Source: Candidatus Zixiibacteriota bacterium (lineage in GTDB: Bacteria > Zixibacteria > MSB-5A5 > JAABVY01 > JAHJOQ01). From it: a stretch of 39,432 nucleotides of DNA. Below are positions 1 to 39,432 of the stretch, piece by piece. The stretch lies in NCBI GenBank assembly GCA_018820315.1, contig JAHJOQ010000082.1:1-39432 (forward strand). Reading direction: 5' to 3'. Every line of letters begins with the position of its first letter. Within the stretch, counting starts at the first letter, position 1. Under the pieces are notes generated by a model. That model was not told the DNA's origin and made no database searches. It saw only the letters and a program-made list of their open reading frames with translations. Made by a program: the position numbers and the translations under genes.

Positions 1-121
1 CAAAGTCGCAATATTGCCAGCCCTCTTCTTAGATAATATCTTCAAGTCTCAGCTTGTTAAAACTAACGCAAGGGGGTACCTTCATGTTCAGTATCCCTAA
101 TTTAGTCAATCACCTCATCAG

Positions 122-480
122 TCACTCATTAACCCTGCCAGCAAGCTCCATTATTGCATTGGCCAGTCCCGTGATTCCATGCAGTTCGATGTCTGGAGTC
201 TCGTACGGGATACGCGGTTGTTGGTGTCTGTGAAGACCTCCGCGCACAAGCACCGTCTTCATGCGCAGGAGTCTGGCTGGGACGATGTCCTTATCTATCC
301 GATCTCCGACGGGCAGAAGCACCTGATTGCATCTTCAATATCCAGCTCATAATGCCGCATCGAGTAATCCGGCACAACGGACTTAAGCGTCTCCACAGCA
401 ATCCCGGCGCGCACTCTCTCATGCTCAGATTCGTCGAGAATTACGCCACCCGCGTCAAGCAGAACGGTAGAAATTGTCAT
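122..480 (-). pseudogene. HAD-family hydrolase remnant with internal deletion
   Basis: Reading starts at the ATG at 480 with a typical HAD motif I (TVLLDAGGVILDESEHE) and continues for about 61 codons to a stop at 295. The C-terminal part of the same kind of protein, with motif IV (VGDRIDKDIVPARLLRMKT), lies in a different frame and ends at 122; the two frames overlap at 295-322. A complete HAD of this type has about 230-250 residues, so roughly 110-130 residues (cap domain and motifs II and III) are missing and the ends are joined out of frame. It lies 10 bases after the intact HAD gene at 491-1210 and was probably the third gene of that operon. Loss of function is inferred from the missing core. 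Confidence 0.75.
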
Positions 481-490
481 TGGAGGTCCC

Positions 491-1210
491 CTATCCCGCT
501 TTCGGTCTGGATCCGGACTGTGCGGCATTCCAACTTGCAGTGATGACTGGAATCTGTGAACGCAGGTCATCGCGCATGTTCTGAATGACCCAGCCCTGAC
601 TGCTCGCCAATCGGCGCAGTCTTTTTCCCGGAGCAACGGCGATCGCATTGTGTACTCGACCCAGCAGGAATCGGTCATCCCAGTGATCGGCGATGCCGGT
701 GGTCATACCCCAGGTACATCCGTTCTCATTAAGCCACTTCTGAGCATACTGCACTTTGCGAATTCCCCTGGGATGTCTTGCAGTCAGACGCCCGGTATAG
801 ATGCCATTGCGAATCTCAGGGTCCGCCGCAATGACATCGGCGATACGCAGATAACTTGCCATCTTCATGGCAAGCGGACGCGGGGTTCCGCTGAGGAGGA
901 TCTGTCTTGCCCCTCGTTCGCGCAAATCGAGCACAGTTGCAGCCGCTGCCGAAGAGATATCCGGGAGAATCGAATCAGCCCAGCAAGATTCAAGCAGTTG
1001 CTCAACTTCTTCGACAGCCCGCCCCCTGAGGTATGCTATCTTAATCTTGTGCCAGCCGGGAGGCCAGTCAAGTGTGAGTCTTGCGGCACTACGCGCCAAG
1101 TATGGAATGGTGGCATGGCCATGTCTGCGTAAATATGCCAGGAAGCACCGTTCGAGACTCCCATCGATCAAGGTTCCATCAATATCCCAGAATACAACCT
1201 GATCAGGCAT
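491..1210 (-). CDS. HAD-IB phosphatase, PgpC/SerB-like
   Basis: A 239-residue HAD phosphatase of subfamily IB. Motif I is FWDIDGT (nucleophile D9, acid/base D11), motif II is LLSGTP (S107), motif III Lys is about K152, and motif IV is GIADHWDD (acidic residues 175-179). HAD-IB enzymes include phosphatidylglycerophosphatase C and phosphoserine phosphatase. The gene overlaps the end of the upstream CDP-alcohol phosphatidyltransferase by 8 bases (ATGCCTGA), so removal of phosphate from that enzyme's product, as in phosphatidylglycerol synthesis, is the most economical role; this comes from context. The ATG at 1210 is preferred over an in-frame GTG at 1222 because GGTGAAGG sits just upstream of it. 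No signal peptide or membrane segment is seen. Specificity is not shown by sequence. Confidence 0.8.
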   Translation of the reverse strand: MPDQVVFWDIDGTLIDGSLERCFLAYLRRHGHATIPYLARSAARLTLDWPPGWHKIKIAYLRGRAVEEVEQLLESCWADSILPDISSAAAATVLDLRERGARQILLSGTPRPLAMKMASYLRIADVIAADPEIRNGIYTGRLTARHPRGIRKVQYAQKWLNENGCTWGMTTGIADHWDDRFLLGRVHNAIAVAPGKRLRRLASSQGWVIQNMRDDLRSQIPVITASWNAAQSGSRPKAG

Positions 1211-1853
1211 GGGCACCTTCACCCTGGATAAGCTTGAATCCCTCGACTACGACCGGGATTCCTCGAACGATACAGACAATTGTTGCGACAATGGCACACC
1301 AGTAGCCAATAGCAAGGCCCGTACCAACCCACGCCGTTGCAACGACCGGCCAGCGCACCAGTACTTCATCAAGCACGGCGAAAAGAAGCAACCACCCATA
1401 AGAAAATGCTTTCAGAATGGCATATGAAGTCCGCATGATTGGAGAGCCGGTGATGAATCGTCCGATTCGAGATTTCATCATCGTCTTTTTGCCGAATCCG
1501 GAGTATCCGAGGCTGAGAGCGTACCCACGAATACTGTCGGTCAGAATTCCTCGTGATATGACTATCACCGGAATCCAGATCGGCACCAGATCGAGATCAG
1601 CGAGAATAATCCAGAGAACATTCTCGATTATCCTGTCAGCAGCGACATCAAGGACACTCCCAAGAGTCGTCGACTGATGAAGCTTGCGCGCCAGATGACC
1701 ATCGAGCCAGTCTCCGATGATTACAAGGACCGCAACGAGGGCAGCGAGAAGACGGGACCAAATACTGTCTCCGTAGGCGAGCATGACCAGCAAGAAGACC
1801 ATCGATAGACGAGTGACGGTAACAATATTGGGCCACGTAATACCAGCAACCAT
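1203..1853 (-). CDS. CDP-alcohol phosphatidyltransferase (PgsA-like)
   Basis: A 216-residue integral membrane enzyme. It carries the full family signature D-x2-D-G-x2-A-R-x8-G-x3-D-x3-D at residues 48-73 (DWLDGHLAR, then G65, D69, D73), the metal- and CDP-binding site that transfers a phosphatidyl group from CDP-diacylglycerol to an alcohol. Several hydrophobic segments surround it. The start at 1853 is chosen because GGAGGT lies 4 bases upstream; a longer reading frame to 1892 lacks such a site. The overlap with the HAD-IB phosphatase suggests glycerol-3-phosphate as acceptor (PgsA-type step followed by phosphatase), but inositol- or other alcohol-specific members share the motif, so the acceptor is an inference. 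Confidence 0.85.
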   Translation of the reverse strand: MVAGITWPNIVTVTRLSMVFLLVMLAYGDSIWSRLLAALVAVLVIIGDWLDGHLARKLHQSTTLGSVLDVAADRIIENVLWIILADLDLVPIWIPVIVISRGILTDSIRGYALSLGYSGFGKKTMMKSRIGRFITGSPIMRTSYAILKAFSYGWLLLFAVLDEVLVRWPVVATAWVGTGLAIGYWCAIVATIVCIVRGIPVVVEGFKLIQGEGAHA

Positions 1854-2022
1854 ACCGACCTCCAATCGGTGAGTGCACGTTTGCCCTGGCAATGTGCCAT
1901 TGGGTCAACTTATGTGTTGTACGAGTGATGCACAAGTCAGTTCCGGCTGGTCTGCCGAGAATGCCGGAGATATCTGACATGCCAACATGAAGGATCACCG
2001 TCAATGATCCCGAATATCAAAG

Positions 2023-2041
2023 CTTCACCAAAATGGTGAAG
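2023..2041. promoter_or_regulatory. 19-bp palindrome upstream of decarboxylase promoter
   Basis: CTTCACCA and TGGTGAAG form perfect 8-base arms around AAA. The site ends 19 bases before the -35 box of the decarboxylase promoter and faces the divergent lipid-synthesis operon on the other side, so it is well placed for an activator or a repressor. A partial second half-site (TGGTGTAG) follows at about 2044-2051. No regulator gene adjoins it. The rest of the 356-base gap between 1853 and 2210 holds the promoter and an untranslated leader of about 110 bases with no other clear signal. Confidence 0.45.
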
Positions 2042-2060
2042 AATGGTGTAGAATTGTTGC

Positions 2061-2089
2061 TTGACACTGCAGAGATGCGGAATTATAAT
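2061..2089 (+). promoter_or_regulatory. Sigma-70 promoter of decarboxylase operon
   Basis: TTGACA (2061-2066) and TATAAT (2084-2089) are separated by exactly 17 bases, a full consensus match. Transcription would begin near 2096, about 115 bases before the first gene at 2210. Confidence 0.8.
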
Positions 2090-2209
2090 CTACTGTCGTA
2101 TGTTGGGCTCCACATTATTAGTACTTGAGCGGAGAGGCTTGTGCCTTGACACGTGACCTACTGCAGCAGCTTTCGCGCTTCTTCTGCGCGACCAACGGGG
2201 AGGGGTAAC

Positions 2210-2422
2210 ATGGAATTGTCTGAACTTGTGGTCGTTTGCATTTCTGCGTTTGCAGCCGTTTTTGTGCTTCTTTCAATCCTCGCTTTCGTGATGCGACTGA
2301 TACTGGTGGTGTTTCCTGAAAGAGAGAGCGGAGGCGATGCCACGATGATCGCGGCAGTCGCCTCAGCGCTTTCGACCGTATATCCCGGAACTCGGATTAC
2401 TAAGATAGAGGAGATCAAATGA
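2210..2422 (+). CDS. oadG: Sodium-pumping decarboxylase gamma subunit (OadG-like)
   Basis: A 70-residue protein with one N-terminal membrane helix (about residues 5-35) and a short polar tail, the usual build of the gamma subunit of oxaloacetate/methylmalonyl-CoA decarboxylases, which anchors and helps assemble the alpha-beta complex. The family is too short and variable for motif proof; identity rests on size, topology and the alpha and beta genes that follow. The ATG at 2210 follows the purine-rich ribosome site GGGGAGGGG. Its stop overlaps the start of the alpha gene (ATGA at 2419-2422), indicating translational coupling. Confidence 0.75.
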   Translation: MELSELVVVCISAFAAVFVLLSILAFVMRLILVVFPERESGGDATMIAAVASALSTVYPGTRITKIEEIK

Positions 2423-4278
2423 TATTCACTGAAACGAAGAAAAACATTCGAGTGATGTTTACTCCGTTCAGGGACGGACTTCAGAGCTCGTTTGGTGGCA
2501 AGGTAAGACTGAATGACTTCCTTCCCGCAATGGTCGCCTCCGCAAAAGAGGCCGGGATTCATCACTTCGAGTTTGGCGGCGGTGCTCGCTATCAGGCACC
2601 CTGCTTCTACCTGGGGGAGGATCCATTCGAGACAATGCAGAAAATTCGGGATGCGGTTGGTCCTGAGCCTGATCTTCAGATCCTCACTCGGTCCGTGTCT
2701 GGTGTGACACTGACTACGCAGTCGATCGAGGCTCTTCAGCTCCAGGCCAAGCTAATGAAGCAGTACGGCACCACTTGGGATCGCAATTTCGACTATATGA
2801 ACGACGTCGAGAACCTTGTGAAGACCGGAAAGCCGATCGTCGACGCCGGAATGCACCATCAAGTGTGTATTGCTCTGATGGGGCTGCCGTTCCACTCTGA
2901 CAAAGTCCACACCGCGAAGTTCTACATCGACATCGGGAAGCGTTTGCTCGACAGTGGAATTCGCATCGACAGCATTTGTCTTAAGGACGCCAGCGGCACA
3001 ACTGATCCCAAAACATGCTACGATACTGCCGTCGGTCTCAAAAAGATTATGCCTCCAGAGATGCCCCTATGGCAGCATACGCATGACACCGCGAGCATTG
3101 CGGTCGCTTGTTATATGGCCGGGATTCAGGGCGGAGTCGATGGCATCGACCTCTCAGTGCGGCCGATGGCAAGTGGAACAGTGCAGCCAGACGTTCGCTC
3201 GATGGCTCACGCCCTTAAGGGAACCGGTTTCGAACTCGATATCGACCCGAATAAGATGAATATGATCGAGGACATGCTTAACGAATCGATGAAAGACTAC
3301 GCCTTCAATCCAACTACAACCACCCCGGACGCCCGGGTGGTGGGATTCCCGATGCCGGGCGGGGCTATCGGTCCGAATGTTCACATGATGGTAAAGGCAG
3401 GAGTGCTGCACAAATACGGCGAAGTCCTCGCGGAATTCCCTGTGGTCGTGGAAGCAGGAGGTGCGTGGACATCGGTAACTCCGGGAAGCCAGCAATACTG
3501 GCTGCAGGCGTTTAACAACGTCCTTTACGGACGATGGGAGAAAATCGACGCCGGATACGGAAGAGCTGTGCTCGGATATTTCGGCAAGACCCCGCTTCCT
3601 CCTGATCCGGAGGTGGTCAAGAAGGCTTCTGAACAGCTCGGAATGCCGATATTCGATGGCGATCCGCTCGAGGCGGCGCCGAAGAATATCGAACCGGCGA
3701 AGAAAGCTCTCGAGGAGTTGAATTTACCTGTCAATGACAAGAACATTTTCCTGGTAGTCGGCTCGATGGTCCCCGGAAAGAAGATGGAAGTGAACGAGGG
3801 AATCAGGCTGTTAACTGGCAAACCGAAGATCGATGTTCCTCTCAAGAAGAAGGAAGAACCGGCACCTGCTGCCGCAGCGGCACTGACCGGTACTTCCGCA
3901 AGTGCTCCGGTTGTGACCGGACCGGTGACATCCAAATGTGTTGTGAGCGAGAATGGCAAAACCAGGACATTTATGGTTACAGTCGAGCCAGCTTCCGGCG
4001 GAGCGGTATCGGCGCCAGCGTCGGCTGCCACTCCTGCGACAATGCCGATGTCGGGTAACGGCACCAAAGTTCACTCGACATTCGCTGGTCTCGTAGAAGT
4101 AGTCGATATTCTTGTTCAAGTCGGTGACAGTGTAGCGAAAGGCAGCGTGGTTGCCGCCGTCGAAACAATGAAGGCCAAGCATGATATCAAAGCGCCATGT
4201 GACGGAAAGGTCGCATCGATCGATGTTAGAATCGGTGATGAGATCGACTCCAGCAAACCGATCATGACCATTTCATAA
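2419..4278 (+). CDS. oadA: Decarboxylase alpha subunit: carboxyltransferase plus biotin carrier
   Basis: 619 residues. The N-terminal TIM-barrel carboxyltransferase (about 1-300) keeps the expected metal and catalytic positions: FRDG (D19), LKD (K189) and WQHTHD (H220, H222). A conserved linker domain follows (about 300-470), then an Ala/Pro-rich hinge (about 475-545) and a C-terminal biotinyl domain with VETMKAKHD; K585 is the biotinylated lysine. Known family reaction: carboxyl transfer from oxaloacetate (or a related acid) to biotin, for decarboxylation by the membrane beta subunit. The barrel is divergent: FTPFRDGLQSS replaces the usual D.T.RDAHQS, and RPMASGTVQPD replaces the usual small-residue loop. 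The substrate could therefore be oxaloacetate or another carboxylic acid. No biotin carboxylase gene is nearby, which favours a decarboxylase over a pyruvate carboxylase. Confidence 0.85.
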   Translation: MIFTETKKNIRVMFTPFRDGLQSSFGGKVRLNDFLPAMVASAKEAGIHHFEFGGGARYQAPCFYLGEDPFETMQKIRDAVGPEPDLQILTRSVSGVTLTTQSIEALQLQAKLMKQYGTTWDRNFDYMNDVENLVKTGKPIVDAGMHHQVCIALMGLPFHSDKVHTAKFYIDIGKRLLDSGIRIDSICLKDASGTTDPKTCYDTAVGLKKIMPPEMPLWQHTHDTASIAVACYMAGIQGGVDGIDLSVRPMASGTVQPDVRSMAHALKGTGFELDIDPNKMNMIEDMLNESMKDYAFNPTTTTPDARVVGFPMPGGAIGPNVHMMVKAGVLHKYGEVLAEFPVVVEAGGAWTSVTPGSQQYWLQAFNNVLYGRWEKIDAGYGRAVLGYFGKTPLPPDPEVVKKASEQLGMPIFDGDPLEAAPKNIEPAKKALEELNLPVNDKNIFLVVGSMVPGKKMEVNEGIRLLTGKPKIDVPLKKKEEPAPAAAAALTGTSASAPVVTGPVTSKCVVSENGKTRTFMVTVEPASGGAVSAPASAATPATMPMSGNGTKVHSTFAGLVEVVDILVQVGDSVAKGSVVAAVETMKAKHDIKAPCDGKVASIDVRIGDEIDSSKPIMTIS

Positions 4279-4291
4279 GAAGAGACGTCGC

Positions 4292-5419
4292 ATGGATACA
4301 TTATTTGAGCTTCTTCAACAATCCGGCTTCGCAAACATCTCTTTTGGCAATGTTGTCATGTTTGCGGTTGCCGGAACGCTTATCTACCTCGCCATTGCCA
4401 GGAAGTATGAGCCTTTGCTGTTGATCCCAATCGGGTTCGGCGCACTGCTTGCAAACCTGCCGCTCGCGGAAATGGGTTCGTATGGCAATGGCATTATGGC
4501 GCTGATCTATGATAAAGGCATCAAGACGGAACTCCTGCCGCCAGTTATATTTCTCGGGGTGGGAGTATTAACTGACTTCCGACCGCTACTGGGAAGACCG
4601 ATCACATTTCTGCTCGGTGCTGCCGCCCAACTGGGGATTTTCGTAGCTGCTCTCGGTGCTGCCTTCTTTCTCGGATTCAATTTCAAGGAGGCTGCAAGTA
4701 TCGGTATCATCGGAGGTGCGGATGGCCCTACATCCATATTTCTTGCATCGCAGTTAGCGCCGCATCTTCTCGGGCCGATAGCAGTGGCAGCTTACAGCTA
4801 CATGTCGCTTGTGCCGATCATCCAGCCACCCATCATGCGGATGCTGACCACAAAGCACGAGAGAGCGATCGACATGCCGCAGCTCAGGCAGGTGTCCAAA
4901 ACAGCGGCAATTCTGTTTCCGATAGTGACCGGGATCATCGCCTGCCTTGGCATACCGTCAAGCGCGCCGCTGATCGGGATGCTGATGTTCGGTAATCTTC
5001 TCAAGGAATGCGGCGTGGCGGAGCGGCTCCGCAAGACCGCCGGTGGGTCATTGATAGATATTGTCACAATCTTCCTCGGTCTCGCCGTGGGAGCGACGAT
5101 GAGTGCTGGGAACTTTCTCAACATCGCTACTCTGAAAATCCTTGTCCTCGGCGCGGTCGCATTCTCTTTCAGCACCGCGGGAGGCGTATTGTTTGCCAAG
5201 CTGCTTAACCTGTTCTTGAGCGAAGGCAGGAAGATGAATCCATGCATAGGTGCAGCAGGAGTTTCGGCCGTGCCGATGTCTGCGCGAGTCGTTCAAAAAT
5301 TCGTGTCGGACGAGACCGATGGCCAGGTAAATGTACTTATGAAGGCAATGGGACCGAATGTTGCCGGCGTGATCGGCTCCGCGGTTGCTGCAGGAGTGTT
5401 CCTTACGCTACTGCGATAG
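4292..5419 (+). CDS. oadB: Sodium-translocating decarboxylase beta subunit
   Basis: 375 residues, almost wholly hydrophobic, with about nine to eleven membrane segments. It carries the family hallmark GGADGPTSIF (D144), the buried aspartate used in sodium binding and carboxybiotin decarboxylation, and a late NPCIGAAGVSAVPMSAR segment matching the second conserved asparagine-containing region. It decarboxylates carboxybiotin on the alpha subunit and couples this to outward sodium transport. It begins 13 bases after the alpha gene and is followed by a strong terminator, so gamma-alpha-beta form one complete operon. Confidence 0.92.
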   Translation: MDTLFELLQQSGFANISFGNVVMFAVAGTLIYLAIARKYEPLLLIPIGFGALLANLPLAEMGSYGNGIMALIYDKGIKTELLPPVIFLGVGVLTDFRPLLGRPITFLLGAAAQLGIFVAALGAAFFLGFNFKEAASIGIIGGADGPTSIFLASQLAPHLLGPIAVAAYSYMSLVPIIQPPIMRMLTTKHERAIDMPQLRQVSKTAAILFPIVTGIIACLGIPSSAPLIGMLMFGNLLKECGVAERLRKTAGGSLIDIVTIFLGLAVGATMSAGNFLNIATLKILVLGAVAFSFSTAGGVLFAKLLNLFLSEGRKMNPCIGAAGVSAVPMSARVVQKFVSDETDGQVNVLMKAMGPNVAGVIGSAVAAGVFLTLLR

Positions 5420-5452
5420 CAAACTGGTTGGTAGATAAATAGACCAAATACG

Positions 5453-5480
5453 AACCCCGCCCGAATTCGGGCGGGGTTTC
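5453..5480. terminator. Perfect-palindrome bidirectional terminator
   Basis: A 26-base perfect palindrome (5453-5478; arms AACCCCGCCCGAA) followed by TTTC on the plus side, lying between the convergent beta-subunit gene and the C25 protease gene. It can serve both. Confidence 0.85.
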
Positions 5481-5507
5481 TGTATGTCTGCGTGATATGT
5501 CGTCAGA

Positions 5508-8500
5508 TTACGGACATGCCGCGCAAGGCGCAGGGCCGCCTGAAAATATGTGACTCACCAAATACACCGCATCGTCTATGTCGACTTCTCCGGAGCAGTC
5601 CGCATCACCTGCCTCCATGGGATCAGGTGCCGCACCTCCACCGAAGATATATTGGATCAGGGCTACGGCATCATCGATATCGATAGTCCCAGAGCCGTCG
5701 GCATCACCGCACAAATAAGGCTGCTCACTCGTAACGATCAGATTGACTGGAATCGCCCATGGGTTCTCCAGTTCGTCAGGATCATTAGAGTAAACATTGA
5801 TGACAGACGCATAAGTGCCTTCCTCAAGACCATTCGTATTGACTTTGGCTATAAGCGTATCAGCTTCACCCGGAGCAACTTCGCCTTCAGCCGGACCGAC
5901 AGTCAGCCAGAGGGCTGGAGCCATGAACTCGACCGCCAGATTGTTCTTGATGTAGGAAGAGTTGAACACGGTCGTTAGACCGTCATCGCCGGTTGCATTC
6001 TCAATGCCCACCGTGGAACTAAGCACATCAAACCCGGCACCTACCGAAAGGTACTGGATACGAATCCTGCCGCTCGAGTAGATCATCACCTCGGCATTTA
6101 TGACATCGCCTGCTGACGCGCCAAACTCCGGATAATCAACAAACTGGATCACAAGATGATCACCGTCAGACACGTAGTATGTCTTCGATCCGGGATTCGC
6201 GCCGTCTATCGGATTAAGATCATCCCAACACCATGAAATAATATTGTTGGGAACACCAGCGGATGGAAGAACTGTATTCGTACGACTGAGGTAGCCGTCA
6301 GTGGGTCCAAATCCGATCAATCCGTTCGAAGTGATATAGAATTCATCGTACGTGATACCGTAGTAGTTGAAAGAGAACCCAATCGGGAACGGACCAACGA
6401 AATTGTCATCATCGAGACCCGCAACCTCTGTGCCTGTCGCCTGGATGTCCTCCCATGCAAACACGGGACCGCCGGGTTCATCGGAATCCACCCACAGGTA
6501 GCCGAACAGATCGGGACCACCGGCATTGAACCGGACATCGTATCCTTCTCGTGTATCCACTGCACCTTTGATGTCCTCAAAGGAATCGAGGAAGCCTTCG
6601 GGATATGTTCTGTAAGCCGGCTCAACCGGGCCCTGTAGCAGGAGTCTGCCTGCAAGGCTCTCCTTATCGAACACAGGTACTGTCTTGACGGTGTAAGTAA
6701 GAGTCCCCGGACCGCCGTTGTTGATACCAATTTCGGATTGAGCGGAGTCGCCGACCTGAACCATAAAGTCGAGAGCCGTCGGCAAGATCGCGATCGACGG
6801 CGCATAGTCGATTCTGAGATCATCAACAAACCACTCATCGCTGGCCGCTGCCGAACCGAAACTGCTCATCCTGATCTGGAATGAGTTGTGCAATGCATCC
6901 ATCGGAAGCGGTATCTGAACAAATTCGAATTCTGTCATGTCAGGGCCGCTGCCCAATTGCCTACCCAGCTCAAGCCAGTACCCTGATGAGTTCTTATATT
7001 CAAACACGAGATCGTCGCCTGTCTCAGGCGAATCGCCCGGACCGGTTCGTTGATAATAGTACATAAACAATGCGCCGGATTGACCGGAGAGATCGATTAA
7101 CTGAGATACCATCGAGTCAATTCCGCCATCCAGACAGATCGAATACGGCGGTGACGGAGGCTGGTATGCATTGCTCTTTATGACTCCGCCTATATTGACC
7201 ATCCAGTGACTCATGTCGACTGTGGCAGTCTCAAACTCTTCCTGCCACGGTATCGGTGCCGGCGAACCGGCGGAGATCGTGGCAATGATAGCCTCGCCTT
7301 TCACTTCCGCACCACCAGAAGCCGCTATCGCAAACATCGTGTCCGCGCTATTGAGCGGGGCATCTGCCGGAATGGCGATCTTCGCCATCACAAACATAGA
7401 ATCGTTGGGATTCACGCTCGGAGTCACTGTGATCTGCAGAGTCCCGGTCTCATCCCAGAAGGTGCATGCCCAGGTACCCAGCGAGTCACCGAGAGTGTAC
7501 TGATCGGCGTATAAACCCTCATTGTACAGACAAAGCATATAGACAGCGTAATCACCCGCCGGACCGTACTGCTCCTGGAATGATGGGCTTATACGGACTT
7601 GGTATTCAGCAGGGTGACCTACGTAAATATTATCCACGAACCAATCGTCATAAGATCCTACAGTGCCCGAGTTCCAGAAACGGATTCTGAATCCGGCATG
7701 ATATGCTCCAACTGGCAATGTCAGGGATGATTTGACAAACTCAGTCATATCGGGATCGCCTCCCGAATGAGTGGCTATGTTGTGCCAGACACCGAATTCA
7801 TCAAGATAGTCGACGCGAAGGTCGTCAGCTAACTCCGGCGAGTCTCCGCCTCCGCACAACTGATACTCATATGTCACGATGACATTCGATTCATTCTTGA
7901 GATTGATGGACTCAGAGATGAGTGTATCACCGCCGGATGGGTTGCCGTTGAAGTTTATGCTATATGGCGGAGAGGGCTCTTCAATACCGAGAGTGCTGAT
8001 AACAACACCGGCGCCCCTGTCCCACTTGTAAGTATCGAGTGTCGTAGTGAGGAATGTTTCTGTGAAAGGTATCGGCCATGGTTGACCCAAAGAGATCGTC
8101 TTCACAGCAACTCTGTCGCTGACAGCTCCGTCTCCGGCCGATGTCGCAACGACATCTATGCTATCGGACTCACCTTCCCAACTCGAAGGTATTATGACTC
8201 TCACTTTGAAATCGAATGAGGCATCAGCGATGAGCGAAGATGATTCGGTGATTTCGGTAATGCCGGCCGCGTCCCAGAACGTAGTGGGCCAGGTAGCATT
8301 CTCGGTGCTCAGCGAGTACGAATCATCAAGCACGCCATCGTTCGTGACAGAGAGATCATACCATGCCGTGTCGTCAACCGCCGCCATCTGCGAGCTGAAC
8401 TCCGGCCTAAGAAGCACACCGTAGTCGATCACTCTGAATGTGAAGGTCTCGGTAGTATCTTTATTGCCCGCAACATTGACGGCGAAGAAGTAATAGTTGA

Positions 8501-10685
8501 TGACCGTACCGGGCGATTGAGCAGGAATCATGCCGTAATAATCGCCATCCGGTAATGTCGACTGCAACACTTCTTCATACCAGACGGAATTGACTTCGTA
8601 ATAGAGCAGGAGCGAATCTGCTACGAGATCATCCTCTGAGAATATTGTGCAGCGTGCTTCATACGGATTCACAGCGTCCTTTGTATCGGGAAGCGGTGAT
8701 GAGACGATGATAGCCAAATCCGATGTAACCGTAACGGCTTCCTGCACGGTTTCGCGATTGTATGCTGTCACAGTCAAAGTAAGTGCTTGACCGATTGGGA
8801 GCATTTCGCTGATAGGAATAGTGGCCGTGCCACCTGAATTCGTGTAGGCCGATCCGTACATGACGCCATCATGATAAAGAGCACATAATGCACCTTCGAC
8901 GCCAACAGCCTCGACCGCATACTCTGTAGCGGCGAAGAACAGGGCGCCGTCATGAACCAGATTCATAGTGCCCGGAACATCGGTACGCACCTGGACGGAT
9001 GGATCACCGAATATGTGCCATGTATCGTACATGCTGTAGCCAGCGGAACCAGGGTTCAGATCCATCATCTTGCACGAGCCATTAAAACAGAGTCCACCGT
9101 AAGTCGACTTCTGTTCCTGAATCAGGAGATGGCTGACTTCATCCTGCCCATCCATCGGAGGATTCCATGACTGGTTGATCGACGACATATACGCACCGAT
9201 CGCGCCCGTAGGCGTAGATCCATTCGTGGCGCGCAACCATGCTTCCGCGAAGCATGTGTAGCCGTTGAACTGCCCGTTGACACATGCTACACTGATGATA
9301 AAGGGCAGCATATTGTTATTCACGAGAGCGTTAACATTGCTGTTGCTGAAGCCGGTCGTAGACCATGCAGTAGTGCTGCCATGACCGCAGTAATTGATAA
9401 TACTTCGGCCGTTGTTGAGCGCGGTCGTGACCTGAGCGGCCGTTCCGCTTGGATCATAAATCTGATCGACTTCTGTGTACGTGTACGAGAGCAGCGAATC
9501 GCGGATCTTGCCCATATGCACATTATCATACTCGCCGCCGTTGTGTCCGGGTCCCTGGTTGGAAGCAATACCGGTCCCCTTATGGAACCATGTGCCTGCA
9601 AGAGGATTCTTCTCGTAGGTTATCGTACGCGCGACCTGAGTCTGTACATGCGCTGCAGTCTCTGCCGAGAAACGTCCTACGAAAATGTCGGGATAATCGT
9701 CACTTCCTGCTATCTTGGCGTATGTCGGGTCGGACGATCCTCCTGATGCAGTCGGTGTAGCGACTTGCGCGGCGTCACCCACCAGAAGCACGTATGCCAG
9801 GTCTGTCGTATCGTAGAAATCCTCAATGAAATTCTTTATCGATGTCGCATTGTTGCCAATGCTTGACACGTTGACCATCGTCGTCTTCATGCCCTTCTGC
9901 AATTTCCATTCGACAAGCGGCTGCATATCGGAGGCAAATGCGTCGTATGTGATGATCAGCAGGTCACCAGTCTCGCCCACCGGGACATACTTCGCGGCTC
10001 CATCATAGTTTATGAAGCGCTGTTTGTATATCATGTCGAAATCAGGTACGATCCCGGAATGTCTCATGTGAGAGTCAAATACATTAACCTCGGCAGGTCC
10101 GACATTCACGACCTCAACAGTCACCGACGTGTACACGCGCAGTGTGCGGGTGGCCGGATTGTAGGCAAAGGCATTGAGATCGATAACTGTTGCGCGATAA
10201 TCTCTCAGAATGTACGGGGCGCGAATTGATGCCAGCACTTCCGGATAAAGATCGGCAGAACTGTAGACCGGGCCGAACTCGTATGGCACATCGTCAGGAT
10301 TTATCGTACGGAGCAGATTGCCCTTAGAAGGCAGTACCGGGGTTTCAGAAAGCTCGACATACTCGGACAAAAGAACATTGATAGCCATCTTAGCATTGTC
10401 GGGTATGATAATGCTGCGACAAATGCGGGGCAACTCAGGTTCAGCTGCGTCGAGTCGATGACTCTCGTTGTCCAATTTGATCTTGAAATACGTCTCACCT
10501 TCGACGTCAACTGCCTCCTGTTCGAAGGCGCCAACATCGAAGCGAACGACTGTTCTCGTGTCGTTTGATTCCAGAACTGTAATATCGACGTCTTTCGTGG
10601 AGGAACCGAGTTCGATTCTCTCGGCGAACACGGAGGTTGCCGCCAAAAGAAGAATAACCAGAGTCGGTAGCAGAATCCTATGCAT
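5508..10685 (-). CDS. Secreted gingipain-like C25 protease with dockerin
   Basis: 1725 residues with a signal peptide (1-21, ending SVFA). A propeptide-like region (about 25-230) precedes a caspase-fold C25 catalytic domain (about 238-590) with the dyad His435 in NYCGHGS and Cys468 in ISVACVN. Then come a beta-rich region (575-860), two homologous jelly-roll/MAM-like domains (about 870-1025 and 1145-1295, each with SPPYSI, DSPE.(A/G)DDL and DDWFVD-type blocks), a nidogen-like beta region (about 1390-1590), and a type I dockerin with two calcium loops (DADGSGTIDIDD, DADCSGEVDIDD) near 1661-1705. The protein ends PAPCAACP. Likely a cell-surface or extracellular cysteine peptidase cutting after Arg or Lys by analogy with gingipains, though specificity cannot be read here. 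The start has a good ribosome site (GAGAGGAG). Confidence 0.9.
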   Translation of the reverse strand: MHRILLPTLVILLLAATSVFAERIELGSSTKDVDITVLESNDTRTVVRFDVGAFEQEAVDVEGETYFKIKLDNESHRLDAAEPELPRICRSIIIPDNAKMAINVLLSEYVELSETPVLPSKGNLLRTINPDDVPYEFGPVYSSADLYPEVLASIRAPYILRDYRATVIDLNAFAYNPATRTLRVYTSVTVEVVNVGPAEVNVFDSHMRHSGIVPDFDMIYKQRFINYDGAAKYVPVGETGDLLIITYDAFASDMQPLVEWKLQKGMKTTMVNVSSIGNNATSIKNFIEDFYDTTDLAYVLLVGDAAQVATPTASGGSSDPTYAKIAGSDDYPDIFVGRFSAETAAHVQTQVARTITYEKNPLAGTWFHKGTGIASNQGPGHNGGEYDNVHMGKIRDSLLSYTYTEVDQIYDPSGTAAQVTTALNNGRSIINYCGHGSTTAWSTTGFSNSNVNALVNNNMLPFIISVACVNGQFNGYTCFAEAWLRATNGSTPTGAIGAYMSSINQSWNPPMDGQDEVSHLLIQEQKSTYGGLCFNGSCKMMDLNPGSAGYSMYDTWHIFGDPSVQVRTDVPGTMNLVHDGALFFAATEYAVEAVGVEGALCALYHDGVMYGSAYTNSGGTATIPISEMLPIGQALTLTVTAYNRETVQEAVTVTSDLAIIVSSPLPDTKDAVNPYEARCTIFSEDDLVADSLLLYYEVNSVWYEEVLQSTLPDGDYYGMIPAQSPGTVINYYFFAVNVAGNKDTTETFTFRVIDYGVLLRPEFSSQMAAVDDTAWYDLSVTNDGVLDDSYSLSTENATWPTTFWDAAGITEITESSSLIADASFDFKVRVIIPSSWEGESDSIDVVATSAGDGAVSDRVAVKTISLGQPWPIPFTETFLTTTLDTYKWDRGAGVVISTLGIEEPSPPYSINFNGNPSGGDTLISESINLKNESNVIVTYEYQLCGGGDSPELADDLRVDYLDEFGVWHNIATHSGGDPDMTEFVKSSLTLPVGAYHAGFRIRFWNSGTVGSYDDWFVDNIYVGHPAEYQVRISPSFQEQYGPAGDYAVYMLCLYNEGLYADQYTLGDSLGTWACTFWDETGTLQITVTPSVNPNDSMFVMAKIAIPADAPLNSADTMFAIAASGGAEVKGEAIIATISAGSPAPIPWQEEFETATVDMSHWMVNIGGVIKSNAYQPPSPPYSICLDGGIDSMVSQLIDLSGQSGALFMYYYQRTGPGDSPETGDDLVFEYKNSSGYWLELGRQLGSGPDMTEFEFVQIPLPMDALHNSFQIRMSSFGSAAASDEWFVDDLRIDYAPSIAILPTALDFMVQVGDSAQSEIGINNGGPGTLTYTVKTVPVFDKESLAGRLLLQGPVEPAYRTYPEGFLDSFEDIKGAVDTREGYDVRFNAGGPDLFGYLWVDSDEPGGPVFAWEDIQATGTEVAGLDDDNFVGPFPIGFSFNYYGITYDEFYITSNGLIGFGPTDGYLSRTNTVLPSAGVPNNIISWCWDDLNPIDGANPGSKTYYVSDGDHLVIQFVDYPEFGASAGDVINAEVMIYSSGRIRIQYLSVGAGFDVLSSTVGIENATGDDGLTTVFNSSYIKNNLAVEFMAPALWLTVGPAEGEVAPGEADTLIAKVNTNGLEEGTYASVINVYSNDPDELENPWAIPVNLIVTSEQPYLCGDADGSGTIDIDDAVALIQYIFGGGAAPDPMEAGDADCSGEVDIDDAVYLVSHIFSGGPAPCAACP

Positions 10686-10715
10686 AATGCTCCTCTCTCA
10701 CATTATATATGGTGA

Positions 10716-10744
10716 ATTATATTTGCGTACCTATACGAGACCAA
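10716..10744 (-). promoter_or_regulatory. Promoter of the C25 protease gene
   Basis: On the minus strand TTGGTC (10744-10739) and TATAAT (10721-10716) are 17 bases apart, about 30 bases upstream of the ATG at 10685. The -10 is perfect and the -35 moderate. A second TATAAT-like box lies still closer to the gene. Confidence 0.5.
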
Positions 10745-11022
10745 AAAGTAGATTTTATTATCCGCTTACGTGCCTGTAATATAATCCACTGACAGTTTTT
10801 TGCAAGATAAAATATGAATTCGTATGAATTCGTAAGCGTCTTATGCATCACTATTCCTGCCTTTCACAAATCGCCTCTGGAAGACAGCGACTGTCCTGAG
10901 GATCTGCAAATCACATAAAGCTGGTAGCTACAGAGGCTTATAGTCGCTGATCGTTACGGTGAGTGAGTCTGTTAGTATCTGTCAAGAATTCATGCTATTT
11001 GGTACTCTGTGAATTTTTTCAC
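10745..11022. other. Divergent intergenic region, no gene seen
   Basis: This stretch separates the divergent C25 protease and Rrf2 genes. It is AT-rich and holds a perfect tandem 10-base repeat (ATGAATTCGT twice, 10814-10833) but no convincing reading frame or structured RNA. A regulator site for either gene could lie here. Confidence 0.4.
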
Positions 11023-11051
11023 TTGACAGATGCGATTATAAATCTTATCAT
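11023..11051 (+). promoter_or_regulatory. Promoter of the Rrf2/Hdr operon
   Basis: TTGACA (11023-11028) and TATCAT (11046-11051) with a 17-base spacer, about 45 bases before the Rrf2 start. Rrf2 regulators often bind across their own promoter, so autoregulation is plausible. Confidence 0.6.
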
Positions 11052-11096
11052 TTTAGTAAGAATTAGGCAGTTCACTGTCAATTGGATGGAGCCAGA

Positions 11097-11615
11097 ATGA
11101 AATTCTCTACAAGAGCGAGATATGGAATGCGGATGATGATCGAGTTCGCTCGTGCACTCCGAAAGGAGCCGATGGTGACTCTGGGCAGAATCGCGAAAGT
11201 TACCGGAATCTCTACCAATTATCTGGCTCAGTTGGCAATCCCGTTGCGGAACAACGGCTTGTTGATCGGAACGGCTGGCAAGCGAGGCGGATATCAGCTA
11301 GGGAAGAAGCCCGAAGAAATTCTCGTGGGCGAGATTCTTACAGCGTTGCAGGGGAAAATCGGCCTGACCGACTGTACGCTAAATCCCGACATCTGCCTCA
11401 ATAGTTCATTTTGCGAAGCGCGTATTGTCTGGGTGATCGCTTCTCATAAGATGACGGAGTTCTTCGACGGGTTCACTCTGGCTGATCTCGTCGACAAAAA
11501 ATGGAAAGACAAAATACAGAAGCAGTACGATTTCATACCGCATCTGAATACAGATCAGTTCTTATCATCACTGGAGGATGCTGAGCAGAGTTGCCCGGCA
11601 ACCCCCAGGAATTGA
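11097..11615 (+). CDS. Rrf2-family iron-sulfur transcription regulator
   Basis: 172 residues from the ATG at 11097 (GGAG upstream; a TTG at 11082 is an alternative). The N-terminal winged helix begins MKFSTRARYGMRMM, the classical Rrf2/IscR opening, with a wing near GKRGGYQLGK. Three cysteines, C93, C100 and C106 (C-x6-C-x5-C), sit where IscR and NsrR bind a [2Fe-2S] or [4Fe-4S] cluster, so it probably senses iron-sulfur status, oxygen, NO or redox state. It directly precedes the cytochrome b and HdrD-like genes, with 18 bases to the next start, so it most likely regulates this redox operon. The C-terminal tail (about 40 residues) is longer than in IscR and not recognised. Confidence 0.88.
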   Translation: MKFSTRARYGMRMMIEFARALRKEPMVTLGRIAKVTGISTNYLAQLAIPLRNNGLLIGTAGKRGGYQLGKKPEEILVGEILTALQGKIGLTDCTLNPDICLNSSFCEARIVWVIASHKMTEFFDGFTLADLVDKKWKDKIQKQYDFIPHLNTDQFLSSLEDAEQSCPATPRN

Positions 11616-11633
11616 GTGAGAGGAGTCCAGTCT

Positions 11634-12551
11634 ATGCAGGCTTTGCAACTAGTAACCTACATCTCGATCTTAATCGCGGCAGTGGCGATCATCGCGAAGG
11701 TGTTGAGATACGCTTCCACGCCCGAGCATTTCAGATGGGAACTCTACCCGGTGCCTCACGAGAAGGGACGAGCAGACTACGGCGGATCTTTCCTCGAGGA
11801 ACTCGATTGGTGGAGCAAACCGCGCGAGTCTGACACGTTCAATGAATTGAAAGAAATGGCGGCTGAGGTGCTGCTGCTGAAGGGTGTGTATCACCACAAC
11901 AAGAAAGTCTGGATTTTCTCACAGCCGTTCCATTTCGGTATGTACCTCTGTATCGGCTGGCTGTTTATGCTGCTGATCGGGAGTATCCTCGAGATAGCGG
12001 GCGTTGCCGTCTTCGCTGATGCCGGAATTGTCGGGAAGATAACTCACTACCTGACAGTTGTATGTGGTTATGCCGGGCTTGTGCTGACTGGTTTCGGAGC
12101 TCTGGGGCTGTTCTTCTGGAGGCTGACGGATCGTGACCAGCGAGGCTACAACTCACCTGCTGAGTACATCAATCTGACTGTGATTGGTCTCGTAGTTGCC
12201 GTGGCGCTAATCTCTCACATCACCATCGATCCGAGTTTCTCCTTTCTGCGCGGCTACGTGCAATCACTCGCTACCTTCTCAGCATTCACGAGCCCCGGAT
12301 CCTGGTTCACTTATGAAGCAATCCTGGTGTCTCTTTTGATCATGTATATACCTTTGACCAGGATGTCGCACTTTGTCGCCAAGTACTTTCTTTATCATGC
12401 AGTACGGTGGAATGACGAGCCCAATATGCGAGGGAGCAAGATTGAGAAAAGTCTGCTGAAGCTGCTTGATCAAAACGTCGGCTGGAGCGCACCGCACATT
12501 CAGACTGGTAAGCCATGGAAAGAGGTGGCTAAGGAGATGAACAATGAGTAA
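11634..12551 (+). CDS. Membrane cytochrome b subunit, HdrE/DsrM/NarI-like
   Basis: 305 residues with about five hydrophobic segments. Histidines typical of b-heme ligands occur in QPFHFGMYL, LISHITIDP, RMSHFVAKY and FLYHAV. This is the nitrate-reductase-gamma/HdrE-like fold that takes electrons from or gives electrons to quinones. Start: the ATG at 11634 follows AGAGGAG; the GTG at 11616 is less likely. The gene overlaps the downstream HdrD-like gene by 8 bases, strongly implying a two-subunit membrane complex of the HdrED/DsrMK kind. A polar, Trp/Pro-rich region between the first and second helix (about 25-95) is longer than in NarI. Confidence 0.82.
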   Translation: MQALQLVTYISILIAAVAIIAKVLRYASTPEHFRWELYPVPHEKGRADYGGSFLEELDWWSKPRESDTFNELKEMAAEVLLLKGVYHHNKKVWIFSQPFHFGMYLCIGWLFMLLIGSILEIAGVAVFADAGIVGKITHYLTVVCGYAGLVLTGFGALGLFFWRLTDRDQRGYNSPAEYINLTVIGLVVAVALISHITIDPSFSFLRGYVQSLATFSAFTSPGSWFTYEAILVSLLIMYIPLTRMSHFVAKYFLYHAVRWNDEPNMRGSKIEKSLLKLLDQNVGWSAPHIQTGKPWKEVAKEMNNE

Positions 12552-14157
12552 GGTCGACATCAGGATAAAAGACATCAGCAAAAAGACGGATCAGCTCTTT
12601 GAGATTAAGCCCAAGGACCTTCCCAAACTGCCTTATCCATATGAAGATTGGGAAGATCCGCCGATTCCGGAAGTCTCTGAGGCAAAACGCGCAGGAAAGA
12701 ACTTGTCGCTTGATGGCGTACTCAATGTGCCCGTTCCGGTACCTGAAACCGAAGAGGAGAAGGAGAAGCTCGTCGCTAATTTTCTCGAAGGTCTTCGCAA
12801 GCTCCTCTCCAAAGAGAACAACTGGATGTTTCTTGAGCCGTTGCTGCTGTCCCTGGACAACTGTGTCAAGTGTAACACCTGCTCAAACGCGTGCCCGATA
12901 TTCGAGATGAGTGGCAGAGCGGAAATCTACAGGCCGCTGTTCCGCTCGGATATTCTGCGCCGGATCGTCAGGAAATACATCGCTCCGGGTGGAAAGCTTA
13001 CGGCCAAGTTGACGGGAGCTGACATCGATCTGAACTATGAGACTGTCGCTCGCCTAGCGCAACTTGCGTATCGCTGCACACTGTGTCGGCGCTGCGCGCA
13101 GACCTGCCCTATGGGTGTCGACAATGGTCTGATTTCTCGCGAGATCCGCAAGCTCTTCAGTCAGGAGCTCGATATCAGGCCTGCGGAATTGCACTCTGAA
13201 GGCACAGTGAAGCAACTGCAATCCGGCTCTTCGACCGGAATTAGTCCTACCGCGCTGATGGATCTGTTTGAGTTCATGGAAGAGGATATCACCGATCGCA
13301 CCGGGCTGACCATCAAGATGCCGTTCGACAAGGCCGGAGCCGATATCCTTCTGATTCACAATGCCGGCGAGTTCCTTTCGTGGCCGGAAAATATCGAGGC
13401 CTTCGCCATAATCTTCGAAGCAGCGGGTCTGAGCTGGACTATGTCCAGCGAGATGGTAGGTTATGATTCTGTAAACTACGGTCTCTTCTACGAAGATGTT
13501 CAGCTTGCCAGAGTCACTCTGAAGCATGCTGAAATCGCGAGGAAGCTTGGTGTGAAGAAGGTTGTCATTGCGGAATGCGGCCACGCCCACAAAGCCGCAA
13601 TGGCGATTGGCGATCGTGTCTGGCTCGATGAAGCCAACGTCCATCGCGAATCATGCTTTGTGACTCTCGAAGATATCGTGATGAATGGCAAGATTAAGGT
13701 CGATCCTGAAAGAAACAACTTTCCGGTAACGCTGCACGATCCGTGTAATGTCACACGCTCAATGGGAATTATCAAACCGCAGCGGCGCGTCATCAAGAAG
13801 ATCTGTCCGCAGTTTCGGGAGATGACCCCGCATGGAGTCAATAACTACTGTTGTGGCGGTGGAAGTGGATTTGCAATCATGCAGGGAGCGAACTTTCCGA
13901 ATTGGCGAAACATGATCTCGGGGCGCAAGAAATTCGCGCAAATGCTGAATGCATTCACAAAGGAAGAACTCGACCCGAGCAAGAACAAGTATGTCTGTGC
14001 ACCCTGCTCAAACTGCAAAGGGCAGATTCGTGATCTGATCACATACTTCGACGCTTGGGAGCGGACTCACATGTTGTATGGGGGCTTGGTGGAGCTAATC
14101 GTCAATTGCATGACGGATGTTCCCGAAGGATTTGTCGAATGGGATGAATTCCATTAG
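12544..14157 (+). CDS. HdrD/DsrK-like iron-sulfur reductase subunit
   Basis: 537 residues. Two [4Fe-4S] ferredoxin motifs are clear: CVKCNTCSNACP (C107, 110, 113, 117) and CTLCRRCAQTCP (C178, 181, 184, 188). The C-terminal half has a CCG-type domain with HDPCN, YCCGGGSGF and CAPCSNCKG, the cysteines that hold the noncubane cluster in HdrB/HdrD/DsrK proteins. The preceding CCG-like half is degenerate, with VIAECGHAH in place of a CCG. Together with the cytochrome b subunit it should form a membrane-associated complex moving electrons between menaquinol and a disulfide or other thiol-type acceptor. The acceptor is unknown; no dsrC, dsrAB or other sulfur gene is in the window. Confidence 0.85.
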   Translation: MSKVDIRIKDISKKTDQLFEIKPKDLPKLPYPYEDWEDPPIPEVSEAKRAGKNLSLDGVLNVPVPVPETEEEKEKLVANFLEGLRKLLSKENNWMFLEPLLLSLDNCVKCNTCSNACPIFEMSGRAEIYRPLFRSDILRRIVRKYIAPGGKLTAKLTGADIDLNYETVARLAQLAYRCTLCRRCAQTCPMGVDNGLISREIRKLFSQELDIRPAELHSEGTVKQLQSGSSTGISPTALMDLFEFMEEDITDRTGLTIKMPFDKAGADILLIHNAGEFLSWPENIEAFAIIFEAAGLSWTMSSEMVGYDSVNYGLFYEDVQLARVTLKHAEIARKLGVKKVVIAECGHAHKAAMAIGDRVWLDEANVHRESCFVTLEDIVMNGKIKVDPERNNFPVTLHDPCNVTRSMGIIKPQRRVIKKICPQFREMTPHGVNNYCCGGGSGFAIMQGANFPNWRNMISGRKKFAQMLNAFTKEELDPSKNKYVCAPCSNCKGQIRDLITYFDAWERTHMLYGGLVELIVNCMTDVPEGFVEWDEFH

Positions 14158-14182
14158 GACATTTCGCTGTATGCATCGAATT

Positions 14183-14214
14183 AGAGCCGTCAGGAATTTC
14201 CTTCTGACGGCTCT
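14183..14214 (+). terminator. Hairpin after the Hdr-like operon
   Basis: AGAGCCGTCAG pairs perfectly with CTGACGGCTCT across a 10-base loop, 26 bases after the stop codon. It is not followed by a proper T run (GTGCTT), so termination efficiency is uncertain. Confidence 0.55.
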
Positions 14215-14297
14215 GTGCTTGGGGCAGGAATCGTAAGGCAACGGAGCGGTTCCGCCATCCGCCCTGTGCAGTGAGATTCTCGACAGTCCAAAGGGCT

Positions 14298-14483
14298 GTC
14301 ATTCCGATGCAAGGGCCTGTTGAAAAAGCCACGGACCGCGGAACGTCGTCATCGCGAGGAGCGAAGCGACGTGGCGATCTCTATGTAAATCAAGGCTATT
14401 GTGAAATACGGAGATTGCCACGCTTCGCTCTCAGAGATGACATCATTTAGGGTTTGTCAACAAGCCCGCAAATCGGAATCCAG
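14298..14483. repeat. Palindromic GTCATTCC...GGAATCCAG repeat split by an insertion
   Basis: The left half GTCATTCCGATGCAA (14298-14312) and the right half GCAAATCGGAATCCAG (14468-14483) rejoin into a short palindrome with ATTCCGAT and ATCGGAAT arms if one GCAA is removed. This resembles the widespread GTCATTCC...GGAATCCAG intergenic repeat. The halves are separated by the 155-base element at 14313-14467. Together with the terminator, these repeats account for most of the 425-base gap after the HdrD-like gene; 14484-14582 shows nothing recognisable. Confidence 0.6.
14313..14467. mobile_element. 155-bp MITE-like hairpin element with GCAA target duplication
   Basis: The ends are inverted repeats: GGGCCTGTTGAAAAAGCC on the left against GGGCTTGTTGACAAACCC read inward from the right. 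The interior is also an imperfect inverted repeat (GTCATCGCGAGGAGCGAAGC near 14348 against its complement near 14424-14444). The element is flanked by GCAA on both sides (14309-14312 and 14468-14471), a probable 4-base target duplication. No coding capacity. A matching end occurs at 38270-38294. Confidence 0.6.
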
Positions 14484-14582
14484 TCTTGACACTCTCCAGG
14501 TAACGACTTTCGTCGGTATTACAACGCCTCTGGTGCTGTACTTGTGTGTGATTTCGATATTAGGGCAACCATTTGTCTTCCG

Positions 14583-15218
14583 TCAGTCCCCCCACCCGAT
14601 GTATGCATGGTCAGCACTGTATATGTTCTTGACTAATGAGGGTGTCACGACATCAACATCCCACGAACAGTATTCCTGGAAGAACTCGAATGTCTCCCGC
14701 TCTTCCTCGCAGGAGCCGTAAAGGCTGCTATAGAATTCCTTTATTCGACTGTACAACCGCTCTGCGGTGACTGAATCAACGTGCATAATTTGCCAGTAGT
14801 ACGTATACAAAGAGGTTTCGGATTTGTCGTCGCGTCGATAGTTGAATTCGATTCTTGCCGGGTGGTCGAAGATGGTAATCGAGAGGTGGGCTTCATAGAG
14901 ACCTTGACCCGGACTCAACACGGCTCCGGCGCCTTCCGTTGTCAGATCACCGATGTTCGGAAACAGCTTCTTGGTTTCTTCATACGTGATCCCTCTCTTC
15001 ACGCTATTGTGCATGAGTAACCAGTCTTCATCGGTCACCTTCTCCTGGTCAATCGGCTCGGTCAGGTATGAAGCCGGCCTTGTGGAATCCGGAAGAGCGT
15101 TAGGTTTGATCGTATCTGGTTCTTCGCCTGCGCACAAAATACCTGGCGACAAGAAAACTGCTATAAGCAATACGAGTGCGATACTACGCTGGATGTAAAA
15201 TGAATGCTGGACTGACAT
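14583..15218 (-). CDS. Secreted protein of unknown function
   Basis: 211 residues. An N-terminal signal peptide (hydrophobic stretch about 12-28, cleavage near ILCAGEE) suggests export to the periplasm or outer surface. The mature part is acidic, with two cysteines near SCEEERE and EYCSW that could form a disulfide. A block KRGITYEETKKLFPNIGD recalls the short helical start of SmpA/BamE-like modules, but this is only a weak resemblance. A strong ribosome site (GGGAGG) precedes the ATG. It converges on the HdrD-like gene and lies downstream of the PEP-carboxykinase terminator, so it is transcribed separately. No family recognised. Confidence 0.7.
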   Translation of the reverse strand: MSVQHSFYIQRSIALVLLIAVFLSPGILCAGEEPDTIKPNALPDSTRPASYLTEPIDQEKVTDEDWLLMHNSVKRGITYEETKKLFPNIGDLTTEGAGAVLSPGQGLYEAHLSITIFDHPARIEFNYRRDDKSETSLYTYYWQIMHVDSVTAERLYSRIKEFYSSLYGSCEEERETFEFFQEYCSWDVDVVTPSLVKNIYSADHAYIGWGD

Positions 15219-15320
15219 TTGACCTTAACCTCCCTTGATTCGTGTATTTGATCAAATCTACCGGTTGTTCCGAATTATGTCAATTACCACGCGCACCGCC
15301 TTCACTCCTGCCAACTCGAA

Positions 15321-15349
15321 TAAAAAGGCAGGTTTCGGAGAAACCTGCC
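15321..15349 (-). terminator. Rho-independent terminator of the flotillin-pckA operon
   Basis: On the minus strand GGCAGGTTTC, TCC and GAAACCTGCC form a perfect 10-bp stem followed by TTTTTA. It sits 57 bases after the PEP carboxykinase stop. Confidence 0.9.
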
Positions 15350-15405
15350 CTTGTTATCGTTAGGGTGTCAGGATCACAAGGATCCTGGCCTACATCTTCG
15401 GGCGA

Positions 15406-17256
15406 TCAACCGTATCGCCAGCCCCGATCTCTCACGAGTCTTGGATTCGGTTTCCAGTCTGTCAGCTTCTTTGGTGTATTCTCCTGTGGAGGCGGTGCCG
15501 CCTTCCTGGGAGTCGACATGTAGACTTTGGTTTCTTTCTTTGGAGCAATGCTGTACGATTCTTCCGCTGCTCGGATGATCTCCGGCATCAGGCCTTCTTC
15601 CGCGACAGCTTCGGTAAACTTGCGCCGTCCGCTGACCAGATCGCGAAGATAGTTGTCGATCTGCTCTTGCGAATAGTACTTCTCCGGGACATACGCACTC
15701 AGATCCGCACCCTCAGCAGATACGATTTCGTTAGTTCCGAGGAAACTCTTTCTATACTTGTTCGTGTTACGAAGATCGCCGCGCTGAATTGCAGCCATCG
15801 TTTCGATCGGAACGCGTTCGGTTTTACGAATCACATTCTTTGCACCCTTCTCGCCCGCCTCGATTATTTCACCCATTCCGCCCGTGTTGTACTGGAAGAA
15901 TGAGACCTTATCAGGGTAATTCGCCGTCAAATCCATGATGATCCGATAGAACTGGTTCACCTTGTGTGCGCGCGAGCCCACAATGAACGGATCCGTGCCG
16001 ACCGTGCGAACCGATTCGCCAGCCTTCGCCGGGTTTGATGCGTAGCTGTGGCTCGATTCACCCCAAAGATAGGCCAGGGCTGCCTGAATCGGTGTCAATT
16101 GCTGCGCAAATGCCATGATCGTGTTGCGTCGGGTTATGAATGCGAACACAAGTCCGTCAAGCTCATCCAGCTCCGGGAGGTTATAAGATGGGTACCAGAT
16201 ATTTTTCATCGAGAACGGTCCCCAGCCTCGCTTGATCTTCATCTGCTTCTTCATCGCCACAGCGCGACCATTTCCGCAGAGGTTCTCGTCGAGGAAATCG
16301 GGCTGACCTGCGGCGTTTATCATCACATTTTCATACAGAGCGCTCTTGTGCACGAGGGCATTATACATCGCCTCTTGAAGCTTCTTATCGACATCGGTCT
16401 TAACGAAGAAATTCGCTTCTGAACCGTATGCGGAGCCATCTTTGTTCAGGAAACATATATCATCCTGACAAACAAGCGTCCGCTCGCCTTTCGACCAATC
16501 GAGGCCGAGCTGATGGCAGGACCAGGTGCTCTTGCCGGTAGCGGAAAGCCCAAACAGAAACACTCCATACTTCTTCAGCTTGTTTGTCTTCGGATCGCGG
16601 ATTATCACAACCTTCGTGCCGGCATGCAGACCGAGCATCCCGAGAGCATCGGCTGCGTGCATGCCGTTACGCAGAAAGCCCTTCTTGTCCTCGCCCATGT
16701 AATCTGATCCGAGCACGATCGTCACGTTGTGGTCAGGCAACACCAAAGCCTGCTGACGAATCTGGTGTTCGTCGGGAATGTGAATCAGCGTAAACTCCGG
16801 ACCGGGTGCCTTCGTTACCGGACCCATCGTGTTTCCCCACATGTATGCCTGGCGATGATTCTTTGGATCAGCCACAGACATATAGAGATTGCACTTCGGA
16901 TTGTATTCGGAATTCTGTCCCATCTGACGCTTCAGATGCACGAACGGCAATGTCTCCATCAGGTGCAGAACTTTTTCCAATTCGTCGGGTGCATTGGAAA
17001 TTATCTTCTTCTTCTCGTCAGAGATGTTGAATTCTCTGACCTTCTCAGAACCGAGCGTGACTGTCTTTCCGCCGATTCGGCTTGAGATCGCCGAACGCCA
17101 TCCCCATGAGCCGAACTTAGTCTGTGTGCCGTGGAGGATCGCCGGTTCGCGGATATCATCGAGGTCCACTTCTCTGATGTTCGGGCCATGCAGGCATTTT
17201 TGCAAATTCCTACGGAATCGTGCGTAAATCTCAGGCTGGTATAACGAGTCGGACAT
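15406..17256 (-). CDS. Divergent ATP-type phosphoenolpyruvate carboxykinase
   Basis: 616 residues against about 540 in E. coli PckA. The nucleotide site is clear: FLFGLSATGKST (P-loop, residues 236-244, K242) followed by a second acidic kinase motif CQDDICFL (D265, D266). Upstream, VLGSDYMGEDKKGFLRNGM corresponds to the PckA GT.YAGE.KKG.F block, whose lysine and nearby residues bind oxaloacetate and metal. The expected reaction is oxaloacetate + ATP to PEP + CO2 + ADP. The glycine of the usual GLSGTGKTT is alanine here, and the C-terminus carries a Pro/Lys-rich tail of about 60 residues. It starts 6 bases after ndk (AAGGAG and GGAG upstream) and closes a four-gene operon. Kinase-only or regulatory activity cannot be excluded. 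Confidence 0.78.
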   Translation of the reverse strand: MSDSLYQPEIYARFRRNLQKCLHGPNIREVDLDDIREPAILHGTQTKFGSWGWRSAISSRIGGKTVTLGSEKVREFNISDEKKKIISNAPDELEKVLHLMETLPFVHLKRQMGQNSEYNPKCNLYMSVADPKNHRQAYMWGNTMGPVTKAPGPEFTLIHIPDEHQIRQQALVLPDHNVTIVLGSDYMGEDKKGFLRNGMHAADALGMLGLHAGTKVVIIRDPKTNKLKKYGVFLFGLSATGKSTWSCHQLGLDWSKGERTLVCQDDICFLNKDGSAYGSEANFFVKTDVDKKLQEAMYNALVHKSALYENVMINAAGQPDFLDENLCGNGRAVAMKKQMKIKRGWGPFSMKNIWYPSYNLPELDELDGLVFAFITRRNTIMAFAQQLTPIQAALAYLWGESSHSYASNPAKAGESVRTVGTDPFIVGSRAHKVNQFYRIIMDLTANYPDKVSFFQYNTGGMGEIIEAGEKGAKNVIRKTERVPIETMAAIQRGDLRNTNKYRKSFLGTNEIVSAEGADLSAYVPEKYYSQEQIDNYLRDLVSGRRKFTEAVAEEGLMPEIIRAAEESYSIAPKKETKVYMSTPRKAAPPPQENTPKKLTDWKPNPRLVRDRGWRYG

Positions 17257-17262
17257 CTCCGG

Positions 17263-17685
17263 TCACTCCTTGGGGAGGATTTCATCCTCACTGAAGAAAA
17301 AGGCAACTTCAATCTTGGCATTCGCGGCGCTGTCTGAACCGTGCACCACATTTCTCTCTATCGAGGTTCCGAACTCGCGACGAATCGTGTCATATTTCGC
17401 CTTCGCGGGATCGGTTGCACCCATCAGGTTGCGCCATCTGTCAATGGAATCGTGACCGCCGATAACCATCACGACGATCGGCCCTGAGGTCATGAACTCC
17501 ACCAGCGGCTTGTAGAACGGTTTGTCTGCGTGGACAGCGTAGAATTTCTCGGCTCTCTCTTTTGTGAGATGAAGCACTTTCATCCCCCGGAGGATCAACC
17601 CCTCCTTCTCGATCTTGCTGACAATCGCCCCTATCAGCTTGCGTTGGACGCCGTCAGGTTTCACTATACCCAGTGTATTGGCCAT
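17263..17685 (-). CDS. ndk: Nucleoside diphosphate kinase
   Basis: 140 residues, the standard Ndk length. It has the active-site motif NVVHGSDS with phospho-histidine H115, the N-terminal GIVKPDGV, and GPIVVMVIGG before the nucleotide-binding helix. It transfers the gamma phosphate between nucleoside tri- and diphosphates in the cytoplasm. It lies 9 bases after the aminotransferase fusion and 6 bases before the PEP carboxykinase, so its nucleotide balancing may serve the carboxykinase step. The GGAG ribosome site is well placed. Nothing is missing. Confidence 0.97.
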   Translation of the reverse strand: MANTLGIVKPDGVQRKLIGAIVSKIEKEGLILRGMKVLHLTKERAEKFYAVHADKPFYKPLVEFMTSGPIVVMVIGGHDSIDRWRNLMGATDPAKAKYDTIRREFGTSIERNVVHGSDSAANAKIEVAFFFSEDEILPKE

Positions 17686-17694
17686 CGTATACTC

Positions 17695-20040
17695 CTAACC
17701 CATCAACTCACGAATTCGTGATTTCATTGCCTCGCCCGGAATCGCTGCAATATTAACTTTATACACGTCAGCTACCCTGAATAGCTGGTGGAAATTACGG
17801 CGCTGCAGGTCCTCATTCTCGACCGAAGATGACAGCATGTACGGATTGAAGAAGGGTTGCGTCGAGTACGGCTCCATCCCTGCCTTCGATTGAGGACGAT
17901 ACCGGCCTTCAGTGATCAGATCGAGCGCATCCGCCTCTTTCAGTTTCTCCACAGCCGGAGAATTCGGCTCAAAGCACATGATAGCGATTTTGTTCAAGCG
18001 AGTTCTCTTTGTGTATCCGGTTGGTCCCGCAATCCACGACGGATCGACCATAGCGCGGGAGTCATTGGCTCCCCAGTAGCAATACGGCTCACCCATATCG
18101 AGTGGGCATTCCTCGCCGCTGTCATCGAAGCTCGTCCAGTCGGCCCGAGTCGTTACGACATTCTCGCACTTGCTCCGGTCGAATATTCTCGCATAGTGCG
18201 GGAATTTCTTAGCGATCGATGTCTTAAAGTAGAATTTTCGTTCCGGTGCATCTGCGATTGCTTCGCTGCCCCTATAGCGAACGAAAACCCAGTCGTTAGT
18301 TACGAATTTCGCCTTGCCGTCCTCAAGCAGACTGAAGAAAGTCGAACCGCGTTTCATATCCTTTGGACCGATCAGCGCCAGACCGCGTCCGTCAAAGTCC
18401 AGGCATGCAGCGCGGATTCCGTGAACATCCAGCAGACGTTCGCTGATTTGAGCCGTCATACCGAGCGCCCAGCTTCTGACCTGACCGTAGTGAGATGTGT
18501 TAAACATCACCGCAGTCTTCATGTCGGGATTGTAGTACGCGTATGGCGTCCTTCCCGGCACACCATCGACTACATATATGATGCCGTGCGGTTCGAGATC
18601 AGATTCGAGCTGCGCTGGATACCAGTTCTCCACCCAGAAGTCATACAGATGCGGCACATTTGTGCGCAGTTGAATGATGATACCATTGATGTTCGCATTC
18701 CACTCGAAATAGCGATCATAGGGGAGAGCATTCTCCGCTTCCTGAACCAGAACATCACGTTCATCAACAGAAATTTCAAGTTCCGACTTTGTCATGCCGC
18801 GCGGGTGAGTCATTACATTCTGGAGAGCAACGCGCTTGTACTTCGGTGATTCCGTAAGCTTCGTCATTGCCTCGATGATCCGGTCAGTACCTTCGTCGAT
18901 CTTATCCATAGATGTAGAATACGACAGCCGGATATTCTGGTCCGCTCCAAATGCGCTGCCGGGGACGACGGCGACCGCCGCTTCCTTTAGCAGGTAGTAG
19001 GAGAGGCCATAGGAATTTCGAATCTTCATCCCGCCGGATTCAGTGTTGTAGTATTCCGATGTGTTCGGGAACAGATAGAATGCACCCTGCGGCTCATAAC
19101 AGTTTATTCCGGGGATGCGCCGAATCTTGTTCAGCATGAAATTCCTGCGTGCCTGAAACTCTGCCACCATCTGACTGATCTCGGCTTTGTGGCCGGAAAG
19201 CGCCTCTGCAGCAGCCTTCTGCGCGATCGAGTTTGCGTTCGAGGTCGAGTGGGACTGCACTATGTCCATCGCGCTGATTATCGCTCGCGGTCCTGCGGCA
19301 TAGCCGATCCGCCAGCCGGTCATGGCATACGATTTCGAGACGCCATTTATGATGACTGTCTTCTCTCGAATCTTTTCACCAAGCGATGCGATGGAGCAGA
19401 AGCGGTATCCGTCATAGATGATATGCTCATAGATCTCATCTGCAACAATCAGCAATCCCTCCGACACGGCAATCTCGCAGATTGCCTGCAGTTGTTCGCG
19501 CGTGTAGGCCGATCCGGTAGGATTGCCTGGATTGTTGATGATTATTGCTTTAGTATTGAAATTGATGTTCGCCTTAAGTTCATCCGGTGTGATGCGAAAT
19601 CCATTCTCCTCGCGAGTCGGTACAATTACCGGCTTGCCATCAGCGAGCAAAACCTGCTGCGGGTAGGATACCCAGTATGGCGAAGGGATGATAACCTCCT
19701 CGTCGCGATTGATGATCGCAAGGAAGAGGTTGTACAGACTGTGCTTGGCTCCGCATGAGACAATAATCTCTTTGGCACTGTAGTCCAGTCCGTGATCCTG
19801 CTTCAAACGGGTGCGAATCGCGGCCTTGAGTTCCGGGATGCCGTCGTTGGCCGTGTATCCGGTGAAGTTATTTTCGATGGCGTTTATGCCGGCTTTCTTG
19901 ATATCGGACGGAGTATTGAAATCTGGCTCACCGACTGAGAAATCGATCACATCGATTCCCTCACCCTTCATCGCTTTGGCTTTTGCGCTGATGCGAAGAG
20001 TCGGGGATAGCTCCAGCCTGCCGATCCTGTTGGAAATCAT
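17695..20040 (-). CDS. Aspartate aminotransferase fused to degenerate PEPCK/HPrK-like domain
   Basis: 781 residues from the ATG at 20040 (a GTG at 20043 is an alternative; the following residue numbers count from that GTG). Residues 1-395 form a complete fold-type I aminotransferase of the aspartate class: NNPGNPTG, DEIYE, the PLP lysine K237 in NGVSKSYAMTGWRIGY, and the substrate-binding arginine in IRLSYS (R372). Residues about 400-782 are an unusual second domain. It looks like the PEP carboxykinase/HPr kinase fold: MFNTSHYGQVRSWALGM lines up with the PckA block before the P-loop, then LALIGPKDMKRGSTFF (P-loop position, 559-568) and VTNDWVFVR (second kinase motif). The P-loop is one residue too long and has no Lys before Ser-Thr, so ATP binding is probably lost or changed. 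Role inferred: oxaloacetate supply with a sensing or scaffolding partner domain. The flotillin gene ends 3 bases upstream. Confidence 0.82.
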   Translation of the reverse strand: MISNRIGRLELSPTLRISAKAKAMKGEGIDVIDFSVGEPDFNTPSDIKKAGINAIENNFTGYTANDGIPELKAAIRTRLKQDHGLDYSAKEIIVSCGAKHSLYNLFLAIINRDEEVIIPSPYWVSYPQQVLLADGKPVIVPTREENGFRITPDELKANINFNTKAIIINNPGNPTGSAYTREQLQAICEIAVSEGLLIVADEIYEHIIYDGYRFCSIASLGEKIREKTVIINGVSKSYAMTGWRIGYAAGPRAIISAMDIVQSHSTSNANSIAQKAAAEALSGHKAEISQMVAEFQARRNFMLNKIRRIPGINCYEPQGAFYLFPNTSEYYNTESGGMKIRNSYGLSYYLLKEAAVAVVPGSAFGADQNIRLSYSTSMDKIDEGTDRIIEAMTKLTESPKYKRVALQNVMTHPRGMTKSELEISVDERDVLVQEAENALPYDRYFEWNANINGIIIQLRTNVPHLYDFWVENWYPAQLESDLEPHGIIYVVDGVPGRTPYAYYNPDMKTAVMFNTSHYGQVRSWALGMTAQISERLLDVHGIRAACLDFDGRGLALIGPKDMKRGSTFFSLLEDGKAKFVTNDWVFVRYRGSEAIADAPERKFYFKTSIAKKFPHYARIFDRSKCENVVTTRADWTSFDDSGEECPLDMGEPYCYWGANDSRAMVDPSWIAGPTGYTKRTRLNKIAIMCFEPNSPAVEKLKEADALDLITEGRYRPQSKAGMEPYSTQPFFNPYMLSSSVENEDLQRRNFHQLFRVADVYKVNIAAIPGEAMKSRIRELMG

Positions 20041-20043
20041 CAC

Positions 20044-21444
20044 TTATTCCTTGGCTGGGTTGCTCTTCGGAGGCTGATGCTCGATCTCTTGCCCACCCTG
20101 TTCGGACAACTTCTTCAGCCACGATTCCAGATCAAATCCTGAGAGCGATTTTACGACTGTCGGCAATTGCGCCATCATCGACGCGAGTTCGCCCGTCACC
20201 TTGGAGGTTCCGAGCTTGCCGTCGTTCGAGATCATCACGATCTTGTCGATCTTCGAAATCGGCGCTGCCATCTCGCGAGCGAGTTCGGGCAGTTTTTCGA
20301 ACATCATCTGAAGTAAAGCAGGCTGCGAATACGAATTCCAGGATTCTGCCTTTTTGCGTAGCGCCTCGGCTTCCGCCCGACCAATCTTTTCAATAAGTTC
20401 GGCCTCAATCACTCCCTGGATTCGCTTGGCTTCAGCCATACCTTTCGCTTCCGCCTCAAGCCGGAACTGCTCCGCCTCTGCGGGCTTGCGGACGGTCGCA
20501 TCGAGTTCCTGCTCGACTCGTTCGATCTCTTTTTTCTCGATCTCGATCGCGGAGTTCTTCTCGATGAGCCTGACTTTGCCCTCTTCGGTCTTCAGATCCT
20601 GATTCAGTTTGTGGCGCTGCAATTCATAGGAGAAATCAGCGTCCGCTTTTCTGCGGTTGAGTTCAGTCTGCAATTCAGCATTCTTTAGTTGAAGGTCCTG
20701 GTTCGCTTCCGCGACTTCAGTATCTGCGATAAGTTTCGCGATGTCTCCATCCTTCTTCGCTTGTGCGGATTTGATGATTGCATCGCGAGCAGCCTCGGCT
20801 TCGGCGACTTCGGCATCGCGCCTTGCCTCTACTATGCGCGGCTTTCCGAGCGCTTCGAGATAGCCGGACGGATCGGTGATTTCCTTGAGGTTGAAAGAGA
20901 GCAGTTTCAAGCCCATGTTTGAGAAATAACCACCGACATCATCGAACACCTTTGCAGCGAAATCTTTTCGATTTTTATTCAGCGATTCGATATTCATTGT
21001 TCCAATCAGGGCACGAGTCGAACCTTCGAGAGTCCTGAAAGCCACGTCGCGTATGTCACTGACTGCTTTTCCGAGGAACTGCTCAGACGCGAGGTGAATC
21101 GATGGCTCGTCACCCGCGATCTTCACTTCAGCCGTTCCACGGACCGTGCATCGGATACCATTCGTGGAAATCGCGTCATCAACCTGAATCTCCATGGGGA
21201 TTATCTCCAGTGGGAGAATCTGAGCCTGTTCGATGAATGGGCGCACAAATGTTCCACCCCCGATACGAAAACGGTACCCGATTTGGCGCACCGACCCATC
21301 AGGCATGGTAATCGAGCGTTTCTTCCCTCCCGAGACAATCAGTACTTCGTTCGGACCCACTTTGCGGTAGTTCTTGAGCACAACTACCACTATCGTAGCC
21401 ATAATCACCACGACTGCAATTATTATTATAACCAGGGGGCTCAC
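20044..21444 (-). CDS. Flotillin-like SPFH membrane scaffold protein
   Basis: 466 residues from the GTG at 21444, chosen because AAGGAG lies 8 bases upstream; the GTG at 21453 sits almost on that site. One N-terminal membrane helix (about 3-24) is followed by an SPFH/band 7 domain (about 30-200), then a long charged Ala/Glu-rich coiled coil (about 205-365; repeats such as AEAEAARDA and AEAKGMAEAKR) and the flotillin-type C-terminal region. Flotillins oligomerise on the membrane and organise microdomains. It is the first gene of an operon with three soluble metabolic genes, so it may tether them at the membrane. That link is inference from gene order. Confidence 0.9.
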   Translation of the reverse strand: MSPLVIIIIAVVVIMATIVVVVLKNYRKVGPNEVLIVSGGKKRSITMPDGSVRQIGYRFRIGGGTFVRPFIEQAQILPLEIIPMEIQVDDAISTNGIRCTVRGTAEVKIAGDEPSIHLASEQFLGKAVSDIRDVAFRTLEGSTRALIGTMNIESLNKNRKDFAAKVFDDVGGYFSNMGLKLLSFNLKEITDPSGYLEALGKPRIVEARRDAEVAEAEAARDAIIKSAQAKKDGDIAKLIADTEVAEANQDLQLKNAELQTELNRRKADADFSYELQRHKLNQDLKTEEGKVRLIEKNSAIEIEKKEIERVEQELDATVRKPAEAEQFRLEAEAKGMAEAKRIQGVIEAELIEKIGRAEAEALRKKAESWNSYSQPALLQMMFEKLPELAREMAAPISKIDKIVMISNDGKLGTSKVTGELASMMAQLPTVVKSLSGFDLESWLKKLSEQGGQEIEHQPPKSNPAKE

Positions 21445-21470
21445 AGTATGCACTCCTTACGAATGATAAA

Positions 21471-21488
21471 CGGCGGCAAGTACCGCCG
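21471..21488 (-). promoter_or_regulatory. GC-rich hairpin in the flotillin operon leader
   Basis: CGGCGG and CCGCCG (6-bp perfect stem, 6-base loop) lie between the promoter at 21511-21540 and the ribosome site near 21455, inside the predicted mRNA leader. It may protect the mRNA or tune translation. No T run follows on the minus strand, so it is not a classic attenuator. Confidence 0.4.
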
Positions 21489-21510
21489 CCAAGATAATTT
21501 TTTCACAAAG

Positions 21511-21540
21511 AATATAATGGTTTTGCTGCAAGGCTGTCAA
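21511..21540 (-). promoter_or_regulatory. Sigma-70 promoter of the flotillin-pckA operon
   Basis: On the minus strand TTGACA (21540-21535) and TATATT (21516-21511) are 18 bases apart, about 60 bases upstream of the flotillin start. Confidence 0.7.
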
Positions 21541-21660
21541 CCGATCTTTTGACTTTCGGCTCGAATTGACTGGAGGTACGACGGATCAATATCTGAATCG
21601 GACAAGTCGAACAAGGAGCCGCCATTCGGCTCTCTGCATTCTGATTCCCGGCGCCTCGCA

Positions 21661-21693
21661 ATAAGAAACGGGAGTCAATTTATCGACCCCCGT
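21661..21693 (-). terminator. Terminator after the M43 protease gene
   Basis: On the minus strand ACGGGGGTC pairs with GACTCCCGT (one mismatch) across an 8-base loop and is followed by TTCTTAT, 29 bases past the stop codon at 21722. Confidence 0.7.
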
Positions 21694-21721
21694 CAGTACT
21701 TCTATAATGGGTCTGTCTGTG

Positions 21722-23620
21722 CTACGGGCAGCTTTCGCATGGTGCAGCGCCACCGCTGAATATGTATGAGATTATGTACACAACATCATCGATGTCAACT
21801 CCACCCGAACAGTCTGCATCTCCTGACTCAACCGGAATCGGTGCCGGCCCGCCGGTGAAGATGTAGCTGATCAGGTAGACGACGTCATCAATGTCTATCT
21901 CAAGGCTGGCATCAGCATCGCCGCATACCCATTCCGGAGGCGGCGGATCATCGATCACCATTGATATCGTTACAGTATCCTTCGCGCCCGTCTGATCAGT
22001 GACTATGACTGAAAAGTAGTAGCTGTCCTTCCATCCCGGCGTGCCGGAGAGAACTCCGGTGCTGTTATTGATAGAAAGCCCGAATGGGAATTGACCGATG
22101 CCCTTAGCCCACGTATATGGTCCGACTCCTCCAACCGCCCAGAATTGGTATGTATATGGTTCCTGATAGTAAGCATCATTCAAGTCCAGGCAGCACTGGA
22201 TATAGACGCCCTCTGCTTCGCACGGATCCCCGGTTCCGTCTCCGTCTGCATCATATTGGTAGATATTCGAGATCATGGGACAATTGTCGCAGGCATCGCC
22301 AAACGTATCGTTATCTGTGTCAGTCTGCGATGGGTTCGCATCGTCCGGACAGTTGTCCTCAAGACAGGTGTTGAGCACGTAGCCGGGATCGCCGTACCCG
22401 TCGTCATCGGAATCGGTACAGTCGTCGCACGCGTCGCCGAGCCCGTCGGCATCGCCATCAAATTGATCGCGGTTCGGTGTCGATTCGCAGTTGTCGCAAA
22501 CGTTACCAACAGTGTCGGCATCACTGTCTTCCTGTCCCAGGTTCGCCACTGTTGGACAGTTATCGTTTACGTTCAGAATGCCGTCGTTGTCAACATCGGT
22601 ATCGGTCCACGAGAATAGCTCGGATGATATCCAGCATTGCATCCTGCCAGATTGCTGGTATGAGAACTCTGTCTGGCAAACATCCGACGAATAGCCCATG
22701 TAATTCTGAACGTCCGTGGTTCCCCAGCTTTTGCCACTGCAGGGATCGGAACCGCCCGGAGGGCTGCAACTAAAATTGGTGGGTGTCGGATCTGTATCTG
22801 CGCAGAAGTCGCCTCTTATGTCGCCAAATGAGGTCTGCGGCTCCTCGTAGCATCCACCACACTCGGTCACTTCATCAACGCCGTGGAATGTATGCCACAG
22901 TCCGAGACAATGTCCCACTTCGTGAGAAAGAGTGGTGTAGTTGTAGCCTATGTAGCTGTCATCAACTATGATACCACCCAGATAGTTGAGAGCTCTCGAA
23001 TCCCAGGGGAAAGTGCCGACTCCGATGTAAAACGAATTGATGTCGACAATATATATGTTGAGCTTAGTGCCAGGGCTGTCGGAATTGTTGAATTTCATTC
23101 CCGATTCTTCCGGATCCTCGAAAAACCTGTATTGAGTCGAGTTAATGAACTCTGTCTCGTATAGGAATTGTATCTTGTGGGGCAGATAGTCCGCCTGGAG
23201 CCTGTCAACTGCCGCGTCGACCTCCGCCTGCGTGGCTGCTGAATTGGAACCGTCATCCTCTCGAAACACATTAAACTTCAGTCTTATCCAGATGATCGGG
23301 TCGTACTGCTCGGGCAGGTATAAATTGCGGGTAGCAGGGTTGTCGCACGATCCCTGGCTGGGGCAGGGAAGAGCAGGATCGAACATGAAATCCTTGTCTG
23401 CCGCATTCTGTTCATAGCTAACCTGCGTGTTGCACCAGTTCCCGCCATACTCGTGGATGATCTCTCTCGCCTGTTGCGGGTTGCTCTCAGCCTGCAGCTT
23501 CCATTCCGGAATTGGCTCGGCCCTGTCGCTTCCCGAAGTCGCGTCTTCCGCAAGGCTGATCGAGACCATGCTGAGAACAAGCACAAGTGCAAGGGAAAAT
23601 CGCAAAACTCTCACTTTCAT
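21722..23620 (-). CDS. Secreted M43 (pappalysin-type) metalloprotease with dockerin
   Basis: 632 residues from the ATG at 23620 (a GTG at 23632 is an alternative). Signal peptide about 1-24 (ISLAEDA). The zinc site is [13 protein letters not shown] (extended HExxHxxGxxH, near residues 233-243), with the Met-turn in NYMGYS and paired cysteines typical of M43B enzymes. Next come thrombospondin type 3 calcium repeats (about 340-470; [18 protein letters not shown]), an Ig-like putative-binding domain (about 475-560; [15 protein letters not shown]) and a dockerin with two calcium loops ([24 protein letters not shown]). The protein ends AAPCESCP. An extracellular calcium-stabilised endopeptidase is expected. 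It has its own promoter and terminator. Confidence 0.9.
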
Positions 23621-23723
23621 CGTGACTCTCACTTTCTATAATAATTGATTGTATTCAAACCAACATCGAGGCGACACCAGCCTGCCCCCGATTCCCATGA
23701 GATATAATGGATTATACAGATGC

Positions 23724-23752
23724 AATATATCCTGTTTGGGCCTGCATGTCAA
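23724..23752 (-). promoter_or_regulatory. Promoter of the M43 protease gene
   Basis: On the minus strand TTGACA (23752-23747) and TATATT (23729-23724) have a 17-base spacer, giving a leader of roughly 100 bases. The remaining intergenic sequence to 24008 shows only an 11-base tandem repeat (GTCCTTTTTCA, near 23909-23931) and no clear gene. Confidence 0.65.
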
Positions 23753-24008
23753 CTGCAAACTGCAAAAAAAGTATACCTACATGTTGTCGGCCGTGGTTCA
23801 GACTTGCGGGTCGTGCGTTCCACCCAGACCGAGAGGGCCATCCTCCCGCAATCAGCCTATTTCTATTGTAGGAAACAGCAAATTCTGCGACATGGTTCCT
23901 CAGTTGGTCCTTTTTCAGTCCTTTTTCAGTTTACTCTTGCGCTCAAGCCAGTGCAAAGTATCTTCTTGGTTTGATAATTGCCTGTTTCAATGAAAGGTAG
24001 TTGACTTG

Positions 24009-25250
24009 ATGAGATTCCTTTTCACAGCGATGATTTTCACATGTCTTCTAGCTCCGAAACTGCTTGCATGGGGCAACCCGACTCACTTCATGTTGGGCGA
24101 GGAGGTTCGAATGCGGGAGTCGCTTCCAGATGCCTGCTACACTGACAGATTCGTTATGAGTAACAACAGCCCCGATATCTTCTCGTTGTTTGGACCGGGA
24201 TTCGCCCATTCCGATTATCGGTTCGCGGAAATCCTGCTCGAACTCGCCGGAGATGATCTGGACAAGCAGGCGTTCGCATTCGGATACTACTCACACATTT
24301 CCTGCGATGCGATAGCCCATAATGAGTATCTTCCTCCACCGGGTATCGAACATGCAGTGCGGGAGTTAGCGATATCGTCGATAGTCTACTTCGATAATCC
24401 GATATTGCGAGATGCCGGAGATAGAATAGCTTTCGGATACTATCCCCAGATGATCCGTGATGCCTCCGAGATTTTCGTTCAGCGCTACAACGAGGGGCGT
24501 GTGATTGAAGAGGAGGAGATGGTCGAAATGGCGAGATTCCTGGCTTACGCAATAGTGGCCCAACATGTGGTGATCAGAAATGTCCTGTTTCTCTATTGGG
24601 CAAGCCACGCTGAACCAAGATCGAAGTGGATCGACTTCTATAACAGGTCTATTGACTCCGCATGTGTATCTATTGTCAATGCTGCGATGAACCCTCATGC
24701 TGAAATCCACGTCGGCCATACGCATTCGATATCAAAGGAGCTTTCACTCGCCCATCTCGGCAAGAAGCTATGCAATATATTGGGCGTTGAACTACAGGAA
24801 AGTAAGCAGGGAGAATATGTCTCATTTGAAGCGAACCTGGCGAACGGATCGATCGGAGAAAACGATGCATTGAGAGAAATTCTCTCCTCTAATGACCTGG
24901 ATGCAAACCTGCGTTGGCTCTCTAACCTTTACGATAAGATTAGCGACATGGACACCCAGATTCCATCACCTGGAATCTCGCTGCTCCCATCTCACCCGAA
25001 TCCATTCAATGCATCGACGGAAGTCACTATCGAATGCGATATTTTAGTTGACAGAATTGATGTTTCAGTTATTAACTTGGCGGGTCAGCATGTGGCTCGT
25101 CTTTTTTCGGGGAGTTTTTCTGTTGGTATGCACACAATTGACTGGAACGGCTCTGATGACTCCGGCAGGGATGTTTCATCGGGAGTCTACTTTGTCACCG
25201 TCCGTACCGACAATATCACACTCAGTCAGAAACTGCTGTTAGTTAAGTAG
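24009..25250 (+). CDS. Secreted zinc-dependent phospholipase C-like protein with sorting domain
   Basis: 413 residues. The signal peptide ends LLA just before Trp21 (AWGNPTHF). In zinc-dependent phospholipase C the mature N-terminal Trp is itself a zinc ligand, and this arrangement is preserved. The catalytic region (about 21-260) keeps the family's histidine/aspartate pattern: NSPDIF, HSDYRF, AFGYYSHISCDAIAHNEYLP and AQHVVI. The C-terminal about 95 residues (HPNPFNASTEVTIE to SGVYFVTV..KLLLVK) form an FlgD/type A sorting-like beta domain used by type IX secretion in FCB bacteria. So the protein is probably an exported phospholipid- or phosphoester-cleaving enzyme. Start: the ATG at 24009 rather than the TTG at 24006. 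Confidence 0.75.
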   Translation: MRFLFTAMIFTCLLAPKLLAWGNPTHFMLGEEVRMRESLPDACYTDRFVMSNNSPDIFSLFGPGFAHSDYRFAEILLELAGDDLDKQAFAFGYYSHISCDAIAHNEYLPPPGIEHAVRELAISSIVYFDNPILRDAGDRIAFGYYPQMIRDASEIFVQRYNEGRVIEEEEMVEMARFLAYAIVAQHVVIRNVLFLYWASHAEPRSKWIDFYNRSIDSACVSIVNAAMNPHAEIHVGHTHSISKELSLAHLGKKLCNILGVELQESKQGEYVSFEANLANGSIGENDALREILSSNDLDANLRWLSNLYDKISDMDTQIPSPGISLLPSHPNPFNASTEVTIECDILVDRIDVSVINLAGQHVARLFSGSFSVGMHTIDWNGSDDSGRDVSSGVYFVTVRTDNITLSQKLLLVK

Positions 25251-25293
25251 GAAATTCAACGTAAACACTAAACCAATTCTCAGGAGGTATCAC

Positions 25294-25956
25294 ATGAAGC
25301 GGCTTCTACTGTTAGCGATTGCGGTGCTCTTTTGCGCGACGCTGTTTGCGACTCCGGCGTCTGCCGGCTTGAAGTTCGGTGTTCGCCAGTATCTGTTCCA
25401 GAATATGCCGCTGCCGACAGAGCAGACCATGGGCGCATACTTCGGCGTTCCTGTTAGCCCGACGTTTGACATTATTTTCGGACTCGACTACTGGAACTAC
25501 AAGGTTTCGACAGAGGTCACCTATGAGTCGGTTACTACGGAAGCCGAAGTGAGCGGCGGTACTCTCACATTGCACGGTGGTGCGCGGTTCTACCTGAACG
25601 ATCAGGTCAAGGGAAACGTGGCACCCTATATTCAGGGTGAGTTCTTCTACGGTATGGGCAGTGCCAGTATGGATCCCGAAGTGGAAGGATTCTCTCTCGA
25701 TCCGGTGGAAGACCTGCTCTCACCATACGGCTTCCTGGCAGCATTCGGTGCCGAGTTCTTCGCGGCCGATAATTTCTCGGTCGGTGGAGAAGTCGGTGTC
25801 AGGTACGTGGTCACGAAGATGACCGGTGACACAGGCATTAACGATCTGATCGACCTCGGTCTGGCAAAGAGAACGGCTGCGATGAGTGATGATACGGAGA
25901 CCAAGTTCACGTCGATGACCATTTACAGTGGTATCACGTTGAATTTCGTGTTCTAA
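25294..25956 (+). CDS. Small outer-membrane beta-barrel protein
   Basis: 220 residues with a clean signal peptide (1-24, PASA/G). The mature chain alternates polar and hydrophobic residues in about eight to ten strands (GLDYWNYKV, LTLHGGARFYL, APYIQGEFFYGM, FSVGGEVGVRYVV, MTIYSGITLNFVF) and ends in phenylalanine, the BAM recognition signature of outer-membrane barrels. A strong GGAGG site lies 8 bases before the ATG. The gene begins 43 bases after the phospholipase-like gene with no terminator between, so it may be cotranscribed. No specific function is visible. Confidence 0.8.
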   Translation: MKRLLLLAIAVLFCATLFATPASAGLKFGVRQYLFQNMPLPTEQTMGAYFGVPVSPTFDIIFGLDYWNYKVSTEVTYESVTTEAEVSGGTLTLHGGARFYLNDQVKGNVAPYIQGEFFYGMGSASMDPEVEGFSLDPVEDLLSPYGFLAAFGAEFFAADNFSVGGEVGVRYVVTKMTGDTGINDLIDLGLAKRTAAMSDDTETKFTSMTIYSGITLNFVF

Positions 25957-25982
25957 TTTGTCGATTAGATTCATTCACAATA

Positions 25983-26010
25983 AAAAGCCGCCTCATAAGA
26001 GGCGGCTTTT
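25983..26010. terminator. Bidirectional terminator
   Basis: AAAAGCCGCCTC, loop ATAA, and GAGGCGGCTTTT: a perfect 12-bp stem with A and T runs on either side, between the convergent barrel and glycyl-radical genes. Confidence 0.92.
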
Positions 26011-26106
26011 CTTGTCTGTTTGGGAGTGTACTGTGCACACAAAGGCAACGCTCCCGTGAATGCTGCATCTGAATGTGCAGAGGCACAGCCACTGCGCGCA
26101 CGCTGG

Positions 26107-26190
26107 GAATCGCTCCGCTTCGGATCACTGCTCTACCACAAAGAGAATAGGCAGGATCGCTCCGTCACGCCCTGCGTGACTTCGGATCGC
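26107..26190. repeat. Two copies of a CGATCCGAAG...CGGAGCGAT-type repeat
   Basis: At 26107-26128 and 26154-26190 the same short inverted-repeat unit occurs (GATCGCTCCG...CGGATCGC). The second copy carries an extra hairpin (GTCACGCCCTGCGTGAC). It resembles a dispersed REP-like sequence in the gap between the terminator and the glycyl-radical gene; nothing coding is seen there. Confidence 0.4.
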
Positions 26191-26200
26191 TGCCCTACAA

Positions 26201-28564
26201 TTACACCACCCCATGTTCCGTGCGGCGGATGATCTCGTTCTGCAGGTCAATGCCGAGATCGACGAAATAATCTGAATATCCCGCGACTCGAACGATTAGA
26301 TCGCGATATTTCTCCGGTTCCTTCTGCGCTTTGTGAAGAGTCTCTGCCGTTACGACATTAAACTGAATATGATGGCCATCCATCTTGAAATAAGCTCTCA
26401 CCAGATGCGCGAGCTTCGTAATACCGTCGTCATCTTCAAGAATCTGCGGAGTGAATTTCTGATTCAGCAGCGTGCCACCAGTTCTGAGATGGTCGATCTT
26501 GGCTGCCGATTTCACAACAGCAGTCGGACCTTTGCGATCCGCCCCCTGCACCGGAGAAATCCCCTCCGACACCGGCTCACCAGCCAGCCTGCCATCCGGC
26601 AACGCTCCCGTCACGCTCCCGAAATAGATGTGACACGTCGTAGGCAACAGGTTGATTCGGTGATGTCCCCCCTTGGTGTTCGGTCTGCCATCGATTGCAT
26701 TGAAGTAACTCTCGAATATTCTGCGAAGAACATCATCAGCATAATCATCATCATTGCCATACTTGGGAGTCTCGCACAAAAGCTGCCGCCTGATCTCATC
26801 GCAACCCTCGAAATTGTTGCTCAGAGCAAAGATCAATTCATCGAAAGTGAAGGTCTTCTTGTCGAACACATGACACTTGATGGCAGTCAGCGAATCAGTG
26901 ATGGTTCCTATTCCAACGCCCTGAATGTAGGACGTGTTATACCGCGCGCCGCCGTCGTTATAGTCTCTTCCGGTCTTAATACAATCATCAATCAGGATCG
27001 ACAGAAACGGCGCAGGAAGATACTTCGCCCACAATCTCTCGATCACAAGATTGCCCTTGATCTTGATATCGACGAAGTGCCGGAGCTGCGTCTCGAACGC
27101 GGCATATAGCTTGTCGAATGATGTGAAGGACTTCGGGTCGCCAGTCGCAACGCCGATCTGCTTTCCGGTCTGAGGATCGACGCCGTCATTGAGAGCAATC
27201 TCGAAGACTTTGGGGAGATTGAAGTATCCAGTCAGGATATAGCTTTCCTTGCCGAACGCGCCCGTCTCGACACATCCGCTTGCGCCACCGTTGCGAGCAT
27301 CGATGATCGACTTTCCCTGCCGAACCATCTCCTGAACAATCGCATCGCTATTGAAAATCGACGGCTGACCGAATCCTGTTCTTACAATTGTGAGCGCCCG
27401 CTTAAGATACTGATCCGGATTCTTCTTGCTGACCTGTACCATCGAACTCGGCTGCAAAAGACGCATCTCCTCGATGATATCGAGAATCAGATATGTCAGT
27501 TCATTGACAGCATCCTCACCGGTCTCTTTAACACCACCGAGATTGATGAGGCAGAAGTCGGTATATGTGTTGCTCTCCAGAGCTGTCACGCCAACTTTCG
27601 GTGGCGCAGGCTGATTGTTGAACTTGATCCAGAATGATTGCAGGAGTTCTCTCGCGCGATCCTCGGTGAGAGTGCCATCGGCAATGCTCTTCCTATAGAA
27701 CGGCAGCAGGTGTTGATCGAGTCGACCCGGATTAAACGAATCCCAGGTGTTCAGTTCGGTGATTACTCCAAGGTGGACAAACCAGTAATACTGAAGCGCC
27801 TCCCAGAAATTCTCTGGAGCATGCGCTGGTACGCGCTCGCAGATGCACGCCATCTCATAGAGTTCCTGCTTACGGATAGCATCCGATTCTCCGTTCGAGA
27901 GCTCTTTCAATCTCTCCGCATGCCGCCGGGAGTACATCATAATCGCATCAGCGGCTATGGACATTGCCTTGAGTTGTTCTCTCTTGTCAAATGCCCTCGG
28001 ATCATTGTAGAAATCAAGATTGTCAATGCTTGCTTCAATGTCCCTCACGAAATCGAGCATTCCCTTACTGTATATTTTGCCATCGAGAACAGTGTGTCCG
28101 GGAGCTCGCTGCTCCATGAATTCGGTGAATATGCCCGCGTTATAGGCGTCTTTCCAGGCGTCATCGATTTCGGAGAATATTCGGTTTCGCATTGACCTAC
28201 CAGACCAACAGGGAATGATCGTATCATTCTGCATCTGCCGAACATCATCGGAAACCGAGAACGACACTTTCTCGCGCGAATTCAGAATGTCGAAATCATC
28301 GAGGCTGTGAGTGCAGATCTCCGGATAAGTAGGTGTCGATTTCGGCTCGGGACCTCTTTCGCCGACAATTAACTCACCGTCATTGATACAAATCGCTTTA
28401 TGATGGACGATGTATTTGAATGCAAGCGCTCTGGCAACCGGCACAGAGACGCGCACCGGTTCACCACTGTCATAGAACTCTGTCAGCAACGCAGCTCTCT
28501 CGATCGATATGCATGGTTTGGCGTCCAGGCTCCGCTGTCTCAGCTTTGAGATTCTATCATTCAT
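26201..28564 (-). CDS. hypD: Glycyl radical enzyme, trans-4-hydroxyproline dehydratase-like
   Basis: 787 residues, full length for the family. The glycyl radical loop is RVAGYSDYF (G762), and the active-site loop is GGASGCVETG (thiyl radical C431, E433). From memory the sequence runs closely parallel to Clostridioides difficile HypD with a 3-residue offset (C434, E436, G765 there), including EQRAPGHTV (H157), TWDSF (D275), PPKVGVT and the stretch from QGVGIGTITDSLTAIK to TPKYGNDDDYADD. HypD removes water from trans-4-hydroxy-L-proline to give pyrroline-5-carboxylate. One change near the active loop is ETGAFGKE where HypD has ETGCFGKE. No proC is present here. The activase gene ends 6 bases upstream, with GGAGG between them. 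Other dehydratase specificities remain possible. Confidence 0.85.
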   Translation of the reverse strand: MNDRISKLRQRSLDAKPCISIERAALLTEFYDSGEPVRVSVPVARALAFKYIVHHKAICINDGELIVGERGPEPKSTPTYPEICTHSLDDFDILNSREKVSFSVSDDVRQMQNDTIIPCWSGRSMRNRIFSEIDDAWKDAYNAGIFTEFMEQRAPGHTVLDGKIYSKGMLDFVRDIEASIDNLDFYNDPRAFDKREQLKAMSIAADAIMMYSRRHAERLKELSNGESDAIRKQELYEMACICERVPAHAPENFWEALQYYWFVHLGVITELNTWDSFNPGRLDQHLLPFYRKSIADGTLTEDRARELLQSFWIKFNNQPAPPKVGVTALESNTYTDFCLINLGGVKETGEDAVNELTYLILDIIEEMRLLQPSSMVQVSKKNPDQYLKRALTIVRTGFGQPSIFNSDAIVQEMVRQGKSIIDARNGGASGCVETGAFGKESYILTGYFNLPKVFEIALNDGVDPQTGKQIGVATGDPKSFTSFDKLYAAFETQLRHFVDIKIKGNLVIERLWAKYLPAPFLSILIDDCIKTGRDYNDGGARYNTSYIQGVGIGTITDSLTAIKCHVFDKKTFTFDELIFALSNNFEGCDEIRRQLLCETPKYGNDDDYADDVLRRIFESYFNAIDGRPNTKGGHHRINLLPTTCHIYFGSVTGALPDGRLAGEPVSEGISPVQGADRKGPTAVVKSAAKIDHLRTGGTLLNQKFTPQILEDDDGITKLAHLVRAYFKMDGHHIQFNVVTAETLHKAQKEPEKYRDLIVRVAGYSDYFVDLGIDLQNEIIRRTEHGVV

Positions 28565-28570
28565 GAGCTG

Positions 28571-29380
28571 TCACCCTCCGATTATTATCTCTCGCCCAAC
28601 CGCCGTGAATTTGCTTCCAAGTTTGATGAGGCTTGATCGTTGTTGAGTCTGAAGTGATTTCAGCCTTTGAGTCTTACTGAATCTTCTCAGTTTGTCTTCA
28701 CCGAATGTATTATATGGCAACAAGCTCACTACCTGGACATTCTCGAATGAAGATATATATTCGGCAATCGCGTCGAGATTCTCATCAGTATCGGTGATGC
28801 CGGGGATCATTGGTATCCTGACATTCACAGTTGCCCCCGACTTCATAACATTCTTCAGGTTGTCAAGTATAATCCGGTTTGAACCGCCAGTGTACTTCAC
28901 ATGCGCTGAATCGTCCATCAGCTTGAGATCATACAGGTAAAGATCAACCATGTTATTGATCGATGCGAAGTCCTCTGCTGATGCATAACCGCATGTATCG
29001 ACCGCTGTGTGAATGCCATGTTTCCGACATTGCTTCAGCAATTCGATCAGAAATGGCATTTGTAATAATGGTTCACCGCCTGAAAATGTCACGCCGCCCT
29101 CTGACTGATCGTAGAAGACAACATCTTTTAACACTTCCTGCATAACCTCATCAACCGTCACCACTCGACCGACAATACAATCGCTCTCAGCCCGAAAAAT
29201 GCGCTCAGAGTTTCCATTGTTCGTTCTCTCGACGAGTTCCGGCTCGATCTGTCGCGATTCCGGATTGTGGCACCACCAGCAGTCGAGCGGACAGCCCTTG
29301 AAGAACACGGTGGTCCGAATACCGGGGCCGTCGTGGATGGCGTATCTCTTCAGATCGAATATGATGCCTGTAGCTGACAT
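28571..29380 (-). CDS. hypE: Glycyl-radical-enzyme activase (radical SAM), compact form
   Basis: 269 residues from the ATG at 29380 (upstream in-frame sequence is not conserved-looking). The radical SAM cluster motif is GCPLDCWWCHNPES (CxxxCxxC), preceded by HDGPGIRT and followed by VTFSGGEPLLQ and VDTCGYA, all typical of PflA-type activases. It uses SAM to place the radical on the partner's glycine. Most activases of dehydratase-type glycyl radical enzymes have a ferredoxin-like insert with two extra [4Fe-4S] motifs after the radical SAM motif. Here that region is only about 30 residues with a single cysteine (ESDCIVGRVVTVDEVM), so the auxiliary clusters appear lost. It is coupled to the downstream enzyme gene. 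Confidence 0.88.
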   Translation of the reverse strand: MSATGIIFDLKRYAIHDGPGIRTTVFFKGCPLDCWWCHNPESRQIEPELVERTNNGNSERIFRAESDCIVGRVVTVDEVMQEVLKDVVFYDQSEGGVTFSGGEPLLQMPFLIELLKQCRKHGIHTAVDTCGYASAEDFASINNMVDLYLYDLKLMDDSAHVKYTGGSNRIILDNLKNVMKSGATVNVRIPMIPGITDTDENLDAIAEYISSFENVQVVSLLPYNTFGEDKLRRFSKTQRLKSLQTQQRSSLIKLGSKFTAVGREIIIGG

Positions 29381-29459
29381 ATGACAACTCACCAGTTCAC
29401 TGCGATGGGGCATCTGGAAGGAAAGAGTCTCTTTCGGAAGCCGATCGCAGGTACCATTC

Positions 29460-29487
29460 AATATAGTGAGCGAAAAGAGGAGTGCAA
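29460..29487 (-). promoter_or_regulatory. Possible promoter of the activase/glycyl-radical genes
   Basis: On the minus strand TTGCAC (29487-29482) and TATATT (29465-29460), 16-base spacer, lie in the 179-base gap after the cysteine-rich gene. Weak -35; transcription from further upstream is also possible. Confidence 0.35.
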
Positions 29488-29559
29488 ATGTTTTGTCTAA
29501 TTCAGAATGTATACAAATAGAGCGTGTTATTTCATCTCGAGCATTCCGGATATTTCGAA

Positions 29560-30153
29560 TCATAGATGTACTGCGAATTGACAAACATCATCACCCTGCA
29601 GCACTGATTTTGTAATGTCCACACGCACCGGCCGTTCCAGAATCCCCTCCCAGATTTTCTTGCACCATCCTGCCCCACAGTAACAGTAAGTGAGCGACAT
29701 CCCATCGGACGCTGCTCTGGCATGGTCGCAGTGACAGAAATAGTATCGCTTCTTCCCAGGTGTTTCTGCCTCAGCATGTTCTTTCGGGAAGCGTGGAGCC
29801 TTAGTGATGTAAACGACATTGCCTTCTCTGACAGGACGCACCATGAACACTCTGCCGTGCATGACATCCAGCAGTTTGTCGATATCACCCGATTCCCTGT
29901 AGGTACGTTTGAGCTCATCCATGTGATCGACGCAGCACTCACATGCACAGCCGGTCATGATGTTGATTTTGATGTCGTTGCTGGGTATGTGCCGATCCAG
30001 CCGGACCATGGCACTTCTCATCCACTCAGCGCTTTGCTTCTCGTCAGATTTGTCGAGGATTTCGCAGCCATTCATTATATCTTTCATCTTGGCTTCACCG
30101 ACATGCTTCTTTAGGCTTTCGGTCATCAACTCTATCCAACGTGGATTTCCCAT
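29560..30153 (-). CDS. Cysteine-rich protein of unknown function (DUF6144-like)
   Basis: 197 residues from the ATG at 30153, 8 bases after AGGAG. Eleven cysteines, several in clusters: TGCACECC (C69, 71, 73, 74), YYFCHCDHA (C140, 142), TYCYCGAGWC (C157, 159, 164), and a terminal GDDVCQF (C191). The C-terminal part (KKIWEGILERPVRVDITKS..GDDVCQFAVHL) has the look of the V4R/thiazoline-hydrolase-like alpha-beta fold that ends in a G..C.F strand. The family name DUF6144 is my recollection and not certain. It probably binds metal or an iron-sulfur cluster. It lies upstream of the activase and glycyl radical genes on the same strand, so a part in that pathway is possible. No signal peptide. Confidence 0.6.
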   Translation of the reverse strand: MGNPRWIELMTESLKKHVGEAKMKDIMNGCEILDKSDEKQSAEWMRSAMVRLDRHIPSNDIKINIMTGCACECCVDHMDELKRTYRESGDIDKLLDVMHGRVFMVRPVREGNVVYITKAPRFPKEHAEAETPGKKRYYFCHCDHARAASDGMSLTYCYCGAGWCKKIWEGILERPVRVDITKSVLQGDDVCQFAVHL

Positions 30154-30269
30154 GAACATTCTCCTGCTAGAGCATTCACACGGCAAAAGGGGTCTTCCAC
30201 GCAATCAAGAACAGATCTTCTGTGTGTCAAGATTGAATTAGCATGGGTTGACAAAATTGGGTGGCAGAT

Positions 30270-30300
30270 GAAACGGGAGCCGCAGAAGCGACTCCCGCTT
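30270..30300 (-). terminator. Terminator after the small dockerin gene
   Basis: On the minus strand GCGGGAGTCGC and GCGGCTCCCGT pair with one mismatch across a TTCT loop and are followed by TTTC, 18 bases after the stop codon. Confidence 0.7.
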
Positions 30301-30318
30301 GCTCTGATGTGTTTCAGA

Positions 30319-30849
30319 CTAACACGTGTTGACAGGTGGTGGCCCACCTGAGAAAATGTACGCGATCAAGTATACAACATCGTCGATATCAATCGCACCA
30401 CTCCCGTCCGCATCTCCGCAGCAGACGTCTGGCAATGGGGCTGGTCCGCCAGAGAAAATGTAGTTTATCAGATAAACCACATCATCTATATCCACTCCGC
30501 CGCTTCCGTCAGCGTCTCCGCTTGTGCATGACGGACCGGAGACCTCCAGATAACCGGAACTGACACCGTAGTTGTCGGAACTTCCTATACCCACGATTGC
30601 TTCTCCTCCGGTTCCAATTGAGTTGTAGTCAAATGAACTAGCATCAATGATGAGTGCAGGAATAACAAACGAAGATACGGCGTCTACGGTGTCGGGTTCC
30701 TGCACGAAGGACTCCGATATAGTCGTGGAGCTGTCCAGTGATATCTCTATTACTCCGGTGTCGGTTTGCGGCAGTCGTTTGCCGTCAGCACCTGTTACAG
30801 CTACGATGGCCAAGAATGCCGCCAGAGTCAGGAGATTTTGTTTACGCAT
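30319..30849 (-). CDS. Small secreted dockerin protein
   Basis: 176 residues. Signal peptide about 1-22. A low-complexity Ser/Thr/Val-rich middle (about 25-108) of unknown fold leads into a type I dockerin (about 110-170) with two near-identical halves, [23 protein letters not shown]- and [23 protein letters not shown]-like, ending PPPVNTC. With almost no other domain it may be a minimal anchoring or structural piece. It lies 21 bases after the YadA/S74 protein gene with GAGGA before its ATG, so the two are probably cotranscribed and may be surface partners. No cohesin is found in the window. Confidence 0.8.
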   Translation of the reverse strand: MRKQNLLTLAAFLAIVAVTGADGKRLPQTDTGVIEISLDSSTTISESFVQEPDTVDAVSSFVIPALIIDASSFDYNSIGTGGEAIVGIGSSDNYGVSSGYLEVSGPSCTSGDADGSGGVDIDDVVYLINYIFSGGPAPLPDVCCGDADGSGAIDIDDVVYLIAYIFSGGPPPVNTC

Positions 30850-30870
30850 TGGAATTCCTCCTGCAGCATT

Positions 30871-33327
30871 CTATCGTTGTTTCGCCAAAAGTTCCTGGAG
30901 AAGAACCTTCATTTCTTTCAGTTCTGTTTCCAATTCTTTGATTCTCGACTCTCGTTCCTCTGATTTTATGAGCAGTTCCTGGAGAGCGGCCAGAGCCACG
31001 CCTGACGGATCGATCGTCGATATCGTGCCGTCATCGGCTCCGAGCCCGAATGCAGCGAAGAACTCCTCTGCCACTGGGCCGATATGGTTCACTTGCTCTC
31101 CGTCGACTTTGTAGTTCCATCGAGTAATGGCCAGATCTCTCAGTCTATTGAGAATATCCTCCCCATCCAAAGCGACAAAGTTCTCCTTCAAACCGGCGCT
31201 TGAGGAGTTCTGCCACATGCCGCCCTTGGAAAGATAGGCACCTGTCGATGTATCGAGGAACTTGCCGCCCGGGTTGGGTGAGTTGGCAGGCGCCATTTCA
31301 CCTGTGTTCGTCAGATAGAACAAACTATCTGCTCGCAGAACCATCTGGGACCCTCCGCCGGTCCGAACTGAATCTTGATTCGGCGGACCCCAGCCCCAGA
31401 TGTGCGCGGCTATCACGACAGAACCGGCGTGGTTGGCCTTTGCACCACTTCCGGTTGCATGTGAATAGGGGCCGATTGCCGAATTGTCATAGCCCCCGGA
31501 AACTGACGAGTACTCGTTCGCGACTACATTGTTGCCACCGCCACAGATCGTGCCAAAGTCATCTGTCACGCTGTTTACAGCGCCGCCACTGATTGTGGAC
31601 GCATACCCCATCGCGATATTGCTCTCCCCGCCGCCGACAAACGAAGCCGACCCTACAGCACTATTGTCTAGGCCGCCTCCTACGGTCGCCATATACGCGC
31701 TCGCCGTGTTGTTCGCTCCACCCCCTACTGTTGCTCCCTCCTGCGTTTCACCACCGGATGCGGTGTTGTTGAAGCCACCGCTTACGGTTGACAATGGGCT
31801 GCTGGCCGTGTTCTGCTTGCCTCCGCCGACTGTTGAGTGCATACCTACAGCTTGGTTCTGCTCGCCACCACTCACTGTTGCATAGTTGTTTGAGGATTCC
31901 TCGCCTGCATGGTTAGCTCGTCCGCCCGCTACGACTGAGTACTCTCCCCGTGCCTCGTTTGGATCTGGGCCCGCCAAGCCTCCTCCTCCGGACACGACCG
32001 AGAATTGACCGATTGCGACATTACCACCGCCGCCGCATACTGTTGAATTTGTTCCATTGGCAGAGTTCCCGTAACCGCCTCCGACAGCAGCGTAGTCTCC
32101 CATAACGAAGTTGTTAGAACCTCCAGCGATCGTTCCTGACCAACCGGCGTCATTGACTTCGTTGTTCTCGCCCCCACCGACGATCGCATACTGGCTGTTT
32201 GCTTTATTCCTGCCACCGCCTCCTACTGCCGACCTTTCGCCTCTGGCTTCGTTCTCGATTCCGCCGGCTACAGTAGCATACTTGGAGTTACCTCCGATCG
32301 GATCGCCGGTCGTAGATCGAACACCCAGATTTACATGCGTGCTGTCATGATCGCCGTACAGGTTAGCCCCGGCACGGGCAATGCCCCATTCGCCTACCGT
32401 GAACAAGACTTCCCCAACAAGAGCCCAGTCGTTATCTTCGTAACCTACTTCATCCGGGAGTGCGGACCATCCGATTCCGTCCCACTTCATTACATCGCCT
32501 GTGGTTGCTCCATTAGTATCTATATCAACGAATTGGATCGTGTAGTCCGCGATCTTCTCAGTTGTGACGGCTGCGTTCTTGATCCTTCCCTCATCGACTG
32601 CAAGAGTATCGAGTTGGTCTTTGCCGACGGCTTTGTCTTCGATCTTGCCCTTTCCCACGGCCAGCGTATCGAGTTGTTTCTTTCCGATTGCTCTATCTTC
32701 GATCTTACCTTTCCCTACCGCAAGGGTATCGAGCTGGTTCTTGCCAACAGCTTTGTCTTCGATCTTGCCCTTGCCTACGGCAAGCGTATCGAGCTGGCCC
32801 TTGCCAACAGCTTTGTCTTCGATCTTCCCCTTGCCAACAGCAAGTGTGTCGAGTTTGTCCTTGCCGATGGCACGGTCTTTGATGTTGTCCCCCCTGATCG
32901 ACTTCTGGGCGATCTTTGTCGAATCGATTGCTGTGTCTGCGACGGTGCTTGCCATGAATGCGAACGGCACCGATCCCATCTGCGAGCGTGGCGTCATCTC
33001 GCCGTCAGGATACACTTCGATTCCAATCCATCGATTGATATCGTCGAATATCTCCGGTGCCAGTTCGTCGACAGATCCGAGCTGGACGTTAAACTTGCCA
33101 TTGTTTCCGTGGGTTGTTATCTGATGCGTTTCACCCCAAATCGAATCGCCATCCTCGAGCGCGTTCCATATTCTGAAGATGACGGTGTAGGTGCCGTTTG
33201 GCACTGGATTGCCGCTCTGTTCCAGCACACCCTGATAGTGGATAAATGATGGTGTCCCGAAGACGGTAACTGCCATCATTGCGACAATCAGAGCTACAGC
33301 TGAGATTGTGAGCTCGGTGCGTTTCAT
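30871..33327 (-). CDS. YadA-head-like surface protein with S74 self-cleaving chaperone
   Basis: 818 residues from the ATG at 33327 (AGGAG upstream). Signal peptide about 1-24; an N-terminal beta domain (YQGVLEQSGNPVPNGTY) of the type seen in bacterial fibre-like proteins (about 25-135); five 20-residue repeats (about 152-251); then many YadA/Hep-like head repeats of about 14-28 residues (YATVAGG..N.A.G..S.VGGG, about 340-680); and a C-terminal peptidase S74 intramolecular chaperone (about 705-775). The last 40 residues are a coiled coil. The S74 Ser/Lys dyad looks kept in SSAGLKENF. Such fibres trimerise and the chaperone cuts itself off. No YadA-type membrane anchor is present, so attachment differs from true trimeric autotransporters. 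Confidence 0.82.
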   Translation of the reverse strand: MKRTELTISAVALIVAMMAVTVFGTPSFIHYQGVLEQSGNPVPNGTYTVIFRIWNALEDGDSIWGETHQITTHGNNGKFNVQLGSVDELAPEIFDDINRWIGIEVYPDGEMTPRSQMGSVPFAFMASTVADTAIDSTKIAQKSIRGDNIKDRAIGKDKLDTLAVGKGKIEDKAVGKGQLDTLAVGKGKIEDKAVGKNQLDTLAVGKGKIEDRAIGKKQLDTLAVGKGKIEDKAVGKDQLDTLAVDEGRIKNAAVTTEKIADYTIQFVDIDTNGATTGDVMKWDGIGWSALPDEVGYEDNDWALVGEVLFTVGEWGIARAGANLYGDHDSTHVNLGVRSTTGDPIGGNSKYATVAGGIENEARGERSAVGGGGRNKANSQYAIVGGGENNEVNDAGWSGTIAGGSNNFVMGDYAAVGGGYGNSANGTNSTVCGGGGNVAIGQFSVVSGGGGLAGPDPNEARGEYSVVAGGRANHAGEESSNNYATVSGGEQNQAVGMHSTVGGGKQNTASSPLSTVSGGFNNTASGGETQEGATVGGGANNTASAYMATVGGGLDNSAVGSASFVGGGESNIAMGYASTISGGAVNSVTDDFGTICGGGNNVVANEYSSVSGGYDNSAIGPYSHATGSGAKANHAGSVVIAAHIWGWGPPNQDSVRTGGGSQMVLRADSLFYLTNTGEMAPANSPNPGGKFLDTSTGAYLSKGGMWQNSSSAGLKENFVALDGEDILNRLRDLAITRWNYKVDGEQVNHIGPVAEEFFAAFGLGADDGTISTIDPSGVALAALQELLIKSEERESRIKELETELKEMKVLLQELLAKQR
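32575..32874 (-). repeat. Five 60-bp tandem repeats inside the surface protein gene
   Basis: Five consecutive 20-residue units of pattern (K/R)A(V/I)GK.(Q/K)LDTLAVGKGKIED encode a regular stalk-like segment. The last unit has drifted (DEGRIKN). DNA identity between units is high enough for copy-number change by slippage. Confidence 0.85.
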
Positions 33328-33665
33328 TTTCACACTCCTGTCGGTTGAGTTCCGGTTGTTTCATGAATTTTCTTAATCATCGTCAGACTTAGATATGTCC
33401 CCGAAAACTGCACTCGAAACCCCTCGCTGCAGCCATAAAGAGCAGAAACTAAGCTGTGCCTAATCTCGGATGCTCCGCTCTGACGCGAGATATGACCTCT
33501 CCTGGGGTCTGCGTAAAATTATCGATCGAAGATAAGTTTGATCTTGTTAATTCAAGTTAGTATCGACTTTCATATTAGTCAAGCAAAATTGTGGAGAAGA
33601 GAAGCAGAAAGCCGCTAAGCATGGAACGCTGGCATTGGAACCTCGGCATCAACAAACCCGCTTCT
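33328..33665. other. Intergenic stretch without a gene
   Basis: Upstream region of the YadA/S74 gene. A weak promoter on the minus strand may lie at 33582-33554 (TTGACT, 17 bases, TAACTT), which would leave a leader of about 220 bases. No convincing reading frame or hairpin was seen. Confidence 0.35.
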
Positions 33666-34031
33666 TCATGCTTTGTCGATCTCAGCCGGCACCTTCAATG
33701 CCAGAAGCATGTCGACAGCCACGATGGCAGCACCTGCAAGAAATGTTGCGGTGTGGCCGAACATACTCCACGCAATCCCTCCGACAACCGGGATTATGAC
33801 TGCCGTGATGTGATTCGACGTCATCCTGACAGCCTGCGCACCGACGCCGAATGCGAGCAACCCGGGAATTTCTCGAACTGCCTGAATGATACCCATGTCT
33901 GTTGCGGAAGCATCAAATGTCTCAACGGCGAAGTTGTTGAACATCACTCGCCATGCGAAGAATCCTATCCAGACGGTGGCTGCCGAGAAGGTGACCGTCA
34001 AAACCGAGACTTTGCGAATCCCAAGCGCCAT
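33666..34031 (-). pseudogene. MFS transporter remnant with large in-frame internal deletion
   Basis: 121 residues. The first about 65 match the start of a major facilitator transporter (first helix and loop, then AVREIPGLLAFGVGA of the second), and the last about 50 match its C-terminal helices (SNHITAVIIPVVGGIAWSMFGHTATFLAGA, given here as one region). The join occurs near AQAVRMTSNH. A working MFS protein has about 390-420 residues, so around 270-300 are missing while the reading frame survived. No good ribosome site precedes the ATG at 34031. Transport function is very unlikely. Confidence 0.65.
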
Positions 34032-34109
34032 AGCCGTATAAGATAACAGTCATGCACCGAATTAATAGCAGAAAGTGAGAATGTCATGAACCGGTTGCTT
34101 AACAGGTAC

Positions 34110-34138
34110 CCCCGCACCGATGATGCGGGGCATTTTTC
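34110..34138 (+). terminator. Orphan rho-independent terminator
   Basis: CCCCGCA and TGCGGGG (7 bp, 7-base loop) are followed by CATTTTTC on the plus strand. No plus-strand gene lies upstream in this interval, so it may be a leftover of a lost gene, or may insulate the SWIM cluster that starts at 34231. Confidence 0.55.
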
Positions 34139-34230
34139 TATGTGCGCCAAGTAAGAAAGAAAGCTGGAAGTACTTGACTTTTTCCCAGCGGATGATATTG
34201 GTATAGGGTTGTTTTTTAAGGGAGTGGGTA

Positions 34231-36138
34231 ATGCCACGCAGGCGCGTAAACGACAATCTATTTAAGGAACTGACTTGGGATGATCTCAATGAGTGGGCCG
34301 GGAGCCGAATTGTTTCCAGGGGAAAGAACTACCAGCGGCAGGGTCGCGTTTCAGAGCTGGCCACAACGGACGGCGGAGGTCTGATTGCTTGGGTCGAAGG
34401 TTCGGAAAGGTACGCCACAAAGGTCGACGTCGATCGTGACAGGTTGCCGGAATCGATCTGTACCTGTCCCTACGAATACGACTGCAAGCATGGCGTAGCC
34501 GTCATCCTCGAATACCTGGAACGTGTCGAAGACAACAAACGCATTCCAAGAGCTCGCATGGACGATGAGCGCCTCCAACTGCTTGAGAATGCGGACAAAG
34601 ATGATGGCGCGGACGATGAGGATTCTTTCCGGTCGGAAGCGATTGAAGGGGACATCCATGCTTTCCTGGAAGATAAGACCAGGGCCCAACTCATTGAACT
34701 TATTCTTGAACTTGCAGAACATTATCCGGAAATGGGGCAAGGCCTTGCCGACCGCAGGCAGGTTATCTCAGGAAACACTAAATCAGTAGTGACGCGCCTT
34801 CGCAGGGATATCCGTAAGATCAGTGAAGATCCCGGTTGGCAAGACAACTGGCATGGGAATGGTTACACGCCCGATTACTCCGCTATTCGTAACAAGTTTG
34901 AAACGCTATTAGCGGCAGGTTGTGCCGACGAAGTGCTCATCCTGGGTGAGGAATTGATAACTGTCGGTACCCGGCAGGTGGAAGAAAGTCACGACGAGGG
35001 AGAAACCGCTATGGAGATTGCCACCTGCATGCCGGTGATTGTCAAAGCCCTGGATCAGTCGTCTCTGGCGCTCACAGACAAGCTGGCGTGGGCTGTGGAT
35101 GTTGTATTGAAGGATGAATTTGACCTTTTGGATGCGTTCGCCGAATACCTGATGCGGCAGCATAAAAAGCAGGATTGGAGCTTACTGGCGGACCAGTTAC
35201 TGGATCGCCTCAAAGTGAGTCAATCCGCCACCGCCTCGGGCACTTTCGACCGAAACTATGATCGGGACTGCCTCAGCAACTGGATTATTCATGCCCTGGA
35301 GCAATCCGGCCGCACCGATGAGATTATTCCGCTCTGTGAAGTCGAGGCCCATAAGACAGGCAGCTACCTTCGTCTGGTTGAACGGCTGACTGCCGATCAA
35401 CGCATCGGAGACGCAGAACGCTGGATTCAGAAAGGAATTGGGGCAACAAAAGAAAAGTGGCCCGGCATTGCGGCTTCATTGCGCAAAAAACTTTGTGAGA
35501 TTCGCGTCGCACAAGAAAACTGGCCGATGGTTGCGGCAATACACGCGGAAGAATTCGTTCGTCTGCCCTCGCTACAAATCTACACAGACTGCCGAAAAGC
35601 CACCCGCAAGGTTAAGGCCTGGCCCAAAGTGCGTGGGTGTCTTCTGGTTTACCTTGAAAGCGGTATGCCGCCATGGAAACAGAAGGGCTGGCCTCTTCCC
35701 GAAACCGGTTTGGACGCGCCGGATCTCGAGCGGAAAAACCGATTCCCCATGGTTGACGATCTGATTGACATAGCCGTTTTCGAAAAAAAGCCCGATCAGG
35801 TACTGCACTGGTACGACCAGCGGCCGAAACAGCGGTATGACCTGTACGAACCGGGTGAAGACGAGATTGCCGCGGCTATTCAAGACCATGCACCCGAGCG
35901 GGCAATTGCCATGTGGAAAAAACTGGCGGAAAACCTGATTGACCAAGTCAAACCCCGCGCATATGAGGCGGCTGCCGGTTACCTGCGTAAGGCGGGCAAA
36001 GTAATGGTCCAGCAGAAGAGTGAAGAGGAGTGGGACCGATACCTACAGGGCATAAGAGAAAAACACGCCCGCAAACGACGACTCATGCAAATCTTGGACA
36101 ACCTGGACGGTAAACCAATCTTAAAAAAGAGGCTATAG
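34231..36138 (+). CDS. SWIM zinc-finger protein with helical repeats
   Basis: 635 residues. An N-terminal domain carries a SWIM zinc finger, CTCPYEYDCKH (C77, C79, C85, H87; CxCx5CxH), preceded by the typical SRIVSRGKNYQRQGRV segment. The rest (about 140-630) is mainly alpha-helical with TPR/HEAT-like spacing (AHKTGSYLRLVERLTADQRIGDA and similar) and no visible enzyme motif. SWIM fingers bind DNA or proteins. Cytoplasmic; no signal or membrane segment. The ATG at 34231 follows AAGGGAG. It heads a tight cluster with 5 bases to the next gene. The family is known only by its domain; its role is not. Confidence 0.82.
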   Translation: MPRRRVNDNLFKELTWDDLNEWAGSRIVSRGKNYQRQGRVSELATTDGGGLIAWVEGSERYATKVDVDRDRLPESICTCPYEYDCKHGVAVILEYLERVEDNKRIPRARMDDERLQLLENADKDDGADDEDSFRSEAIEGDIHAFLEDKTRAQLIELILELAEHYPEMGQGLADRRQVISGNTKSVVTRLRRDIRKISEDPGWQDNWHGNGYTPDYSAIRNKFETLLAAGCADEVLILGEELITVGTRQVEESHDEGETAMEIATCMPVIVKALDQSSLALTDKLAWAVDVVLKDEFDLLDAFAEYLMRQHKKQDWSLLADQLLDRLKVSQSATASGTFDRNYDRDCLSNWIIHALEQSGRTDEIIPLCEVEAHKTGSYLRLVERLTADQRIGDAERWIQKGIGATKEKWPGIAASLRKKLCEIRVAQENWPMVAAIHAEEFVRLPSLQIYTDCRKATRKVKAWPKVRGCLLVYLESGMPPWKQKGWPLPETGLDAPDLERKNRFPMVDDLIDIAVFEKKPDQVLHWYDQRPKQRYDLYEPGEDEIAAAIQDHAPERAIAMWKKLAENLIDQVKPRAYEAAAGYLRKAGKVMVQQKSEEEWDRYLQGIREKHARKRRLMQILDNLDGKPILKKRL

Positions 36139-36143
36139 CGACC

Positions 36144-36467
36144 ATGTTTATCGAATATCGTCGAGGCATGCTCGAAAAGAGCATGGTGCCCGAGGACCTG
36201 CCAGTGAAAGTCTGGCGTGGAGCCGAAATACCCACGGATGTTCAGATGGCCGTTGCTGAAGAGGACTTGCTTAACCTCTGCGGTGTCTACGGGGATGAGG
36301 ACGTCGGCTCTCCCGTGGAATACGACCAATTGAAACTGGTGTTGGCTGGTGACACGGTCGAGATCACGGTTTTCAATCGCGGGATCACTCTGATATTTTC
36401 GGACGATGAACGAGTCCGGCGCATCCACCGCGTTCTGTGCAAATTGGATAAGGCGGGAACAGGCTGA
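36144..36467 (+). CDS. Small conserved-looking protein in SWIM cluster
   Basis: 107 residues, mixed charge, no signal peptide or membrane segment. Predicted alpha-beta: a long N-terminal acidic helix region (VQMAVAEEDLLNLCGVYGDE) and a beta-hairpin/helix end (VEITVFNRGITLIFSDDERVRRIHRVLCKL). It starts 5 bases after the SWIM gene, and its stop overlaps the next start by one base (TGATG), so translation is coupled. Not recognised; perhaps a binding partner of the SWIM protein. Confidence 0.7.
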   Translation: MFIEYRRGMLEKSMVPEDLPVKVWRGAEIPTDVQMAVAEEDLLNLCGVYGDEDVGSPVEYDQLKLVLAGDTVEITVFNRGITLIFSDDERVRRIHRVLCKLDKAGTG

Positions 36468-37114
36468 TGGCGTGCGTTAAGGCTGGCATAAAGAAAGTCG
36501 CCTGGTCGGGCCGTCTTGTGGCCGTTCAACCTCGGATTCGTCTCACGCGGTCATTTGATGAGCGGCACCACAGCTACCAGGGGTACGTGCTTCGCGTCGA
36601 CGGAATGTGTGGAGACGAGACCGGGGAGTTTCTGATTGCCGTCGGAAAGGGCGCGCATGAGAAACATCAGTTTCGTGTCGGTATGGAACTCAGTGGTCTG
36701 TCGGTTCTCGTGGATGACCCGCGACTGGAGATAGCCGGATACTACAAAACGAGTCGAATCAAGATCGAGAAGGGCACTGAGGACGCACCACCTGATGGTC
36801 CTCCCTTCCTCGGAGTGCCGCCTGATTTGCCTACCTACCGGGAACGCGGGCATCGTCGTTTGGATGCCCGCACTTATGACGCCAAGTGTTTGACGTGCAT
36901 TTGGGGTTGCCGCATGCCGGTTGAGATGATTATCGACCAGTGGGAACCATCTCAGAAGAAGTATCGGTTCGAGATATTCTGCTATGGCCCGAAAAGCTGC
37001 CCGCTCTACCGGGCCGGTGCCACGCGCAAAGTACCCGGCCGCCGCGGCATGACCTGGGAAGAAGAGGACTGGGTCGACGAAGATGCTACCTCGCACAGGG
37101 GGCCGGACGATTGA
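36467..37114 (+). CDS. Cysteine-motif protein in SWIM cluster, unknown function
   Basis: 215 residues. The N-terminal half (about 10-100; WSGRLVAVQPRIRLTRSFDE, then FRVGMELSG) looks like a small beta-barrel of OB-fold type. The C-terminal half has a tight basic stretch RERGHRRLDARTYDAK, then CLTCIWGC (C141, C144, C148) and FCYGPKSCPLY (C172, C178), probably a zinc or iron-sulfur site, and ends in an acidic tail. I recall similar proteins in distant bacteria with nearly the same C-terminal block, which suggests strong constraint, but I cannot name the family. An OB-like domain plus metal site next to a SWIM protein hints at nucleic-acid work; this is inference. Confidence 0.72.
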   Translation: MACVKAGIKKVAWSGRLVAVQPRIRLTRSFDERHHSYQGYVLRVDGMCGDETGEFLIAVGKGAHEKHQFRVGMELSGLSVLVDDPRLEIAGYYKTSRIKIEKGTEDAPPDGPPFLGVPPDLPTYRERGHRRLDARTYDAKCLTCIWGCRMPVEMIIDQWEPSQKKYRFEIFCYGPKSCPLYRAGATRKVPGRRGMTWEEEDWVDEDATSHRGPDD

Positions 37115-37123
37115 TATGGTAAA

Positions 37124-37834
37124 ATGCATACGCATGACGGAAAATCATACAGTATGGTATATCCAATAGGCGTTGAAGACATTGAGCCCAACCACTGGGT
37201 GGCATGGGTATTTGATCTTCCCGGATGCTATTCGAAGGCCCGCAATCGGGAGGATGCTGTCGCCAATGCCTCTTCAAAGATCGCCGAATACTTCGAATGG
37301 CTCACACACTACCACTACAGAACACCCCAGCCCACTGAGAGAATTGAGATAGAGGTTGCTGAATCATTCCGCTCGTTCATCAGCGAAGGTGATTATATCG
37401 TCAACGCTTTCTTCGAAGACGACCGCCGCCCCCTAAGCAGAGACGAGGTGGAACACGTACTAAAACTTCTTGAGTTCACCCGAGGCGACCTGTTCCGGGT
37501 CATCCGGCGAATTTCTCCAGAGCAGCTTGACAGGCCAATCCGCGGGGAAGTCCAAAGTTCGATCCGTGGGATATTGAACCACGTTGCCTGGGCAGAGTGG
37601 TGGTATTTCGACCGCTTGAACCTGGCTTTCAAGAGTGAGGAAATGCCCGAAGATGTTATGAGCATGCTCGAAAAAGTGCGAACACATACCCGTCGCCGGT
37701 TGCCGCACTTGGCAGGTAACACTATGATCACCGAGTGTATTGGCGAGCGATGGTCTGCTCGCAAGATTGTGCGGCGGACACTCTGGCACGAACGTGCCCA
37801 CACTCAACAGATAATCCGATATCTGGGTCAATGA
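37124..37834 (+). CDS. HicB-like domain fused to DinB-like domain
   Basis: 236 residues. Residues about 10-60 resemble the HicB antitoxin fold (HWVAWVFDLPGCYSKARNRE, then an AVANASSKIAEYFEWL helix). Residues about 105-236 are a DinB/YfiT-like four-helix bundle with the metal-binding triad His153 (LNHVAWAEWW), His222 and His226 (WHERAHTQQI). DinB proteins bind a metal and are often thiol-dependent transferases. The gene starts 9 bases after the cysteine-motif gene, making a four-gene row with the SWIM protein. The ribosome site before 37124 is weak; an ATG at 37154, just before the HicB part, is an alternative start. No toxin HicA gene is adjacent. Confidence 0.75.
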   Translation: MHTHDGKSYSMVYPIGVEDIEPNHWVAWVFDLPGCYSKARNREDAVANASSKIAEYFEWLTHYHYRTPQPTERIEIEVAESFRSFISEGDYIVNAFFEDDRRPLSRDEVEHVLKLLEFTRGDLFRVIRRISPEQLDRPIRGEVQSSIRGILNHVAWAEWWYFDRLNLAFKSEEMPEDVMSMLEKVRTHTRRRLPHLAGNTMITECIGERWSARKIVRRTLWHERAHTQQIIRYLGQ

Positions 37835-38213
37835 ATACGGCCCCTCGCATTGGCACCAGGCAACCATTCTGACTCGCGTCCAGTTCCCAGTTGGGATCAC
37901 CCGTCTTCCCAGTGCGACAAATCGCGACATGGATTGCGACACGTCATGAGGGATTTCGACCGCGCGGTGGGAAATCGGCATTGATGTCATTTCTTGCTTC
38001 CGGGAGCGGCCCGCCCTCGACATCCTCTTGACATCTTGTTAACATTAGATTTCTTATGGTTAACGTTGGGAGAACGAGAATGAACGAAAACGGTCATGCT
38101 GGCTGTTGCGTTCGGGGAGCCTCGTGATCGCTCATAAAGCCTGTGCAGGACACCCTCGCTAATCACTTAACTATGTGTCCACTTTCTCGAGGAAAACCAA
38201 AACCATTAAAAAG
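37835..38213. other. Non-coding stretch with broken-gene signals
   Basis: No substantial gene. A ribosome-like GGGAG precedes an ATG at 38080, but the frame closes after 15 codons (38125-38127); an upstream TTGACA at 38028 has no good -10. It reads as the severed front of a lost gene or as chance. The stretch leads into the insertion-sequence relics that follow. Confidence 0.35.
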
Positions 38214-38249
38214 TGTTACTCATGTCCCGGTGCAAATGTAACCTATGTC
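38214..38249. repeat. Two 13-base repeats, possible IS end
   Basis: TGTTACTCATGTC (38214-38226) and TGTAACCTATGTC (38237-38249) recur at a 23-base period. Such TGTTACC.ATGTC series occur at the ends of some integrase-core insertion sequences. No transposase accompanies them. Confidence 0.4.
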
Positions 38250-38269
38250 ATAACATTGAACATCCTTTT

Positions 38270-38294
38270 CTGACGGCTTTTTCAACAAGTCCCC
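38270..38294. repeat. Solo end of the MITE-like element
   Basis: TGACGGCTTTTTCAACAAGTCC on the plus strand is the complement of a GGACTTGTTGAAAAAGCC end, matching the terminal repeat of the 155-base element at 14313-14467 (GGGCCTGTTGAAAAAGCC). No second end was found nearby. Confidence 0.45.
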
Positions 38295-38386
38295 AGCTGT
38301 GGTGCACCGGGCTCCTTCAAGAGTTGCCGTGGGGATGGTCTGCCTTACAGCTGCCGGACCTGACGAGAGCATGCAGGTTCACTAAA

Positions 38387-38479
38387 GTGTCCGACTACAA
38401 AGTGAAATCACTGTCCGAGTAATAGTGAAACCGCTGTCCGAGTTAAGTTGAAATGACTGGCCGAGTCAGAGTGAAATTA
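38387..38479. repeat. Four 23-bp tandem repeats, IS21-type end (set A)
   Basis: Four units near CTGTCCGAGTNANAGTGAAATNA at 38387-38410, 38411-38433, 38434-38456 and 38457-38479. Multiple direct repeats of this kind are the transposase-binding sites at the ends of IS21-family elements. There is no istA or istB in the window, so this is a relic or a non-autonomous derivative. Confidence 0.6.
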
Positions 38480-38527
38480 CCACGAGGGAAGACTGGGGCG
38501 ATGTGCCCGGCTGTCACGGAGTGGCAA

Positions 38528-38596
38528 CTTCGCTCGGAATCACATGACACCTTCGCTCGCAATCGAGTGGCGGAATTGCTCGGAATATGCATCAGG
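38528..38596. repeat. Three 23-bp tandem repeats, IS21-type end (set B)
   Basis: Units CTTCGCTCGGAATCACATGA.. (38528-38550), CTTCGCTCGCAATCGAGTGG.. (38551-38573) and AATTGCTCGGAATATGCATC.. (38574-38596) share GCTCGGAAT at a 23-base period. Only 48 bases separate them from set A, so the two ends of one insertion sequence may be brought together by loss of its interior. Confidence 0.5.
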
Positions 38597-38663
38597 CTGC
38601 TTGCGTGAGATGGTGCATTTAAGTACATTGACGGTGTATCAACTTAGGGGAGCGTAGATTGAG

Positions 38664-39432
38664 ATGCGTCACTCCGATTCCGGAAACAAGAAGAGGTTTG
38701 AACCAGAGGAATTGAGACGTTTGCTAAGGATGTTCTGGCTTTCCGCGGAGGATGGCCCGATGTCTCCCGTCATCGATTCGACTGTAAAGGCATACGCTTA
38801 TGGGCTTCCGCTGGCGATAGTGCACGAGGTCGGACCAACTGCACCCGTTTCGGAGACTCTGGCGGTGTTAGCCGTGAAACACACGGTGCATGTGAGGGTT
38901 CCCGACCCTGAGCCACCATTCTTAAAGGTGGATTTGTTTCCGGGCCCGAATTACAGCCCACCGTTGCCGGATGAATCCACAGGTATTCGATCCGTGCATG
39001 TCCCGTCCATGTCCGAACGCTTCAGTGACTTCGAGATGCTTGTGCCGTGCATCCTCAATCGCGTACTGGCTGAGTTGAATGTATTCCGACCAACAAAAGT
39101 AACCGGAGTCGAGGGGCTTTTTCTTTTTGTACTGTCGTACCTTCTGAAGTCACACAAGTTTACAATGACCAATGTTATTAGAGATGCTGTGATCGATGCA
39201 GACGGTGGTGCAGTTGCGGTCCCGTGTGATTTCTCGAGTTCCAAGGATAGCGGAGCTTTTTACGGATGGCTGCAGGAACTGACACCGGGTCCGCTTCTGT
39301 ACATTGGCGTTGGGAAAGACAGTGACAGGAAAGGAGAGGCCTACTCTGCGATAGACCACTGGCTAAATCGGAACGCGGCGAGTGTCCATCTCGATAAAGA
39401 GATCGTCAATGACATTGTCAACAATGGTGACC
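38664..39432 (+). CDS. Unknown protein, truncated by window edge
   Basis: An open frame of 256 codons from the ATG at 38664 to the last base with no stop; an in-frame TAG at 38655 fixes the upstream limit. GGGGAG lies 11 bases before the ATG. The visible part begins MRHSDSGNKKRFEPEELRRL and is soluble-looking and mixed alpha-beta, with a Pro-rich stretch (about 75-105: VRVPDPEPPFLKV, FPGPNYSPPLPDE) and a later GVEGLFLFVLSYLLKSHKF helix. No motif or signal peptide recognised. It lies 68 bases past the set B repeats, so it may belong to the accessory stretch. The length, even composition and lack of stops support a real gene. Confidence 0.7.
   Translation, partial: MRHSDSGNKKRFEPEELRRLLRMFWLSAEDGPMSPVIDSTVKAYAYGLPLAIVHEVGPTAPVSETLAVLAVKHTVHVRVPDPEPPFLKVDLFPGPNYSPPLPDESTGIRSVHVPSMSERFSDFEMLVPCILNRVLAELNVFRPTKVTGVEGLFLFVLSYLLKSHKFTMTNVIRDAVIDADGGAVAVPCDFSSSKDSGAFYGWLQELTPGPLLYIGVGKDSDRKGEAYSAIDHWLNRNAASVHLDKEIVNDIVNNGD

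Follow-up and report, generated by a model that had tools for sequence, protein, structure and literature searches.

Genes at the fusion locus

The window, a stretch of 39,432 nucleotides, carries a tight minus-strand operon that encodes, in order, a flotillin, a two-domain fusion protein, a nucleoside diphosphate kinase (ndk), and a divergent PEP carboxykinase (PEPCK). The fusion gene is a single unbroken open reading frame (17695-20043, minus strand, 782 codons) with a GTG start codon and ATG as its second codon. Its product consists of a predicted class I aspartate aminotransferase (residues 1 to 396), a flexible linker, and a PEPCK-fold domain (residues about 401 to 782). The operon and the parts of the fusion are as follows:

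20044..21453, minus strand: flotillin/band-7 protein, directly upstream of the fusion, gap 0 (PF01145, E = 1.4e-22; PF15975)
18856..20043, minus strand: class I aspartate aminotransferase domain (specificity predicted), residues 1-396, catalytic Lys237 (PF00155, E = 2.9e-75)
18823..18843, minus strand: flexible linker between the domains, residues 401-407 (pLDDT < 50 in the full-length AF2 model)
17698..18843, minus strand: probable PEPCK-like pseudoenzyme domain, residues 401-782 (AF2, Foldseek, hhalign)
17263..17685, minus strand: nucleoside diphosphate kinase, starting 9 bp past the fusion gene (PF00334, E = 2e-54)
15406..17256, minus strand: divergent PEPCK, its active-site motifs intact, starting 6 bp past ndk (PF01293, E = 1.2e-23, partial)

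By sequence, the N-terminal half of the fusion is an intact class I aminotransferase with predicted aspartate specificity, as an earlier note on this DNA had read residues 1 to 395. Its nearest PDB entries are the aspartate aminotransferases 6f77 and 1j32 (E = 1e-104), and K237, N174, D202, Y205, R245, and R372 are invariant among 44 fused homologues. Like these class I enzymes, the fusion has a full-length domain with all catalytic residues; unlike them, it has an extra 380-residue domain and scores below equivalog cutoffs, the best model being PRK06107 aspartate transaminase with 427.6 bits against the 617 required. In a full-length AF2 model, both domains were confident and their mutual placement was not fixed (pTM 0.55), with the linker disordered. 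A sequencing join of two genes, which the earlier note had named as a possible artifact, or an assembly error was ruled out, as 45 full-length fused homologues share the architecture and a length of 775 to 792 residues.

Two genes downstream, where the earlier note had placed a genuine PEPCK, there is indeed a PEPCK-like gene with its conserved motifs intact (DYMGEDKKG, GLHAG, GLSATGKST, QDDI, and NGRA), but it is a divergent paralogue (272 bits against NF006821, cutoff 369), and the canonical pckA lies elsewhere in the genome. Flotillin is present at 52 fusion loci and lies directly upstream in nearly all those with enough sequence, with one possible exception. No ndk other than that of the operon was found in the genome. 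The earlier note had asked whether ndk always travels with the fusion; linkage of the two is confined to one clade, the Zixibacteria core, plus one Ignavibacteriales locus, and ndk was ruled out as an obligate partner.

Two oxaloacetate decarboxylase-like genes lie about 10 kb from the operon on the plus strand, one alpha-like (PYC_OADA plus biotin domain, 2419-4278) and one beta (OAD_beta, E = 6e-150, 4292-5419), and the region is thus well supplied with oxaloacetate enzymes. Minus-strand genes elsewhere in the window encode a 1,725-residue family C25 (gingipain family) peptidase with a propeptide (5508-10685), a pyruvate formate-lyase-like glycyl radical enzyme (26201-28564; PF02901, PF01228), and, upstream of the operon (21722-23632), a large protein that by eye has C-terminal dockerin-like repeats as well as a metalloprotease-like [11 protein letters not shown] motif.

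Predicted fold of the C-terminal domain

The C-terminal 382 residues of the window protein matched no Pfam family, including PF01293, which matched 2 of 58 domain homologues weakly, and a plain phmmer search of the domain against the PDB found nothing. An AF2 model of the domain, built from the 58 homologues, had a mean pLDDT of 89.9 and a pTM of 0.89. The best 50 Foldseek matches listed from the PDB were all PEPCKs (E = 4.8e-18 to 1.6e-12, TMq 0.63-0.76), and the model is predicted to have the two-lobe fold of ATP-dependent PEPCKs (TMq about 0.7-0.76, E about 1e-17). Profile-profile comparison by hhalign matched the domain to the neighboring divergent PEPCK family (E = 2.9e-8) and to the canonical PckA of the phylum (E = 7e-9). 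These alignments are colinear across the Tyr/Lys site, the His site, the P-loop, the second kinase motif, the ENV motif, and the Arg333 site.

The earlier note had suggested a PEP carboxykinase/HPr kinase fold and had asked for a structural comparison that might reveal an unrelated one. The comparison bears out the PEPCK side of that suggestion, and an unrelated fold was ruled out by the best 50 matches. HPr kinase/phosphorylase (PF07475) shares the PEPCK-like P-loop superfamily with the domain and gives a weak profile match (E = 0.004 to PDB 1knx), but no HPr kinase is among the best 50 Foldseek matches and no HPr-type partner gene was seen. Hpr_kinase_C had no match in the window protein and weak matches in 19 of the 58 homologues (best E = 5e-4), and an HPr kinase identity was rejected. 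With the fold search dominated by PEPCK and not by HPr kinase, PEPCK-like is the most fitting name for the domain.

Compared with ATP-dependent PEPCKs (PF01293; Thermus thermophilus 2pc9, Trypanosoma cruzi 1ii2, and E. coli PckA), the domain has the same fold in both lobes and shares the colinear motifs, including the second Asp, ENV, and an R333-like Arg. It differs in having no competent P-loop, in having Ser and Arg at the metal-ligand Lys and His positions, and in a shorter N terminus, fused to the aminotransferase; it also falls under Pfam detection.

Active-site motifs and their decay

Two sites in the domain carry the nucleotide-binding motifs:

18340..18369, minus strand: degenerate P-loop GPKDMKRGST, residues 559-568, with R565 at the Walker Lys position and G566 at the Ser/Thr position (about 85 homologues aligned)
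18292..18297, minus strand: kinase-2 site N583-D584, with the first Asp lost and the Asp equivalent to the Mn ligand kept (homologue alignment)

Aligned with APTGTGKST of free-standing relatives, the window's GPKDMKRGS shows substitutions of G to D, G to K, K to R, and S/T to G, and its "ST" sits one residue downstream of the true Ser/Thr position. The earlier note's broken P-loop thus stands as to the Lys and Ser/Thr, but not as to an extra residue: the alignment ruled out an insertion, leaving substitutions only. The domain does not have the kinase-1a P-loop of ATP-PEPCKs, G-x-SGTGK[ST]. The second kinase motif, VTNDW (residues 581-585), is partly kept, as the note had it, with the second Asp in place and the first lost. 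In E. coli numbering, the Mn2+ ligands are Lys213, His232, and Asp269, and Arg333 binds substrate. By profile alignment rather than superposed coordinates, the ligand equivalents are S524, R544, and D584, of which the Asp alone is kept; by the same alignment the Arg333 equivalent, R663, is kept (NDSRAMVDP aligned with ENTRAAYP).

The homologues range from intact to decayed. Free-standing relatives have APTGTGKST or a near variant, (S/G/A)DDW, the Lys of YYGQ(C/L)KSW, and the His of HSIHG. Among fused copies, the P-loop is kept or nearly kept in four Zixibacteria families (APKGTGKS, FFPPASGKS), is mostly GPKGTKKTE with SND or TNE in Calditrichota, Bacteroidota, and Aminicenantota, and is GPKGxKRGST with TNDW in the Zixibacteria core that includes the window, where the P-loop Lys and Ser/Thr are gone and the first Asp of kinase-2 usually is. 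The Lys of YYGQxKS is replaced by Arg in all fused copies and the metal-ligand His by Arg in nearly all; the second Asp persists, as does the ENV motif. Saccharicenans-type Aminicenantota and other lineages without divergent PEPCK retain the Walker Lys in the fused domain (e.g., GQPGTKKTEL).

We consider the window's C-terminal domain a probable PEPCK-like pseudoenzyme domain, because the P-loop Lys and Ser/Thr and the metal-site Lys and His equivalents are replaced. Within the core clade, the domain is about 70 to 78% identical, compared with 72 to 84% for the aminotransferase, which argues that the domain has retained a function. That function could conceivably be catalysis with changed chemistry, the domain then being a PEPCK/HPr-kinase superfamily member that acts as kinase or phosphatase and uses Arg where Lys and His are usual. 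The intact P-loops of the free-standing relatives and some fused clades, the weak Hpr_kinase_C matches, and the conserved second Asp and ENV motif are consistent with such an enzyme, but the losses in the window and its core clade, and the His-to-Arg change in nearly all fused copies, make it improbable.

Distribution and phylogeny

A scan of a genome collection yielded 78 loci, 60 of them in the fused cluster, and the roughly 60 fusion loci fall in Zixibacteria, Calditrichota, Ignavibacteria/Bacteroidota, and Aminicenantota. In the tree, fused sequences group together, apart from free-standing relatives (SH-aLRT 96). Three fusion contigs labeled Acidobacteria, Clostridiales, and a Thermoplasmatota archaeon have tree positions within Zixibacteria or Aminicenantota and are probably misbinned or mislabeled.

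Free-standing relatives occur in Myxococcota-type "Deltaproteobacteria," Nitrospirota, Bipolaricaulota, and Planctomycetota, and one of 581 to 600 residues is also found in two Zixibacteria genomes. At 20 loci they are uncharacterized PEPCK-fold proteins of about 360 to 600 residues with an intact P-loop. Their neighbors (by eye, guaA, guaB, LOG-like, and SppA-like genes) gave no functional lead.

One genome, G112, has the same aminotransferase without the C-terminal domain. Because its aminotransferase nests among the fused ones in the tree, the domain was probably lost there, and so the domain can be lost. This case is consistent with the domain being an architectural relic, inert ballast on a housekeeping aminotransferase whose operon partners co-occur by shared ancestry. 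We find that very improbable: the domain keeps nearly the same length at some 60 loci across several phyla and is about 74% identical within the core clade, and in G112 the absence of the domain coincides with the absence of the divergent PEPCK.

Co-occurrence with the divergent PEPCK

The divergent PEPCK follows the fusion in Zixibacteria, Calditrichota, Bacteroidota, and part of Aminicenantota. We sampled 132 Zixibacteria genomes, 40 of which have the fusion, leaving out two with the free-standing form. The divergent PEPCK was found in 37 of the 40 fusion genomes versus none of the 92 others (Fisher P = 1e-29 for genomes and 3e-21 for genera, values that overstate independence, since genomes within clades are related). 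In at least eight Zixibacteria genomes the two genes are unlinked, yet both are present. Every Zixibacteria fusion genome that lacks the Walker Lys has the divergent PEPCK, and five genomes at least 94% complete have it with no canonical PEPCK detected. Of 40 Calditrichota genomes, 10 have the divergent PEPCK; the fusion is found in 9 of these and in no genome outside the 10. One genome with the fusion also has, directly downstream of the divergent PEPCK, an unfused aminotransferase 42% identical to that of the window.

The earlier note had asked whether the fusion always travels with pckA: with the divergent PEPCK as the companion, it does so in most Zixibacteria fusion genomes but not in some fused lineages. 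Three Zixibacteria fusion genomes are without this PEPCK. Beyond the Zixibacteria core, 28 fusion genomes were sampled and 13 of them lack it, Saccharicenans-type Aminicenantota for the most part. Since the fusion occurs without the divergent PEPCK, pairing with it is not the fusion's sole role everywhere, and since Saccharicenans-type Aminicenantota keep the fusion without it, the role may be purely regulatory.

These lineages bring in the main rival explanation, an on-board sensor whose binding of PEP, oxaloacetate, or a nucleotide would tune its own aminotransferase, with no direct contact to the divergent PEPCK. The fusion persists without a partner PEPCK and retains the Walker Lys there (GQPGTKKTEL, APKGTGKS), the window keeps R663, and the fusion is the constant element across phyla. 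A sensor alone, however, gives no account of the near-perfect co-occurrence in Zixibacteria and Calditrichota, unlinked cases included. We regard it as unlikely as a general explanation, although in lineages without a partner PEPCK the domain may act as a sensor towards the aminotransferase.

A plain aminotransferase-pckA pair in the same phylum

In many Zixibacteria that lack the fusion, a canonical pckA is immediately preceded by a plain aminotransferase gene. This aminotransferase belongs to another clade, found in 55 Zixibacteria genomes, 50 of which have canonical pckA within 300 bp. None of the 55 is among the 40 fusion genomes (Fisher P = 1e-12 for genomes and 3e-10 for genera, with relatedness again overstating independence). 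The aminotransferase-linked pckA forms a separate clade (support 100) that contains no sampled PckA from a fusion genome, and in five families the fusion type and the plain pair occur side by side. This operon was seen at six loci, one of which has a second aminotransferase after pckA as well. The pattern points to an exchange between two solutions for one job, an aminotransferase coupled to PEPCK, although the aminotransferase by itself might account for the mutual exclusion.

A proposed assembly at the oxaloacetate node

We propose, with a probability of roughly 0.4, that the PEPCK-like pseudoenzyme domain docks onto or regulates the divergent PEPCK and thereby couples aspartate, oxaloacetate, and PEP, in the manner of a prozyme. 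The fusion would be a two-headed subunit: a working PLP-dependent aspartate aminotransferase, a flexible linker, and a PEPCK-fold domain with no competent nucleotide or metal site in this lineage. The dead domain would pair with the motif-intact divergent PEPCK of the same operon and position or regulate it, so that aspartate, oxaloacetate, and PEP could be interconverted within one assembly. Flotillin may anchor this assembly at the membrane; NDK may balance or recycle nucleotides. The physical complex, channelling or activation, the direction of flux, and the roles of flotillin and NDK are parts of the proposal that we infer. In its fullest version, advanced a shade more tentatively, a PEPCK prozyme would be part of an aspartate aminotransferase chain, the result would be an obligate heteromeric aspartate-oxaloacetate-PEP assembly that flotillin may tether to the membrane, and within a single phylum this assembly would take turns with the usual aminotransferase-pckA pair. 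The earlier note's idea of a dead copy in partnership with the neighboring PEPCK gains from the fold search, the motif decay, and the strong co-occurrence; fused lineages without a partner PEPCK fall outside it. The subunit's role may be any of the three that the note offered: regulatory, channelling, or hetero-oligomeric.

Prozymes are dead paralogues that pair with and activate a live enzyme, as in trypanosome AdoMetDC (PMC5201418) and deoxyhypusine synthase (PMC3663545). By sequence, the fusion domain would be a dead copy retained beside a live homologue, and heteromeric activation is suggested by analogy. It differs in sharing one chain with the enzyme of the adjacent metabolic step, and activation is a proposal here. 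A search of the open-licence literature found no description of a fusion of PEPCK and transaminase or of a catalytically dead PEPCK domain, which is not proof of absence.

PEP carboxykinase stands where the TCA cycle meets gluconeogenesis. In several little-studied bacterial phyla, the fusion usually occurs alongside an unusual PEPCK of working type, with its motifs intact, which suggests an undescribed two-enzyme assembly at this main metabolic junction. If the proposal is true, a bacterial pseudoenzyme would physically join two successive steps at the oxaloacetate node, and the natural series of domains from intact to dead would, if the assembly is real, make the emergence of such a subunit testable.
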